This document shows positions 1 through 64,000 of a stretch of 64,000 bases of DNA, in pieces. The notes below the pieces were generated by a model. The model ran no database searches. It had not been told where the DNA came from and saw nothing but the letters and a program-made list of their open reading frames with translations. The number at the start of each line of letters is the position of its first letter. Position 1 is the stretch's first letter. A program made the position numbers and the translations under genes. Source of the DNA: Ruegeria marisrubri (GTDB lineage Bacteria > Pseudomonadota > Alphaproteobacteria > Rhodobacterales > Rhodobacteraceae); assembly GCF_001507595.1 (NCBI RefSeq), contig NZ_LQBQ01000034.1:186001-250000 (forward strand), written 5' to 3'.

Positions 1-256
1 CATTCTGCAGCATCGGTGAGTCTGGGCTCTTTCGTTGAATTCGCCGTGCGCTGTACGAACGGCGGGTCTTGCTTGGCGTAGGATTTCACACTCTCCCGCA
101 AAGGACCCGTGCTCCGCCGGAATTGCCCACTGCATTGCAGAAGGAAATGCGGCCAATCAGGTAGAGCGCAGAGGTGTTTCGACGGGCATTGCCCCGGTCG
201 CGGATACTGTCGTCTTTGGTTTGTAGGCAGCGCGGAATCTCGTCAATGGTGCCTGA

Positions 257-1267
257 CTAGACGCCCGCAATCGTCATTTTACGCCAATGGGCAGGAGATA
301 CACCAACCGCTTTCTTGAACATCCGACTGAACGCCGCCTCCGATTTGTAACCGATCTCGCACGCGACGCTCGCCACCTTCATGGAACTGTCTGCAAGAAG
401 GCGAGCGGCAATCTGCATGCGCCAGAGCGTCAGGTACTGCATCGGAGAGTGCCCGATCAGGTGGGTGAAGCGCGCTACCATGGCGGAACGGGACATGCCC
501 GCCTCTTCGGCCAGCAGGGCCAGCGTCCAGGGATCGGCTGGGCGGTCGTGGATCAGGGTCAGGACCCTGCCGATGGCCGGATCGCGTAGCCCCGACAGCC
601 AACCGGTGTCGTGCGCAGGCAGCGAGTCCAGGTAGAGGCGGATGACCTCAACGAAGATCAGTTCGCTCAGCCGCAGGCGGATGGCTTCGCCGCCCATCCG
701 CGGCAGGCGGGCGTCGGCAAGCGTCAGGTCGATCAGGCGGTCCAGCAGACCCCGCCGGTCCCGTCCGGACCGTCGGACGCGCAGCAACGGCGGAAGGGTC
801 GAGAGCACCGGATTGAACGGGCGCAGGTCGCAGCCGAGAAAACCGCACATGTATTCGGCGCCGCCCGCGCCACCGCCACCTTCGCGGGTCACGAAAGACA
901 ACTTGCCCGCCATCCACTCTCGGAAGAAACCGATGGTCGCCGCGCGGTCGTATTCGGGCGTCTGCCCTGGCGTGCTGAGCAGCGAATAGGGGTCACCGTG
1001 GGCCAGCACCAGGATGTCGCCAGCCTCGAACGAGGTCGAAGCGCCGCCCGGAATGCCCGCCCAGCCCGAGCCTTTCAGGATGATGTGGTAAGAGATTACA
1101 TGCTGCGCGCGGGGCAGGATGATCGAAGAGTAGTCACGCGCCCGGGGGACATCCACGCCCCAAGGAAACGTCGCCTCAACTAGGTGGAACACTGCGCCGG
1201 TCAGCTTCACCATCCGCAGCACGTCGGACAGCGGGTCGGTCGCCGAGTCCTGACAGAGGACTGGCAT
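257..1267 (-). CDS. AraC-family transcriptional regulator with N-terminal cupin sensor
   Basis: A DNA-binding regulator of about 336 residues. The N-terminal half (about residues 1-190) reads like the cupin_6 ligand-binding domain of AraC-family proteins, beginning near DPLSDVL. The C-terminal hundred residues hold two helix-turn-helix units; the second shows the family signature CEIGYKSEAAFSRMFKK followed by GVSPAHWR. It is divergent from the methyltransferase at 1434, with about 165 bp between starts, so it may control that gene and itself; this is inferred from layout only. An in-frame ATG at 1360 would add 31 residues of low-complexity sequence, and neither start has a strong ribosome binding site, so the start is uncertain. 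Family confident, ligand unknown. Confidence 0.83.
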   Translation of the reverse strand: MPVLCQDSATDPLSDVLRMVKLTGAVFHLVEATFPWGVDVPRARDYSSIILPRAQHVISYHIILKGSGWAGIPGGASTSFEAGDILVLAHGDPYSLLSTPGQTPEYDRAATIGFFREWMAGKLSFVTREGGGGAGGAEYMCGFLGCDLRPFNPVLSTLPPLLRVRRSGRDRRGLLDRLIDLTLADARLPRMGGEAIRLRLSELIFVEVIRLYLDSLPAHDTGWLSGLRDPAIGRVLTLIHDRPADPWTLALLAEEAGMSRSAMVARFTHLIGHSPMQYLTLWRMQIAARLLADSSMKVASVACEIGYKSEAAFSRMFKKAVGVSPAHWRKMTIAGV

Positions 1268-1433
1268 GTCGGCCGTGCCCTGCGCGCCGGGGGGCGGCTG
1301 GTGCTGAACCGTGGACGATCCAGCATGCGATAGAGACGTCTGGTCATGGGTCCGAACCATGCCTCAGGATAACCTCATTGCCGCGATGTGCCCAGCCGTT
1401 GCGCCCAGAACGTCCACCAGAAGGAGAAAAAGG

Positions 1434-2228
1434 ATGACTGTTCAGCAGAAAACGCGCCCGCCGGCGGAGGTCTATGATGAGCAATTCGTGCCAGCACTGT
1501 TTGCCCAGTGGGGACCGATGGTCTGCGCCGAAGCCGGGGTGCAGAAAGGCGACCGCGTTCTGGATGTGGCCTGTGGAACCGGCGCGGCGACGCTGGCCGC
1601 CGCCGAGATTGCAGGGCCATCGGGCTCGGTGGTCGGGCTGGATGCCAATCCGGAAATGCTGGCCGTTGCGCGCCGCAAGCCAGCGCGGATCGAGTGGCGG
1701 GAAGGCAAGGCTGAGAAACTGCCGTTCCCCGACAACAACTTTGACGCGGTCGTCAGCCAGTTCGGCTTCATGTTCTTCGAGGATAGGCCGAAAGCGCTCA
1801 CCGAGATGATGCGGGTCCTGAAGCCAAAGGGCCGGCTTGCCGTGGCGGTGTGTGACGCGGTCGAGAATTCGCAGGGATACGGCGCTTTCGCGCTCCTGCT
1901 CGATCAGTTGTTCGGAAAAGACGTTGGGAACGCCTTTCGGGCACCCTTCATCCTCGGCGATGCAGAGCAACTGATGAACATCTGCCGCGAAGCGGGTCTT
2001 GTTGATGCAGAAATCGTACGGCGTAACGGCGAGGTTCGCTTCAGGTCGATCGACGCGATGGTCTCGACCGAGCGTGCCTGCGTGTGGACACTCGGAGGCG
2101 TCTTGTCGGACGAACAGTTCGAACAACTAATGGAGGAGTCCGAGCACGCCTTGGCGCCGTTCTCCACCGGAGACGGAAGGGTCGAGTTCGACATGCCAGC
2201 ACTTATCGTCAAAGCACAGAAACCTTAG
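1434..2228 (+). CDS. class I SAM-dependent methyltransferase (UbiE/Methyltransf_11 type)
   Basis: A 264-residue small-molecule methyltransferase. SAM-binding motif I is VLDVACGTG at about residues 42-50, followed by the acidic strand end GLDANPEM and a post-I region LPFPDNNFDAVVSQFGFMF typical of UbiE-like enzymes. The frame stays open upstream to 1311, but ATG 1434 is preceded by AAGGAG at 1421-1426 and gives the normal family length, so it is chosen. It is transcribed away from the AraC regulator at 257-1267, which makes a regulator-target pair plausible. The substrate cannot be told from sequence. Confidence 0.85.
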   Translation: MTVQQKTRPPAEVYDEQFVPALFAQWGPMVCAEAGVQKGDRVLDVACGTGAATLAAAEIAGPSGSVVGLDANPEMLAVARRKPARIEWREGKAEKLPFPDNNFDAVVSQFGFMFFEDRPKALTEMMRVLKPKGRLAVAVCDAVENSQGYGAFALLLDQLFGKDVGNAFRAPFILGDAEQLMNICREAGLVDAEIVRRNGEVRFRSIDAMVSTERACVWTLGGVLSDEQFEQLMEESEHALAPFSTGDGRVEFDMPALIVKAQKP

Positions 2229-2608
2229 GCGTCGCCTATACCGATCACTCTACCCGGATCGGAATGGTTACTCGATTCGGACTTGCCGATGGAAGGCAGA
2301 ACGGAAAACCCGAATGTTGAATGACCGCTCCGGAAAAAATCGCTGCGTCGCCGAGATACCGCTGCTTCGCGGGCGAGTATGAAATTCGACATTCTGCGTG
2401 CATTCGCCGCGCGCGCGAAGGTGCGGAAAGTTCCACAACTTTCCAATTCATGGTTTCAGTTTTGCTGCGCGACGCATGGACGGCTGCTATTCCCTCTGCA
2501 AAACAGCGTGAAATCCTGTGCAATTGCAGCGATATCTGCGCTGCGAGCGCATGTAGCGAAAATCTGACACTACCGCTCAGGGCTCATTTCGGTCATACGC
2601 ACGGATTT
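2229..2608. other. non-coding stretch, no gene recognised
   Basis: Between the methyltransferase stop and the start of the repeat shared with 29859-30318. Short overlapping frames are open here, but none has a ribosome binding site, a recognisable domain or consistent composition. I see no tRNA, strong terminator or palindrome. The sequence resembles the degenerate spacer also present at 11390-12273. Confidence 0.6.
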
Positions 2609-3069
2609 GTCAGATGACCGGTTTGCGCGGCAATCCGGTCTTTCACCAACCAAACTGTGTAGCCCCGACCGTATCGATACAGAGATCTAATCCGGCAGCT
2701 TTGCATCGACGATCTGGAGGATGCGGCGAACTTGACCGATGTCCTCGTCGATCTGACTGATCAGCCGTTTGTCTTTTGCCTCGGCCCGCAGGTCCTGCAG
2801 GTGCTGGAGTTCGTCCTCGAACATCTCGCGCCGTTCGACGAACCAGTCGTATTCGGCTTTCTCTTCTTTCGTCGCAGGACCCACGACCCTAGCGGTCCCC
2901 TCGACCATGTCGATCTTCACATGATCAGGGTGCGGCAGCGGATCCGGGAGATCGGTGATGCCTAACTGTTCCCTGCGTCGCAGCTCCTTTTCCCACTCCA
3001 CCTTGTAGGTGATCGCGGTGTCGAGCCACTGATCGTGCAGGATCTTTCGGGAGCTTTCGACTGAAGCCA
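2609..3069 (+). repeat. copy A of a 460-bp imperfect direct repeat (3' part of DUF5681 gene plus flank)
   Basis: This segment matches 29859-30318 in the same orientation with few substitutions and one single-base length difference. It covers about 80 bp downstream of the DUF5681 gene and the last 127 or so codons. In copy A the gene continues upstream; in copy B it stops abruptly at 30318 and a TRAP permease reading frame takes over. The left edge is around GTCAGATGACCG (2609-2620 and 29859-29870). Confidence 0.85.
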
Positions 3070-3391
3070 GCAGCTCCGAGAAGAGTCGCTGCGACCGGTG
3101 CTGGCCTTTTGCGGCGTTCACAGCCAGAGAGCGCATGACTGCTTGCGCCATGGGTATAGTCACGCTGCGGTGCCCTTCCCGGATCGTGATATCCCGGTAA
3201 GCCTCATCGAGGATGAGGTCCTTCATGCGTTCCTCATGCATGCCCGGACGCTTGTTCTTCGCGCCACGCGGCCGCCCCTTCGGATTGCCTGACTGGCCCG
3301 CTTTGAACCGGGTGTCTTTGGGTGGCTTGCCGTAGCCTACGTCGTAGCCGGGACGGGCTACGAGAGCGCGCTTGTCCTTGTCACTGCTCAT
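2687..3391 (-). CDS. DUF5681 domain-containing protein, full length
   Basis: A 234-residue basic, helical protein. The DUF5681 signature, GQSGNPKGRPRGAKN, lies at about residues 32-46; such modules occur in phage-like clusters and their biochemical role is not established. The rest is charged, with coiled-coil-like stretches (KEEKAEYDWFVERREMFEDE). It overlaps the upstream methyltransferase by 4 bp (ATGA), so the two are co-transcribed and probably translationally coupled. The second cassette at 34.9-38.2 kb has methyltransferase, DUF5681 and terminase in the same order, which suggests that this copy has lost its terminase. A role as DNA-recognition (small terminase-like) subunit is my inference. 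Confidence 0.85.
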   Translation of the reverse strand: MSSDKDKRALVARPGYDVGYGKPPKDTRFKAGQSGNPKGRPRGAKNKRPGMHEERMKDLILDEAYRDITIREGHRSVTIPMAQAVMRSLAVNAAKGQHRSQRLFSELLASVESSRKILHDQWLDTAITYKVEWEKELRRREQLGITDLPDPLPHPDHVKIDMVEGTARVVGPATKEEKAEYDWFVERREMFEDELQHLQDLRAEAKDKRLISQIDEDIGQVRRILQIVDAKLPD

Positions 3392-4695
3392 TCCGCCGCC
3401 TCCATTGCTTTGGCGTCAGCCGGCGGTGCCCAACCGCATAAGACCTGCTCCGCCTCATCCTTGGCATATGCCTCCCAGCGGGCGATGATGCGATCGCAGT
3501 AGATCTCGTCGAACTCGCAGAGATACCCGCGCCGGCCGGTCTTCTCTGCCGCGATCAGGGTCGAACCGGATCCACCGAAGACATCCAGCACGATATCACC
3601 GCGCCCCGAGACATCCCGGATCGCGTCGGCAATCATCTGCACCGGCTTCACCGTCGGATGCAACGCCAGTTCTTCCATGCGCCCTGCCCGCATCGTGTTG
3701 ACCCCGCGATACTCCCAGACATTGGTGCGGTACCGCCCGTGCTGGCCCAACTCGAAGGTGTTGATGTGGGGCGCATCGCCCTTCTTGAAGGCAAAGATCA
3801 ACTCATGTCGCGAGCGGTAGAAGGTGCCCATGCCGCCATTGTCCTTGACCCAGACGATCAGGTTCTTGAGATCATCATAGACCGCCTGCCCCGCTTCGAG
3901 AATCTCGCCCATGTGACGCCAGTCCATGCAGATGAAGTGGATTGACCCGTCGATACTGTGATCAACAAGGTTGCCAAACGCCCGCTGCAGAAAGCGCGTG
4001 AACTCCGACACCGACATCTCACCTGAAGCCATGGCAAACTCACGATGTTGCGTCTTGCCCGAGTTGCCCACATGGCCGTCGATCGGGACGTTGTATGGCG
4101 GATCGGTAAAAACCATCGTGGCGGTCTGGCCGTCCATCAAAGATGCAATGGTTTCCAACTCAAGGGCATCGCCGCAGATCAGCCGGTGCCGTCCAAGCTG
4201 CCAGATGTCGCCCGGGCGCACGCGGGCGGGCGCCTCATCCGGCACGTTTTCGTCGGCCGGATCGCCCTCTTCTTCTGGAGCCACGGCCTCCATCAGGCTG
4301 TCGATCTCCGGGATCGAGAACCCGGTGAGCCCGACATCAAACTCCAGGTTATTGGACATCAGCGCCCCGAGTTCCGCCGCCAGCAGGTCCTCGTCCCAGC
4401 CAGCATTCAGCGCAAGCTTGTTGTCGGCCAGCACATAGGCGCGTTTCTCGGCCTCGGTCATGTGATCAAAGCGCAAACACGGTACGTCATGCATGCTCAG
4501 CAGCTTCGCTGCCTCTACCCGGCCATGTCCGGCGAGGATGGTTCCGGCCTCATCTATCAGCACCGGGTTGGTGAACCCGAACTGCTCGATGCTGTCGGCG
4601 ATCTGCCGCACCTGTTTCTTCGAATGGGTTCGGGCGTTGCGCGCCCAAGGTTTGAGATCGCGGATCGCGATATGTTCAATGTTCGTAGCCGCCAT
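3388..4695 (-). CDS. ParB-like nuclease domain fused to beta-class DNA methyltransferase
   Basis: A 435-residue fusion. Residues 1-120 are a ParB N-terminal-like domain with the motif GHGRVEAA at 57-64. The rest is an amino-methyltransferase (N6-adenine or N4-cytosine) with catalytic DPPYNV at 198-203 and SAM motif FGGSGST at 373-379; this catalytic-before-SAM order defines the beta class, as in CcrM and HinfI methylases. No restriction endonuclease is adjacent, so it is an orphan methylase. AGGAG sits properly before ATG 4695. It heads the two-gene unit with DUF5681 and diverges from the XRE-ImmA pair. It is clearly homologous to the protein at 36748-38205 (shared MDWRHMGE, FYRSRHEL and LHPTVKPV). 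The recognition sequence is unknown. Confidence 0.92.
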   Translation of the reverse strand: MAATNIEHIAIRDLKPWARNARTHSKKQVRQIADSIEQFGFTNPVLIDEAGTILAGHGRVEAAKLLSMHDVPCLRFDHMTEAEKRAYVLADNKLALNAGWDEDLLAAELGALMSNNLEFDVGLTGFSIPEIDSLMEAVAPEEEGDPADENVPDEAPARVRPGDIWQLGRHRLICGDALELETIASLMDGQTATMVFTDPPYNVPIDGHVGNSGKTQHREFAMASGEMSVSEFTRFLQRAFGNLVDHSIDGSIHFICMDWRHMGEILEAGQAVYDDLKNLIVWVKDNGGMGTFYRSRHELIFAFKKGDAPHINTFELGQHGRYRTNVWEYRGVNTMRAGRMEELALHPTVKPVQMIADAIRDVSGRGDIVLDVFGGSGSTLIAAEKTGRRGYLCEFDEIYCDRIIARWEAYAKDEAEQVLCGWAPPADAKAMEAAE

Positions 4696-4764
4696 ATTTG
4701 GCTCCTGTACTGCTTGCGGGCGGAATCACCACACCTGCCTCTTTCGTTTGATATATCTTACGAT

Positions 4765-4813
4765 TTGACATCCGTCAACTTCAGGCGCATGGATATGTCC
4801 GACACATCAGACA
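4765..4813. promoter_or_regulatory. inverted repeats in the methyltransferase/XRE divergent promoter
   Basis: Two inverted repeats lie just upstream of the XRE start: TTGAC-4 nt-GTCAA at 4765-4778, which also contains a -35-like TTGACA, and TGTCCGA-4 nt-TCAGACA at 4796-4813, symmetric at 6 of 7 positions. They sit where an XRE repressor would block its own promoter and perhaps that of the methyltransferase. Operator function is inferred from position and symmetry. Confidence 0.5.
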
Positions 4814-4823
4814 GGAGGTTTCC

Positions 4824-5153
4824 ATGAACATTGGGGAAAAGCTGTTCAACCTGCGCCAGAAGAGCGGCGAGTCCTTGCAGCAGGTCGCCGACAAGGTCGG
4901 CGTGTCCAAAGCGCATGTCTGGGAACTGGAGAAAGGTCGCAGCAAAAACCCCTCCTTCGAACTGGTGCGCAAACTGGCCGCGCATTACGGCGTCAGTATC
5001 GATGTGCTGACGGGCGAAGCTGCTGAACCGAACGAAGGAGATATGCAGATTGAACGGATTCATCGCGGGCTGGACACTCTGACCGATCGCGACAGACAGA
5101 TCGTCGAGCAGATGATCAAAAACATGCAGCAAACATCCTCAACCACCGACTGA
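4824..5153 (+). CDS. XRE-family transcriptional regulator (ImmR-like)
   Basis: A 109-residue repressor-type protein. Residues about 5-60 form the Cro/C1 helix-turn-helix (KSGESLQQVADKVGVSKAHV, then LEKGRSKNPSFELV). The C-terminal tail contains TDRDRQIVEQMIKNM, common in small XRE proteins. AGGAGG at 4813-4818 precedes ATG 4824. It is followed 5 bp later by an ImmA/IrrE metallopeptidase, the pairing known from ICE and prophage switches (ImmR-ImmA of ICEBs1), where the peptidase inactivates the repressor after a signal. It diverges from the methyltransferase/DUF5681 unit, which is the likely target. Confidence 0.9.
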   Translation: MNIGEKLFNLRQKSGESLQQVADKVGVSKAHVWELEKGRSKNPSFELVRKLAAHYGVSIDVLTGEAAEPNEGDMQIERIHRGLDTLTDRDRQIVEQMIKNMQQTSSTTD

Positions 5154-5158
5154 TACAC

Positions 5159-6016
5159 GTGCAGTTGGACCGCATTGATCTTGCCGACATTCATCACCCG
5201 GCCGTACTTGCGCGCACGATCCACAAGCTACTGGCTAAACGGGATGGCGCCGTCCCGGTTCAGGACATTGCCGTCGCACTGGATATTGCGGAGGTGCGGC
5301 TGGATCGTTTTGAAGGGTTTGAGGGTATGCTGCTGACAGATACCGTACGAAGCACCGGCTGCATTCTCGCCAACAACTCGAAAGGCCGCCGGCGTGCGCG
5401 GTTCACGATCGCGCATGAGCTTGGGCATTTCCTGATGGAACGGCACCAACTGTCCGCGGCGACCGGATTCACCTGCTCAGCTCAGAACATGCGCGAGACT
5501 CGGGACGGACGACAGCATTTGCGGCAGGAAACGCAGGCCAACCAGTTTGCGATCGAACTCCTTGCGCCGGATTATCTGATGGACCCGTACTATTCGGACG
5601 ACCCGGATCTGCGCGACGTGCAACGTCTCAGGGATCATCTCGATGTAAGCCTCGAAGCCTGCGTGCGGCGCATGGTGAACCGGCGCGAAGAACCACTGGC
5701 GGCTGTCTGGTCGCAAAATGGGACCGTACGCTATTTCGCCAAGGGTGCAGACTTTCCATTCGTCGCTCTCAGCAAAGGCAACAAGATCCCGCAAACGTCA
5801 GCTGCACATCGCGCGATTGCCAATGCAACACCCGGTTTCACGCAGTTTGCCGAGGCGGACTCCCACCCCTGGACGGGCAGGTCGAACCTTGAACTCTACG
5901 AGCAAACTCGGGTCGCCGCTAACGGACATGCAGTCACGCTGCTTTGGGCCGAATTGCCGGAAGACGACAAGGATGACGGTGGCCCAAAAGAGCTTGGCAT
6001 GCCGGGCTTCCGTTGA
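5159..6016 (+). CDS. ImmA/IrrE-family metallopeptidase
   Basis: A 285-residue zinc protease-like protein. The active-site motif HELGH is at about residues 86-90, and the downstream helix ETQANQFAIELLAP supplies the expected third acidic position of the IrrE/ImmA (DUF955) fold. The start is GTG, 5 bp after the XRE stop, so the two genes form an operon. Family members cleave a partner XRE repressor or sense DNA damage; cleavage of the protein at 4824-5153 is inferred from adjacency. The C-terminal hundred residues resemble the substrate- or ligand-sensing tail of longer family members. Confidence 0.9.
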   Translation: MQLDRIDLADIHHPAVLARTIHKLLAKRDGAVPVQDIAVALDIAEVRLDRFEGFEGMLLTDTVRSTGCILANNSKGRRRARFTIAHELGHFLMERHQLSAATGFTCSAQNMRETRDGRQHLRQETQANQFAIELLAPDYLMDPYYSDDPDLRDVQRLRDHLDVSLEACVRRMVNRREEPLAAVWSQNGTVRYFAKGADFPFVALSKGNKIPQTSAAHRAIANATPGFTQFAEADSHPWTGRSNLELYEQTRVAANGHAVTLLWAELPEDDKDDGGPKELGMPGFR

Positions 6017-6053
6017 ACGCAACGGCCGTATTTGTCACGGGCTTTGGCGCGAT

Positions 6054-6163
6054 CCCTGTTCCGCGCGATCACCTTCCCTGTTCACACAAGCGCGTTCCCT
6101 GTTCCTGCGCACAAAATTCCCTGTTCCTGAAAGAACAGGGAATTGTCCCCTAAACCCCTGTTA
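6054..6163 (+). repeat. iteron-like array of CCCTGTTC direct repeats
   Basis: CCCTGTTC occurs at 6054-6061, 6076-6083, 6097-6104 and 6119-6126, spacings of 22, 21 and 22 bp, about two helical turns. The last copy forms a perfect 10-bp inverted repeat, TTCCCTGTTC (6117-6126) with GAACAGGGAA (6133-6142), separated by 6 nt. A further CCCTGTTA lies at 6156-6163. Copies on one face of the helix suggest cooperative protein binding, as at plasmid origins, recombinase accessory sites or regulator arrays. Which of these applies is unknown. Confidence 0.85.
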
Positions 6164-6223
6164 TCCTGCACTGAATCAAGGCGAGAATAACCGAAATAGA
6201 CGTTTCAGAGGCCAAATCAGCCG

Positions 6224-6300
6224 AGTTTCCCTGTAAATTCCCTGTAAACAGGGATTTTGGGCCAGAGACTAGTTCGCCCAAGACTGAGACCACCACCACT
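6224..6300 (+). repeat. conserved repeat element, copy 1 (paired CCCTGT plus downstream block)
   Basis: Two CCCTGTAA units at 6229-6236 and 6240-6247 run into a palindrome, TCCCTGT (6239-6245) AA ACAGGGA (6248-6254). Next comes a block reading CAGAGACTAGTTCGC, then AGACTG and CCACCACCA. The same arrangement occurs at 38733-38810 with CAGAGACGAGTTCGC, AGACTG and CCACCACCA. From memory, similar blocks recur in Rhodobacteraceae genomes near integrases; this could not be checked here. The remainder of the 6017-6484 spacer, up to the recombinase stop, holds no recognisable gene. Confidence 0.8.
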
Positions 6301-6484
6301 TAGTCTCCACGAAACTGTGGGATACACATCCCTCCCGGTTAGTTTATATTTTTCAGTGACTTACGAGACATGATGACGGTCGAGACCTCACATATTGTCT
6401 CTGATCAGGGCCATTTTGACGCGATTTCGGCAGAAGTCTCAGCGGGGCACTTACGCATGAGGTCTTGGGGCAGGCCCGGATGCT

Positions 6485-8173
6485 CTATTGATGCGGAAAG
6501 CCCAGAATCTTCCGCTGTTCATGCCAGTCAAGCGGTAGCTCCGGAAGGCTACGCAATTTCTTTGCTGTGAGATGTTCTGGCTGACGGCCTTCGAGAATGG
6601 CGGTTGAGATATCCGGTGCCAGCCAGGCAAGTGGCAGGATGCGACTGACCGATCCACTTCGGAGCCCTTCGCGATCTTCGATCTGGCGGACAGTGCTGGA
6701 CTTGCCGTCAAGAAGTTCGGCCGACCACCTTCTCGCATCAGCAACAAGGTTGATGAGGTCTCGGTCTGGCTGCGGTGCATCCGGCGACGCAATGACGATC
6801 GGCTTCGCCCGACCGTTCTGACGCTTCTTGAATGAGAACTCCAAGGAGGCATGAATCAGACGCTGGGTTGTCTCAGATGACAGCAAAGCACCCAGATTGA
6901 TCCGAACAACAAACCGTCCGTTTGTTGCATCAATGCGATCGATCAACCCGCTGAGATGCTCAGATACTGAGTCGTCATTTGTTGCCTCGGCTTGAGCACA
7001 CCAGACATCCGCCGCCGAGAGGATCTCCGGGAGCGAATGAGGATCAAGATCGATCGTCGATCCAATTTGCTGGGTCAGCCAGATCTTATCCCCCAAGTGG
7101 TTTATGATCGCACTGAGAACCAGCCGCTCGACTTCTCCGGCCGGAAAACGTTCGATACGGCCTTGGTCGTCTGATCTGGTTGGCTTGGATGTGTAATACC
7201 AATACCGCCACGATTGTTCTGTTCCGCCCGAGCGCTTCGACTTGATGGCATAGGTCGTGCGCATCAAGCGACCCTTGGAATCGTAGAGCACCCCATCCAG
7301 CAAGCGCTTCGCCGACCGTCGGGACGCGCTGATCTTCTTGCCACCATGGTCTGCGAGTTGCTCCTGCACCTTCTGCCAGGTGACATTATCGATGATCGCC
7401 TCGTGCAACCCTTCAAAGAGCTCGTTGTTGTGACGGGTTTTGCCGATGTAGATGGGGTTACGCAGGATATTGTAGAGCGCACCACGAGAGAAGGACGTAC
7501 CTCCCGTGGAGCGCCCGTACCGGTCGGTCCGGCGTTTGCTTACGATACCGAGCGCGCCGAGCCTGTCGGACAGTTCGCGTACCGATCCAGCCGACAGATA
7601 CTCGGCAAATATAGTGTGGATCGCTTGGGCCTCACCCGGGTTAACAATCAAGGCTTTGTCTTTGACATCGTAGCCCATGGGGACGGCACCCCCCATCCAG
7701 ATGCCCTTGCGTTTGGAGGCCGCCACCTTGTCCCGGATGCGCTCGGCCGTCACCTCGCGCTCGAACTGTGCGAAGGACAAAAGAACGTTCAGCGTTAGCC
7801 GGCCCATGGACGAGGTCGTATTGAAGGCTTGGGTAACCGACACGAACGACACCCCCGCTCCGTCAAACAAGTCGACCATCTTCGCGAAATCCGCCAGAGA
7901 TCTTGTCAGACGGTCCACTTTGTAGACAACGATGACATCGATGCGGCCCGCCTCCACGTCCCTCAGCAATCGAGCAAGCCCGGGTCGATCCATGGATCCG
8001 CCGGAGAAGCCGCCATCGTCATAGCGGTCAGTGCGTTCTGCCCAGCCCTCGTGCTTTTGGCTCAGGATGTAGGCCGCACAAGCCTCACGTTGCGCATCCA
8101 GCGAGTTGAAGTCCTGCTCCAACCCTTCTTCGGTCGACTTGCGGGTATATATGGCGCAGCGCTGGCGGATCAT
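6485..8173 (-). CDS. large serine recombinase (resolvase domain, Recombinase, zinc-ribbon region)
   Basis: A 562-residue site-specific recombinase. The N-terminal resolvase/invertase domain has the catalytic serine at residue 13 in YTRKSTEE, and the family motifs YDDGGFSGGSMDRPGL and VYKVDRLTRSLADF with the catalytic arginines. A Recombinase domain follows (RNPIYIGKTRHNN), then a long C-terminal region. Such enzymes integrate and excise phages and genomic islands. An in-frame start at 8278 exists, but ATG 8173 begins exactly at the resolvase domain and overlaps the DUF2924 stop by 4 bp, so it is preferred. It ends about 185 bp from the conserved repeat at 6224-6300, a possible attachment or regulatory region. 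Confidence 0.93.
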   Translation of the reverse strand: MIRQRCAIYTRKSTEEGLEQDFNSLDAQREACAAYILSQKHEGWAERTDRYDDGGFSGGSMDRPGLARLLRDVEAGRIDVIVVYKVDRLTRSLADFAKMVDLFDGAGVSFVSVTQAFNTTSSMGRLTLNVLLSFAQFEREVTAERIRDKVAASKRKGIWMGGAVPMGYDVKDKALIVNPGEAQAIHTIFAEYLSAGSVRELSDRLGALGIVSKRRTDRYGRSTGGTSFSRGALYNILRNPIYIGKTRHNNELFEGLHEAIIDNVTWQKVQEQLADHGGKKISASRRSAKRLLDGVLYDSKGRLMRTTYAIKSKRSGGTEQSWRYWYYTSKPTRSDDQGRIERFPAGEVERLVLSAIINHLGDKIWLTQQIGSTIDLDPHSLPEILSAADVWCAQAEATNDDSVSEHLSGLIDRIDATNGRFVVRINLGALLSSETTQRLIHASLEFSFKKRQNGRAKPIVIASPDAPQPDRDLINLVADARRWSAELLDGKSSTVRQIEDREGLRSGSVSRILPLAWLAPDISTAILEGRQPEHLTAKKLRSLPELPLDWHEQRKILGFPHQ

Positions 8174-8385
8174 GGCTTTGCCACCTCGCGCAAACCAAAG
8201 AACCTGGGCCCGTTGCGGTTGGTCCCGGTCATCGCCCGTGCCACCGCCGACAGCGAGGAATAGCTCTGGCCGTTCCAAATCGCGCCACCGTCCGCTGTGA
8301 TCACCACTTCATGGATCTCCCCGCCCCAGGTCTTCAGGATGCGGGTGCCGTCGCCAACCGTTGCTGGCACGGCACCCCTGCAGTT
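8170..8385 (-). pseudogene. DUF2924 protein, N-terminally truncated remnant
   Basis: From about DGTRILKTWGG the translation matches the C-terminal domain of DUF2924 proteins: HEVVITADGGAIWNG, then SLSAVARAMTGT and GPRFFGLREVAKP. The N-terminal helical half expected in this family is absent; upstream of about 8385 the frame runs antisense through the tyrosine recombinase gene. DUF2924 genes commonly precede serine recombinases in alphaproteobacterial phage-like elements, and the 4-bp overlap with the recombinase is kept. The frame stays open to 8565, but the extra part is antisense noise. The exact breakpoint between about 8355 and 8400 is not certain. Confidence 0.7.
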
Positions 8386-8389
8386 CTTC

Positions 8390-8932
8390 GTGAAACGCCT
8401 TTCAATCCGGGCCCGGATAGAGCTCGCGGACAACCTGCGCGACCTCGCACTGTTCAACCTCGCAATCGACAGCAAACTGCGCGGCTGTGACTTGGTTCGG
8501 CTCAAGGTCGTGGACCTCGTCGTCGGCGATACCGTCCGCGACCGAGTGTCAGTCATCCAGAGCAAGACAGGGCGGCCAGTTCAATTCGAAGTGTCGGAAA
8601 ACACGCGGCGATCAGTACTCGCGTGGGTCACGTCAGTAGCGATGCTCGGTCAGGTGTTCCTGTTTCCAAGCAGGTTCCACAGCTCACCGTACATCTCGAC
8701 GAGACAGTACGCGCGTCTTGTTCATGACTGGGTGTCTGCGATCGGCCTCGATCCAAGCGGGTATGGAACACATTCCCTACGGCGGACGAAGGCCGCGTTG
8801 ATCTACCGGAAGACCGGCAATCTGCGGGCGGTTCAACTCCTGCTCGGTCACACAAAGGTGGACAGCACGGTCCGCTACCTTGGCGTCGAACTCGATGACG
8901 CGCTGAGCATCGCCGAGAAAATCGACATCTGA
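8390..8932 (+). CDS. tyrosine recombinase/integrase, probably N-terminally truncated
   Basis: About 180 residues covering the catalytic domain of a short phage integrase: the first arginine region FNLAIDSKLRGCDLV, the box HSLRRTK, LLLGHTKV and the nucleophile tyrosine in STVRYLGVE, so all main catalytic residues are visible. Members of this compact family that I recall are near 200 residues with about 20 more at the N-terminus. Here that region has been replaced by sequence antisense to the DUF2924 remnant. GTG 8390 is the first plausible start in frame, with no convincing ribosome binding site. It may be inactive or poorly expressed. Confidence 0.72.
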   Translation: MKRLSIRARIELADNLRDLALFNLAIDSKLRGCDLVRLKVVDLVVGDTVRDRVSVIQSKTGRPVQFEVSENTRRSVLAWVTSVAMLGQVFLFPSRFHSSPYISTRQYARLVHDWVSAIGLDPSGYGTHSLRRTKAALIYRKTGNLRAVQLLLGHTKVDSTVRYLGVELDDALSIAEKIDI

Positions 8933-9067
8933 GCGTTTGGCGGACGGCAACAGTAGTCCGTCATCTCTAACCAGTCGTTGCTCCCACCTGGCTGCAGCGG
9001 CTGCACCGAGCCCGGAGCAGTCAAAGTGGTGACTGAGGGTTACTTGCATTGCGCCAATCACCGATCC

Positions 9068-9102
9068 GAAAAAAGACGACCGCCTTTGGTGCAAGGCGGT
9101 CG
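9068..9102 (-). terminator. rho-independent terminator of the autotransporter gene
   Basis: Read on the minus strand, an 8-bp stem pairs CGACCGCC (9077-9084) with GGCGGTCG (9095-9102) around a 10-nt loop and is followed by a run of T (complement of the A run at 9069-9074). It begins 23 bp after the stop codon at 9125. Confidence 0.85.
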
Positions 9103-9124
9103 CATGATTACTTGCAGAAAAGAG

Positions 9125-11389
9125 TCAGAATAGAACGTTCAAACCCAAGTTCAAACCGTGGCTTTCGTAGTCGCTTCCGAATGCTCCGCTGTAACCTGCG
9201 CGAAGCGTTGTCTGAACATCCCCGCTGGATGAAACATCTGCCTCGAAACCGAGCATTACATCCACCCATTGATCATCCAGCGCCAATCCGGGTACATCGT
9301 AGCCGGGTAGCCCCACGAAACCGACCGCGGTTCCCACGCCCGTCTCATTCACGAACGCATACTGAAGGCTGCCTGTCAGGCGGCTACCGTTGCCTGCGGA
9401 TGGCAGTCCATATTCGCCTCGGACGCCGATTGACCCCAGAAACGTGCCTACGTCCTGATCTCCGACTGCCAGATTGAACGCTCCGGCATTGCTCTCCGAA
9501 AAGCCGTCGACCGACACATCGTAGTATCCCAAAGAGGCGGTGGGGCCAAAGCGCAACGCAGGCTTCAGATCAAAAAGGTGATCAGCTCTTAGCGCCGCAA
9601 ACCACTGCGACCCGTCGGGAGACGCAGAGGCCTGTCTTCCAAGAACAGCGCGTTCAGAGTCATACGACAAGTCTTGGTATCCAAGCACCGCCTGCGCTTG
9701 CGTGCCGTTTGTGAAATTCGACCTCACGAACCCGGCGATTGAATAGGCGTCGACGTCGATTGAGCCCAAACCGCCATTGGCGTCCGCAGAACCATTGGAT
9801 GCTGAAACCATCACGCCTAGAGAAGTGTTCAAGTTGATACGCTTTTCCAGCCCAAGCGACAGGGACTTCAGGTCGATCTCGTACCCGACCGAACCGGCTG
9901 TCGGGTCGTATTCGGCGCGTACGCCTCCAAGATCGATCAATCCGTAAAGGCCATCGTCAAACTTCCAGGACCCACCACCACCTTGGGTGACCATGCCGCC
10001 GTCCTGACTGTTTTGCCAAGGCGCAGTATCAGTAATCAGATTTATTTGGTTTCTTGCAGCTTCGAACCCGAGGCTTACGTAGGCAGGAGCAAAGCTGTGG
10101 CCGATGCTTTCGATAGCCCTGCCACGCTCTGACGAGTCCAAGGCGAGGATTTGGTCGATTGCTGCTCTGTACTCGGATGCATTGCCAATATCCAAGAACG
10201 GTACGTTGGCAACGGCATCCAGATTTCCAGCGACCCGGAATTGATAGTCAGTTTCAGTGCCTTCGACGATAGGCGCAAACGTGGGAACGATCCGCCAGAC
10301 AAACTGCCCCGCTTCCACGCTCCCAACTGTTATGGTGAAGTTGAGGTTGCTATTCGCCAAATCCTCAATCAAGCCAGTACTAAACAAGCCATTTGCGTCC
10401 GCGGCCGCGACAACGTTCGCGGGAACCAACGCTCCGGGCGCGTATTGCAGTTCCGCGACGCTTACTCCCAAATCGGCGGCAAGTTCCTGCAACTTGGCAT
10501 TTAGATTTGCATTGAGCGCGAGGTTTCCGTAAGTCCATCCACCTGCGGCCAGGTTGTTCCACGCAACCAAGGCTGCTTCGTCCGACGGATCGCTGTTGTC
10601 ATCCCAAAACAACCCATCCGGCAAGAGCGTTTGATCCAAAAACGCCGTTCCAAAGTTTGCGACGTACTCGGCATTGCTCAATGCGCCGAACAAAAGCGTG
10701 TCAGCGCTGCTTGTGCGTGCCAATGACGCCCGGTCAGTCGAGAAAAATCCGATTTCACCTTCTTGACCACCTGCACCAAACAGGCCGTCAGGCAGCCTTG
10801 AGCCTATTCCTATCCCGGTCGCGCCCAGATTGAAGAGCACTGCATTTGCAGGGTTCAGTTCGCCCATTGGCCGCCCGGTCGAATCCAGCATCTGTAGTGC
10901 AAATCCAGTCATTCGCGCGCCGGCCTTGTTGGTGACTTTTCCAAATGTGAAGTAATCCACCGACGGGTATGTGGCCGATGGTACCGTGCGCAACCTAATG
11001 TCGAACGGGTTTCTCCCGGTAAGTTGTACCTTTATCCGTTTTCCGGAACCGCCTTCGGAATCACAAAAGACATTGGCTTTGTTGGCCATCAGGCAGTTCG
11101 TTACGTCCCCGCGGTGTGCAAGACCCGAGAGATCGGTTATGATCTCCTCAAACGGATCAACATATGTGAACCCGCCCATGCCATCCGGCACCCGTGTGCG
11201 TGTGAACGTTACGCTTTTGATGCCCGGTTCCAAGACGCCCTCGGAGGGATCTGCGAAAATCAGACCATCACCTGAGGTACCAACAAGCACATCCTCAGAG
11301 AGTAAGTCGGCCTGTGCGCCACCGTTGGCGAATACCGCCAGCGCCAAGGGCGCTGCTGTCCGAAGAAGATTGTTCACTTTTTTACTCAT
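9125..11389 (-). CDS. autotransporter-type outer membrane protein
   Basis: A protein of about 754 residues: a Sec signal peptide (MSKKVNNLLRTAAPLAL, then AVFANGGAQA), a passenger of about 400 residues, and a C-terminal beta-barrel of about 280 residues that ends in the outer-membrane signature NLGLNVLF with terminal phenylalanine. The barrel shows alternating short strands and gene-typical motifs (LEKRINLNTSLGVMVSAS, SLGYYDVSVDG). The passenger resembles 'choice-of-anchor F' proteins, with a conserved cysteine pair region (NCLMANKANVFCD); its activity is unknown. ATG 11389 was chosen because the signal peptide begins there; an earlier frame to 11461 adds non-signal sequence. It is monocistronic with its own terminator. 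Confidence 0.85.
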   Translation of the reverse strand: MSKKVNNLLRTAAPLALAVFANGGAQADLLSEDVLVGTSGDGLIFADPSEGVLEPGIKSVTFTRTRVPDGMGGFTYVDPFEEIITDLSGLAHRGDVTNCLMANKANVFCDSEGGSGKRIKVQLTGRNPFDIRLRTVPSATYPSVDYFTFGKVTNKAGARMTGFALQMLDSTGRPMGELNPANAVLFNLGATGIGIGSRLPDGLFGAGGQEGEIGFFSTDRASLARTSSADTLLFGALSNAEYVANFGTAFLDQTLLPDGLFWDDNSDPSDEAALVAWNNLAAGGWTYGNLALNANLNAKLQELAADLGVSVAELQYAPGALVPANVVAAADANGLFSTGLIEDLANSNLNFTITVGSVEAGQFVWRIVPTFAPIVEGTETDYQFRVAGNLDAVANVPFLDIGNASEYRAAIDQILALDSSERGRAIESIGHSFAPAYVSLGFEAARNQINLITDTAPWQNSQDGGMVTQGGGGSWKFDDGLYGLIDLGGVRAEYDPTAGSVGYEIDLKSLSLGLEKRINLNTSLGVMVSASNGSADANGGLGSIDVDAYSIAGFVRSNFTNGTQAQAVLGYQDLSYDSERAVLGRQASASPDGSQWFAALRADHLFDLKPALRFGPTASLGYYDVSVDGFSESNAGAFNLAVGDQDVGTFLGSIGVRGEYGLPSAGNGSRLTGSLQYAFVNETGVGTAVGFVGLPGYDVPGLALDDQWVDVMLGFEADVSSSGDVQTTLRAGYSGAFGSDYESHGLNLGLNVLF

Positions 11390-12273
11390 TCTACTCTTTC
11401 TCTTTTCCTGCCAGCAAAACCAACGATGGTTGCTGAGTACTGAAAACGTTTTAAGGCGCAATACACATGCTGGTTTTGATATGTGTCATACTGCGAACCT
11501 TTTTTGCACGAGCAAACCGCCCTCACTTGGTTGCGAAGTTAAATATGTGGCTCGAAAGAGACACCCGCAGCGCTTCGCTACGTTGCATTTGCGGATTGAA
11601 CCCGAACTTGGGTCTGCGCAATATTTCGGCAATTTGTCTGCCAACGGTTTGCGGTTTGATACCAGTGTTTTTGAGCGCACGCCAACAGACCCGAACCGCT
11701 CCAACGGTACCATCAACAATCGCATGTGAATGGCAGTTCAGTCCCGCATGTGAGACATCCGACGCCGGTGCGGCAAACGACCGGTTCCAATTCGGGCTAT
11801 TTTGGCGGCGTTCAATGACCGCTTCGGGGAAGTTGTGCCGCGCCGCCGCGACGGGCACAGAGATGTGGTCGCCGTCTGTCGCGAAGTCTTGCTGCGGCGG
11901 CATCAGGCAGGTTTGTCCCGCACAGCGGAACTTCGAGCGGAATTTAAAGATGACCGCTTTTCGACAGAAGCAGACATTCACGCTGACGAAGTCGTGGCTA
12001 CGCTGCGCTATGTCTGCTTTCGCCATAGAACGGACGTTCAGCAGAATAGGGTCTATGTCCGAGATGCGGGACAAAACGGACCTTCGGCAACGAGACGCCA
12101 ACTGGCGTTCCCGGCCCAGAGCCGACGTTCATTGGCCACGTTGTCGCTGCGCTGCAACTTTCGCATTTCTGCCACTGGTGTATCGCGCAGCATTTCCTGC
12201 GTTCGAGGGATCGCTCGCACCAGAGCCATGGGCGACATCACCGTATGGTTCAGGAAAAGAGGTGACGCCCGCG
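11390..12273. other. long non-coding stretch with degenerate repeated motif
   Basis: About 880 bp without a credible gene. Frames on both strands (for example 11523-12101 minus) are open but cysteine- and arginine-rich, without domains or ribosome binding sites. A loose motif of the form GAC-TTCG in either orientation recurs, as in GCAGACATTC, TCTGCTTTCG, CGGACGTTCA, CGGACCTTCG and CCGACGTTCA between about 11965 and 12130. Such decayed GC-poor spacers are common between operons in this group. The autotransporter promoter should lie in the first 150 bp. Confidence 0.6.
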
Positions 12274-13773
12274 TCAACCGGTTCCAGCAGCTGAGTCGGA
12301 CTCGACTGCCAAGTAGTCTTTCATGGCCGTGTCGCAGCCTTCCTCCCAGATCAGGCGCAACCACCGCTCAAAGGCCGTAGCGAATGGTTGTACCTGCTGC
12401 AGTTCGCCGTAGAACCGGCTCTGCTCCAGCCAGGCGCTGGGACGTTCACGTGCGTCACGCGCAACTGCGGTCAGATCGGTCCAGAAAGGGTCATTCGGCT
12501 CGATTGCAGACCCGTCTTCACGTGTTCCTTCGCACATGCGCGCCCAAAGGGCCTCGACCAGAGCAAGACCTTCAACCGACCGGCCTGCCGCAAGTTGATC
12601 GCGAACGATCGGCAATACAAATCCGGTGTGGCGGGCGGAGCCGTCGAAGGCCACACGCCGCGTCGTGTCCACGATTTTCGGATTGGCGAACCGCCTCTCG
12701 ATGAGGTCGACGTAAGATAGAGGCGTGGTGCCCGGAACCGCGGCAACTGTCTGAGCGATCTCCGTAGCCTGCACCTTGCGGAACATCGCAGATACCAGCG
12801 GATGGGCCATGCACTCGGCGATGGTTTCGAGCCCGAGGATTTCGCCGGCATTGGCAAGAACCTGGTGGCCGGCGTTGAGGATGCGGATCTTCATCTTCTC
12901 GTAGGCGTGAACGTCATCCGAGAATGTCGCACCGACAAGATCCCAGTCTGGCCGCCCGGTGCAAAAGTTGTCTTCGATCACCCATTGCCGGAACGCCTCA
13001 TGAGTCACCGGAGCCGCATCGACGACCCCGAAATCCCGGCTCAGGGCCAGTTCCTTGGGGCCTGTCGCCGGGGCGATGCAATCGACCATGGAATTCGGAA
13101 AGCTCGCATTGGCTTCGATCCAATCGGACAAGTCGGGATCCGACAGCCGTGCCAGCGAAACAACGGCCTGGCGCAGGATTGCGCCGTTTCCTTGCAGATT
13201 GTCGCAGCTCAGGCCGGTGAACGGGTCATGGCCTGCCGCGCGACGCATGCGATAGGCGGCGACCATCGCGCCGAAAACTGTGCGCGGCACGTCGGGATGC
13301 GCAGCGTCGTGCTGGATATCTGGATGGTTGGCGTCAAAACCCTTGCTCACCGGATCCACGTAGTACCCGCTCTCGGTGACCGTCAGAGCGACGATGCGGA
13401 TGGCCGGGTTTGCCATCGCGCGGATCAGGGGGCCATTGCCGGCCTCGACGGGCAGATAGTCAATCATGGATCCGATCACCTCGGCCGAGGTGCCCTCGGG
13501 ATCAAGCTCGATCAAGGTGGTCAGGCAATCCTGCGCCAACAGCTTTTCACGCATTGCGGTGTCATAAGGACGGACGCCCGCGCCTACGATCGCCCAATCG
13601 CGGGCCCGCCCCGCCTGCATCAGGCGATGCAGGTACCAAGCCTGGTGCGCACGGTGGAAGTTTCCGACGCCGACATGAACGATGCCAGGCGTGAGCGCCT
13701 TGCGGTCATAGCGGGGATGCTCGATGGCAAGCTGACCGAGCGTGGAGTTGGAAAGGGGGATCAGCTCATCCAT
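12274..13773 (-). CDS. mtlK: mannitol 2-dehydrogenase (polyol-specific long-chain dehydrogenase)
   Basis: A 499-residue enzyme that oxidises D-mannitol to D-fructose with NAD. The Rossmann motif GVGNFHRAH is at about residues 35-43, and the family catalytic signature KIRILNAGHQ (K, N and H spaced K-x4-N-x2-H) lies in the second half; length matches the family. It is the last gene of the smo operon: its ATG at 13773 overlaps the end of the sorbitol dehydrogenase gene by 13 bp. The frame stays open far upstream (to 14076) inside the SDR gene, but the domain begins at 13773. The order smoEFGK-smoS-mtlK is that of the Rhodobacter sphaeroides polyol operon. Fructuronate reductase is the main alternative and is disfavoured by context. 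Confidence 0.92.
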   Translation of the reverse strand: MDELIPLSNSTLGQLAIEHPRYDRKALTPGIVHVGVGNFHRAHQAWYLHRLMQAGRARDWAIVGAGVRPYDTAMREKLLAQDCLTTLIELDPEGTSAEVIGSMIDYLPVEAGNGPLIRAMANPAIRIVALTVTESGYYVDPVSKGFDANHPDIQHDAAHPDVPRTVFGAMVAAYRMRRAAGHDPFTGLSCDNLQGNGAILRQAVVSLARLSDPDLSDWIEANASFPNSMVDCIAPATGPKELALSRDFGVVDAAPVTHEAFRQWVIEDNFCTGRPDWDLVGATFSDDVHAYEKMKIRILNAGHQVLANAGEILGLETIAECMAHPLVSAMFRKVQATEIAQTVAAVPGTTPLSYVDLIERRFANPKIVDTTRRVAFDGSARHTGFVLPIVRDQLAAGRSVEGLALVEALWARMCEGTREDGSAIEPNDPFWTDLTAVARDARERPSAWLEQSRFYGELQQVQPFATAFERWLRLIWEEGCDTAMKDYLAVESDSAAGTG

Positions 13774-14534
13774 TGGCCACCGTCCACGTTGTAACATTGA
13801 GCAACGACGTAGTTTGCCTCGTCGCTTGCAAGAAAGACCGCCATGCCAGTCAGATCCTTCGCCACGCCCATGCGGCCGAAGGGAACCGCCTGACCGACCT
13901 CTTCCTTCTTCTGGCCCGGCGCCTTGCCTTCGTATTTGGCGAAGAATGCATCCACATCGTCCCAGTGCTCGCCATCGACCACGCCGGGTGCAATGGCGTT
14001 GACGTTGATGCCGTGTCTGATCAGATTGAGCCCCGCGGATTGGGTCAGGCTGATGACCGCGGCCTTGGACGCGCAATAAACGGCGACAAGGGGCTCACCA
14101 CGCCGGCCGGCCTGGCTTGCCATGTTGATGATCTTGCCCCCCTGTCCGCGCTCGATCATGTGCCACGCCACGGATTGCAGAGTGAACAGCGTGCCCGCGA
14201 CGTTGATGTCGAAGACGCGGTCATAGTCGGCGCGGCTGATCTCGACGATCGGTGCCGCCGTGAAAACCGCCGCATTGTTGATCAGGATGTCTATCTGCCC
14301 GAAGGCCTTGATCGTATCCTGGACGGCGCGGTCGATGCTGGCCTGATCGGAAACGTCGATCTCGACGGCGATTGCCGCATCGCCCAGAGTCACAGCAGCT
14401 TCGCGGGCCCGGTCGAATTCGATATCGGCGATTGCCACGCGCGCGCCTTCGCGGACATACGCCTCGGCAAAGGCGCGCCCGATGCCCCGGGCCGCGCCCG
14501 TGATGAGCGCCGATTTCCCGGCGAGACGTGTCAT
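13761..14534 (-). CDS. smoS: sorbitol (L-iditol 2-)dehydrogenase, SDR family
   Basis: A 257-residue classical short-chain dehydrogenase oxidising D-sorbitol to D-fructose with NAD. Visible are the cofactor motif TGAARGIG (12-19), aspartate 37 in VAIADIE favouring NAD, NNAA (86-89), and the catalytic set N111, S140, Y153 and K157 (YCASK). It is coupled by a 4-bp overlap to the upstream ATPase gene and overlaps mtlK by 13 bp. The assignment to sorbitol rather than galactitol or another polyol rests on operon order as in Rhodobacter SmoS. Confidence 0.9.
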
Positions 14535-15535
14535 GCGATCCTCAGGCCGTTTTCGTCGAACTTGTGGATCAGTTCCGCCCGCGGCGTCAGGCGGATGCGG
14601 TCGCCATGGCGGAAACCGACTTCACCGTCCGCGCGAACCGTGATGGTCTCCGCGAGACCAGTATCGTGAACATGGAAGAACGTGTCCGATCCCAGGTGTT
14701 CCGAAACGCTCACCGCACCGGACCACGGGCCCTCATCGGCTGAAACCGCGATATGCTCGGGGCGGATGCCAATCGTGTGGGCTCCGTGCTTGCCGGCCTC
14801 GGCACCCTCGATGAAGTTCATTTTGGGCGATCCGATGAACCCGGCGACGAACTTGTTCCGGGGCTCGTGGTACAGTTCCAGCGGTGACCCGACCTGTTCG
14901 ATCACGCCGGCCTGCAGCACCACGATCTTGTCGGCCATGGTCATTGCCTCGACCTGATCGTGGGTCACATAGATCATGGTGGTTTTCAGCCGCTCGTGCA
15001 GTTCGCTGATCTCCAGCCGCATCCCGACCCGCAACGCGGCGTCCAGGTTGGACAATGGTTCGTCGAAGAGAAAGGCGGAGGGCTCACGAACGATCGCCCG
15101 GCCAATCGCCACGCGCTGGCGCTGTCCTCCCGAGAGTTGGCCCGGACGCCGGTCAAGATAGTCGGTCAGGTTCAAAGCATTGGCCGCGGCCTCGATCCGG
15201 CGCTTTTGCTCGTCTTCGGGAACCCCCGCCATCTTCATCGGAAAGGCAATGTTCTTGCGCACCGACATGTGTGGATACAGCGCATATGACTGGAACACCA
15301 TCGCCAGACCGCGCTTGGCGGGGGGCACGTGGGTGGCGTCCTGACTGTCAATACGGATTTGCCCGCTTGTGGTGTCCTCCAGCCCCGCAATCAGGCGCAG
15401 AAGGGTGGATTTCCCGCATCCCGAGGGGCCGACGAAGACCGTGAACTCGCCATCTTCGATCGTCAGGTCCAGCGGGGGGATGACTTCTACGTCGCCGAAC
15501 CTTTTGGAGACCTTGTCCAGTGTGATACGTCCCAT
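14531..15535 (-). CDS. smoK: polyol ABC transporter ATP-binding protein
   Basis: A 334-residue MalK/UgpC-type ATPase. Walker [10 protein letters not shown] is at about 36-44, the ABC signature LSGGQ at 134-138 and Walker B FLFDEP at 155-160; a C-terminal TOBE/regulatory region (GIRPEHIAV) follows. It energises uptake with SmoF and SmoG. AAGGAG precedes ATG 15535, 12 bp after the smoG stop, and the stop overlaps smoS by 4 bp. Confidence 0.94.
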
Positions 15536-15547
15536 GTGTGTATCTCC

Positions 15548-16378
15548 TTATTTGACGGCGCCGAAGGTCAGGCCGCTGACGAGTTGTTTCTGGCTGAACC
15601 AGCCGAGGATCAGGATCGGCGCGATCGCCATGGTCGAAGCCGCGCTGAGCTTGGCGTAGAAAAGCCCTTCGGGGCTGGAATAGCTGGCGATGAAGGCCGT
15701 CAGGGGGGCGGCCTTGGCCGCGGTAAGGTTGAGGGTCCAGAAAGCCTCGTTCCAAGCCAGAATGAAGTTCAGAAGCAGCGTCGAGGCGATGCCGGGCACG
15801 GCCATGGGGGTCAGCACGTAAAGGATTTCCTCCTTCAGCGTTGCCCCGTCCATGCGCGCGGCCTCGAGGATTTCGCCCGGGATCTCGCGGAAGTACGTGT
15901 ACAGCATCCAGACGATGATCGGCAGATTCATCAGCATCAGCACGATGACGAGGCCGGTCCGGCTATCGAGGAGCCCCAGTTTGATGAAGATCAGGTAGAT
16001 CGGATACAGAACACCAACCGCCGGGAGCATCTTGGTGGAGAGCATCCAAAGGAGGATATCCTTGGTGCGGGTCGATGGTACGAAGGCCATCGACCAGGCG
16101 GCCGGGACCGCGACGATGATCCCCAGCACCGTGGACCCGCCGGCGATAATGACCGAATTCCACAGGTACCGCATGTAGTCGGAACGTTCCTGAACCACGG
16201 CATAGTTTTCCAGGGTCCAGTCGAAGAACAGGAAGACCGGCGGATCCGAGATGGCCTGTGCTTCGGTCTTGAAGCTGGTCAGAATGGTCCAGAGGATCGG
16301 GAAGAAGATCAGAAGTCCGACACCCCAGGCGAGGACGGTGTTGATGATCTTGCGTTGCTGCGTAACTGCGCGCGCCAT
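15548..16378 (-). CDS. smoG: polyol ABC transporter permease, MalG type
   Basis: A 276-residue inner-membrane permease with about six transmembrane helices, the first at WGVGLLIFFPILWTIL. The EAA loop for contact with the ATPase reads EAARMDGATLKEEILYVLTP. It is the second permease of the carbohydrate uptake transporter, 10 bp after smoF. Operon context gives the substrate (sorbitol/mannitol). Confidence 0.93.
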   Translation of the reverse strand: MARAVTQQRKIINTVLAWGVGLLIFFPILWTILTSFKTEAQAISDPPVFLFFDWTLENYAVVQERSDYMRYLWNSVIIAGGSTVLGIIVAVPAAWSMAFVPSTRTKDILLWMLSTKMLPAVGVLYPIYLIFIKLGLLDSRTGLVIVLMLMNLPIIVWMLYTYFREIPGEILEAARMDGATLKEEILYVLTPMAVPGIASTLLLNFILAWNEAFWTLNLTAAKAAPLTAFIASYSSPEGLFYAKLSAASTMAIAPILILGWFSQKQLVSGLTFGAVK

Positions 16379-16388
16379 GAAATCCTCC

Positions 16389-17255
16389 TCACGCGTCCAG
16401 GTTCTTGCCGACGATGCGCATCAGGAAGATGGCGACAATGTTGGCGAGAATGATTGCATAGACACCGCCCGCCGAGCCGAGCCCGACATTCTGACTTTCC
16501 AGCACGCGCTGATAAATCAGATAGGTCAGGGTGCGGGTGCCGAAGGAGCCTTGAGTGGTCACGAAGATCTCGGCGAAGATCGCCAGAAGGAAAATCGTCT
16601 GGATCAGGACCACGACCGTGATGGCGCGGCTGAGATGCGGCAAGGTGATGTAGGCGAAACGCTTGAGCGGTGAAGCGCCATCCATTTCCGCAGCCTCGAG
16701 CTGTTCGCTGTCGAGCGACTGGATGGCCGTCAGCAGGATCAACGTCGCAAAGGGCAGCCATTGCCAGGACACGATCATGACGATCGACTGCAGTGACGCC
16801 TGGCTCAGCCATTCGACCGGCTGTGCGCCGAAGAATTTCCATAGATGCGCGAAAAGCCCGTTCACGGGATCCATGAACATGTTCTTCCACACCAGTGCCG
16901 ACACGGTGGGCATGACGAAGAACGGCGCAATGACGAGGATGCGAACGATCCCCTGGCCCCACATGGGCTGATTGAGCAGGATTGCCAGCAAGACACCGAA
17001 GACGACCGTGATGACCAGCACGCCGCCGACAATGGCCAAGGTAGCCAGAACCGAAGGCCAGAAGGCGCTGGAGGTCACGAAGCGGACATAGTTGTCGAAC
17101 CCGACCCAACCCAGGTCGCCGCCCCGCAGGGGAAGGTATTTCTTGAATGAGAAGTAGAGGGTCATGATCAGCGGGACGAGCATCCATCCGAGGAGCAGGA
17201 CCACCGCCGGTGCCATCATCAGGCGCGCCGCAGATCTGGAATGTTGGGTTGCCAT
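16389..17255 (-). CDS. smoF: polyol ABC transporter permease, MalF type
   Basis: A 288-residue inner-membrane permease. Several hydrophobic helices (LMMAPAVVLLLGWMLVPLIM; LVITVVFGVLLAILL) and the EAA loop EAAEMDGASPLKRFAYITLP are present. ATG 17255 has AGGAGG nine bases upstream; an earlier in-frame start at 17264 adds three residues. It pairs with SmoG to form the membrane channel. A spacer of about 125 bp separates it from smoE, long enough for a stabilising hairpin or attenuation, as usual after binding-protein genes. Confidence 0.93.
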   Translation of the reverse strand: MATQHSRSAARLMMAPAVVLLLGWMLVPLIMTLYFSFKKYLPLRGGDLGWVGFDNYVRFVTSSAFWPSVLATLAIVGGVLVITVVFGVLLAILLNQPMWGQGIVRILVIAPFFVMPTVSALVWKNMFMDPVNGLFAHLWKFFGAQPVEWLSQASLQSIVMIVSWQWLPFATLILLTAIQSLDSEQLEAAEMDGASPLKRFAYITLPHLSRAITVVVLIQTIFLLAIFAEIFVTTQGSFGTRTLTYLIYQRVLESQNVGLGSAGGVYAIILANIVAIFLMRIVGKNLDA

Positions 17256-17380
17256 GGGGCACACCTCCTCTGTTGGTCGCCCTCAGGCTACCTGAAGCGG
17301 GTTAGCGACATAGAGAGAGAATTGGACCCCGGGGGAGACAGGGGAGAAGGAAGGTTCCCCCGGGGCTGGGCGGAAGCCGG

Positions 17381-18691
17381 TCAGTAGCCGGCAGCTTCCA
17401 TTTCGTCAGCGGCAAGCGCCTGCGCCTTTTCGAGCGCCTCGGCGACCGATTGCTGGCCCGCAAGTGCGGCGGAGATTTCCTGGCCGACCTGAGTTGCGAT
17501 GCCCGCGAACTCGGGAATAGCCACGAACTGGACGCCCGTGTAGGGGACCGGCTTGACCGACGGGTTGGTCGGGTCAGCGGCGTTGATCGATCCCAGGGTC
17601 ATTTCCGCAAAGGGCGCGGCGCTCTGGTATTCCGGATTCTCGTAGAGCGAGGTCCGGGTGCCGGGCGGAACATTGGCCCATCCCTCTTTCGAGGCGACGA
17701 GTGCGGTGTAGTCTTTCGAAGTTGCCCAGGCGACGAATTTCTTGGCCGCGTCAGTGGCATCAGACCCTGCCGGGATCGCCAGGGACCACGCCCAGAGCCA
17801 GTTGCCGCGTTTGCCCAGGCCGTTGTCCGGCGCCAGTGCGAAGCCGACCTTGTCGGCGACGGTCGAGTCGTTGGGGTTGGTCACAAAGGACGCGGCAACG
17901 GTGGCATCGATCCACATACCGCATTTGCCCTGCTGGAACAGCGACAGGTTTTCGTTGAAGCCATTGGTCGAGGCGCCCGGAGGACCGTAGTTGTTCATCA
18001 GGTCCATGTAATAATTGACGGTGGCCGTCCATTCTTCGCCATTGAGTTCCGGCTGCCAGTTCTCGTCAAACCAGCGTGCGCCGAAAGAATTCGACATGGC
18101 GGTCAGGAAGGCCATGTTCTCGCCCCAACCCGCCTTGCCGCGCAGGCAGATGCCGTAGATCTCGTTGTCCTTGTCGGTCATCGCGGCGGCCGCCTGCTTG
18201 ATGAAGTCCCAGGTCGGGGCTGCGGGCATTTCCAGACCGGCCTTCTCCATCAGGTCGGTGCGGTACATGACCATCGAGCTTTCGCCGTAGAACGGCGCGG
18301 CATAGAGTTCGCCGTCCACGGTCAGGCCGCCGCGGATGGCGGGCAACAGGTCGTCGGCATCCCATTCGTCAGGCATGTCGTTCAGCGACACGAGCCAGCC
18401 TTGGCTGCCCCAGATCGGAACCTCGTAGGTGCCGATGGTCATGACGTCGAACTGGCCGCCCTTGGCGGCGATGTCCTGGGTCACGCGCTGACGCAGCACG
18501 TTTTCTTCCAGTGTCACCCATTCCAGTTTGATGTCGGGGTTGGCCGCCGTGAATTCATCGGCCAGACCCTGCATGCGGATCATGTCGCCATTGTTCACGG
18601 TGGCAATTGTGACGGTGGTTTCGGCGAAAGCGCCGCCTGCGGTGACCACCGCCAGAGCCGTCGCGGTGAGAAGTGAATTCTTCAGAGACAT
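17381..18691 (-). CDS. smoE: polyol ABC transporter periplasmic substrate-binding protein
   Basis: A 436-residue extracellular solute-binding protein of family 1. A clear signal peptide (LLTATALAVVTAGGAFA) is followed by the mature start ETTVTIATVNNGDM. Motifs include the hinge-type FQQGKCGMWIDATVAA. GGGAGGA precedes ATG 18691. It delivers sorbitol/mannitol to SmoFG in the periplasm and is the first gene of the operon, so the main promoter lies in the 114-bp gap before it, where a LacI-like operator is seen. Confidence 0.93.
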   Translation of the reverse strand: MSLKNSLLTATALAVVTAGGAFAETTVTIATVNNGDMIRMQGLADEFTAANPDIKLEWVTLEENVLRQRVTQDIAAKGGQFDVMTIGTYEVPIWGSQGWLVSLNDMPDEWDADDLLPAIRGGLTVDGELYAAPFYGESSMVMYRTDLMEKAGLEMPAAPTWDFIKQAAAAMTDKDNEIYGICLRGKAGWGENMAFLTAMSNSFGARWFDENWQPELNGEEWTATVNYYMDLMNNYGPPGASTNGFNENLSLFQQGKCGMWIDATVAASFVTNPNDSTVADKVGFALAPDNGLGKRGNWLWAWSLAIPAGSDATDAAKKFVAWATSKDYTALVASKEGWANVPPGTRTSLYENPEYQSAAPFAEMTLGSINAADPTNPSVKPVPYTGVQFVAIPEFAGIATQVGQEISAALAGQQSVAEALEKAQALAADEMEAAGY

Positions 18692-18759
18692 CCGAGTCCT
18701 CCCTGTATGGATGATGCAGAAGAGAATAGGATATTTCGCGACGCGCAGTCAATTCTTTT

Positions 18760-18773
18760 TTTACGCGCGTCAA
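18760..18773 (+). promoter_or_regulatory. candidate LacI operator upstream of smoE
   Basis: TTTACGCGCGTCAA, symmetric at 6 of 7 pairs with a central CG, the usual LacI-family form. It lies about 70 bp upstream of the smoE start and 33 bp past the end... of the neighbouring lacI gene's stop side, between the two minus-strand genes. A matching site (12 of 14 identical on the opposite strand) precedes the lacI gene at 19856-19869. Confidence 0.55.
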
Positions 18774-18805
18774 TTTTTATGGTTACTGGTCCAGATAACA
18801 AGCGG

Positions 18806-19834
18806 TTAGGCGGACTCCCGCATCACGAGCTTGCCCTCGAATAGGGTCTCTTCACGCGCCGCGGGCCGCCGCTCCGATTCCAAAATTGCAAACAGGGCAC
18901 TGGCAGCGTGATCCGCAATCGCGGAGTAATCCTGCGCAATCGTCGTCAGGGATGGACAGGTAAAGCGCGAGAACGGATGGTCGTCATGACCGGCCACACG
19001 GAGTGTGCAGTCCGGCCCCCGGCCCACGCGGATCCCTTGACGGTAGGCCGCTGACAGCATGCCGATGGCAAGGCGATCGTTGCTGCACAAAACCGTGTTT
19101 GTGGGAAAGACCCTGTCGGCCAGCATTCGCCCCCCTTCGACACTTCCGATCTCCTCGAAGTCCCACCCGTCTCCTTCGGCCTGGAAGATATGCGCAGGGT
19201 GCCCCTGCCGTGCCATCGCCTCCAGATAGGCTTGACGGCGTTTGTTCGCATTCGGGTTCGAGGGCGTTTTCATCTCGAAGAAGCAGGGCGGTTCTCCGCT
19301 TCGGCACAGATATTCAACGACCAATCCTATGCTCTGGAAATTGTCCGTTCCGATGAACGCTTCTCCCGCGCCTTCGATGTTGGCGTCGAACAGCACTAAT
19401 GGCACTTCGCGCGCGAATTCCTGGATGAATTTCCTGTCTGACGCCCGGCCGAACGGTGCAAGGAGAACGCCTGCCGGCTTGAGCGATCTCAAGGAATCCA
19501 GGTTATCGTTCTCCAGTTGTGGGCTGCCATGCGAACTGTGCAAAATCGGACTGTAGCCCGCATCCAGGCAGGCAAGTTCGACTGCGCGCCCGATCTCGGA
19601 AAAAAACGGATCCGCCAAGTAGGGCACGACGATCCCGACGTTCTTGGTCTTGCTCCGGTTCTGGTTCATGGCGAAGACGTTTGGCCGGTAATCGTACTTC
19701 TCGAGCGCCTTCTCGATCCGCTCCCGGGTCGAACGCCTGACACTTTCGGGGTCGTTGAAGAATTTCGACAGGGTCGGGCGAGAGATGCCGCTGATGGCCG
19801 CGAACTCTTCCATGTTTCGTATCTTCTGAGTCAT
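18806..19834 (-). CDS. LacI-family transcriptional regulator of the polyol operon
   Basis: A 342-residue repressor. The N-terminal helix-turn-helix (MEEFAAISGISRPTLSKFFN) with hinge YRPNVFAMNQ is followed by a periplasmic-binding-protein-like sensor starting at VGIVVPYLADPFFSEI. ATG 19834 is preceded by GGGA; a TTG at 19846 would add four residues. It lies directly upstream of smoE on the same strand, and the two putative operators TTT(A/G)CGCGCG(T/G)CAA sit before smoE and before this gene, consistent with control of the operon and of itself. The effector is presumably a polyol or fructose; this is inference. Confidence 0.9.
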   Translation of the reverse strand: MTQKIRNMEEFAAISGISRPTLSKFFNDPESVRRSTRERIEKALEKYDYRPNVFAMNQNRSKTKNVGIVVPYLADPFFSEIGRAVELACLDAGYSPILHSSHGSPQLENDNLDSLRSLKPAGVLLAPFGRASDRKFIQEFAREVPLVLFDANIEGAGEAFIGTDNFQSIGLVVEYLCRSGEPPCFFEMKTPSNPNANKRRQAYLEAMARQGHPAHIFQAEGDGWDFEEIGSVEGGRMLADRVFPTNTVLCSNDRLAIGMLSAAYRQGIRVGRGPDCTLRVAGHDDHPFSRFTCPSLTTIAQDYSAIADHAASALFAILESERRPAAREETLFEGKLVMRESA

Positions 19835-19855
19835 TTCATCCCGCAATCACTAAAC

Positions 19856-19869
19856 TTGCCGCGCGCAAA
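19856..19869 (-). promoter_or_regulatory. candidate LacI operator upstream of the lacI gene
   Basis: On the minus strand it reads TTTGCGCGCGGCAA, matching the smoE upstream site at 12 of 14 positions. It lies 22 bp upstream of the regulator start, suitable for autorepression. Confidence 0.5.
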
Positions 19870-19976
19870 TTTTTTTCTTTTCAATATGAACAAGGCTTGC
19901 GAAAAATCAAGCTTGGCAAGGCTGCCTGCCCTTGGTCCACCAAGGTACATGGCTGAACTGCGCGAAAAGGCCTTTT

Positions 19977-19997
19977 AATAAATCACAGTGATTTATT
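19977..19997. promoter_or_regulatory. perfect 21-bp palindrome, candidate ROK operator
   Basis: AATAAATCAC (19977-19986), a central A, then GTGATTTATT (19988-19997): a perfect 10-bp inverted repeat in AT-rich sequence. It is 63 bp upstream of the ROK regulator start and about 140 bp from the lacI start. ROK repressors such as NagC, Mlc and XylR bind AT-rich palindromes of similar size, so autoregulation of the ROK-kinase-Entner-Doudoroff operon is likely. Confidence 0.65.
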
Positions 19998-20059
19998 TAT
20001 TGACTCGATGACCGGATTGAACCACATTCCCCGCAAAACACGCCACTGACGAAGAATCC

Positions 20060-21286
20060 ATGCAACACGCAACAACGCAGTACGAAGAAGACCTGACCCG
20101 CGTCACCTCCGTGACCGCGCGTGGGTCAAATCAAAGCGGGATGCGTGCCTACAACGAACGCCTTGTCCTGTCTCTGATCCGTCAGTCGGGCGCCCTGGCC
20201 AAGGCGGACATCGCCCGAATGACCGGCCTGTCTGCCCAGACTGTTTCCGTGATCATGCGCTCTCTGGAAGCGGATGGGCTACTTGAAAAAGGCGAGCCCG
20301 TTCGTGGCAAGGTAGGGCAACCCTCGGTGCCCATGCGGTTGAACCGGGAGGGCGCCTTCTTCCTTGGCCTCAAGGTCGGCCGGCGCAGCCTGGATCTTGT
20401 CCTGACGGATTTCCTTGGACAGGTTGTGGACAGGGTCCAAGAGAAACACGCCTACCCTGCTCCCGACAGGGTCGTGGAGTTCGCGCACAAGGCCATCGGT
20501 CAAATTCTCGACCGCCTGCCGCCAGAACACCGAAATCGCGTTGCGGGGTTGGGCATTGCCATGCCGTTTCAACTTTGGGATTGGGCCGAGGCGCTGAGTG
20601 TTGCCCCTTCCGAAATGGCCGGCTGGCGAGACTTTGACATTGCTGCAACAATCCGAGAGCGTTTCGACTTTCCGGTCTATCTCAGCAATGACGCCTCCGC
20701 GGCCTGCGGTGCGGAACTCGTTTTCGGAGACCAGACCAAGCCACGGGATTTTCTCTTCTTCTTCATCGGCTTCTTCGTCGGCGGTGGGCTGGTTCTGGAC
20801 AACATGCTTTATACCGGCCGCACCGGGAACGCAGCGGCGCTCGGGTCCGTGCCGATCAGGATCACGGGCACTACGACCAAGCAACTTGTGGACGTGGCCT
20901 CGCTGGCGGCGCTGGAGAAAACCGTGCTCGTTCATGGCGGCGAAAGCAACTCGCTCTGGGACGACCCGGAAAGTTGGTCCGTTGCCGAGGAAACGCTGAA
21001 TTCTTGGACGGAGGAAGCGGCCAACGGCCTTGCCTGCGCCGCGCTGTCCTCGGCCTGCCTGATCGATTTCGAATGCGTCGTCGTGGACGGGTGGATGCCG
21101 GCTCGGGTGCGGGCCGATCTGGTGGAACGCGTCCAACAGCGGATCGACGCCATTGCCTTGCCCGGCGTCCAGGCGCCGCAGATCCGCGCGGGGAGCATTG
21201 GCGGTGATGCCCGCGCGCTTGGCGCGGCAAGCCTGCCCCTGTCCGAACGGTTCCTCGTGGACCGCAACGCTTTTCTGAAAGGCTGA
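20060..21286 (+). CDS. ROK-family transcriptional regulator
   Basis: A 408-residue repressor of the ROK family. The N-terminal winged helix (NERLVLSLIRQSGALAKADI, then ARMTGLSAQTVSVIMRSLE) is followed by a sugar-kinase-like ROK domain (FFLGLKVGRRSLDLVL; YLSNDASAACGAE). The segment GGGLVLDNMLYTGRTGNAAALG replaces the zinc/kinase signature in part, as in regulators that bind sugar but do not phosphorylate it. It heads the plus-strand operon of kinase, gap, zwf, pgl, edd, eda and pgi, only 4 bp before the kinase. A perfect palindrome lies upstream. The effector is unknown; fructose or a phosphorylated hexose fits the context. Confidence 0.9.
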   Translation: MQHATTQYEEDLTRVTSVTARGSNQSGMRAYNERLVLSLIRQSGALAKADIARMTGLSAQTVSVIMRSLEADGLLEKGEPVRGKVGQPSVPMRLNREGAFFLGLKVGRRSLDLVLTDFLGQVVDRVQEKHAYPAPDRVVEFAHKAIGQILDRLPPEHRNRVAGLGIAMPFQLWDWAEALSVAPSEMAGWRDFDIAATIRERFDFPVYLSNDASAACGAELVFGDQTKPRDFLFFFIGFFVGGGLVLDNMLYTGRTGNAAALGSVPIRITGTTTKQLVDVASLAALEKTVLVHGGESNSLWDDPESWSVAEETLNSWTEEAANGLACAALSSACLIDFECVVVDGWMPARVRADLVERVQQRIDAIALPGVQAPQIRAGSIGGDARALGAASLPLSERFLVDRNAFLKG

Positions 21287-21290
21287 ACCC

Positions 21291-22217
21291 ATGATCTTGT
21301 GTTGCGGAGAAGCCCTGATCGACATGATCCCCGCACCGACCGGGACGGGACGCGACGGGTTCGTTCCCCATTCCGGCGGCGCCGTATTCAATACGGCGAT
21401 CGCGCTGGGGCGCCTCGGTGTACAAACCGGCATGTTGACTGGCTTGTCGACAGACATGTTCGGGCGACAGCTTGCAGATGCGTTGAAAGCCAGCCATGTG
21501 GACACATCGCACATCGTCACCTCGGACCGTCCGACCACCCTGGCGTTCGTACGCCTCATGAACGGTCATGCGACCTATTGTTTTTTCGATGAAAACACGG
21601 CCGGTCGCATGCTGTCAGCAGATGTGATGCCAGCCCTGTCCGCGGAGGTGTCCGCCCTCTACTTCGGGGGGATCAGCCTTGCCTGCGAACCCGGCGCAAA
21701 CGCCTATTCCGCCCTTCTTGAACGCGAGGGTCCCGGCCGTGCGGTCGTTCTGGATCCGAACATCCGCCCCCGATTCATTCGGGACATCGGGCGCTATCGC
21801 AACCGGCTGGACCGCATGGTGGCACTGGCGGACATCATCAAGGTTTCGGACGAAGACCTGAACTGGATTCAGCCTGAACCCCTGTCCCTGCGCGAAAAGG
21901 TCGAGATCCTGCTGCACAAGGGACCATCCGTCGTCATTCTGACCCGTGGCGGCGAGGGCGCGACCGGATTCCTGGCGAACGGTGCGGAAGTTCATGTGCC
22001 TGCGCACCGGACCGAAATCGCCGACACCGTTGGCGCCGGCGACACGTTCAATGCAGGCGTCATGGCAAAACTGTCCGAACTCGGCAAACTGACCAAGTCC
22101 GAACTGGCCGCCTTGTCGCCGGCAACTTTGGAAGAGGCCATGACACACGGCGCAAAGGTCGCGGCCATCACCGTGTCGCGGGTCGGCGCCAATCCCCCAT
22201 GGGCCGGAGAGTTGTGA
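21291..22217 (+). CDS. PfkB-family carbohydrate kinase, probably fructokinase
   Basis: A 308-residue ribokinase-like sugar kinase. It has the N-terminal signature region GEALIDMIPAPTG, the di-glycine substrate motif SGGAVFNTAIALGRLG and the C-terminal catalytic motif DTVGAGDTFNAGVMAKL with the base aspartate. It would phosphorylate fructose to fructose 6-phosphate, which Pgi at the end of the operon turns into glucose 6-phosphate. Fructose is the product of SmoS and MtlK, so fructokinase is the best call; 2-keto-3-deoxygluconate kinase is the alternative. Confidence 0.82.
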   Translation: MILCCGEALIDMIPAPTGTGRDGFVPHSGGAVFNTAIALGRLGVQTGMLTGLSTDMFGRQLADALKASHVDTSHIVTSDRPTTLAFVRLMNGHATYCFFDENTAGRMLSADVMPALSAEVSALYFGGISLACEPGANAYSALLEREGPGRAVVLDPNIRPRFIRDIGRYRNRLDRMVALADIIKVSDEDLNWIQPEPLSLREKVEILLHKGPSVVILTRGGEGATGFLANGAEVHVPAHRTEIADTVGAGDTFNAGVMAKLSELGKLTKSELAALSPATLEEAMTHGAKVAAITVSRVGANPPWAGEL

Positions 22218-22256
22218 ATTGACGGATAGGGACGGCATCATTTTTTTACCGCAGAC

Positions 22257-22270
22257 TGTTAGCGCAAACA
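22257..22270 (+). promoter_or_regulatory. candidate LacI-family operator upstream of gap
   Basis: TGTTAGCGCAAACA is symmetric at 6 of 7 pairs around a central CG. It is different from the TTTnCGCGCG type near smoE. It lies about 38 bp before gap in a 90-bp spacer, the only large gap inside the operon, so gap-zwf-pgl-edd-eda-pgi may have a second promoter controlled by a regulator encoded elsewhere. Confidence 0.45.
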
Positions 22271-22307
22271 CTTCGCCGCGGAAACGGAAACACTCGGAGG
22301 ACAAGAC

Positions 22308-23339
22308 ATGACGATCAAGATTGCCATCAACGGCTTTGGGCGGATTGGCCGGGGCGTGCTGCGCGCCCTGATCGAACAGGGCACGGAAGACATCGCGGTC
22401 GTCGCGATCAACGATCTCGCGCCGCCGAAGAACATCGCCCATCTGCTGAAATACGACAGCGTTCACGGGCGTCTGCGTGAACCGGTGCAAGTGGATGGGG
22501 ATATGCTGATCGTCGGCAACCGCAGGATCCGCCTCACCGCGATCCGCAATCCCGAGGATCTGCCTTGGAGCGATGTCGATGTCGCCTATGAATGCACCGG
22601 CCTCTTCACCACGCGCGAGCAGGCGGCGCTGCATCTGAAGAACGGCTCCAAGCGCGTGCTGATCTCGGCTCCCGGCACCGATGTGGACCGGACCGTGGTC
22701 TACGGCGTCAACCACATGGACCTGACCGCCGGGGACGTGATCGTCTCCAACGCCTCCTGCACCACCAACTGCCTGGCCCCGGTGGCGATGGTTCTGGACC
22801 GCGCCTTCGGCATCAAGACCGGCTACATGACCACGATCCATGCCTTCACCGGCGATCAGCCCAGCCACGACACCAACCACCGCGACCTCTATCGCGCCCG
22901 GGCCGCGTCGATGTCGATGGTGCCCACCTCGACCGGCGCCGCGCGCGCGATCTCCGAGGTTCTGCCGCAGCTCAAGGGCAGGCTGGAAGGATCGGCCGTG
23001 CGGGTGCCCACGCCCAACGTGTCGCTGGTGGATCTCAGCTTCATGCCGGAGCGCCCGGCGACGCGCGACGAGATCAACGCCGCGATCGCCGAGGCCGCCA
23101 GGGGCGAGCTTGCGGGCATCCTGTCCTATGAAGAGGACCCGCTGGTGTCGATCGACTTCAACCACGATCCGCATTCGTCCTGCTTCGCGGCGGCGCAGAC
23201 CTCCGTCACCGAAGGCGGCCTGGTTCGCGTGGTCAGCTGGTACGACAACGAATGGGGCTTCTCGAACCGCATGATCGACACCGGCCGCCGCATCGGCGCG
23301 CTGCTGAACGCCTCCGATCATCTCAAACTGGCGAGCTGA
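22308..23339 (+). CDS. gap: glyceraldehyde-3-phosphate dehydrogenase, type I
   Basis: A 343-residue enzyme that oxidises glyceraldehyde 3-phosphate to 1,3-bisphosphoglycerate in the cytoplasm. The NAD motif is GFGRIG (9-14), D36 in AINDLA favours NAD, and the catalytic cysteine C151 is in SNASCTTNCLAP. A good GGAGG-type site precedes ATG 22308. Its place with Entner-Doudoroff genes fits consumption of the triose phosphate released by Eda. It may be one of several gap genes in the genome. Confidence 0.95.
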   Translation: MTIKIAINGFGRIGRGVLRALIEQGTEDIAVVAINDLAPPKNIAHLLKYDSVHGRLREPVQVDGDMLIVGNRRIRLTAIRNPEDLPWSDVDVAYECTGLFTTREQAALHLKNGSKRVLISAPGTDVDRTVVYGVNHMDLTAGDVIVSNASCTTNCLAPVAMVLDRAFGIKTGYMTTIHAFTGDQPSHDTNHRDLYRARAASMSMVPTSTGAARAISEVLPQLKGRLEGSAVRVPTPNVSLVDLSFMPERPATRDEINAAIAEAARGELAGILSYEEDPLVSIDFNHDPHSSCFAAAQTSVTEGGLVRVVSWYDNEWGFSNRMIDTGRRIGALLNASDHLKLAS

Positions 23340-23343
23340 GCAA

Positions 23344-24795
23344 ATGGTCTCGCGTGTCATCCCGGTGGATCCCTTCGATCTTGTCATCTTCGGCGCGACC
23401 GGAGACCTCGCCCGCCGGAAAATCCTGCCCGGCCTTTTCCACCGCTTCGCGGTAGGACAGATGCCGGAACACGCTCGGATCTTAGGGGCGGCACGGTCGG
23501 ACTTGGACCGCGCCACCTTCCGCGACCTGGTTGGAGAAAGCCTGCTCGAATTTGTGCCCCAGGCGTCCGGGCAGAAGGGGCTGGTGAACCGCTTCCTCGA
23601 AAAGCTCGACTATGTCAGGGTCGATGTCACCGGCACGAAAGGCTGGCCCGAACTTGCCGAACTCATGCGCCCGGATGTGATCCGCGCCTTCTACCTTTCG
23701 GTTTCGCCGACTTTGTTCGGGGCCATCGCCGACAACCTGAACGAACACGGAATCGCAACACCCGACAGCCGGATCGTGGTGGAAAAACCCTTCGGCCATG
23801 ATCTGGCATCGGCCAAGGCCCTGAACGCCGACCTGCTCAACGGTTTCGCGGAACACCAGATCTACCGGATCGACCATTACCTCGGCAAGGAGACCGTGCA
23901 GAACCTGATGGCGCTGCGCTTTGCCAACTCGCTGTGGGAACCACTGTGGAACTCCACACATGTCGATCATGTCCAGATCACGGTGGCGGAAAGCCTCGGC
24001 GTCGAAGGCCGCGGCGGATACTATGACCGCTCGGGCGCCATGCGCGACATGGTGCAGAACCACCTGATGCAGCTTTTGTGCCTGACCGCGATGGAACCGC
24101 CTTCCCGGCTGCATCCAAACGCCGTGCGGGACGAGAAGGTCAAGGTGATCGAGGCGTTGGAACCGGTTGAGCCGGCCGATATCGTCCGCGGGCAATACCG
24201 CGGCAAGGGTGCGGCGGACGGCTATCGCGATCATGCCGGCGATCCCGACAGCCGCACCGAGAGTTTCGTCGCGATGAAAGTGAACATCGGCAACTGGCGG
24301 TGGGCCGGCACGCCGTTCTATCTGCGCACCGGCAAGAAGCTGCGGGCGCGCGCATCGGAGATCGTGGTCATGTTCCGCGACCCGCCGCACATGATGTTCC
24401 CCAAGACCGAAGGCTTGCGCGGCAATGCCCTTATCATCCGCCTGCAGCCGGACGAAGGCATCACCCTGCGCACGACGATCAAAGAGCCGGGGCCGGGCGG
24501 TTTGCGGCTGGCCGAGGTTACGCTCGACATGACCTTTGCCGACGCGCTTGGGCCCCATGCCGAGGCGCAAGACGCCTATGAACGGTTGATCATGGACGTG
24601 ATCCGCGGCGACCAGACCCTGTTCATGCGCGGCGACGAAGTCGAAGCCGCCTGGGCCTGGGCCGATCCGATCATCGCCAACTGGGAGGACGCCCGGCAAC
24701 ATCCCGCGCCCTACGACGCCGGCAGTTCGGGCCCAGAGGACGCACTGATGCTGATGCACCGCGACGGGCGCCGCTGGCGTGAAATCGAGGCGTAA
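23344..24795 (+). CDS. zwf: glucose-6-phosphate 1-dehydrogenase
   Basis: A 483-residue enzyme making 6-phosphogluconolactone from glucose 6-phosphate with NADP or NAD. The N-terminal cofactor motif is GATGDLARRKILP and the active-site signature is RIDHYLGKE, with the catalytic histidine. Length is normal. It starts 4 bp after gap and ends 2 bp before pgl. Confidence 0.96.
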   Translation: MVSRVIPVDPFDLVIFGATGDLARRKILPGLFHRFAVGQMPEHARILGAARSDLDRATFRDLVGESLLEFVPQASGQKGLVNRFLEKLDYVRVDVTGTKGWPELAELMRPDVIRAFYLSVSPTLFGAIADNLNEHGIATPDSRIVVEKPFGHDLASAKALNADLLNGFAEHQIYRIDHYLGKETVQNLMALRFANSLWEPLWNSTHVDHVQITVAESLGVEGRGGYYDRSGAMRDMVQNHLMQLLCLTAMEPPSRLHPNAVRDEKVKVIEALEPVEPADIVRGQYRGKGAADGYRDHAGDPDSRTESFVAMKVNIGNWRWAGTPFYLRTGKKLRARASEIVVMFRDPPHMMFPKTEGLRGNALIIRLQPDEGITLRTTIKEPGPGGLRLAEVTLDMTFADALGPHAEAQDAYERLIMDVIRGDQTLFMRGDEVEAAWAWADPIIANWEDARQHPAPYDAGSSGPEDALMLMHRDGRRWREIEA

Positions 24796-24797
24796 CC

Positions 24798-25493
24798 ATG
24801 CATGAATTCATCGAATATTCAGACCCAGCTCAGCAAGCCGCGGAACTCGCCTCCGTCGTGGCGAAGCAGCTGTCGGACACGTTGGCGCATCAGGAAAAGG
24901 CCACGCTGGCCGTGCCCGGCGGCACGACGCCGGCCCGATTTCTGGCAGAACTTTCAAATGCCGCGCTCGAATGGAACCGCGTTTCGGTCCTGCTGTCCGA
25001 CGAACGCTTCGTTCCCGAAACCGAACCGCGGTCAAACACGCGCCTACTGAGAGAACAGTTCGTCCGAAACGCGGCAGCGGAGGCAACGATCGTGCCGCTA
25101 TACGCCGCCGGAGCAACGCCGGAAAGCGTTCTGGAACAGCTTTCGGCCGGTGTTCGGAAGGTTTCTTTAATCGACGTCTGCGTTCTTGGCATGGGTGCAG
25201 ACATGCACGTGGCGAGCCTATTTCCCGGCGGCGACAACCTCGCCAAGGCGCTGGACGTCGCGGGCCCGGACGTTCTTATCCCGATGCGCGCTTCGGGCGC
25301 GGAAGAACCGCGCGTCTCGCTGACGGCGTCCGCCCTGACAGGCGCGACGCATCTGCACCTGCTGATCAAAGGGCCAGAAAAGCTCGCGGCGCTGCGCCAC
25401 GCCGAAAGCGAAGGCTCTGCCATGCAAGCGCCAGTTCGGATCGTTCTGGGGCGCCGAAACCTGACAGTTCACTACACAAATGGAGGGGAATAA
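24798..25493 (+). CDS. pgl: 6-phosphogluconolactonase (DevB type)
   Basis: A 231-residue glucosamine-6-phosphate isomerase-like lactonase that hydrolyses 6-phosphogluconolactone. Family motifs include [14 protein letters not shown] and [17 protein letters not shown], then [16 protein letters not shown]. The stop codon shares one base with the edd start (TAATG), so translation is coupled. Confidence 0.93.
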
Positions 25494-27304
25494 TGACGAC
25501 CCCGATCGATACCGTCCGACGCGTGACAGACCGGATCATCGCGCGCAGCGAAGCAACCCGAAACCCCTATCTCGACCGCATGGCAGCGGCCCATTCCAAA
25601 GGACCGGCCCGGGCGCATCTTTCCTGCAGCGGTCAGGCGCATGCCTATGCGGCCAGCGGGGCCGACAAGGACGCCTTGGCGGGCGGTTCGGCGGGCAATC
25701 TGGGAATTGTCACCACCTACAACGACATGTTGTCGGCACATCAGCCCTATGAACGCTACCCTGAACTGATCCGGCAGGCAGCGCGTGATGCAGGCGGAAC
25801 GGCACAGGTCGCCGGCGGGGTTCCGGCGATGTGCGATGGCGTGACCCAGGGCGAGGCAGGTATGGAGCTGTCCCTGTTTTCGCGCGACGTGATTGCGCTC
25901 GCCGCCTCGGTGGCGCTCAGCCACAACACCTTCGACGCCGCGGTGTTTCTCGGCGTCTGCGACAAGATCGTTCCCGGCCTCGTCATCGCGGCACAGGCCT
26001 TCGGGCATTTGCCGGCGGTGTTCCTGCCCGCAGGACCAATGGAAAGCGGTCTGTCTAACGAAGAGAAAGCCAAGGTCCGGCGCCAGTTCGCCGCCGGCGA
26101 AGTCGGCCGGGACGCGCTGATGGCCGCCGAGATGGCCGCCTATCACGGGCCCGGAACCTGCACCTTCTATGGCACGGCCAACACGAACCAGATGCTGATG
26201 GAGTTCATGGGGCTGCACCTGCCGGGGGCCAGTTTCGTGCCGCCCAACACCGAATTGCGCGACGCCCTGACCTGCGAGGGGGCCCGCCGCGCACTGTCGC
26301 TGAGCGCGCTCGGCAACGACTACACGCCGGTCTGCGACATTCTCGACGAGCGCGCCTTCGTCAATGGCATCATCGGCCTGAATGCCACCGGCGGCTCGAC
26401 GAACCTGCTGATCCATCTGGTCGCCATGGCCCGGGCGGGCGGCATCCTGCTTGACTGGCAGGACTTCTCGGACCTCAGCGAGGTCACGCCGCTGATGGCG
26501 CGAGTCTATCCCAACGGGTTGGCAGATGTGAACCATTTCCACGCTGCCGGCGGGCTCGGTTACATGATCGGCGAATTGCTGAAGGCCGGTCTTCTACATC
26601 CCGACACGAAAACGGTCGCGGGAACGGGCCTGGAAAACTACACCATGGACCCGCAATATTCGGACGGCGTCCTGACATGGCGCGCGGGATCAGGCCACAG
26701 CCTGAACGACAAGATCCTGCGCCCTGCAAATGACCCGTTCCAGCCGACCGGCGGGCTCAAGCGGCTGACCGGATCGCTGGGCACGGCGGTGATCAAGGTC
26801 TCGGCAGTCGCGCCCGAGCACCACGTGGTCGAAGCGCCGGCTCGCGTCTTCGCTGACCAGAACGACGTCAAGGCAGCCTTCAAGGCGGGCGAGTTGACCG
26901 GTGACGTGGTGGTTGTCGTCCGGTTTCAGGGGCCAAAGGCCAACGGCATGCCGGAACTGCACAGCCTGACACCGCTCTTGTCGATCCTTCAGGGACGTGG
27001 ACAGAAAGTGGCTCTGGTGACCGATGGGCGCATGTCCGGCGCTTCGGGCAAGGTTCCCGCGGCCATTCATGTCTGTCCCGAAGCGGTGGACGGCGGGCCA
27101 ATCGCCAGACTGAAGGACGGAGATCTGATCCGGGTCGACGCCGTGGCCGGAACGCTGGAAATCCTGACGTCCGGCGTCGAAGAGCGCCCCGCCGCTATTG
27201 CGGATCTTTCCGCCAACCAGGCCGGCACCGGCCGCGAGCTGTTTGCCGCCTTCCGGAACTCGGTAGGCCCTGCAACCGCCGGCGCCACGATCTTCGGGGG
27301 CTGA
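25493..27304 (+). CDS. edd: 6-phosphogluconate dehydratase
   Basis: A 603-residue IlvD/Edd-family dehydratase with an iron-sulfur cluster, converting 6-phosphogluconate to 2-keto-3-deoxy-6-phosphogluconate. Cysteines expected to bind the cluster occur in [18 protein letters not shown], GVCDKIVPG and [15 protein letters not shown] segments; the signature [14 protein letters not shown] is also present. ATG 25493 is preceded by GGAGGGG; the frame is open upstream into pgl but the family start and length fit 25493. Confidence 0.96.
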
Positions 27305-27308
27305 TCCC

Positions 27309-27962
27309 GTGGCCCTTACTCCTTCCGACGCAAGCCGGCTGACCCGGGAAGTCTGCGGGTTTGCCCCCATCGTTCCGGTCCTGGTGATCGACGACGTCGC
27401 TAACGCCCGTCCCCTGGCCGAGGCCCTTGTCGCCGGCGGGCTGCCGGCGCTGGAAGTGACCCTGCGCACACCGGCTGCGCTGCCGGCGATCCGTGCCATG
27501 GCCGAGGTCGCTGGTGGGTACGTTGGGGCCGGCACGCTGGTCACGCCCGACGATGTCCGGGCTGCGAAAGCGGCCGGCGCGACGTTCGGCGTATCTCCCG
27601 GCGCCACGGATGAATTGCTGGCCGCCTGCGAGGAAGAGGATCTGCCGCTCTTGCCGGGGGCCGCGACGGCGAGCGAGACGATGCGCCTCCTGTCGCGCGG
27701 ATACGACATGCTCAAATTCTTTCCGGCCGAAGCCTCGGGCGGCGCACCAGCGCTGAACGCGCTCGCTGCACCACTTCCCCAAATTACCTTCTGCCCGACC
27801 GGGGGGATCAGTCCTGGCAGCGCGACGGCTTACCTGCGCCTGCCCAACGTCCTTTGCGCTGGCGGCAGTTGGGTCGCCCCGAAGAACCTCGTTGCAGCCA
27901 AGGACTGGTCGGGAATCGAAGCACTGGCCCGAGCGGCCTCCGAACTGGGAAAAACACAATGA
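27309..27962 (+). CDS. eda: KDPG aldolase (2-keto-3-deoxy-6-phosphogluconate aldolase)
   Basis: A 217-residue class I aldolase splitting KDPG to pyruvate and glyceraldehyde 3-phosphate. The catalytic glutamate lies in [11 protein letters not shown] and the Schiff-base lysine in [18 protein letters not shown] and CPTGGI form the phosphate-binding parts. The start is GTG 27309, 4 bp after edd. The stop overlaps the pgi ATG (ATGA). Confidence 0.95.
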
Positions 27963-29566
27963 GCGACATCTGGAACAAGCTGGAACGGAACCTTGCCGCG
28001 GCGGGTGATCGCCGGATCCTTTCCCTGTTTGACGACCCTGAGCGTTTCGGCACGTTCTCGGCGGAAACCGATGGAATGCTTCTCGACATCTCGAAGACCA
28101 ACATCGACGGCGATGCCTTGTCTCTCTTGATCCGGCTGGCGGAAACCACCGGCGTCGCAAAAAAGCGCGACGCCATGTTCCGAGGCGAAAAGATAAACGT
28201 CACAGAAGACCGTGCCGTCTTGCACACGGCGCTTCGCGCCCCGGCATCGGATCCACTGATGGTCGATGGCAAAGACGTGCGGCCGCCGATCGCCGAAACG
28301 CTACGTCGCATGGAACGTTTCGCCGAAGACATCCGGTCGGGCTGGATCACCTCTTCCACCGGACAAAGCTTTACCGAAGTGATCAACATCGGCATCGGCG
28401 GCTCCGATCTTGGTCCGGCGATGGCGGTTCGGGCGCTCGCCCCCTTTCATGACGGGCCGCGCTGCCACTTCATTTCCAATGTCGATGGCGCCGACGCCGC
28501 GGACACGCTTCGCGATCTCGATCCGCGCCGGACGTTGGTTGTGGTGGCCTCCAAGACTTTCACCACGATCGAAACCATGACCAATGCGAATACCGTTTTG
28601 AAGTGGCTGCGCGCCGCCTTGGGCGAAGGGGCCGTTTCGCACCTGGCCGCGGTATCGACCGCATTGGACAAGACCGCCGACATTGGCATTGCCCCCGACC
28701 GGGTGTTCGGCTTTGCTGATTGGGTCGGCGGGCGCTATTCGCTCTGGGGTCCGGTCGGCCTGCCGATCATGCTGGCTGTCGGGCCCGAGGGCTTCTGCGA
28801 ATTCCTGTCGGGCAGCCACGCCTTGGACCGGCATTTTCAGGACGCGCCGCTGAACCAGAATCTTCCCGTCCTGCTCGGATTGGTGGGTATCTGGCATCGC
28901 AACATCTGCAACTATCCCACCCGCGCGGTGCTGCCGTATGACCAGCGGCTGGCGCGGCTTCCCGCTTATCTTCAGCAGCTCGACATGGAAAGCAACGGCA
29001 AGGGCGTGACGATCGACGGCCAGGACTTGCCCCGCCCCTCCGGCCCGGTCGTGTGGGGTGAGCCCGGCACCAATGGACAGCACGCCTTCTACCAGCTTCT
29101 CCATCAGGGAACCGAGGTCGTTCCGGCGGAATTCCTGATCGCCGCCGAAAGCCACGAGCCCGATCTCATGGAACACCACGACCTGCTGAAAGCCAATTGC
29201 CTCGCCCAATCCGAGGCACTGATGATTGGGCGATCCTTCGAAACGGCCAAGGAGATCGCTGCAGGCCTCGGTTTCGACGGCGACGAGCGGCAAGTTCAAG
29301 CCGCGCACCGAACTTTCGAAGGCAACCGCCCGTCGGTGACACTCGCCTACCCAAAACTGACGCCCTTCACGCTCGGCCAAATCATCACCCTCTACGAGCA
29401 CCGCGTCTTTGTCGAAGGCGTGATCTGGGGAATCAATTCCTTCGACCAATGGGGCGTGGAACTGGGCAAGGAACTGGCCAATGCGCTGTTGCCGATGGTT
29501 CGGGGCGCACCCGCGCAAGGCAAAGACGCCTCGACCCGGGGGCTTCTCAGGAAATTGTCCGGGTGA
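27959..29566 (+). CDS. pgi: glucose-6-phosphate isomerase
   Basis: A 535-residue isomerase interconverting fructose 6-phosphate and glucose 6-phosphate. Signatures: [14 protein letters not shown], then [23 protein letters not shown] and the catalytic region [20 protein letters not shown] 27959 overlaps the eda stop by 4 bp; the open frame to 27854 lies inside eda and is not used. It closes the module, feeding polyol-derived fructose 6-phosphate into the Zwf/Entner-Doudoroff route. Confidence 0.96.
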
Positions 29567-29858
29567 GGACACCGCGCGAAAGTGTGAGCGAGGGCGCGGA
29601 GAGCCTTCGGCAGCTTCCGATTGCCTCACGGTTCTCATTCCTGCGTACCAAATACGCCAATCTGAATGGCTGAACCGTTTCTTGCCCGCAGCAAAGTTCT
29701 GGAATCCACCATTCAAAGGGAGACGTCACAGTTGAGTACGGCTCGAACCGGCCGTTCACCTTTGCCGCAGCGAATGTCGGCTCTCCGCCCCTTGCGCCGA
29801 ATGCTGCGAGTTTCATCAACGGCTAGTATGGGCTCAGGGCAGTCATCTGAGTAGATCG
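29567..29858. other. spacer after pgi with a 9-bp inverted repeat
   Basis: No gene is recognised. A perfect inverted repeat, GTCATCTGA (29842-29850) and TCAGATGAC (29860-29868) with 9 nt between, spans the junction to the repeated segment at 29859. It has no T run, so it is not a typical terminator. Decayed spacer sequence with mixed composition fills the rest. Confidence 0.6.
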
Positions 29859-30318
29859 GTCAGATGACCGGTATGCGCTGCAATCGGGTCTTTCGCCGAC
29901 CGGGGCTCGTGGCCCCGGCCGTCGAGATGCGGAGCCTAGTCGGGCAGCTTTGCATCGATGATCTGGAGGATGCGGCGGATCTGGCCGATTTCTTCATCGA
30001 TCTGATTGATCAACCGTGTGTCCGCGGCCTTATCCTGCCGGTCTTGCAGATGGCGCAGTTCCTCCTCGAACATGTCACGCCGTCCGACGAACCAGTCGTA
30101 CTCGGCCTTCTCCTCCTTTGTCGCCGGACCCACGACTCTGGCTGTTCCCTCAATCATGTCGATCTTCACGTGATCGGGGTGCGGCAGCGGTTCGGGCAGA
30201 TCGGTGATGCCGAGCTGTTCTCGGCGACGCAGTTCCTTTTCCCATTCGACCTTGTAAGTGATCGCGGTATCCAGCCACTGATCGTGCAGGATCTTCCGCG
30301 AGCTTTCGACCGAAGCCA
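29859..30318 (+). repeat. copy B of the 460-bp imperfect direct repeat
   Basis: Matches 2609-3069 in the same orientation. Homology stops at A30318, where the DUF5681 frame (minus strand) meets the TRAP permease frame (plus strand). It seems to be a leftover from an insertion of the element type seen in region 1, followed by deletion. Confidence 0.85.
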
Positions 30319-30319
30319 A
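29936..30319 (-). pseudogene. DUF5681 gene fragment (C-terminal 127 codons)
   Basis: From ASVESSRKILHDQWLDTA to the end at IIDAKLPD the translation is nearly identical to the C-terminal half of the full-length protein at 2687-3391, with a few substitutions (for example DLPEPLPHP for DLPDPLPHP) and the same stop. The N-terminal half with the GQSGNPKGRP motif is missing because the gene is cut at 30318. The apparent ATG is created by the junction and no promoter is evident. Confidence 0.88.
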
Positions 30320-31244
30320 GGTCGCCTATCCGAGCATGAAGAAGTACAACTACTCGGATGAGCTTGCCTCCGGGACCATTGCCGCTGGCGGCACGCTGGG
30401 CATTCTGATCCCGCCCTCGATCATCATGGTGGTCTACGGCATCCTGACCCAGACCAATATCGGGGACCTGTTCATCGCGGGTGTGATCCCCGGCCTACTG
30501 GGCCTCGCGCTTTATATGATCGCGATCCGGTTCGTTGCAGCCCGCAATCCGAGCCATGCACCACAAGGCGAAAAGACGCCTTGGCCGGAAAAGCTGAAAG
30601 CGTTGTCCGGCATCTGGCCTTTCGTTCTGCTGTTCGGTCTCATCATCGGCGGCCTTTATGCCAAGCTTTTCACACCGACCGAAGCGGCCGGCATGGGCGC
30701 AGGCCTCGCGATCCTGATTGCGACCTTCCATGGCCGCCTGACCTGGAAAGTGCTTCGAACCGTCATCATCGACACGGCCTATACGTCAGTCTCGCTCTAC
30801 ACGGTCCTGTTTGGTGCGCTGATGCTGTCCAAACTGCTGACCCTGTCCGGTCTGGCAGCCGGTGTCCTCGCGCTGGTGCAATCTACCGGGTTGGAAGGCT
30901 ACCCTCTGATCTTCGCGATCATGCTCGTGTTCATGGTATTGGGCTGCGTCATGGATTCCATGGCGATCATTCTGATCTTCGTGCCACTCTTCGCACCGAT
31001 CGTTGTCGCTCAAGGGTTCGATCTGGTCTGGTTCGGCATCATCGTTATCGTTGTGACCGAAATCGCGCTTGTGACGCCGCCCGTCGGAATGAACGTCTTC
31101 GTTCTCAAGGCCGTTCTGCCCGATGTTCCGGTTGTTCGGATCTTCAAGGGCCTCGTACCCTTTATCGCGGTCGATGTGGTGCGCCTTGCATTGCTGGTGG
31201 CCTTCCCCGCGATCACGCTTTGGCTGGGAAGCACCGTCGGTTAG
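30318..31244 (+). pseudogene. TRAP transporter large permease (DctM), 5'-truncated
   Basis: The frame is open from AAG 30318 and reads KVAYPSMKKYNYSDELASG, then GTLGILIPPSIIMVVYGI, the conserved middle of DctM permeases, followed by several transmembrane helices to the normal C-terminus. Complete DctM proteins have about 425-440 residues; here about 308 remain, so roughly 120-130 N-terminal residues are lost, along with any dctP and dctQ genes that normally precede it. A start at 30336 (ATG, no ribosome binding site) could only make a partial, probably inactive protein. Confidence 0.88.
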
Positions 31245-31274
31245 ACGTGAGCCACTTTCCAAATGAATAGCGAC

Positions 31275-31296
31275 GGGCGAGGAGAAATCCTCGCCC
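31275..31296 (+). terminator. hairpin terminator after the DctM remnant
   Basis: A perfect 9-bp stem, GGGCGAGGA (31275-31283) and TCCTCGCCC (31288-31296), with a GAAA tetraloop, 30 bp after the stop. The downstream T run is weak (CATTATTAGG). It could serve both the DctM remnant and the convergent GST gene. Confidence 0.7.
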
Positions 31297-31318
31297 CTCG
31301 CATTATTAGGCGATGTCC

Positions 31319-32278
31319 TCAAAGGCTCAGCAGTTCCGCGATATGATCGGGTGCCTTCGGCACGATCCCATTGGGGTTGAGCGCCTTGATCGAATAGTAG
31401 CCATGCAGGATGTGATCCATGTTCACCGTTTCCCGCAAGCCGGGCAAGTCGAGCATCCGTGTGACGTAGTCGGTGAGCCGGGGGTAGTCCTTGACCTGCC
31501 GCCGATTGGTCTTGAACAGACCATGATAGGCTGCGTCGAACCGGATCAGCGTCACGAAGGCGCGAATGTCCGTTTCCGTCACGCTGTCCCCGAACAGGTA
31601 GTCGCCAGTCAGCCGTTCCTCAAGCTCGTCCAGCATGGCGAACACGCCCTCCAGCGCCTCTTCATAGGCAGGCTGAGACGATGTGAAACCAGCCTTGTAA
31701 ACACCGTTATTGAGCAAGTCGTAGAGGCGGGGATTCAGAGCGTCGATCTCGGCGGCCAGATGCGCGGGATAGAGCCGCAGATCGGAGGGCATGAGATGTT
31801 CGAATGCGGTATCGAACATGCGAAGGATATCGGCGCTTTCGTTGTTCACCATCACATTCCGCTTCGTGTCCCAGAGCACCGGAACCGTTGCGCGCCCGGT
31901 GAATCGCGGATCGGCTTGGGTATAGATCTCGTGCATATAGCGCGCGCTGAACTGCGGATCCTCGTCGGCGCCGGGATAGCCACCGAAACGCCATCCCTGA
32001 TCGGTCAGGGTCGGGTTCACCACAGCTACCGGGATCATATCATCGAGCCCCTTCAGCTTTCGGGCTATCAGCGCACGCGACGCCCAGGGACAGATCAGCG
32101 CAACATAAAGCCGGTAGCGGCCAGGTTCGGCGGGGAACCCGCCCTCCCCGGTTGGGCCAGGCGCGCCGTCTGGCGTGATCCAGTTGCGAAAGCGGGAGGT
32201 CTGGCGCACGAAGCGACCGTCCTTGTCGGCCTTTTGCACCGGTTGCCAGTTTTCCATCCATTTGCCATCCACAAGCAT
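31319..32278 (-). CDS. glutathionyl-hydroquinone reductase (Xi-class GST)
   Basis: A 319-residue protein of the ECM4/YqjG type, which reduces glutathionyl-hydroquinones. The thioredoxin-like domain has the Xi-class active-site motif CPWASRA with catalytic cysteine, and a C-terminal helical domain follows (YLFGDSVTETDIRAFVTLIRFD). It lies 12 bp downstream of a dioxygenase gene and next to DoxX, a set consistent with aromatic/quinone detoxification. Confidence 0.9.
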   Translation of the reverse strand: MLVDGKWMENWQPVQKADKDGRFVRQTSRFRNWITPDGAPGPTGEGGFPAEPGRYRLYVALICPWASRALIARKLKGLDDMIPVAVVNPTLTDQGWRFGGYPGADEDPQFSARYMHEIYTQADPRFTGRATVPVLWDTKRNVMVNNESADILRMFDTAFEHLMPSDLRLYPAHLAAEIDALNPRLYDLLNNGVYKAGFTSSQPAYEEALEGVFAMLDELEERLTGDYLFGDSVTETDIRAFVTLIRFDAAYHGLFKTNRRQVKDYPRLTDYVTRMLDLPGLRETVNMDHILHGYYSIKALNPNGIVPKAPDHIAELLSL

Positions 32279-32290
32279 GTGCCGGTCTCC

Positions 32291-33112
32291 TCAGGTCGCG
32301 TGAAAGATGAAGGACCGCATCGACACCGATCCAAGATCGATCGCATCGGTCATGAAGATCAGCTCGTCGCGCGTGTCCGACGCACCGGCGATGGTCAGCG
32401 CTGGCAGGTAATGATCCACGGTCGGATGCGCCGCGGTAAAGAGGGCGCCCATCCCTTCCGCATCCGCCAGCGCGCGAAAATCCCGGTCCGAGAGACGGTC
32501 GGCGAAAAGCGCGTCGAATTCCTGCGCGAAATCGTGTGGCGTGCCACCCCGGCGCATGGCGCGCAGATTGTGAACGACATTGCCCGAGCCGAGGATCAGG
32601 ATGCCCCGGTCCCGCAGGTCCGACAAAGCGCGGCCGATCTCCAGTTGATGTTCCAGCCCCCGTCCCATGTCGACCGAGACCTGAAAGACCGGCACATCCG
32701 CATCGCGATAAAGAAACTTCAGGACAGCCCAAGCACCGTGGTCGAGGCCCCAGGTATCATCCCCGGCGGCGCGGTGGCTGCCGAGAAGCGACACTACCTC
32801 GCGCGCCAGATCAGGCTGGCCGGGGGCCGGGTAGCGCTGTTGATAGAGCGCCTCGGGGAAGCCGTAGAAATCGTGGATCGTGCGCGGCATAGCCGAAACA
32901 TCCAAAAGGGTCGTTCCGTTGGTCGTCCAATGAGCAGAGGCGACGAGGATCGCCTTCGGTCGTGGCAAGCTTTGGCCAAGCAGCGCCCAGGATCGGCTGA
33001 ACGGCCCGTCTTCGATCGCATGCATCGGATTGCCATGCCCGAGAAATACGACCGGCATCCGGTCGCAGGGCGCAAATCGATCCTTGAGGTCTTGTAGGCT
33101 GTGAATACGCAT
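32291..33112 (-). CDS. extradiol ring-cleavage dioxygenase, LigB/YgiD (DODA) type
   Basis: A 273-residue class III extradiol dioxygenase-like protein. Metal-ligand histidines are in FLGHGNPMHA, SAHW and HGAWAVL, with a further histidine in AAHPTVDHYLPAL. E. coli YgiD is a DOPA 4,5-dioxygenase; the natural substrate here is unknown. It precedes the GST gene on the same strand. Confidence 0.88.
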   Translation of the reverse strand: MRIHSLQDLKDRFAPCDRMPVVFLGHGNPMHAIEDGPFSRSWALLGQSLPRPKAILVASAHWTTNGTTLLDVSAMPRTIHDFYGFPEALYQQRYPAPGQPDLAREVVSLLGSHRAAGDDTWGLDHGAWAVLKFLYRDADVPVFQVSVDMGRGLEHQLEIGRALSDLRDRGILILGSGNVVHNLRAMRRGGTPHDFAQEFDALFADRLSDRDFRALADAEGMGALFTAAHPTVDHYLPALTIAGASDTRDELIFMTDAIDLGSVSMRSFIFHAT

Positions 33113-33115
33113 GAT

Positions 33116-33145
33116 GGGCCGCTTTCGATTGTGTCCGAGCGGCCC
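33116..33145 (-). terminator. hairpin between doxX and the dioxygenase gene
   Basis: GGGCCGCT (33116-33123) pairs with AGCGGCCC (33138-33145). An alternative stem, GCGGCC (33139-33144) and GGCCGC (33149-33154), overlaps it. It lies 28 bp after the DoxX stop and just before the dioxygenase start, so it may be a partial terminator; it has no T run. Confidence 0.45.
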
Positions 33146-33172
33146 AAAGGCCGCCCGGGATTGATGGGAAGA

Positions 33173-33595
33173 TCAGGCGAACTGGCCCAGTGCCCTCTGC
33201 AGCGCCGGGACTTTCAGCGCGATGGCACCGCTGCCGAGCGTTGCAATCGCTCCCTGCACGACTGCCCAGAAAATCGGGAATTCCCAGCCTCCGCCTTCCG
33301 CCGAGAACAGCCAGCCATTCCCGGCATGAACCCAGGTTGCCCCCAGAAGCACCGGGATCAGCGCCAGTGACACAAGACGCGTGCCGACACCGAGGATCAG
33401 GGCGATCCCGCCGACGATCTCTGCAGCGATCGTGAAATAGGCCAGAAGCCCGGGTAGGCCGAGGCTCTCGAAGAAGCCGACGGTTCCGGCGACGGTGAAG
33501 ACGCTGATCTTCAGCCAGCCATGGGCGAGAAAGAGCGAACCGCTCGCGACGCGAAGTGCAAAGGCGGCATAATCAGAGTTTGTTTGCGTGGTCAT
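33173..33595 (-). CDS. DoxX-family membrane protein
   Basis: A 140-residue membrane protein with four predicted helices (ALRVASGSLFLAHGWLKI; LLAYFTIAAEIVGGIALILG; LVSLALIPVLLGATWVHAG; a final one near the C-terminus). DoxX proteins are linked to quinone/thiol redox homeostasis. ATG 33595 fits the family; the open frame to 33724 is antisense to the LysR start region. It is divergent from the LysR gene, with 127 bp between starts, which suggests control by that regulator. Confidence 0.88.
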   Translation of the reverse strand: MTTQTNSDYAAFALRVASGSLFLAHGWLKISVFTVAGTVGFFESLGLPGLLAYFTIAAEIVGGIALILGVGTRLVSLALIPVLLGATWVHAGNGWLFSAEGGGWEFPIFWAVVQGAIATLGSGAIALKVPALQRALGQFA

Positions 33596-33722
33596 ATCCG
33601 TGTCCTTTTGTTGAAAGCCGCCCGAGGGACAACTTGTCTGAGAAGGAACATAAGCCTTGCAGATAGCCCTTAAAATGACGAAGATCGCGAATGACATTCC
33701 ATATTTTGTTCGCAATAATCGC

Positions 33723-34628
33723 ATGGACCTTTTCGATCAACTCCGCGCCTTCGTCGCCACGGCGCAGTCCGGCTCCTTCACCGGGGCGGCAGCGCAGCTG
33801 GGCATGTCAAACCGATTGACCTCGAAATACGTGGCCGAACTCGAGCAGCGTCTCGGTGTGCGGCTCTTTCAGCGCACAACCCGAAAGGTCGGGCTGACGC
33901 CGGCCGGGTCCGATCTTCTTTCCCGAGCCCCTGCCCTGCTAGACGAACTCGACGGCTTGCTGGCCGATGTCTCGGATTCCTCGAAGGGGTTGTCGGGCGT
34001 TCTGAGGATTTCCGCTCCGATCACCTTCGGCGAGCTCTACATCGCGGGAATGCTGGCGCGGTTCTCCGAACTTCACCCAGGGATCACCATCGACCTCAGG
34101 CTGAGCGATGCCTTCAGCGACCTTGCCGCAGAGGGAATCGACGTGGCCTTTCGAATTGGCCGCTTCGACATGGCCTCTCTCAAGGTCCGGCGACTTGGCG
34201 CGTTCGAAAGCCTGCCTGTCGCCAGCCCGGACTACCTCGCGCGGGTCGGCCGCCCAGAAACGCCAAACGAGCTCTCAGAACACAGCTGCATCGTCGATAC
34301 CAACCGCAGAAATCCCAAGCGTTGGGCCTTCGAACAAAACGGCACTCAGGTCGTGGCTCAGATTGAGGGCCGATTTCACGTTAATTCAGCAAGTGCCGCG
34401 GTCGATCTGACGCGCCGCGGCCTTGGGATCGCGTATGTTCCAAGCTTCGCCTTGAGCGGTGCACTCGATCGCGGCGAGCTGGTCCGGTTGCTTGAAAGCC
34501 ATGCCGGGGAACGCGGCGGCGTCGCTGCCGTCTACCTTGAAGGGCGCACACTGCCCCAAAAGGTGCGCGCGCTTATCGATTTTGCGGTTGGCGACTTTGG
34601 AAATGCCGGTGCGTATCAGCCGCCGTGA
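33723..34628 (+). CDS. LysR-family transcriptional regulator
   Basis: A 301-residue regulator. The N-terminal winged helix (FDQLRAFVATAQSGSFTGAA, then AQLGMSNRLTSKYVAELEQR) and RLFQRTTRKVGLTPAG are typical, followed by the substrate-binding domain. ATG 33723 is chosen because it starts the domain (MDLFDQL); an open extension to 33657 exists. It is divergent from doxX, the dioxygenase and the GST gene, which it probably regulates. Confidence 0.92.
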   Translation: MDLFDQLRAFVATAQSGSFTGAAAQLGMSNRLTSKYVAELEQRLGVRLFQRTTRKVGLTPAGSDLLSRAPALLDELDGLLADVSDSSKGLSGVLRISAPITFGELYIAGMLARFSELHPGITIDLRLSDAFSDLAAEGIDVAFRIGRFDMASLKVRRLGAFESLPVASPDYLARVGRPETPNELSEHSCIVDTNRRNPKRWAFEQNGTQVVAQIEGRFHVNSASAAVDLTRRGLGIAYVPSFALSGALDRGELVRLLESHAGERGGVAAVYLEGRTLPQKVRALIDFAVGDFGNAGAYQPP

Positions 34629-34938
34629 TCTGGAAAGGACACTCGGCATGGCGAGCCATTCAATCCTGAGCGGTGGCAGGGCACGGTCATACAGCCGTGG
34701 AACTGAAATGCCAGGTAAGCTCAACACTCTCATCAAGATCTTTCTCCTGACCGCCAAACCGTCTTAAGCTCGAAAAGGCACGATACTACGCGATCGAAGC
34801 GTGAACATACTTTGCACACAACGCCCCGCAACCCTCTGAAAACATGCCTTAATAGACACCTTCCATCACTGGAAACACTTGACGCCAGGCGAAGATAAAC
34901 TCATCAACTTGCGCCAACGCCTCTCGCTCACTCCCGAT
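34629..34938. other. spacer between LysR and terminase, no gene recognised
   Basis: About 310 bp. Since the terminase is transcribed toward this spacer, portal and capsid genes would be expected here in a prophage; none is present. Short open frames have no domain. No clear terminator is seen. Confidence 0.6.
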
Positions 34939-36351
34939 CTACCTCTTGAACCTACTGCAATGGCGGAGTTCGTTTGGTCGATAATCCAGCGCACGCAGGA
35001 CCTGCGACATGCTGTCAACCTGGTCATCATGTTTTCCCTTTGGAAAGGCAGCCACTTCCGCCTTTAGCCCCTCTAGCCAGTGCGCGGCTTTGGGAAGACG
35101 AACCTGACCGTCCTCGATTTTGGCGGACTGCGCGATCATGCGTTCGACCTTACCCTTTTCTGGGGAAAGCCACGTCGCCTCTCTGACGCTCTTCTTCACG
35201 AGATCAGGTTTTAACGACAGCCCGGTTACCGCTTTCTCAATGACGATGAGGTTCGGCTTCCATTTCTTTCTTAGCGCGAGTGCCGCGTAGAGGATTTCCG
35301 GATAAAGCTGTTGCTGCCGGTGGACATCCAGCAAGTCGATGTAATTGCCGATGATGCCCCACGTCGTGCATACGGTGTAGTCGTTCGACTCGCCCGGAAT
35401 GGCTGCGGTATCCCAGCTTTGCACGACGGCTTCGTACTGCGCTCGAGGACGAGCTTTGTCGTAAGCACCAAACCATTCAAGCTTGATGAGGTTGCCGCCC
35501 GGCAGAACCGGACGTTGCTGGTACTCCGCCTCAAAGGCCAGCATGCCAATCTCCGACCGGATCCTGGCATACTCGTCCATCCCAAACCGGTCCGGGTCCA
35601 ACGGCTCGCCGCGTTGGCGCCGATACTCCATGCCGTCGCCCAGATCGAAAGGCTGCTCGTCGAGTGCAAGCGCGGGCCAGCTCAGGACTTCCCAGTCACC
35701 GCTTTGCTTCAGGCGGCCCAGAAGATCGTCTTCATGCAACCGTTGACCTACTACCACAATGGTTCCGGTTTTTGGATTATCCAGACGCGTGGCGATGGTG
35801 TTCTGGTAGACCTCAAAGGCCGCGTCGCGGGCAGCTTGAGAATGCGTGTCCTGCGCCTTCATTGGATCGTCGATAACGACGATATCACCTCCCTTGCCTG
35901 TCATCGTGCCTTGCATCGACGTGGCGATCCGGAAGCCTTTCCGTGAGGTGTGGAACTCGGCGACCGAATTTTTCTTCGGATCGAACTGCATGGCCGGAAA
36001 ACACGCCTTGTAGAACGGCTCCTGCATCAGTCCGCGACACTTGTGACTGAACGACTGCGCCAAATCGTTGCTGTAACTGACGCAGACAATCCGTTTCTTC
36101 GCGTCACGGCCGAGAATCCAGGCCGGAAAAACGATGCTTGCAACCGTGGATTTCGAGTGGCGCGGCGGCATCTCGATGATCAAGCGGCGCACTTCGCCCC
36201 GCGCAACCCGCTCCAGCGCATGACACAGACCGCGAACGTAATACGCGCCGGACAGCTCCTTGCCCGGGTTCAGAACGCGGAACGACCGCGCGAGAAACGC
36301 GTGAAGCCTCGAGTGGAGCAGCAACCGACAAAGATCATCATTCGGTATCAT
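34939..36351 (-). CDS. phage terminase large subunit
   Basis: A 470-residue DNA-packaging motor. The ATPase domain has the Walker A-like PPRHSKS at about residues 62-68 and Walker B VVIDDP at 158-163. The C-terminal RNase H-like nuclease shows the first acidic motif QSWDTA and the last one near DDQVDSMSQ. Length is normal, so it may be functional. ATG 36351 lies inside the end of the DUF5681 gene (14-bp overlap), so it is the third gene of a methyltransferase-DUF5681-terminase operon. No phage structural genes are next to it. Confidence 0.92.
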   Translation of the reverse strand: MIPNDDLCRLLLHSRLHAFLARSFRVLNPGKELSGAYYVRGLCHALERVARGEVRRLIIEMPPRHSKSTVASIVFPAWILGRDAKKRIVCVSYSNDLAQSFSHKCRGLMQEPFYKACFPAMQFDPKKNSVAEFHTSRKGFRIATSMQGTMTGKGGDIVVIDDPMKAQDTHSQAARDAAFEVYQNTIATRLDNPKTGTIVVVGQRLHEDDLLGRLKQSGDWEVLSWPALALDEQPFDLGDGMEYRRQRGEPLDPDRFGMDEYARIRSEIGMLAFEAEYQQRPVLPGGNLIKLEWFGAYDKARPRAQYEAVVQSWDTAAIPGESNDYTVCTTWGIIGNYIDLLDVHRQQQLYPEILYAALALRKKWKPNLIVIEKAVTGLSLKPDLVKKSVREATWLSPEKGKVERMIAQSAKIEDGQVRLPKAAHWLEGLKAEVAAFPKGKHDDQVDSMSQVLRALDYRPNELRHCSRFKR

Positions 36352-36748
36352 CGGAAACCTCCGCGCTGTGTGCCGCACGAACTTCGTCGAGCCAATCCAG
36401 CTCCTTCATCAGCACGGCATGGTCCTCATCAGTGAACGGGTTTTCGGCGGGCGGTTGGTCATATCCTCCCGAGTACTCCATCACTTCGAGGAGCAGCTTC
36501 AGCGACTGCGGCTTGCCCTCATAGGCCTTCATGACCAGCACCCGCATCGCCCCTTCGAGTTTGTCGACGACCATTTTTTTGCCCGCGTCGGTGACCGTGA
36601 TCTTCTCGCCGAGGATCTTGGACAGTACATGGTGCACGTTCTTGCTGCCCTTCGGCCGGCCGCTGGGATTGCCGCTTTGACCGGGTTTGAACTGATGCTG
36701 TTTCGGAGGTCTGCCCTTGCCGATTTCGTCGTCGTTCTTGTCGGACAT
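36338..36748 (-). CDS. DUF5681 domain-containing protein, short form
   Basis: A 136-residue protein with the DUF5681 motif GQSGNPSGRPKGSKN near residue 25-40 and a helical remainder. It is only distantly related to the 234-residue protein at 2687-3391. It starts one base into the methyltransferase stop (TGATG) and overlaps the terminase start, so the three proteins are co-translated. Position directly before the large terminase subunit is that of small terminase genes; a DNA-recognition role is my inference. Confidence 0.85.
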   Translation of the reverse strand: MSDKNDDEIGKGRPPKQHQFKPGQSGNPSGRPKGSKNVHHVLSKILGEKITVTDAGKKMVVDKLEGAMRVLVMKAYEGKPQSLKLLLEVMEYSGGYDQPPAENPFTDEDHAVLMKELDWLDEVRAAHSAEVSDDTE

Positions 36749-38205
36749 CAGAAATCCTCCTCGGCGGCGTCACCCGGGTCGTTCGTGACCGATCCGGGTG
36801 AAGTCGTGTAATCACCATCGGGGTTTGTTTCGCCTTTGGCCGTCCAAGGCACTTGCTCGGCACGTGCCGCGAAAGTCTGCCCGCTTGCCTCGTGGATTGC
36901 CTCGAGACCCGTCAGCGCCTCCCAGCGCCGGATCGCCACATCGACATAGGCCGGAGAAATCTCGATCCCGACACAACGCCGTTTCGCGCGCTCGGCGGCC
37001 AACAGCGTTGTCCCGCTACCAAGAAACGGATCGAAAACCGTTGCCCCGGCAACCGTCGCATCGAGAATCGCGTCTTCGACAAGCCGGACCGGCTTGACTG
37101 TTGGATGCAGGGTGAAGTCGTCGAGTTCATCCGCCCTGCCCCCGGTCGCGCCGGCATATTCCCAGACGTTCGTCCGATAGCGACCATGAACGCCGAGCTC
37201 GACGTTGTTCATATGTGGAGCGCCCGGGTGCTTCGCGACGAAGACCAGTTCATGCCGCGACCGGTAAAACGATCCCATTCCACCATTGGGTTTGACCCAG
37301 ACGCAGAGGTTGATGAGGTCCAGCCCGGCCGCGGAAATCGCAGCCAGCATCTCGCCCATATGCCGCCAGTCCATAAAGCTGTAGATTAACGCGCCTGGTC
37401 GTGTGACGCTCTTGGTGATGGCAAGGTAGCGCGTCAGAAACTCTGTGAATTCCTCACGGCTCATTTCTCCCGAGGCTTCTGCAAACTCCTCGAAGTGGCG
37501 GGTCGGCGACCTGATATGACCGTTGACACGCACATTGAAAGGCGGATCCGACACGACCAAGTCGGCGACATTTTTACCGAACAGATGACCCACGATGCTT
37601 TCGTCTCGCGCGTTGCCGCAGACGATGACATGCGTTCCCAGTATCCAAGTGTCCCCAAGCTTTGCCACCGCTGGCCCGTCCGGCTTGGGCAGATCACCGA
37701 TCTCGGGGAGCAGGTCGCTGTCTTCATTCGGTGGCGGTCCGATTTCAAGCAGGCAGTCGATCTCGGGTGCCTCGAACCCGAGCACCGTCAACTCTGTGCC
37801 GAACTCCAACTGATAAGCCAGTTCGAACCTGAGCGCCCGCTCGTCCCACTCGCCTGTTTCCTGGATCTTGTTCAGAGCGATGCGCAGCGCGCGCTGAGCG
37901 CGACTGTCGAGATGATCGATCCGGATGCAGGGCGCAGATTTCAGACCAAGCCGACGCGCCGCCTCGATGCGGATATGGCCATCTAGGATTTCGTCGTCTT
38001 TGCCCAGCAGGACGGGGACAACAAACCCATTTTCCCGCATCGACGCTTCGACCCTGGCAATCTGCCGGGTCGGCAGCTTCCTGACTGGATGTTTTGCAGA
38101 TTTCAGGTTTGTGATCGGGACCTGATCAATTGTGAGGTCCGGAAGAAGGTCGTTGCGACCTGTCATGTCGTTTGATTGGGCGCTACGCCCAGCATTCTTA
38201 GCCAT
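36748..38205 (-). CDS. ParB-like domain fused to beta-class DNA methyltransferase (second copy)
   Basis: A 485-residue fusion. The ParB-like domain includes DGHIRIEAARR (about 75-85). The methyltransferase has DPPFNV at 220-225 (tyrosine of DPPY replaced by phenylalanine) and the SAM motif FLGSGTT at 394-400, the beta-class order. GGAGG stands before ATG 38205; a GTG at 38325 is in frame but has no such site. It is a divergent homologue of the protein at 3388-4695 and heads the DUF5681-terminase operon. DPPF is found in active amino-methyltransferases, so loss of function is not implied. No restriction gene is adjacent. Confidence 0.9.
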   Translation of the reverse strand: MAKNAGRSAQSNDMTGRNDLLPDLTIDQVPITNLKSAKHPVRKLPTRQIARVEASMRENGFVVPVLLGKDDEILDGHIRIEAARRLGLKSAPCIRIDHLDSRAQRALRIALNKIQETGEWDERALRFELAYQLEFGTELTVLGFEAPEIDCLLEIGPPPNEDSDLLPEIGDLPKPDGPAVAKLGDTWILGTHVIVCGNARDESIVGHLFGKNVADLVVSDPPFNVRVNGHIRSPTRHFEEFAEASGEMSREEFTEFLTRYLAITKSVTRPGALIYSFMDWRHMGEMLAAISAAGLDLINLCVWVKPNGGMGSFYRSRHELVFVAKHPGAPHMNNVELGVHGRYRTNVWEYAGATGGRADELDDFTLHPTVKPVRLVEDAILDATVAGATVFDPFLGSGTTLLAAERAKRRCVGIEISPAYVDVAIRRWEALTGLEAIHEASGQTFAARAEQVPWTAKGETNPDGDYTTSPGSVTNDPGDAAEEDF

Positions 38206-38619
38206 CGGGGCCTCCACAGCGATTTCATGGAAGCGCGACAGCAAGTCCACTGGGCCGAGACAGGAAATACTTGACGTATCAGGTGTCACATACGGCGCAT
38301 CATCGTTATCCTCGGCCAAGGACACACCGCAGGCAACAACTACATGAAATACGACCAGACGTCAAATAAAGCATTGATAACAGTTGACAAACGGGAGTCG
38401 GGCGAAGAGCTGTCGAACAAAGGTTCCCAAATAATAATTTTAGCCTAGCGGCATATATGAGCCGCTGGAGGCGCCACGGAGGCCGTCATCCTCGCCTGCG
38501 AAAAGAAGCATTTGACTATACCCGAAGACGAAGCATCACTGATATTCGCATCGCGTCGAACAGGAAACGTCGACCCGGACCGCGACCGCCCGTAGCGACG
38601 TGCCATTTGTCGCGGTTTT
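38206..38619. other. spacer upstream of the second methyltransferase
   Basis: Contains the promoter region of the methyltransferase-DUF5681-terminase operon. The stretch 38340-38455 is AT-rich for this genome (for example AATAATAATTTTAG near 38430), as expected for a promoter or an imported region. No gene or tRNA is recognised. Confidence 0.55.
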
Positions 38620-38810
38620 CCCTGCTCTTCCCTGTTCTGGGCAAGACGGGAGTGCCTTGCTTGGAAGCCAGATGTTTAAAAAGATTGGGCAATCCCCAAT
38701 GGCAACCGTTCGTGCTTCGCGACAAATTTCGAAGTTTCCCTGTTCTTTTCCCTGTTAGCAGGGAAACGGCGCACAGAGACGAGTTCGCTGCAGACTGCGT
38801 CCACCACCAT
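38620..38810 (+). repeat. conserved repeat element, copy 2, with CCCTGTTC units
   Basis: CCCTGCTC and CCCTGTTC at 38620-38627 and 38630-38637, then CCCTGTTC and CCCTGTTA at 38738-38745 and 38750-38757, ending in a palindrome TTCCCTG (38748-38754) TTAG CAGGGAA (38759-38765). The following CAGAGACGAGTTCGC, AGACTG and CCACCACCA match the element at 6224-6300 in order and spacing. It lies in the 5' flank of the second methyltransferase cassette. From 38811 to the DUF2478 stop nothing else is seen. Confidence 0.8.
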
Positions 38811-38958
38811 CTCTCTCCCTCTTCAGACACCCCGGAAATACCGACAATACCGCGCTGCAAAACGCGTTGGTCGCGTCGCGTGAGGTATCGTGATCCGGGA
38901 TCGGTTTTCGGACACACGGACCCGGCGCGGACATCCGCACCGGATCAAAGATGCGTGG

Positions 38959-39477
38959 TCAGGCCGCGCTGCGTTCCTTGATCACGGCGCTCACCCATGC
39001 CTCGATCGCGTCCACATCCGCAGACATTTTTTCCGCCGCCTCGCCGGTGAATTCCAGGAACTTCTCCTCGTTCAGGCCGTTGACGCCGACGAGGACCGGA
39101 ATCTCCCGCGCCAGCGCCTCCGCGATGACGGGGCGGAAGCCGCGGCCGTCGGCCTCGTGCTTGCCGAACTTGTTCACGATCAGCAGCTGCGGCGCGGCCT
39201 CGAGCGATGCCGTTACGTCCACCACGGCCTGCTCCAGAGCCGCCGGGTCCAGCCTGCAGCCGCGCGCCATCGCGCCCAGGCTTTGGGAGATGCGGATCGT
39301 CGCGCCGTCGGGCAGCACCCTCAGGTCCATGTCGCATTTCCGGGAATCGGCGCATTCGGTGTTGGTCTGCACCACGCCGGCCAGCGCAAAGCCCTTGGCC
39401 TGCAAACGCTCGGCCACGGCGCTGAGCAGACGATCCGTCGCGCCGCGATCCGTGGTGGTGACATAGGCCAGATGCAT
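38959..39477 (-). CDS. DUF2478 domain-containing protein
   Basis: A 172-residue protein matching DUF2478, annotated in some genomes near molybdate transport as a possible nucleotide-binding protein. Visible segments are LAYVTTTDRGATDRLLSAVAE, FALAGVVQTNTE, RISQSLGAMARGCRLDPAAL and LLIVNKFGKHEADGRGF, a pattern resembling NTPase folds but without a standard Walker A. No molybdate genes are adjacent in the window. Function unassigned. Confidence 0.8.
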   Translation of the reverse strand: MHLAYVTTTDRGATDRLLSAVAERLQAKGFALAGVVQTNTECADSRKCDMDLRVLPDGATIRISQSLGAMARGCRLDPAALEQAVVDVTASLEAAPQLLIVNKFGKHEADGRGFRPVIAEALAREIPVLVGVNGLNEEKFLEFTGEAAEKMSADVDAIEAWVSAVIKERSAA

Positions 39478-39547
39478 GTATTCACTCCTGAACTTCGGAA
39501 TTTGGTTAGCAGTAGCACGCGGTTCGGTTTTCGGCCACTCCCCAGAG

Positions 39548-40213
39548 TTACGGCAGCGGCGACAGCCCGATCACCGGCGCGTGCAGGTGCAGCAGCGCGG
39601 CATAGGCGACAAGCGCCGCCAGCCAGACCCAGGGCCGCGGCCAGGGTTTGGGGGCGCTCAGCGACAGCCTTGCCGTGTTCCGCGAGAGCCTTTGCCACTC
39701 CTGCCCCAACTCGCGGGCCTTGCGGCGGTCGATCAGCGCCATGCCCATTACCGCGAAACCGGCGAACAGGCCGAACAGGATCACATGGGCCAGGCTGCCA
39801 TTCGCCAGCAGGTGCGCCAGCGCCCACAGCAACAGCGCCAGCAGGATCGGGTGGCGGCTGACGCGCAGGATGCCGGGGCGGTCGGGGTCGAACGGCGCGC
39901 GTCCCAGCCCGCCGAACGAGAGCGGGTTGCGGATCGACATGCCCGCCGCCGCCAGCCAGCAGACCACCGGCATGACCAGCAGGGGCACCCAGCGCAGGGC
40001 GGGAAGTGGCGGGATGACCTCGACATAGGGTGCCCGCGCGGCGGCCAGGATCAGCCAGCCGAGCACGGCCAGAGAGAACAGGGAATAGGCGGTGAAGTAG
40101 CCCACCCGGCCCAGATGCGCGATCAGCCACGGGCGCACGGGTGGGCGCACGGGAATGGCGTGGCTCAGCAGAAAGACACCCAAGGCCAGCAGGAATTCGC
40201 CCCAACCGCTCAT
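39548..40213 (-). CDS. NnrU family membrane protein
   Basis: A 221-residue integral membrane protein with about six helices and the NnrU signatures SRHPILLALLLWALAHLLANG and IDRRKARELG. NnrU proteins are linked to nitric oxide/denitrification in Rhodobacteraceae, and related proteins act as methyltransferases/isomerases in carotenoid or sterol-like pathways. ATG 40213 has GGAGTGAG upstream; an in-frame codon at 40228 adds five residues. No denitrification genes are adjacent. Confidence 0.85.
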   Translation of the reverse strand: MSGWGEFLLALGVFLLSHAIPVRPPVRPWLIAHLGRVGYFTAYSLFSLAVLGWLILAAARAPYVEVIPPLPALRWVPLLVMPVVCWLAAAGMSIRNPLSFGGLGRAPFDPDRPGILRVSRHPILLALLLWALAHLLANGSLAHVILFGLFAGFAVMGMALIDRRKARELGQEWQRLSRNTARLSLSAPKPWPRPWVWLAALVAYAALLHLHAPVIGLSPLP

Positions 40214-40329
40214 TCGCTCACTCCGCATGTTTGCGATACGACTAAGCGATGGGGTCGGCCCGTTCCTTGCCCGATGTCAAGACGAGGCCGGGAAAGAGGA
40301 ACGGCGGGCGCTGTCGCCCGCCGCCTGTG

Positions 40330-42396
40330 TCAGAGGCCAAGCGCCTTGCGTTTTTCCTCGGCAAAGCCCTGCACCATGCGGTCGGCGATCAGCGCCAGAA
40401 TGGCCATCGCCGCGCCGGCCGAAATGCCCAGTCCCACATCCGCCTGACCAAGTGCAAGGTAGATCGACTGCCCCAGACCGGTCGTGCCGATCAGCGCCGC
40501 GATCACCAGCATGGCGAAGGCATAGAGGATGGTCTGGTTCAGCCCCAGAAGGATCGTGGGCGCCGCGTAGGGCGCGCGGACGTCGCGCATGATCTGCCAT
40601 TCGGTCGCGCCGCTGGAGATCGCCGCCTCCATCATCTCGTCGGGCGTGTTGACCAGCCCGTGCCGCGTGTAGCGGATCATCGGGACGATGGCATAGGCGC
40701 AGATCGCCAGAAAGGCCGAGAACTCGCCGATCTGGAACACCATCAGCACCGGGATCAGGAACACGAACAGCGGGATGGTCTGCAGCATGTCGCAGATCGG
40801 GCGCACGACTTTCCAGACCGGCTCCCACACGGCGCTGGCCAGACCGATCATCCCGCCCACGACCGCGCAGGAGAACACCGCCGCACCGCTGAGATAGAGC
40901 GACAGCAGCGCCCTTTCCCACAGGCCCGAGACGAGGATCGTGGACAGCAGCACCACGGACAGCACCGCCAGGCGCCGCCCCCCGGCAACCCAGCCCAGCG
41001 CGGCAGCGCCGGTCAGGACGAAGGGCCAGGGCAGGTTCGCGATGCCGGTTTCCAGCATGCCCACGGCGATCAGAACCGTCAGCCCGCCCGTGACATGACC
41101 CCGCCACGCCATCAGCAGCGCCATCAGCGCGCCCGCGGCGAACAGCCCGTAGGACATGGCGGGCGTCCACAGGAAGCCCCATGTGAAAGGCAGCACCGCC
41201 TGATCCAGACCAATCCTGAGAGGCAGCAGGACATAGAACATCGAGTTGTTCTTGAGCGCGTCCAGCCACGCTCCGTTGGTCAGGGTGAAGTCGGTCAGGC
41301 CTTGGTCCACCGCCTGCGCCACCGGATCCAGGAGCGTCAGTTCGGACGGATTCGGCAGACGCGCCCAGAACGCCACCGTGAACACCGCCGCGAAGGCGAG
41401 AATCGCCCAGACGACGCGCGTGTCATGGCGCTGCCGCTCGGTAGCCAGCACGCCGCTCATCCGGTCGATCACCACGGCAAAGACCACGATCACCAGACCG
41501 GCCAGCAGCGACTCGCCGAACTGCGCCTTGCGCATGGTCAGCAGGACCTCCCAGCCGATGTCGTTGAAGCCACCGATGACGGCGGCGATGATGACCATCG
41601 ACAGGGCCGCCATCAGACACTGGTTCACGCCGACCATGATCTGCGTCGCGGCCGAGGGGATCTCGACCTGGAACAGCTGCTGAAAGCGGTTGCCGCCGGA
41701 CATGATCGCAGCCTCCTTCACCTCGTGCTCGACCCGTTCCAGCCCCAGCATCACGTTGCGCGCCATTGGCGGGGCGGCATAGATGGCCGAGGCGATGAGG
41801 CCCACCACCGGGCCAAAGCCGAACAGCAGCAGCAGCGGCGTCAGATAGGCGAAGGTCGGCACCGTCTGCATGACGTCCAGAACCGCCTGCACGATGGACT
41901 TGAGGCGCGGAATCTCGTTGGCGAGAATCCCTATGGCGCCACCGACGATCAGCGCAACCGGCACCGAAACGGCGACCAGCGCCAGCGTGTTCATGCTTTC
42001 GGCCCAATAGCCCGAAGCCAGCACGAAGCTGAGGCCGAAAAAGCCCAGCGACGCCATTGCCAGACCGCCGAGATACCAGCCCAAGGCCGTCACGACGCCG
42101 ATCACGATCGGCCAGGGCGTCTTGCCCAGCACGAAATTCGCCCAGTTCATCGGATAGGCCATGATGTCCGAGAACAGCCGGGCCACCGGCTTGATGCCGT
42201 TGAGGAACCAGGCAAGCCCGGTTCCGACCCAGTCGGTCGCGGGCAGAACCCATGCCGCGGGCCAGGTGACCAGCCACGGCGCGATGGGTTCTAGCGCAAG
42301 ACAGACAGCGCCGACCACCAGTGTGATCAGCGCGGCCCAAGACCCGGCCGTCAGGCGTGCGGACTGAACCGGCAGAACATCGACCGAGGCGCTCAT
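40330..42396 (-). CDS. betaine/choline-type ABC transporter permease with two fused permease domains
   Basis: A 688-residue inner-membrane protein made of two ProW-like units. Each has its own ABC-contact loop: EAAIMSGGNRFQQLFQVEIP in the first half and EAAISSGATEWQIMRDVRAP in the second, and both show the MQT(V/I)P motif of this family. Fusion of both permeases is common for quaternary-amine transporters in this group. ATG 42396 overlaps the ATPase stop by 4 bp; the frame open to 42501 is inside the ATPase gene. Confidence 0.92.
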   Translation of the reverse strand: MSASVDVLPVQSARLTAGSWAALITLVVGAVCLALEPIAPWLVTWPAAWVLPATDWVGTGLAWFLNGIKPVARLFSDIMAYPMNWANFVLGKTPWPIVIGVVTALGWYLGGLAMASLGFFGLSFVLASGYWAESMNTLALVAVSVPVALIVGGAIGILANEIPRLKSIVQAVLDVMQTVPTFAYLTPLLLLFGFGPVVGLIASAIYAAPPMARNVMLGLERVEHEVKEAAIMSGGNRFQQLFQVEIPSAATQIMVGVNQCLMAALSMVIIAAVIGGFNDIGWEVLLTMRKAQFGESLLAGLVIVVFAVVIDRMSGVLATERQRHDTRVVWAILAFAAVFTVAFWARLPNPSELTLLDPVAQAVDQGLTDFTLTNGAWLDALKNNSMFYVLLPLRIGLDQAVLPFTWGFLWTPAMSYGLFAAGALMALLMAWRGHVTGGLTVLIAVGMLETGIANLPWPFVLTGAAALGWVAGGRRLAVLSVVLLSTILVSGLWERALLSLYLSGAAVFSCAVVGGMIGLASAVWEPVWKVVRPICDMLQTIPLFVFLIPVLMVFQIGEFSAFLAICAYAIVPMIRYTRHGLVNTPDEMMEAAISSGATEWQIMRDVRAPYAAPTILLGLNQTILYAFAMLVIAALIGTTGLGQSIYLALGQADVGLGISAGAAMAILALIADRMVQGFAEEKRKALGL

Positions 42397-43445
42397 GTCT
42401 CGTCCACCTGCAGGGCAGCCGCCAGATCCGACGGATGGACCGTGCCGACGATCGCGCCGCTTTTGTCGCGGACGGGAACCGGCTCGTACAGTTCCATGCA
42501 ATGCGCCAGGGCCTCGTCCAGCGTCATCGTCGTGGTCAGGCCCGGATCATCCGGCCCGCGCTCGCCCTCGCCTTCGTGCATGACCGAGGCGACCCTGGCA
42601 TGGCGCCCCTTGGCCACGTCCTTGGAGAACTCGCGCACGTAGTCATCGACCGGGCGCAGAACGATGTCGGCCGGCGTTCCGATCTGGACGATCTTGCCGT
42701 CGCGCATGATCGCGATGCGGTCGGCCAGTTTCAGCGCCTCGGCGATATCGTGGGTGATGAACACGATGGATTTCTTCAGCGTCGCCTGAATGCGCAGGAA
42801 CTCGTCCTGCAACTGCCGCCGGATCAGCGGGTCGAGCGCCGAGAAGGGCTCGTCCAGGAACCAGATGTCGGGGTTCACCGCCAACGAGCGGGCGATGCCC
42901 ACGCGCTGCCGCTGGCCGCCGGAAAGCTGGCGCGGGAAACTGTCCTCGCGGCCCTCGAGACCGACCAGAGAGATGACCTCCTGCGCGCGGGCGCGCCGCT
43001 CCTTGCGGCCGACGCCCTGCACCTTGAGCGGATAGGCCACGTTCTCGGCCACCGTCATGTGGGGGAACAGGCCGAAATGCTGAAAGACCATGCCCAGCTT
43101 TTTCCGGCGCAGTTCGGTCAACTGCTTCTTCGACGCCCCGATGACATTCTCGCCCTCGATGCGGATCTCGCCACCGGTGCCCGGCAATAGCTGCGAAATG
43201 CACCTGATGAGGGTGGATTTGCCCGAGCCGCTGAGCCCCATGATGACGAACAGCTCGCCGTCACGGACGTCGAAATTGGCATCCTGCACGGCGGGGATAT
43301 ACCCCCGCTCGCGCAGATCGGCAGCCGCCTTGTCAGCATCCCCCCCTGACCGAGCAAGCGCGTCGGTCAGGGCTTTCTCGGCACCGGGGCCAAAGACCTG
43401 CCAGAGATTCCGGCAGGCAATGGCCGGCGTATTTGCGTCAGTCAC
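42393..43445 (-). CDS. betaine/choline-type ABC transporter ATP-binding protein (ProV-like)
   Basis: A 350-residue ATPase of the quaternary-amine uptake family. Walker A is GLSGSGKST, the signature LSGGQRQR, Walker B FLDEPFSALD. A long N-terminal insertion before the ATPase core (ALARSGGDADKAAADLRERG) and a C-terminal CBS-like region are as in ProV/OpuAA. It lies 9 bp after the binding-protein gene and is coupled to the permease gene. Confidence 0.93.
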   Translation of the reverse strand: MTDANTPAIACRNLWQVFGPGAEKALTDALARSGGDADKAAADLRERGYIPAVQDANFDVRDGELFVIMGLSGSGKSTLIRCISQLLPGTGGEIRIEGENVIGASKKQLTELRRKKLGMVFQHFGLFPHMTVAENVAYPLKVQGVGRKERRARAQEVISLVGLEGREDSFPRQLSGGQRQRVGIARSLAVNPDIWFLDEPFSALDPLIRRQLQDEFLRIQATLKKSIVFITHDIAEALKLADRIAIMRDGKIVQIGTPADIVLRPVDDYVREFSKDVAKGRHARVASVMHEGEGERGPDDPGLTTTMTLDEALAHCMELYEPVPVRDKSGAIVGTVHPSDLAAALQVDET

Positions 43446-43454
43446 TTATGTGGC

Positions 43455-44405
43455 TCACTTGGTCGCGGCGTCGACGACCGGACGCCATTTGCCTTCGTTC
43501 TCGGCCATCCATTTGGCCACGACTTCCTCGACCGCGCCGCCATCGACGTCGATCGCGCCCATCATCGGCTGCTGGTCCTCGACGCTCAGTTGATAGTTCG
43601 AGAGGATCTCGTATGCGGCGGGCCATTTTTCCTCCAGACCGTTCCAGCCGGCCTTGAAGATGCGCGAGGGCGCAAAGTCGCAGTCATTGACCGCGTTCGG
43701 GTTGGGGCCCCATGCGGGATCGGTAAAGCACGCCTCTTCGCCCGGCGGCAGATCGACGAATTTCACGTCATAGGCCGACATCGCCCAGTGCGGCTGCCAG
43801 AAGGTGATGAGCAGCGGCGACTTGCGCTCGGTCGAGGCGCGCAGCTCGGCGATCAGGGCGCCCTCGGACCCGGCAGGCACGGCCTTGAACGGCAGGTCCA
43901 GCCCGGCCATCCGGTCGGCGCCCGGGGTGCCCCAGTCGGCCGGATAGTCCACCAGACGGCCCATCGGCAGGGTCTCGGCGGTGGCGAAGACCTGCGCACA
44001 GTCCTTCAGCGCCTCCCATGCGGGCAGGCCGGGACACAGATCGGCGACATGCGCCGGATAGGCGATGCCCTCCTTGGCGTCGAGGCCCAGGTCACCGATC
44101 TCGACCACGGTGCCCTCTTCGATCTTCTTGGCGTACTCATCGGACACGTTCGACGACCAGATTTCCAACGTTGCGTGGATGTCGCCATCGGCCAGCGCCT
44201 GGAACTGGTTCATCATGCCGGCGGTGACGTATTCGACCTTGTAGCCCGCGGCCTTGAGCATTTCACCGGCCACATGCGTGGTGACATGCTGGCCGGTCCA
44301 TTCGTTGATGGCCAGTTTGATCGGCTCGTCCACGGCGCCCATGTCAGCCGCCTGAACGGAACCGGCCATCACGATGGCGGCCACGCCGAAACTCAATGAT
44401 TTCAT
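43455..44405 (-). CDS. betaine/choline-type ABC transporter substrate-binding protein
   Basis: A 316-residue periplasmic OpuAC-family protein. The signal peptide is MKSLSFGVAAIVMAGSVQAA. The mature start IKLAINEWTGQHVTTHVAGEML, with WSSNVSD and ITFWQPHWAMSAYDVKFVDLP, fits quaternary-amine binders whose ligand sits in an aromatic cage. ATG 44405 has GGGAGAG upstream. It is first in the operon; a BetI-like palindrome lies 83 bp upstream. Choline, betaine, carnitine or related compounds remain possible. Confidence 0.9.
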   Translation of the reverse strand: MKSLSFGVAAIVMAGSVQAADMGAVDEPIKLAINEWTGQHVTTHVAGEMLKAAGYKVEYVTAGMMNQFQALADGDIHATLEIWSSNVSDEYAKKIEEGTVVEIGDLGLDAKEGIAYPAHVADLCPGLPAWEALKDCAQVFATAETLPMGRLVDYPADWGTPGADRMAGLDLPFKAVPAGSEGALIAELRASTERKSPLLITFWQPHWAMSAYDVKFVDLPPGEEACFTDPAWGPNPNAVNDCDFAPSRIFKAGWNGLEEKWPAAYEILSNYQLSVEDQQPMMGAIDVDGGAVEEVVAKWMAENEGKWRPVVDAATK

Positions 44406-44487
44406 CGGTACTCTCCCTGTTGGATTCATCTGGTTGGCACTATCCGCCAATTCCCGGCGGCTGTCAGCAACATACCCTAGCGGGTTA

Positions 44488-44507
44488 TTGATTAACCAGT
44501 CAATCAG
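44488..44507. promoter_or_regulatory. candidate BetI-type operator upstream of the betaine/choline transporter
   Basis: Partly symmetric sequence TTGATTAACC at 44488-44497 and AGTCAATCAG at 44498-44507; 7 of 10 pairs match, forming the half-site TGATTnAC. This resembles the BetI box (TTGATTGAAC-type half-sites) as I recall it. It lies between the divergent transporter operon and the gene at 44635. Function is inferred. Confidence 0.45.
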
Positions 44508-44634
44508 AATACGACATAGCCGTTTTGTCGCGGATTTTGCCCAGGTCTGAACCAAATTCACCACATTGCCCCGCAACGCTTGGCAGCTGCGGAAGAAGTT
44601 TCTAATGTCTTTGAAATTTTTGAAGGGAAGAGGG

Positions 44635-45204
44635 ATGAGACTGAACAAGAACCTGGCTGCTCTGGCAGTGGCGGCAATGGCTGGCGCGGCCTCGGCCGAT
44701 CCGGTCGACTGGAAGAGCGTCGGCGGCTGGGACGTATCTTTTTACCCCAATTCCGAAGGGTGCCAGGCCTTTGCACTTTTCGAAGAGGATACCGCCTTTT
44801 TCATCGGCTTCGACAGCACGTTCAACGAGTTGAGCCTCGAGGTGACGCTGATGGATGAACGCTGGGGGTCCATCGAAGCCGGGAAGGAATACCAGATCGG
44901 CGTGAAGTTCGGTGACGAAACACCCTGGTCTCTTGGGATGGAAGGCCTTCAGACCGACGGCTTTCCCGGGCTCCGCCTCATGATCGACGCGGGGACCGAC
45001 GAGGCTGATCTGTTCGTCAAGGAATTCCAGCGCGAAACCTCGATGACCTGGAACTACGGCGATGCCGTTCTTGGCCGCTACACGCTGCGCGGATCGCGGC
45101 GCGCCTTCGACGAGGTGGTGAATTGCCAGCTGTCCTATCTGGAAGCCAAGTCCTCGCAATCCGATCCGTTTGCCGCGTCGAATTCGGATCCGTTTTCCGA
45201 CTGA
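44635..45204 (+). CDS. hypothetical periplasmic protein
   Basis: A 189-residue protein with a Sec signal peptide (LNKNLAALAVAAMAGAASA) and a mature part with no domain I recognise. It has two cysteines (EGCQAFALF and VNCQLSYL) that could form a disulfide and an acidic, serine-rich tail (SQSDPFAASNSDPFSD). GGGAAGAGGG precedes ATG 44635; the open frame upstream to 44566 is not needed. Divergent from the betaine/choline transporter. Confidence 0.75.
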   Translation: MRLNKNLAALAVAAMAGAASADPVDWKSVGGWDVSFYPNSEGCQAFALFEEDTAFFIGFDSTFNELSLEVTLMDERWGSIEAGKEYQIGVKFGDETPWSLGMEGLQTDGFPGLRLMIDAGTDEADLFVKEFQRETSMTWNYGDAVLGRYTLRGSRRAFDEVVNCQLSYLEAKSSQSDPFAASNSDPFSD

Positions 45205-45318
45205 CCTGACGGAAACCGATTGAAACTGCTGGCACCGAGATCGCGGTGCCCGCAGCCATGATGCGCGCTTGCAAATCAGCAAGGAACTGCCAACATACCC
45301 GCAGCAAGGGAGTGTTCC

Positions 45319-45981
45319 GTGCATCACTTTGACGAGATCTTCGAAATTGCAGCCGCGCGGCATGGTGGTCCGGACGCGCTGGAGCAAAAGCTCGGCAAGC
45401 CGAAAACACCCGGGGAACTGGCCGCCCTGCCCGAGGACCGCTGGCTGGCGACCATCACCAAATGCGTGTTTCAGGCCGGGTTCAACTGGAAGGTCATCGA
45501 AGCCAAGTGGGACGGGTTCGAAGAGGCGTTCGACGGGTTCGACGTGGGCCGCTGCGCCTTCATGGACGACAAGAAATTTGATTCCCTGCTGCAGGACACG
45601 CGCATCGTCCGCAATGGCACCAAGATCGCCTCGGTCCGCGACAACGCCGCCTTTCTGATGGAACTGCGCGAGGAAGGCGGTGCCGGGAAGGTGCTGGGGG
45701 GCTGGCCCTCGACCGATTACGTCGGTCTGCTGGCCATGCTGGGCAAGCGTGGCTCGCGGCTGGGCGGGACCACCGCGCAATACGCGATGCGCTTTGCCGG
45801 GCGCGACAGTTTCATCCTGTCGCGGGATGTCGTCGCACGGTTGGTCGCCGAAGGGGTGGTGGACAAGGCCCCGACCTCGAAACGGGCGATGGCGGCGGTG
45901 CAGCAGGCTTTCAATACGTGGATGCAGGAGTCGGGGCGGTCGCTGACGGAAATCAGCCGCGTTCTGGCCATGAGCCTTTGA
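45319..45981 (+). CDS. DNA-3-methyladenine glycosylase I-like protein (Tag family)
   Basis: A 220-residue HhH-type base-excision glycosylase. The Tag-like core FQAGFNWKVIEAKWDGFEEA-region and IVRNGTKIASVRDNA resemble the catalytic/base-flipping helices of Tag, with a weak helix-hairpin-helix later in the protein. The start is GTG 45319. It would remove 3-methyladenine from DNA. The zinc-binding residues of canonical Tag are not obvious, so it is a Tag-like subfamily member. Confidence 0.8.
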   Translation: MHHFDEIFEIAAARHGGPDALEQKLGKPKTPGELAALPEDRWLATITKCVFQAGFNWKVIEAKWDGFEEAFDGFDVGRCAFMDDKKFDSLLQDTRIVRNGTKIASVRDNAAFLMELREEGGAGKVLGGWPSTDYVGLLAMLGKRGSRLGGTTAQYAMRFAGRDSFILSRDVVARLVAEGVVDKAPTSKRAMAAVQQAFNTWMQESGRSLTEISRVLAMSL

Positions 45982-46023
45982 AAACGACTTGCGGACGGCC
46001 TGCGTCGGGCTAGGCTCAACCTC

Positions 46024-46707
46024 ATGTTTCTGCGTGCATTCCTTGTTCTGATATTTCTTGCCTCATGCGGACGGCCGCTGACCGATACCGAGCGCGCCTT
46101 TGCCGCACGTGTTCATGGCGAAGATCTGGATCTGAACCGGGTGCGACTGGTCGAGGGCGCCCCCGTCGGTCCCGTCACCTTCAAACGCACGGCCCGCCCG
46201 AGGGTCACCTGCCGCGAGCGCATTCTGCCGCCGGCCAAGGAAGAGATCGTGACCGGCAAGCCCGCGGCGGTGGCGCTGTTCAACCGGGTATTCTTCACCC
46301 GCGACTGGTATCTGGACGACTACATGCCGGAATACCCGGACACGGTGAACCTGATCGCCGCGATGCTGCTGGCGCATGAACTGACCCATGTCTGGCAGTG
46401 GCAGAACCGCAAGGAAACCGGGTATCACCCGCTGCGCGCCGCGGCCGAGCATGGCCGGGACGCCGACCCCTACCTGTTCGAACTGGATGGTGCGCCCGAT
46501 TTCCTCAGCTACGGGTTCGAACAGCAGGGCGCGATCGTCGAGGAATATGTCTGCTGCCGCGCCCTGGCCCCCGAAGCCGCCCGCACCAAACGGCTTCATG
46601 CGATGCTGAGCCAGGCTTTCGACGTGGCCGACCTGCCACCCCGTGGGCGCGAGAGCGACGTTCTGATCCCGTGGAAAGGGGCCAAGATCGAAGGGATCTG
46701 CGACTGA
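46024..46707 (+). CDS. putative lipoprotein with HExxH metalloprotease-like motif
   Basis: A 227-residue protein. The lipobox LASC at residues 12-15 of MFLRAFLVLIFLASCGRP predicts a lipoprotein anchored in the envelope. HELTHVWQW near the middle is an HExxH motif, with AEHGRDADPY and EEYVCCR downstream as possible further ligands. This resembles DUF4157-like zincin proteins of bacterial envelopes. Substrate and activity are unknown. Confidence 0.75.
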   Translation: MFLRAFLVLIFLASCGRPLTDTERAFAARVHGEDLDLNRVRLVEGAPVGPVTFKRTARPRVTCRERILPPAKEEIVTGKPAAVALFNRVFFTRDWYLDDYMPEYPDTVNLIAAMLLAHELTHVWQWQNRKETGYHPLRAAAEHGRDADPYLFELDGAPDFLSYGFEQQGAIVEEYVCCRALAPEAARTKRLHAMLSQAFDVADLPPRGRESDVLIPWKGAKIEGICD

Positions 46708-46711
46708 CCGT

Positions 46712-47137
46712 TCAGCCTGACATCTGGATGCTTTCGAGATAGGCCAGAAGCGCCGCGAGGGGACGGGGGGTTGGTGTCAGAACACCGTCGACTTCGACCG
46801 GCACCAGATCGCCTTCGAGCAGGGCGCCGAATTCCGGCATGATCTCCTCGGACACCTTGCCGCGCCCATAGCCGTCGATCTGCGAAAGAACCTCGGCCCT
46901 TGGAAAAGCGCCGCCATTCCGTTCGGTAATCCGGGTCAGGTCGGGGGCGGTTTGCCCGCCTTCCAGCTGCCCGCCGGTGCCGCGGTGGTCATGGCATGAC
47001 GCGCAATTCGCGGCGAACAGCATTTCGCCCTCATGCGCGGTGGGCATCACCTGTTCCATCTGCTCCGTCGTGCAGGCAGCCGGCGCCAACACCGCAACGG
47101 CGGCCAGAAACGAGCGGGTCCTTTGCAATGAAATCAT
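46712..47137 (-). CDS. small c-type cytochrome, probably membrane-anchored
   Basis: A 141-residue protein with an N-terminal export signal ending near APAACTTEQ, which may be a lipobox or plain signal. One heme site, CASCH, and a distal methionine candidate in EEIMPEFG. It is one base downstream of a second cytochrome gene, so the two are co-expressed and probably exchange electrons. The partner oxidoreductase is not in the window. Confidence 0.85.
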   Translation of the reverse strand: MISLQRTRSFLAAVAVLAPAACTTEQMEQVMPTAHEGEMLFAANCASCHDHRGTGGQLEGGQTAPDLTRITERNGGAFPRAEVLSQIDGYGRGKVSEEIMPEFGALLEGDLVPVEVDGVLTPTPRPLAALLAYLESIQMSG

Positions 47138-47138
47138 C

Positions 47139-47552
47139 TCAGTTTCCCTGTAGCGTTTCCAGATACGCCACGAGATCGGCGATCGGTTCGCTGGTCAGGA
47201 CAGGCTGACCGGCCGGCGTCTTGATCGCGACATCGCGCCCTTCGAAATAGGGCCCGTAGACCGGCATCGGGCTGCCGTGGCTGACCAGCGGGTCGCGCCC
47301 ATCGATGCGGAACACCACGCGTTCGGTCGGGAACACGCCTTGGTCATCCAGCAAGGCCGTCAGATCCTTGGGCTGGATCACCAGAACCGAGGCCATGGGG
47401 CCGTTCCCGGTCGCGTCCAGACCATGGCAGGTGGCACAATGGTGCCGGTAGATCTGGGCCCCGCGTTCAGCGTCCTGAGCCAGCCCCGGCACCGCCGAAA
47501 CCGCGCCGACCACCAACACGGCGAGTTGCAATTTTCCGAAAACCGATCTCAT
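47139..47552 (-). CDS. small periplasmic c-type cytochrome
   Basis: A 137-residue protein with signal peptide LAVLVVGAVSAVPGLA, heme-binding CATCH, and a methionine ligand candidate in SHGSPMPVYGP. It is the first of a two-cytochrome operon. Both resemble the class I cytochromes found next to oxidases or dehydrogenases. Confidence 0.88.
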   Translation of the reverse strand: MRSVFGKLQLAVLVVGAVSAVPGLAQDAERGAQIYRHHCATCHGLDATGNGPMASVLVIQPKDLTALLDDQGVFPTERVVFRIDGRDPLVSHGSPMPVYGPYFEGRDVAIKTPAGQPVLTSEPIADLVAYLETLQGN

Positions 47553-47715
47553 TCTGGCCTCCTCCTGCCTGCATCCGGCGCCAGTTCAAACCTTCGCCCC
47601 GTTGCGCCGGGAGTGAACGAAAATCCCGCCCTTTCCGAGCGATAACAGGCTTGCCCACAGGATGAACAGTAGCAATGATCCAGATCAACAGTCGAGCCCG
47701 GAGGGAAACGGAACC

Positions 47716-48153
47716 ATGACGCAATACGCGGTAATCATGCTGGCGGCCGGAGTCGGGGTTCCGATCCTTGCGGCGCTCAACGCGGCCCTGGGGCGGCTGA
47801 TCGGATCGCCGACCGCGGCGGCCGTGGTTCTTTTCGCCGTAGCCCTGGCGTGCTCGGCGGTCGTGCTGGTGCTATTTCCCGGACCGCAGGCCCTGGGCAA
47901 GGTGGCCGGGTCGCCCAAGCACCTTCTTCTGGGCGGTGCGCTGATAGCCTTCTATGTGCTGTCGATCACCCATGTCGCCCCGCATTTCGGGGTCGGGAAC
48001 GCGGTGTTCTTCGTGCTGTTGGGCCAGCTTGTCAGCACGGCGGTCATAGACCATTTCGGCCTGTTCGGCGCGCAGGTGACGCCTCTGTCCCTCATGCGGG
48101 CCGGCGGCATCGCGGTCATGGCCCTTGGCGTGGCGATCACGCAGCTGGCCTGA
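47716..48153 (+). CDS. small DMT-superfamily membrane protein (DUF606/YdcZ type)
   Basis: A 145-residue protein with five hydrophobic helices ([83 protein letters not shown]). It matches half-size EamA-type proteins. GGAGGGA precedes ATG 47716; the open frame to 47662 is hydrophilic and unlikely. The end overlaps the convergent lolD by 17 bp. Substrate unknown. Confidence 0.82.
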
Positions 48154-48823
48154 GCACCCCGCCCTCCAGACGGACCACACGATCCATGCGCGCGGCCAGG
48201 TCCAGGTTGTGCGTGGCGATCAGCGCCGACAGGCCGCTGCTGGACACCAGATCCATCAGCGCGTCAAAGACCTGATCCGCAGTGCCCGGATCGAGATTGC
48301 CGGTCGGTTCGTCCGCCAGCAGGACGCTGGGCCGGTTCGCCAATGCGCGGCAGAAGGCGACGCGCTGCTGCTCGCCGCCCGACAGTTCCGCCGGACGATG
48401 CGCGGCACGCGCCGCAACGCCCACCCGCTCCAGCAGCTCCATCGCCCTCGCCTCGGCCTCGCGCTCCGCAACGCCGTTGGCCAGTTGCGGCAGGGTGACG
48501 TTCTCCAGCGCCGAGAACTCGGGCAGCAGGTGGTGGAACTGGTAGACAAAGCCGACGTCCTGACGCCGCACGGCCGTGCGGGCGCGGTCCGACTTGCCGG
48601 TCATGTCCTGCCCGGCAATCTGGACCGAGCCGCCGTCGGGTGTGTCCAGCAGCCCCGCGATGTGCAGCAGGGTGGACTTGCCCGCGCCCGAGGGGGCGAC
48701 CAGGGCCACGGCCTCGCCTGCGCGCAGTTCCAGATCGGCGCCGCGCAGCACCCGCACCTCGCCCGGCGTGCCTTGCAGATAGGTCTTGGTCAGGCCCTTC
48801 AGCCGCAGGGTCACGTCATTCAT
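48137..48823 (-). CDS. lolD: lipoprotein-releasing system ATP-binding protein LolD
   Basis: A 228-residue ABC ATPase driving release of lipoproteins from the inner membrane. Walker A is APSGAGKST (first residue alanine instead of glycine), signature [11 protein letters not shown], Walker [12 protein letters not shown]. It overlaps the LolC/E gene by 8 bp. Confidence 0.92.
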
Positions 48824-50102
48824 AGCGCAGCGCCTCGACCGGGTTCAGCCGCGCCGCGCGGCGGGCCGGGAAATAGGTGACGAAGAAGGACAGGCCCAGC
48901 GACAGCGCCACCGCCTTGAGCACATCCGACAGGTGCAGCTCGGCCGGCAGCGCGTAGATCCCCCGGATCGCCGGATCCCAGACACCGCCGCCCATCGCGT
49001 AGTTCACGAAGGAAAAGATCGGGTCGATGTAGATCGCGAAAAGGCAGCCAAGGATCACGCCCATCACCGTGCCGATGATGCCCGTGAAGGCGCCGCAGAT
49101 GAAGAACACGCGCAGCACCGAGCCCTCGCTCAGCCCGATGGTGCGCAGGATGCCGATGTCGCGTCCCTTGTTCTTGACCAGCATGATCAGCCCCGAAACG
49201 ATGTTCATGGCCGCGATCAGAACGAGGATCGACAGGATGATGAACATCACGTTGTCCTCGACCTCGAGCGCCCGCAGGAAGCCGCCAGAGGCATCCTGCC
49301 ATGTCCAGAGCTGAACCGGCTCTCCGGCGGCCTCGATGATCGGAATCAGGATCTTGTCCACCTCTTCGGGATCATCGACCATGACCTCGATCTCGTCGGC
49401 ATAGCCTTCGCGGTTGAAAAAGCTCTGCGCCTCGGCAAAGGGCAGATAGACGCGGGTGCGGTCGATGTCATAGCGGCCTGCGGAAAACACATAGACGACC
49501 TCGTAGGCGTTCACGCGCGGCGAAGTTCCAAAGGCGGTCTTCACCCCGTTTGGCGAGGTCAGCTTGATCCGGTCTCCCACCGTCGCACCGATCGCGCGGG
49601 CCACGCCCGAGCCGATGGCGATGCCGTCCCCGAAGCGGTCTAGATCGCCATAGGCCTGATCGCTTTCGGCGATGCCGGGCAGATCGCGCAGGTCCTGTGG
49701 GCGGATGCCGAACACTTCGACACCCGAGCTGCGGTCGCGGTTGGTGATCAGGACCTGGCCCTTGATCAGGGGCGCCGCGTGGGACACGCCGGGCACCTGC
49801 GCCACCTTCTCGGCCAGTTCGTCGAAGTTTTCGATACGCCGGTCGATCCGCCCCTGTGCATCGACGGTTCCCGCGCTGAAGACCGTCACATGCGCGTTGG
49901 CACCCAGGATCGTTCCAACGAATTCAGAACGAAAGCCCGAGCGCACGGCCAGCGTCGCGATCAGAGCGAACACGGCCAACGTGATCCCGATCAGCGAAAT
50001 CCAGGTCATCACGCTGACGCCACCTTCGGCCTTGCGGGCGCGCAGGTATCGCCAGGCGATCTTCCATTCGAACGGGGCAAAAGGTGGAGGTGTCGCGGCC
50101 AT
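48816..50102 (-). CDS. lolC: lipoprotein-releasing system transmembrane protein LolC/LolE
   Basis: A 428-residue membrane protein with four helices: one near residues 30-50 ([20 protein letters not shown]), a large periplasmic domain, then three in the FtsX-like C-terminal part ([20 protein letters not shown], etc.). It forms the transporter with LolD. ATG 50102 fits the family start ([14 protein letters not shown]); the open frame to 50198 is not supported. In this clade lolC usually follows proS; here two extra genes separate them. Confidence 0.93.
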
Positions 50103-50389
50103 TCCAGTTCCGAAGAATTTTTCCGGACCCTCAATGGAAACGATGCCGTGGTCAAGGTCTGTCGACCTTGAAGGCTGCTCCGGACCGAAGCGACTCACCG
50201 CATTCGGCTGGGTATTGCCGCGCCAGGCAACTCAACAATCCCAGATTGAAACTGCTCTTTGTTTCCATTTTGCGGATGATTGAAGCTTGCCCATACACGG
50301 TGAAGTGAATTTGTCACATTATTCGCGTAACATTATTTCTTATTTTGATAGTTTTCCGAAATTTTGGCATGCTGATCATCGGGGGACAA

Positions 50390-50779
50390 ATGTTTCACGA
50401 GCGGGGGTCGCTCATGGATTTCAATAGTCAACTTCAAGGGTCCGGCACGGCCGGGCTCCCCGTCAACTCGACCGACATGGACTGCGAAACAGCCGCTTTG
50501 CTGCGGGCGGCCATCCGGCCGCTCTTCACGACCGCAGCCAGTTGGAACATCTTGACGGATACATTGAAAGCAAAGGGATATCGTCTGGCGTTTCGCGACG
50601 GGCGGTTGTGCCTGACAGACGGAACGACCGGCAACCGGATTTGCGGATTGAGGTTTCTCGGACTCGACCTGAAAGACCTGGTGCAACGGATGGGTCGTCC
50701 GATCGTGGTCGCGCGCGGCGATCATGCCGACGGCGATCTGCTCTCGGCGCGTCCCAATGGTGCCACCAACGGCGCCTAG
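50390..50779 (+). CDS. hypothetical protein
   Basis: About 129 residues; I recognise no family. It has a compact central stretch (CETAALLRAAIRPLFTTAAS, then LKAKGYRLAFRDGRLCLTDG and ICGLRFLGLDLKDLVQRMGR) resembling small proteins of Rhodobacteraceae with basic, possibly nucleic-acid-binding character. The start may be 50390 or 50414; both have G-rich sites. It lies convergent to the glycosyltransferase gene and overlaps its end by 4 bp. Confidence 0.6.
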   Translation: MFHERGSLMDFNSQLQGSGTAGLPVNSTDMDCETAALLRAAIRPLFTTAASWNILTDTLKAKGYRLAFRDGRLCLTDGTTGNRICGLRFLGLDLKDLVQRMGRPIVVARGDHADGDLLSARPNGATNGA

Positions 50780-51687
50780 AACTTTCGCCAGGGCTGGAGC
50801 GAACGGCGCAGTGTTTTCGAAAGGCTGTAGATCGCGGCGCGAGCTATTAGCGGCTGCGTCAAGGACTGTCGCAAGATCGCGAGGGATAACCGAACCGGAA
50901 GCTGGCCCTTGCCGTACCATTCGACTCGCTCGTCGTGCGAATAGGCGGACATGTCGCAATACCGAGCATAGTTCTTTTCCCAACAACGAGCCATTTCCGC
51001 ACCCGCAGCCACGGTATCAGCTGAAACCCCGCCTTTGCGGAAAACCGACAAGGGGACCTGCACCCGCAGGCTCCGATAACCTGCCTGGATCATACGCAAG
51101 ATCATGTCGTAGTCCGCAACGCTGCGAAACTGCAGATCATGACCTTCCAGTTTCCGAAACACCTCTGCCCGAACAAGCATGGCGTTATGACCGAAAGGCA
51201 TTCTTTGCAGGATGGATTTAAGCGTCAGGCGGCGGGCGTGACGCTTGCGACCGTCCTCTTCGACGAATACGGTTTCGCCGTAAATGAAATCCGGCCGACG
51301 CTCTCCTATAAGGTTCACAACTTGCTGCAGGCAGTCTGGCCCGGGCAGCAAGTCGTCTGAGTTCAGGAACAGAACATACTCGCCAGCACTCAGATCGACA
51401 GCCTTGTTCATTGCGTCAAACAGGCTTTTGTCTGGGCCGCAAAAGTAGCGGATCGGGATGTGATCAGCGGTGCTGGCTATGTCCAAGATCACGTCTTCCA
51501 GAAGACCTTGGGTGCCATCCGTCGATTCGCCATCCCAGATCACATGCTCCATACGGCGGAAAGTCTGCGACTGAACACAGCGCAGCGTTTCCTGAACGGC
51601 AGCTTTGCGCCCCGCCTCGATCAAGTTCCGGGTAACCGTGATCACCGAGATCAGCGGCCTGTCACCTGTGTTAGGCCCTGCGCTCAT
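50776..51687 (-). CDS. glycosyltransferase family 2
   Basis: A 303-residue GT-A enzyme. The N-terminal strand is ISVITVTRN, the nucleotide-sugar region [12 protein letters not shown], the metal-binding-type motif FLNSDDLL, and a C-terminal helix region [15 protein letters not shown]. Similar enzymes add sugars in lipopolysaccharide or exopolysaccharide synthesis. Its start lies 17 bp inside the proS 3' end. No other polysaccharide genes are nearby, so it may be a solitary insertion between proS and lolC. Confidence 0.88.
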
Positions 51688-53011
51688 AGATCTCGGCGAT
51701 GCGGGTGACGGCGGCTTCGGGGCTCAACTCCTCGCTTTCGCCGGTGCGGCGGCTGGTCAACTCGACCACGCCGTTCTTGAGACCCCGCGGGCCGACGGTA
51801 ATGCGCCAGGGCAGGCCGATCAGGTCCATCGTGGCGAACTTGGCCCCTGCCCGCTCGTTGCGGTCGTCATAGAGCGGCTCGAGCCCCAGAGCAGTCAGGG
51901 CCTTGTAGATCTTGTCACAGGCCGCGTCGGCCTCGTCATCGCCCTGCTTCAGGTTGACGATGCCGCAGTGGAACGGCGTCACGCCCTCGGGCCAGATGAT
52001 GCCCTTGTCGTCGTGGCTGGCCTCGATGATCGCGCCGATCAGGCGGCTGACGCCGATGCCGTGGCTGCCCATGTGCACCGGAACCTGCTTGCCGTCGGGG
52101 CCTTGAACCGTGGCGCCCATCGGCTCGGAATACTTGGTGCCGAAATAGAAGATCTGACCGACCTCGATGCCCCGCGCGCTGCGGCGGCGTTCCTCGGGCA
52201 CCTGCTGGAACAGGGCCTCGTCATGGGTTTCGTCGGTGCGGGCATAGAGCGAGGTGAACTCCTCCATGACCGCCTGGCACTGGGCCTTGTCGTCATAGTC
52301 GATGTCGCGCTGCCCCAGACGGATGTCGGTGACCGCGCTGTCATAGAACACCTCGGACTCGCCGGTATCGGCCAGCACCAGGAATTCATGCGTGTCGTCG
52401 CCGCCGATCGGGCCGCTGTCGGCGCGCATCGGAATCGCCTGCAGGCCCATGCGCTCGTAGGTGCGCAGATAGCTGACCAGATGGCGGTTATAGGCGTGCA
52501 GCGCGTCCTCTTTGGTCAGGTCGAAATTGTAGCCGTCCTTCATGTAGAACTCGCGGCCGCGCATCACGCCGAAACGGGGGCGGATCTCGTCGCGGAATTT
52601 CCACTGGATCTGATACAGCGTCAGCGGCAGATCCTTGTAGCTGTTGACGTGTCCGCGGAAGATGTCGGTGACCAGTTCCTCGGCCGTCGGCGTATACAGC
52701 ATGTCGCGGCCGTGCCGGTCCTTCATGCGCAGCATTTCCTCGCCGTAGTCGTCGTAGCGCCCGGATTCGCGCCACAGGTCGGCCGATTGCAGGATCGGCA
52801 TCTGGATCGGGATGTGACCGGCGCGGATCTGTTCCTCGTGCACGATGTTTTCCAGCTTGCGCAGCACCTTGAAGCCAAGCGGCAGCCACGAATAGATCCC
52901 GGCGGCGGCTTGCTTGATCATCCCGGCGCGCAGCATCAGCCGGTGGCTGACGATCTGGGCTTCGGCGGGGTTTTCCTTGAGAACAGGCAGGAAATAGCGG
53001 GACAGGCGCAT
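51671..53011 (-). CDS. proS: prolyl-tRNA synthetase, short alphaproteobacterial type
   Basis: A 446-residue class II aminoacyl-tRNA synthetase. Motif 1 and the surrounding [21 protein letters not shown], motif 2 [21 protein letters not shown] and motif 3 [13 protein letters not shown] are present, and the anticodon-binding domain ends the protein. It lacks the about 180-residue editing insertion of the long bacterial form, as is normal in alphaproteobacteria. Confidence 0.96.
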
Positions 53012-53180
53012 CAGCTCTCTCTTTTTGCGTCACACATGCGGTTCTTGGCGGTCTATGCGATCAACGCGCGACAGGCAATCGGTCTCTGGCGCTTTTGCGA
53101 CCCAAGGTTCGTCGGTTTTTTGATTGACCCGCCAACCACGCGCCGGAACAGTGCCGAGACTTTAACCAGACGAGGCCCCG

Positions 53181-54545
53181 ATGCAGACCATCCGCGAACC
53201 CGACCGCGACATCCCCGTGGTGCACAAGACCGACATTCTGGTGGTGGGGTCCGGCCCCGCCGGGCTGGCCGCCGCGCTGGCGGCTGCGCGCGCCGGGGCC
53301 GAGGTGACCTTGCTGGACCGTTTCGGCTGCATGGGCGGCAACATCACCGCCGTCGGGGTCGAGGGCTTTGCCTGGTACCGTCACGAACAGACGGTCGAGG
53401 CCGGCGGCATCGGATGGGAGTTCGAGCAGCGCGCCAAGGAGATGGGCGCGGCGGTGCCGGAAAGCCAGTCGCTGAGCTATGAGCTGGACAGCGAGGGGTT
53501 CAAGCTGGTGGCCGACCGGCTGGTGGAAGAGACCGGCGTGCGCCCGATGCTGCATCGCCAGTTCGTTGCGCCCATCATGGAGGGCGACCGCATCACCGGG
53601 GTCATCACCGAGTCGAAGGCCGGGCGCGAGGCGATCCTGGCGCGCGTCGTGATCGACGCCACCGGCGATGCCGACGTGGCCCACCGCGCCGGCGCCCCGA
53701 CCCGCAAGACCGAGCCGGAACAGATGATGGCGGCCTCGGTCATGTTCCATCTGGCCGGGGTGGACAAGCGCGCCTTCATGGAAGGCGTGAAAGCCGACCC
53801 GCAGACCTACAAGGACTGGGGCGGCGGCGGTGAATGGAACATCGAGACCAGCGGCAAGGAGGACGACATGTTCTCGCCCTTCGTCTACAAGCCGTTCCAG
53901 CAGGCCATCGACCAGGGGCTGATCCCGGCGCATCTGAACACCATCGCCGGCACATGGGGCGCGATGCATGACACCGGTGAGCTGACCTACATGAACCTGA
54001 TCCACCTGGCCGGGATCGACGGGACCGACCCCGACAGCCTGACCAGGGGCGAGATCGAGGGCCGCCGCCAGACCATGCTGGCCATCGAGGCTCTGCGGCG
54101 GTTCATGCCCGGCTGCGAGAACGCGCGGCTGCGCAACTTCGGGATGACCATCGGCATCCGCGACACGCGCAAGATCGACGCGGTCTACAACATGACCGAG
54201 GACGACGCGCGCCATCAGGGCCGGTTCGAGGACTCAATCGGCATCTACCCCGAATTCATCGACGGCTATGGCATCCTGATCCTGCCCACGACGGGGCGCT
54301 ACATGCAGATTCCCTACCGCTCTATGCTGCCCAAGGGCGTGCGCGGCCTGCTGGTGGCAGGCCGGTCGCACGGGGCCGACCGCATCGCCCATGCGGCGAC
54401 GCGCAACATGGCCTGCTGCGCTGTGCAGGGCCAGGGCGCGGGCATTGCCGCCGTGATGGCGCTGAAAAGCAACCGGGAACTGGACAGGCTGGACATGGCC
54501 GCCATCCAGAAGGAACTGGACCGGCAGGGCGTTCGGGTACACTGA
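53181..54545 (+). CDS. FAD-dependent oxidoreductase (FAD_oxidored family)
   Basis: A 454-residue flavoprotein. The FAD-binding motif VVGSGPAGLAAALAAARAG occurs near residue 21, followed by GCMGGNITAVGVEGF, a segment typical of the FAD_oxidored family, and VVIDATGDADVAHRAGAP. A C-terminal region has GVRGLLVAGRSHGADRIAHA. Substrate unknown; no clear partner genes. Confidence 0.88.
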   Translation: MQTIREPDRDIPVVHKTDILVVGSGPAGLAAALAAARAGAEVTLLDRFGCMGGNITAVGVEGFAWYRHEQTVEAGGIGWEFEQRAKEMGAAVPESQSLSYELDSEGFKLVADRLVEETGVRPMLHRQFVAPIMEGDRITGVITESKAGREAILARVVIDATGDADVAHRAGAPTRKTEPEQMMAASVMFHLAGVDKRAFMEGVKADPQTYKDWGGGGEWNIETSGKEDDMFSPFVYKPFQQAIDQGLIPAHLNTIAGTWGAMHDTGELTYMNLIHLAGIDGTDPDSLTRGEIEGRRQTMLAIEALRRFMPGCENARLRNFGMTIGIRDTRKIDAVYNMTEDDARHQGRFEDSIGIYPEFIDGYGILILPTTGRYMQIPYRSMLPKGVRGLLVAGRSHGADRIAHAATRNMACCAVQGQGAGIAAVMALKSNRELDRLDMAAIQKELDRQGVRVH

Positions 54546-54692
54546 CGCTGAGCGTTCGTTTCGAGGAGCGGTGGCCGAGTCCACTCTGGTGCTGCCGCGC
54601 CTTGCTCGAAAATCCTGCGGTCTGCGAATTACTTGCATCCTTCAGGCCCATGGGCCAAGAACATGGAAACGCGCCTTGACGAGGGACGGCCG

Positions 54693-55766
54693 ATGTCTTT
54701 GCCGGCAAAAGATCAGCTCAGGTACTGGGGCATTGCCTTGGCAGTGTTCGCCCTGGTTCTGTGGCTGCTGGGGGACGTCCTGCTGCCCTTCGTGATCGGA
54801 GGGGCGATCGCCTATTTCCTGGACCCGATGGCCGACAGGCTGGAACGTCTGGGCCTGTCGCGCATCGCCGCCACCGCGCTGATCACCATTGTCGGCGTGA
54901 TCGTCTTCGTTCTGGCCTTCGTGTTGCTGGTGCCTGCGCTTGTGACGCAGCTGATCGACCTGACCGAAGCTTTCCCGAACCTGTTCAAGAACGCCCGGGC
55001 CTTCATCGAACAGCGCTTCCCGTCGCTGCTGGATCAGGATTCAAATGCGCACCAGTTCCTTGCCTCTTTCGGCGAAACGCTGAAATCGCGGACCGGCGAG
55101 CTTGTGCAGACGGTTGTCGCATCCGTCGGGTCCGCGATCAACGTGGTCGTCCTGCTGGTCATCGTGCCCGTGGTGACGGTCTATCTGCTGCTCGACTGGG
55201 ACCGGATGATCGCCCGGATCGACCAGCTTCTGCCGCTGGACCATGCCCCGGTGATCCGGCAACTGGCCAAGGAAATCGACGAGGTTCTGGCCTCTTTCGT
55301 GCGCGGCATGGGCACGGTCTGCGTGATACTTGGAACCTTCTACGCGGTGGCCCTGATGGCGGTCGGCCTGAATTTCGGGCTGATCGTCGGAGTCATCGCC
55401 GGGCTTGTCACCTTCATCCCCTACCTCGGCGCCCTGATCGGCGGAACGTTGGCCATCGGTCTGGCGCTGTTCCAGTTCTGGGGGGACTGGACGTCGATCG
55501 GGCTGGTCGCCGCCATTTTCGCCACCGGTCAGGTGGTCGAGGGGAACCTGCTGACCCCCAAGCTGGTCGGCGACTCGGTCGGGCTGCATCCGGTCTGGCT
55601 GCTGCTGGCGCTCTCGGTGTTCGGGGCCTTGTTCGGATTTGTCGGCATGTTGATCGCCGTTCCCGTGGCCGCCGCGCTGGGTGTGCTTGCACGATTTGCA
55701 ACGGGACAGTATCTGACCAGCCGCCTCTATCAGGGGAAGGCGGGACAGGATCAGGAAACCGACTGA
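54693..55766 (+). CDS. AI-2E family transporter (PerM-like)
   Basis: A 357-residue membrane protein with six or more helices: the first pair WGIALAVFALVLWLLGDVLL, then LITIVGVIVFVLAFVLLVPA, and the C-terminal block FIPYLGALIGGTLAIGLALF with TPKLVGDSVGLHP. Family members (TqsA, YtrP) export autoinducer or unknown compounds. ATG 54693 follows GAGGGA; open frames to 54633 also exist. It ends directly at the hda start. Confidence 0.85.
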   Translation: MSLPAKDQLRYWGIALAVFALVLWLLGDVLLPFVIGGAIAYFLDPMADRLERLGLSRIAATALITIVGVIVFVLAFVLLVPALVTQLIDLTEAFPNLFKNARAFIEQRFPSLLDQDSNAHQFLASFGETLKSRTGELVQTVVASVGSAINVVVLLVIVPVVTVYLLLDWDRMIARIDQLLPLDHAPVIRQLAKEIDEVLASFVRGMGTVCVILGTFYAVALMAVGLNFGLIVGVIAGLVTFIPYLGALIGGTLAIGLALFQFWGDWTSIGLVAAIFATGQVVEGNLLTPKLVGDSVGLHPVWLLLALSVFGALFGFVGMLIAVPVAAALGVLARFATGQYLTSRLYQGKAGQDQETD

Positions 55767-56456
55767 ATGGCCAGACAGCTCAGCTTTGACCTTCCAGCCA
55801 AGACGGCGCTGGGGCGAGAGGACTTTTACGTTTCACCGGCGAATGCGATGGCGGTGGCGATGATCTCGGCCTCGTCCTGGCCGGGGAACAAGCTGGTTCT
55901 CAGCGGCCCCGCAGGGTCGGGCAAGACGCATCTGGCCCATGTCTGGGCCGGAGAGACCGGCGGGCGGATCGTGCAGGCATCAAGGCTGCGGCACGAGGAC
56001 GTTCCCGAACTGGCCCGCACCCCGATCGCGGTCGAGGACGTTCCGATGATCGCCGGAGACCTGGAGCAACAGAAAACCCTGTTCCACCTGCACAATCTGG
56101 TTCTGGCCGAAGGCAACGCGCTGCTGATGACCGGCCGCCTGGCGCCGAAGTTCTGGCACCTGCCGTTGGCAGACCTGCAAAGCCGGATCGAGGGCGCCCA
56201 TCACGTCGCGCTGGACCCGCCCGATGATGCGCTGCTGTGCGCCGTGCTGGCCAAGCTGTTCGTGGACCGACAACTCAGCCCCCGCCCCGAGGTCATTTCC
56301 TACCTCGTGAAACACATGGACCGCAGATTCGAGACCGCTGCCGAAGTCGTCGAACGGCTGGACCGGGTGGCGCTGGCCGAAAAGCGCGAAATCACCCGGG
56401 CGCTGGCCAGTCGGGTGCTCACCAGTGACACAGATGCCGCAGGGCCCGGTGATTGA
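55767..56456 (+). CDS. Hda-like DnaA-related ATPase
   Basis: A 229-residue protein with Walker A GPAGSGKTH near residue 47 and a degenerate Walker B IAVEDVP, then the AAA+ lid segment, but no DnaA DNA-binding domain 4. Hda works with the clamp to inactivate DnaA. It starts immediately after the previous stop and is followed by ppx. Confidence 0.88.
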   Translation: MARQLSFDLPAKTALGREDFYVSPANAMAVAMISASSWPGNKLVLSGPAGSGKTHLAHVWAGETGGRIVQASRLRHEDVPELARTPIAVEDVPMIAGDLEQQKTLFHLHNLVLAEGNALLMTGRLAPKFWHLPLADLQSRIEGAHHVALDPPDDALLCAVLAKLFVDRQLSPRPEVISYLVKHMDRRFETAAEVVERLDRVALAEKREITRALASRVLTSDTDAAGPGD

Positions 56457-56505
56457 CCTGACCGACGTGATTTCGCATCCTGCCAGCGGCAAAGGCCGGA
56501 GAAAG

Positions 56506-58050
56506 ATGAACAAACCAGCCGAATCCACCGTTCCCGACTGGGGAGCATTTGGCAGACCGCTGTTCGATGATCCAAGCGTGCGGGCGTTGTCACGAGTCGG
56601 CGTGGTGGACGTGGGGTCGAACTCGGTCCGGATGGTGGTTTTCGACGGGGCCGCCCGGTCGCCCGCCTATTTCTACAATGAAAAGATCATGTGCGCCCTC
56701 GGCGCGGGCCTGTCCGAAACCGGACGCCTCAACCCGACGGGGCGCGAACGGGCGCTGGCGGCGCTGCGGCGGTTCCAGCACTTGGCACAGGACCTCGATC
56801 TGCCGCCGTTGCATGTGGTGGCGACAGCCGCGGTGCGCGAGGCGGCCGATGGGCCGGATTTCTGCGCCGAGGTGGAACGCGAGACCGGGCTTCGGATTTC
56901 GGTCATCAACGGCGAGGAAGAGGCGCGCCTGTCCGCGCAGGGCGTTCTGCTGGGTTGGCCCGGCGCCTATGGTCTTATCTGCGACATCGGCGGATCCTCG
57001 ATGGAACTGGCCGAAATCGGCGACAACCAGGTCGGGCGCCGTGTCACCTCTCCGCTTGGTCCGCTGATCCTGCGCGACATCAAGGGCGGCCGACGCGGGC
57101 GCAAGGCGCATATCAAACAGGTCATGGAAGAGCTGCGCGACCAGCTTGGCCCCCAAAGGGACAGGCTGTTTCTGGTCGGCGGCAGCTGGCGCGCCTTTGC
57201 CCGGATCGACATGCTGCGGCGGAACTATCCCCTCAAGGTCCTGCATGAATATCGCATGACCACCAAACAGGTTCACGAAACGATCAAGTTCATCGAGAAA
57301 TCGGACCCCGAGAAACTGCGCGCCAAGGCAGGTGTGTCAGGCTCGCGCATGGCGCTGCTGCCTTATGCGATGGACGTGCTGGCCCGGCTGATCCGCACCT
57401 TCAAGCCGAAGGATATCGCGATATCCAGCTACGGCATTCGCGAAGGCCTGCTATACGAGCAGATGCCCCAGCGCCTGCGCGACCGCGACCCGCTGATCGA
57501 GGCCAGCTATTTCTCTGAATCCAAGGACGCCCGCCTGCCGGGTTTCGGCAGGCACCTGTTCGACTTCGTCATGCCGCTGTTCCGGTCGGCCCCGCCATCG
57601 CAGGTGCGGCTGATCAAGGCGGCCTGCCTGCTGCATGACGTCTCGTGGCGGGCCCATCCCGATTACCGGGCGGAAATCTGTTTCGACAACGTGACCCGCG
57701 CCAATCTCGGCGGGCTGAAACATTCGGAACGGATATTCATTGGTCTGGCGCTGCAGCACCGCTATCGCAACAAGCGCGAGGGCAGACAGTTCGAAGAGCT
57801 TTACAAGCTGCTCGACGAAAAGGGCCAGAAACAGGCCGAGGTTCTGGGCAAGGCGATGCGGTTCGGTGCGATGCTGTGGATGCAGCACGACGTGAAGATG
57901 GGCAAGCTGCGGTTCTTTCCCAAGAAGAAGATCCTCGAACTCAGCCTGCCGCGGGCCACCGTTCCGCTTTACAGCGAAGTGGCCGAAGCCCGGTTGAAGT
58001 CGCTGGCCGACGCCCTCGAGTCCGCGGTGCAGGTGACCGTGGAGAAATAG
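56506..58050 (+). CDS. ppx: Ppx/GppA-family exopolyphosphatase
   Basis: A 514-residue enzyme hydrolysing polyphosphate or pppGpp. The actin-like phosphate motif VVDVGSNSVRMVVFDG starts near residue 30, and DIGGSSMELAEIG, with the catalytic glutamate, follows. A C-terminal HD-like region (LIKAACLLHDVSW) is present. ATG 56506 has GGAG upstream; the open frame to 56425 overlaps hda. In alphaproteobacteria ppk is usually adjacent; here no ppk is seen between hda and ppx. Confidence 0.92.
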   Translation: MNKPAESTVPDWGAFGRPLFDDPSVRALSRVGVVDVGSNSVRMVVFDGAARSPAYFYNEKIMCALGAGLSETGRLNPTGRERALAALRRFQHLAQDLDLPPLHVVATAAVREAADGPDFCAEVERETGLRISVINGEEEARLSAQGVLLGWPGAYGLICDIGGSSMELAEIGDNQVGRRVTSPLGPLILRDIKGGRRGRKAHIKQVMEELRDQLGPQRDRLFLVGGSWRAFARIDMLRRNYPLKVLHEYRMTTKQVHETIKFIEKSDPEKLRAKAGVSGSRMALLPYAMDVLARLIRTFKPKDIAISSYGIREGLLYEQMPQRLRDRDPLIEASYFSESKDARLPGFGRHLFDFVMPLFRSAPPSQVRLIKAACLLHDVSWRAHPDYRAEICFDNVTRANLGGLKHSERIFIGLALQHRYRNKREGRQFEELYKLLDEKGQKQAEVLGKAMRFGAMLWMQHDVKMGKLRFFPKKKILELSLPRATVPLYSEVAEARLKSLADALESAVQVTVEK

Positions 58051-58071
58051 GCCGGCGCGTGCCGACCACCC

Positions 58072-58470
58072 CTAGATATCTGTCGCGCCGCCCTCGGCTT
58101 CGTCTTCAGGAACAGCGTCTTCGCCTTCGGGCACCGGTTCTTCGGGTTTGACTTTTTTTCGGATGATGATGTCGCCGTTGGGCAGCATTTCCGGCGCCTC
58201 ATAGGCGCTCCAGTCGCGGATTTCCGTCGCCAGTTCCGCAAGCGCCGGCCCCATCACCTCGAGAAAGGACCGGATCGAGGGCCCGAATTCCTCGGCCATC
58301 CCCTGCAGGTTTTCCAAGGCAGGCTCCATTTCCTGTCGCAACCCTTCGAAGAACAGCTCGACCCCCTGTTCCATCAGGGATTTCCCGTTGTCCTCTTCCT
58401 CTGCCAGGGCCGGGACCGCAGAGAAGCCTGCAATCGCGCATGTGACAATGAACCGTTTCATGAAACCCAT
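58072..58470 (-). CDS. hypothetical secreted acidic protein
   Basis: A 132-residue protein with signal peptide (FIVTCAIAGFSAVPALA) and an acidic mature chain rich in Glu (LMEQGVELFFEGLRQEMEPA), ending in a Pro/Glu/Asp tail. AAAGGTGA precedes ATG 58470. Homologues are sometimes named AAA+ ATPase without a Walker motif; none is seen here. Function unknown. Confidence 0.7.
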   Translation of the reverse strand: MGFMKRFIVTCAIAGFSAVPALAEEEDNGKSLMEQGVELFFEGLRQEMEPALENLQGMAEEFGPSIRSFLEVMGPALAELATEIRDWSAYEAPEMLPNGDIIIRKKVKPEEPVPEGEDAVPEDEAEGGATDI

Positions 58471-58498
58471 ATCGGAATCACCTTTCGTTGTTCAAAAT

Positions 58499-59512
58499 TC
58501 ATATCTCGATATCCAGCGAAACGGGGAAATGATCCGACGCAGTCAGCAGAGCCTCGCGCAGTTCTGGCATTTCCCAGCATTCCTTGTCGTCGAACGGGTG
58601 CCAGATCCGCCAGGACGGGTTTCTGTCGCGCAATCCGGGGCTGATCATGATGTAATCGAGAAGTGCGTGCATATAGCGCCCCTCTGCCTCCAGCTCGAAC
58701 CGTGCGGTGGACGGCAGCGGGCCGGGCCGGAGCTGCCGCACCTTGGCGGCATTGGGATCGTAGAGCCCGGTCTCCAGCAGGATCTCGACCGAAGAGCGGC
58801 CGAAAAGGTGCTCGAACTGGTCCAGCCCGGGGCCGTCATTCAGGTCGCCCATGAGGATCACATGCTCTCCGGCGGCCATGTGCCGTTCGACCCGGGTCCG
58901 GATCCAGATCGCCTGCGCCAGCTGTTTGCGCCGGTTGGCGATCGATATCTGGATCTTCTCATCCCTCGTTTCGGCCCCGTGCGGGTACTTGGACTTGAGA
59001 TGCGCACCGATGAGGCGCAGCTCGGTTCCCGCCCGTGTCCGCACGGCCAGTTCAATGGGCGGCTTGGAAAACCGCACGATGTCCTCGGTCGCGTCGATGT
59101 CCAGGTCTATGCGAAAGGTGCCGTCGAACCTGGGCGCTTCGCCGCTGCCCCGCTTTCCCGTCTCTTCCCCGATCGGATCATGTCGAGCGGTCAGTTTTTC
59201 CGGATCATAAAGGACCGCCAGCTCCTGATGGGTTTCATTGGCAAACCCCATCACCGCCTCGCGGGTGCGCAGATCGAACGCGTGGACGAAACGCTCCAGC
59301 GCCCGGATCGTGTTCTGGGTGCGCCCGGTATTGGGGGCCTCGACGATCAGAATCGCGTCGGCGTCAACGGCGGTCAGAACCTTGGCCACGGCCTCGACCT
59401 GCTGCGCCTTGGTGACGCCATGCCGCCCGGACAGGCTGTCATCGACCACCAGGCGGTCGTTCCTGTCGAAGAGATTGGCGAACCATTCGATATTGTAGGT
59501 CGCCAGCCGCAT
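58499..59512 (-). CDS. endonuclease/exonuclease/phosphatase (EEP) family protein
   Basis: A 337-residue protein with the EEP fold: N-terminal TYNIEWFANLF, the catalytic glutamate in ILIVEAPN, the HLKSK motif, MGDLNDGP with catalytic Asp and Asn, and the final histidine in SDHFPVSLDI. It has no signal peptide, so it is probably cytoplasmic. Substrate (DNA or phosphoester) unknown. Confidence 0.88.
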   Translation of the reverse strand: MRLATYNIEWFANLFDRNDRLVVDDSLSGRHGVTKAQQVEAVAKVLTAVDADAILIVEAPNTGRTQNTIRALERFVHAFDLRTREAVMGFANETHQELAVLYDPEKLTARHDPIGEETGKRGSGEAPRFDGTFRIDLDIDATEDIVRFSKPPIELAVRTRAGTELRLIGAHLKSKYPHGAETRDEKIQISIANRRKQLAQAIWIRTRVERHMAAGEHVILMGDLNDGPGLDQFEHLFGRSSVEILLETGLYDPNAAKVRQLRPGPLPSTARFELEAEGRYMHALLDYIMISPGLRDRNPSWRIWHPFDDKECWEMPELREALLTASDHFPVSLDIEI

Positions 59513-59516
59513 CCCA

Positions 59517-60197
59517 TCACCCCCGCGCGCCGTTGATCTCGTCCCAGGCGCGGTTGATGTCGATCAGCTTCTTCTCTGCCAGCCGGACCGCCTCTTCGGG
59601 CACGCCCCGCGCCATCATCGCGTCCGGATGGGTGTCGCGCACCAGTTTCCGCCAGACCTTGCGGATTTCCGGCAATGGCGTGTCGGACGTCACGCCGAGA
59701 ACCGTGTAGGGATCCTTGGGCGCATCGGGGACGAAGCGCGCGCGCAACGCCCTGAACTGCGCGTCGGACTGGCCAAAGATCCGGGCCACCTCCTCAAGAA
59801 ACTCGTTCTCGCCCGGGTGGTAGAAGCCATCCGCCATCGCGATATGGAACAGCCCCTCCATCAGGTCGCACAGCGTCGTGTCGTCGTCGGCGAACATCCG
59901 CTTGATCTTGCGGGCATATTCCTTGTAGCCCGCAACATCGGTCCGGGCCATGTTGAACACCCGCGCGGCACCCTCCTCGTCGTCCTTGGCGATCTGGAAC
60001 ACTTCGCGAAAGGCCGTCACCTCGTCGCGGGTCACCTGCCCGTCGGCCTTGGCCATCTTGGCGCCCAGCGCGATCACGGCGATTGCGAAGGCCACGGATT
60101 TTTCCGGCGGCGTGCGCAGGCGCTCGAACACCTCGGCCAGGCTTTCGCCCTTGGCCAGTGCGCTGAGCGCGTCGGTTATGCGGGTCCACAAAGACAT
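59517..60197 (-). CDS. TerB/DnaJ domain protein (DjlA-like co-chaperone)
   Basis: A 226-residue protein with an N-terminal TerB-like helical domain (KMAKADGQVTRDEVTAFREV) and a C-terminal J domain (DPYTVLGVTSDTPLPEIRKVW, HPD present in DTHPDAM). No N-terminal transmembrane helix like E. coli DjlA is present. It would stimulate DnaK ATPase. It ends 4 bp before the EEP gene. Confidence 0.9.
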   Translation of the reverse strand: MSLWTRITDALSALAKGESLAEVFERLRTPPEKSVAFAIAVIALGAKMAKADGQVTRDEVTAFREVFQIAKDDEEGAARVFNMARTDVAGYKEYARKIKRMFADDDTTLCDLMEGLFHIAMADGFYHPGENEFLEEVARIFGQSDAQFRALRARFVPDAPKDPYTVLGVTSDTPLPEIRKVWRKLVRDTHPDAMMARGVPEEAVRLAEKKLIDINRAWDEINGARG

Positions 60198-60248
60198 GGC
60201 TTCAGACTATCCCGCCCTGACGCCGCTGTCAGGTCTAACCGTCAATCC

Positions 60249-60731
60249 CTACGAGATAATATTCTGCATCAAGACAAGGTCCAGCCATTGCCCCTGCTTG
60301 TGCCCCACCTCGGGCATTCGTCCCACCTCGACAAAGCCCAGCGCCGCGTGGAACGCGATGCCCTGAGGGTTGGCGTCTGAGATGCCGGCAACCAGCACAT
60401 GCACTCCGTGCTCGCGCGCCACTTGCTCCAGCCGTTGCATCAGGGCCCTGCCCAGCCCCCTGCCGCGCGCCTGTGGCCCCAGTTGCACGGTATGCTCTTG
60501 TGTATGCACATAGCCCGGCCCCGACCGGAAAGGCCCATAGGTGGCAAACCCGACAACCTTGCCCTCGAGCTCGGCCACCAGGTATCGCGGCCCGCGGGCC
60601 TCGATGGTTGACGCAATCGCCTCGGGCTGTTTCAGGTCGGAGGTAAAGGTGATCAGCGTATCCCGAATGATCGCGTTGGTGATCTCCGCAATCGCCGCGG
60701 CATCTTCGGGCCTTGCCTGACGGATGGTCAT
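60249..60731 (-). CDS. GNAT-family N-acetyltransferase (phosphinothricin-acetyltransferase-like)
   Basis: A 160-residue enzyme with the acetyl-CoA motif QARGRGLGRALMQRL near the centre and VGFATYGPFRSGPGY and TVQLGPQ beta strands typical of the PAT subfamily. Its start overlaps the VOC stop by 4 bp. The substrate cannot be predicted. Confidence 0.88.
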   Translation of the reverse strand: MTIRQARPEDAAAIAEITNAIIRDTLITFTSDLKQPEAIASTIEARGPRYLVAELEGKVVGFATYGPFRSGPGYVHTQEHTVQLGPQARGRGLGRALMQRLEQVAREHGVHVLVAGISDANPQGIAFHAALGFVEVGRMPEVGHKQGQWLDLVLMQNIIS

Positions 60732-61330
60732 TCCAGCACCCGCAGCCCGTTCGGGGTGTCGATCTCGGCCTTCAGCCCGGCGGGACCGGTCACCAGTTCA
60801 ACCCGCTCCACGGCTCCGATCAGCCCCGACAGTTCACGCGCGTCCGGATGGGACACCACCAGCCGTTTCAGGCTGCACCCGCTTGGTGCCAGCATGTTCG
60901 CCGGGTGGAGCGCCCCCTGCCACTGAATGAGGGCCGGGAAGATGTTGTCGTAGGGCAACCGCCCATCATCGGGCACGGCCATCTGCCAGCGCAGGTCGCC
61001 TCTTTCCAGGTCGATGGGCGCCCCAACCCCTTGCGGCAGGTCGGCAAGGGTTGCGCCCAGATCCTCCACCCGGCAGATCCAGTTGCGCAAATGGGCGGGG
61101 CCTGACAGGCGGTCCAGGTCGAACCACCGAGGCCGTCCCGGATCGGGGGCCTCGGGGTCGATCGCGATCGCTTCCAGATAGAGCCCGTCCGCAAGGCCCA
61201 ACAACCTGTTATAGGTTCCGAACCTGGCGTGGTGGCCGCCGGACTGCATCCGAACGCCCAGCGCCTCTTCCACATGGGAAACGGCCTCTTCCAAAGTCGC
61301 GGCCCCCACCGCAAGATGATCGAGTTCCAT
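60728..61330 (-). CDS. VOC-family protein (glyoxalase-like)
   Basis: A 200-residue protein beginning MELDHLAVGAATLEEAVSHV, the first strand of a glyoxalase/VOC domain, with metal-ligand candidates His 5 and E in LYLEAIAIDP. GGAGG precedes ATG 61330. It forms a two-gene unit with the GNAT gene. Function beyond the fold is unclear. Confidence 0.85.
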   Translation of the reverse strand: MELDHLAVGAATLEEAVSHVEEALGVRMQSGGHHARFGTYNRLLGLADGLYLEAIAIDPEAPDPGRPRWFDLDRLSGPAHLRNWICRVEDLGATLADLPQGVGAPIDLERGDLRWQMAVPDDGRLPYDNIFPALIQWQGALHPANMLAPSGCSLKRLVVSHPDARELSGLIGAVERVELVTGPAGLKAEIDTPNGLRVLE

Positions 61331-61394
61331 GGCAGCGCCTCCACCTTTCACAACGCGGCCTCATCGCCATCCGGCCCGACGAAAGCCACCCCTG

Positions 61395-61477
61395 CATGCT
61401 TCATCTGGCCACAAATATCCTCGGGGGTGAATGCACAACGCCCTGCGCGTTGTGCAGAGGGGGCAGACAGCCCCCTC
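61395..61477 (-). terminator. tandem hairpins after scpA with conserved intergenic sequence
   Basis: Two perfect hairpins lie downstream of scpA: GAGGGGGC (61457-61464) with GCCCCCTC (61470-61477), loop 5 nt, and GCACAACGC (61433-61441) with GCGTTGTGC (61447-61455), loop 5 nt. Next to them, at 61399-61426, sits a stretch that includes CATCTGGCC and ATATCCTCGGGGG, which I recall as recurring between genes in Rhodobacteraceae. The pair is a plausible bidirectional terminator, without a strong T run. Confidence 0.65.
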
Positions 61478-61486
61478 CAACGCAGG

Positions 61487-63609
<2,123 letters not shown>

Positions 63610-63613
<4 letters not shown>

Positions 63614-64000
63614 TGCATCTTCCTCTTGTCGATTCGGGTCGAGGGCGGGTTGAGCCCCGCCGGATTTTCACTTGGGTTCTCAATCAGATCCGCCAGCCCG
63701 TCGGCACCGCCTGCCAGCCAAACAAGGTCGTCGGCATAGGCTTCCCGAAGCCGCGCGGTCTGATCCGCCGAAAACAGGGGCCGATGCTCGACCCCGGCCT
63801 GCGCCGGGCTCGTCGCGCCCGACTCTCCCGGACTGGGCGCCGCGTTCAGCCAGTGATCGCGATCTGTCTGCGGTGCCGGCTGGCCTGTCAGCGCGGCAAG
63901 CTGCGCATCGGGGTGTCCGGCGAAGGATTCAAACGGCAAAATCTTTAGGCGCGCGGCCGGCAACGCCTGCGCCACCTCGCCCACAACGTGACGCCAACTC
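63610..64000 (-). CDS. C-terminal part of a sulfotransferase-like protein, cut by window edge
   Basis: The frame is open through the window end, so the N-terminus lies outside. The visible 130 or so residues include [20 protein letters not shown], then [19 protein letters not shown] and [18 protein letters not shown], which resemble the tail of sulfotransferase-family proteins. The stop overlaps scpA by 4 bp, suggesting co-transcription. The family call is tentative because the PAPS-binding N-terminus is not visible. Confidence 0.45.

Follow-up and report, generated by a model that had tools for sequence, protein, structure and literature searches.

The window, by which we mean the whole 64,000-nucleotide stretch of Ruegeria marisrubri DNA analyzed here, carries a phased array of short direct repeats, two copies of a composite element, a gene for a large serine recombinase, two genes for ParB-like DNA methyltransferases, a terminase gene and a set of cargo genes (Table 1). 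The original prediction described four direct repeats of CCCTGTTC spaced by 22, 21 and 22 bp, with an inverted copy downstream of the fourth. The repeats were located on the plus strand at 6054, 6076, 6097 and 6119, and the inverted copy at 6133-6140 closes the four-repeat block, as had been described. This word occurs 14 times in the window, against 1.93 expected and a maximum of five in 100 shuffles. The core of the composite, AGAGACnAGTTCGC, lies at 6264-6277 and 38775-38788 and has no third place in the 4.0-Mb genome. The recurrence predicted at 38733-38810 was borne out apart from its last base; the second copy ends precisely at 38809, and the first at 6298. Both copies adjoin a gene for a ParB-like N6/N4 methyltransferase (3388-4695 and 36748-38325), the ParB-like part of the second enzyme being detected by PHROGs and not by Pfam. 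A domain scan agreed that copy 1 has an XRE-ImmA pair on one side and a serine recombinase gene on the other.

The nature of the composite becomes apparent from the DNA to the left of the window. On the same contig (C34, on which 192298 is window position 6298), an intact tRNA-Tyr gene at C34:154253-154336 ends in CCACCA and is followed directly by CTCAGTCTCCAC, a left end closely similar to the one that follows the first composite at 6299. Element A comprises C34:154337-192298 and element B window positions 6299-38809, each with its own left end and recombinase. The junctions are CCACCA/left end at C34:154337, right end 1/left end at 6298/6299, and right end 2/chromosomal flank at 38809/38810. 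The element A recombinase is 81% identical to that of element B, and in both elements the ORF ends 186 bp from the left end. A TGA was reported in the aligned stretch of the element A gene, yet a 562-codon frame starting before the YTRKS motif is open.

Comparison with relatives delimits the island. Matching resumes approximately 149 bp behind right end 2, at a DUF2478 gene, and this chromosomal flank matches in 31 of 31 genomes of the genus, our own included. A tRNA-Tyr gene was found within the fetched 6-14 kb in nine of ten relatives. Its distance from the flank match is 144 bp in G410 and 80 bp in G423; in the remaining seven, 0.9-3.7 kb of other DNA separates the two. Because two successive elements are present here and the rear gene stands 80 or 144 bp behind tRNA-Tyr in two relatives, the region is read as a 70.5-kb tandem island; we infer the empty site from gene order, since the first bases behind the CCA are not conserved between species. 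Window positions 200-2700, inside element A, gave weak matches only, in 13 other genomes of the genus (best E 2.7e-16), as expected for an island. On these sequence comparisons, both composite copies are the successive right ends of two tandem integrated elements.

Table 1. Features of the window and of element A. Positions are window coordinates unless given on contig C34.
Feature	Position	Strand	Remarks
DUF5681 protein and ParB-methyltransferase, element A	2687..4695	-	Element A starts at C34:154337, left of the window
XRE and ImmA/IrrE-like pair, element A cargo adjoining right end 1	4824..6016	+	
Distal iteron block, right end 1: four CCCTGTTC at 22/21/22 bp and inverted copy	6054..6140	+	Same 21/22-bp phase in other right ends
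Proximal block, right end 1: two CCCTG 11 bp apart and inverted CAGGGA	6229..6254	+	
Attachment half-site, right end 1: AGAGACTAGTTCGC-N4-GACTG...CCACCACCA	6264..6298	+	Element A ends at 6298
Proposed central dinucleotide CC, right end 1	6293-6294		
Left end, element B	6299..6484	+	Closely similar sequence after the tRNA-Tyr CCA at C34:154337
Large serine recombinase, element B	6485..8278	-	Resolvase PF00239 and Recombinase PF07508; phrog_95 integrase
DUF2924 protein adjoining recombinase	8170..8565	-	
Short tyrosine-recombinase ORF, 211 aa, PF00589	8297..8932	+	Homologue in element A
Element B cargo (ORFs scanned)	9125..34628		Autotransporter, mannitol dehydrogenase, ABC sugar transporter, ROK, PfkB, G6PD, Entner-Doudoroff-type dehydratase, LysR
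Terminase large subunit, element B	34939..36378	-	phrog_38
Small protein between terminase and methyltransferase	36338..36748	-	phrog_26239, same PHROG as the element A DUF5681 protein
ParB-like domain and N6/N4 DNA methyltransferase, element B	36748..38325	-	phrog_498
Distal iterons, right end 2 (CCCTGCTC, CCCTGTTC)	38621..38637	+	
Proximal block, right end 2: two CCCTG and inverted CAGGGA	38738..38764	+	
Attachment half-site, right end 2, ending CCACCACCA	38775..38809	+	Element B ends at 38809
Chromosomal flank (DUF2478, NnrU)	38810..40228		Near tRNA-Tyr in relatives

Right ends of this kind form a family. A search pattern derived from the two copies, CCCTGN{3,6}CAGGGAN{5,15}GAGACNNGTTCGC, matched at least 116 stretches in GTDB genomes against approximately 1.3 expected by hand calculation. 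Among the 80 record titles listed, most are Alphaproteobacteria; the others include Beta- and Gammaproteobacteria, 'Deltaproteobacteria', Myxococcales and a few more, and many are metagenome bins. With a looser pattern, 15 of 394 genomes were matched, of which six (our own included) have right ends by eye and the rest look like chance. Loosening the pattern also brought matches in 41 viral contigs, some by chance. Exact AGAGACnAGTTCGC was found in 17 of 295 genomes of the family, and the flanks show right ends in the window's own two copies only; the other matches were rejected as right ends. Five of these loci (L005, L010, L014, L017 and L019) share a different sequence, roughly AGAGACnAGTTCGCATnnGnC, after the end of a transposase-like protein, which has the word of the right end and lacks its structure; the remaining matches looked coding or due to chance. 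Because the right end has a tRNA-like look, the window was scanned with ARAGORN and Rfam, neither of which detected an RNA. As a pairing T-arm could not be built by hand, the right end was not treated as an RNA.

Collapsing right ends with identical 35 bases behind the core (141 to 139) left 139 distinct loci with the consensus AAATTCCCTGTATTTTCCCTGTTAnCAGGGAAtt...GAGACgGGTTCGCtnnaGACTGcgtCCACCRCCA. Strong conservation ends at the CCA, with a weak bias beyond it at +24 to +27 of the profile. In a pooled profile tabulated over 2 kb to the left and 1 kb to the right, enrichment of TCCCTG words is confined to the stretch between about -250 and the core. The common layout consists of CCCTG direct repeats spaced by 21-22 bp, which an inverted copy often terminates, and, after about 98 bp, a proximal block. 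At the 125 loci with sufficient left flank, distal copies are mostly found around -182, -161, -140 and -119, and those of the proximal pair around -21 and -10, the gap between the two blocks being commonly 97-99 bp. An inverted AGGGAATT, resembling the inverted copy of the window, occurs in 44 of 119 gaps. The regular phasing noted in the window is shared by homologous arrays, as 212 of 253 spacings of 9-59 bp fall within 1 bp of a multiple of 10.5, where 24% would be expected if evenly spread. The distal CCCTG arrays of two right ends (L059 and L133) have an 11-bp period and not one of 21 bp, and L059 holds 17 CCCTG in all. An IHF site in the 98-bp gap was considered and dropped, with matches in six of 119.

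The direct repeats at two helical turns resemble iterons, as at a plasmid-type replication origin, and an origin was among the roles first proposed. Yet repeat enrichment in the pooled profile is limited to roughly 250 bp next to the integration boundary, right end 2 had no match in 72,556 plasmid records (blastn), and no replication initiator was seen among the window genes scanned; we regard an origin as barely credible.

The recombinase leads to the target. A search of 240 genomes of the class gave 70 matches in all, with 43 genomes matched at E 1e-60, and tRNA context was counted for 30 loci, our own included. In 17 of these, an intact tRNA gene points at the 3' end of the recombinase (Ser nine, Met four, and Tyr, Val, Ala and Gln one each). 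With about 50 tRNA genes per genome, roughly 1% would be expected per locus by chance. The tRNA end lies 185-430 bp from the recombinase alignment at 15 of the 17 loci and at 0.9 and 1.4 kb in the other two. No tRNA stands in the expected place at 13 loci, one of which is element B of the window, located behind right end 1, and at least one other of which (L226) has a flank shorter than 200 bp. On the right-end side, a minus-strand recombinase lies within 700 bp to the right of 13 of the 87 right ends that have at least 1.5 kb of right flank (tblastn), and a plus-strand one was found there in none of 131. The attachment-site role offered by the original prediction gains support, since the boundary falls exactly at the element end and the recurrent neighboring recombinase gene is always on the same strand; no evidence was found for the origin or the regulator array that it also offered.

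A sequence profile of the right end matched 46 of 230 genomes of the class at E 1e-4, several with partial matches only. By hand count, profile and recombinase occur together in 25 genomes against approximately eight expected if independent, a comparison between two draws of class genomes (230 and 240) whose mutual overlap is perhaps incomplete. Recombinase matches at E 1e-60 were absent from 21 of the 46 right-end genomes, and right-end matches from 18 of the 43 recombinase genomes.

The closing hexamer of the right end ties each element to its tRNA. For this tabulation, eight of the 139 right ends without GACT and one that was too short were removed; the remaining 130 end in CCGCCA (50), CCACCA (34), CAGCCA (16), GCACCA (8) or others (22). 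Pairing required the right end to be readable on the same contig as an intact tRNA, and this gave 17 pairs in 13 arrays: two each from our own genome, G618, G488 and G627, and one each from G055, G459, G581, L038, L093, L094, L116, L118 and L141. Excluded were G508 C2, G488 1049431 and G513 (no tRNA found), G615 C115 (right end not read), the tRNA-like fragments at G523 C2 and G618 696 kb, where the letters agree and the tRNA is not intact, and L040, L088 and L113, where the tRNA is on the other side or strand. The third letter equals the discriminator base of the tRNA in 17 of 17 pairs, and all six letters equal the tRNA 3' end in 15, L141 and L116 being one letter off each. The ending follows the target, CCACCA at Tyr, Val and Met, CCGCCA at Ser, and CAGCCA at Gln, the last in both tRNA-Gln arrays (G459 and G488). 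In the sequences compared, then, the right end closes with the six closing bases of its target tRNA, CC-RCCA, or CA-GCCA at tRNA-Gln; the elements immediately follow an intact tRNA gene or the right end of another element, all in a single orientation, with the recombinase gene close inside the left end. The window's order of tRNA, recombinase, right end, recombinase and right end recurs in G618 and G488, as judged from the located marks and not from the intervening DNA.

The same R. marisrubri genome has four tRNA-Ser genes with left-end-like sequence behind them, on C35 (L319), C34 at 6.6 kb (L320), C1 at 682 kb (L321) and C12 at 711 kb (L322); the match at L321 is weak (E 6e-4), and recombinase relatives were matched at L319, L320 and L321. 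An inverted iteron block is found some 165 bp inside the left end in the tRNA-Ser islands L319, L320 and L322, consistent with a function at both ends.

A tRNA target raises the question of which enzyme integrates. A tyrosine integrase of the usual tRNA-targeting kind might do so, with the serine recombinase as a passenger. The six bases of CCRCCA are close in length to a tyrosine overlap, and a 211-aa PF00589 ORF occurs in both A and B, the only such gene among the ORFs scanned. This ORF overlaps the DUF2924 gene on the opposite strand, and its relative in element A is 84% identical. Passages of one source describe tRNA 3' ends as the classic target of tyrosine integrases (PMC4383910). Against this, tblastn with this ORF as query found no homologue within the flanks of 29 other recombinase loci, and the gene beside the left end at the 17 tRNA-linked loci is the serine recombinase. 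The duplicated block is also six bases rather than the long 3' tDNA fragment of tyrosine islands; a displaced tDNA 3' fragment is absent from the far end, and the six bases CCRCCA alone are held in common. We consider integration by a tyrosine enzyme improbable.

The sequence of the ends shows signs of symmetry. Counted outward from the dinucleotide that precedes RCCA, the right end has AGTCT at 8-12 and GCGAACC at 16-22. In the left ends both words score best at the same offsets, with 0.61 (AGTCT) and 0.40 (GCGAACC) of letters, although they are degenerate: AGTCT still scores 0.51 four bases away from the predicted place, is exact in seven of 29 left ends, and GCGAACC reaches at least five of seven letters in seven of 29. 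In the tRNA targets, the T-arm word CGAACC starts at position 14 in ten of the ten scored (of 17 loci), three bases nearer the center than in the right end; a target outside these ten (L227) reads GGTTCAA and would not match. Serine integrases place such motifs differently in attP and attB, which makes a common recognition of GGTTCG plausible. The ends may thus carry degenerate inverted half-sites, AGACT and GGTTCGC, symmetric about the two bases before RCCA.

The genes around the right ends bear on what the array does. A ParB-methyltransferase, a DUF5681-type protein and a terminase recur on the minus strand to the left, and to the right a minus-strand serine recombinase and, at a similar distance, a DUF2924-type gene. 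In a phage-like element, the array might serve the neighboring terminase/ParB-methyltransferase module as a site for packaging (pac/cos) or partition: the methyltransferase, DUF5681-type and terminase genes are its immediate neighbors on the left, with transcription running away from it, the ParB-like domain is a candidate for binding the site, and the 41 viral contigs already mentioned match the short pattern, some of them by chance. The association with the methyltransferase foreseen in the original prediction proved real and not obligatory; of the right ends whose left flank reaches 3 kb or more, 75 in number, tblastn found a methyltransferase within 3.5 kb of 20 and a terminase within that distance of 17. 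In the other 55 no methyltransferase was detectable, yet the arrays are equally kept (at least two distal iterons in 18 of 24 right ends with a methyltransferase, 40 of 55 without and 1.4% of control windows), and the right end is retained in small cassettes that have no recombinase. A packaging or partition role strikes us as unlikely. Among the element B ORFs scanned, terminase, methyltransferase and DUF5681-type protein are present and no structural (capsid or tail) gene was seen.

The array could also be an operator, for the XRE-ImmA pair that adjoins copy 1 or for the promoter of the methyltransferase genes, upstream of which it lies. However, an ImmA-type gene was common to only four loci of the cluster analysis and none was seen beside copy 2, and arrays persist next to unrelated cargo; an operator seems very improbable to us. 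That the iterons are retained speaks, though not conclusively, for a role in cis in mobility over regulation of neighbors or packaging by the adjacent terminase alone. Whatever the neighboring genes, the 21-bp-phased CCCTG array is conserved in the right end, where it is probably a site for accessory binding.

Some units have proper ends and no recombinase. At tRNA-Ser, a 1.03-kb unit (L094) has as its sole recognized genes a HigBA-type pair (HigB, PF05015). By eye, two glutathione-S-transferase-like genes lie between tRNA and right end at L116, and a ferritin-like and a nitrilase-like gene at L093; a 1.27-kb unit at tRNA-Met (L118) has both ends and a transposase-like gene. Between two right ends of G508 (L326 5014-10696), a 5.6-kb recombinase-less unit encodes an AAA_13 protein similar to the candidate defense family PDC-S06. 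Six small tRNA-linked units were compared for distal iterons; at least one copy is present in five (control 15%) and at least two in only two. Such units have the appearance of cassettes mobilized in trans or of elements in decay.

Taken together, the composite is very probably the right end, on the attR side, of an integrative element family moved by the large serine recombinase. The evidence that the elements are placed at tRNA ends is strong, and we infer the role of the enzyme with good support. In the mechanism that we propose, the recombinase would join attP (right end plus left end) to the tRNA 3' end at the central dinucleotide before RCCA, aided at the target by the T-arm GGTTCG, and integration would restore the tRNA. 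The next element could then be accepted by either the restored tRNA end or the newly formed right end, giving rise to tandem arrays; recombinase-less cassettes with proper ends would be moved in trans, and the phased CCCTG blocks most probably bind an accessory protein for recombination or directionality. A further-reaching version, to which we give an even chance, is that a serine integrase family evolved to accept as a generic landing site the 3' sequence that tRNA genes have in common, namely the T-arm GGTTCG and CC-RCCA. The right end, GGTTCGC...CCACCRCCA, would mimic this site, so that arrays could grow unit by unit behind tRNA genes, collecting recombinase-less cassettes, with the iteron array as an accessory site.

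Known systems share parts of this arrangement. As in phiC31/Bxb1-type prophages and Tn4451-type IMEs, an enzyme with Resolvase and Recombinase domains stands at one end and the common core is very short, with no long duplicated target; those systems have inverted half-sites about a central dinucleotide, of which there are only signs here. We know of no serine attP that features a long phased repeat array at one end. The serine integrases of IMEs are described in parts of a review as inserting within genes (PMC5704250), whereas the elements here target several kinds of tRNA gene at their 3' ends. Islander-class tyrosine islands likewise have an intact proximal tRNA, tandem arrays and metabolic cargo; here, in contrast, the enzyme is a serine recombinase, only the six bases CCRCCA are duplicated, the rest of the right end is element-specific, and one element family uses Tyr, Val, Met, Ala, Ser and Gln tRNAs. 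Integron cassettes are also small recombinase-less units with conserved right ends and possible tandem arrangement, but no IntI or attC is known for the elements here, their anchor is a tRNA gene, the right end has a GGTTCGC half-site, and many units are tens of kb long and autonomous.

Related recombinases occur in two phages. Wolbachia phage WO has one (33-41% in WO records), and passages of a WO study state that prophages other than sr1WO carry a methylase/ParB gene and, unlike the elements here, that insertion is in a protein gene, VNTR or intergenic sites (PMC9203015). The enzyme of Acidithiobacillus phage AcaML1 is 48% identical to that of the window over 65% of its length. Both are full phages, unlike our elements. 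The AcaML1 record starts with CCACCATTTA and ends with a tRNA/tmRNA-like GGTTCGGTTCC...CCGCCACCATTTA followed by CCACCATTTA (L323/L324); the two record-end stretches gave no right-end or left-end match. With CCACCATTTA at both ends and this tRNA/tmRNA-like terminus, one phage with a related enzyme, AcaML1, probably uses a target of tRNA/tmRNA type.

A tRNA-targeting serine integrase class was not found in the portions of open-licence PMC literature searched. The TIGER/Islander announcement of 2025 places 33.8% of islands in tRNA or tmRNA genes, not split by integrase type (PMC12424338). No such class is reported in the consulted sections of Integrase-On-Demand (PMC12884075) or of the IME review (PMC5704250), nor in those of a large serine recombinase survey, the main text of which contains 'tRNA' zero times (PMC10083194). 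According to parts of a Mesorhizobium survey, serine recombinases occur in five IMEs and one ICE within a set of elements that occupies sixteen sites; several of these sites are tRNA genes, the pairing of site and enzyme not being apparent there (PMC8627217).

Targets in tRNA genes have been stated as the domain of tyrosine integrases, and the serine-recombinase islands described here break that division. The right end provides a DNA signature that bounds such islands to the base, and it reveals units that have proper ends yet no recombinase. The finding also directs attention to serine integrases whose natural landing site is widely shared. If the generic-landing-site reading is true, it would mean tRNA-anchored capture of cassettes with toxin-antitoxin, defense and metabolic genes in Alphaproteobacteria and, judging by record titles, beyond.
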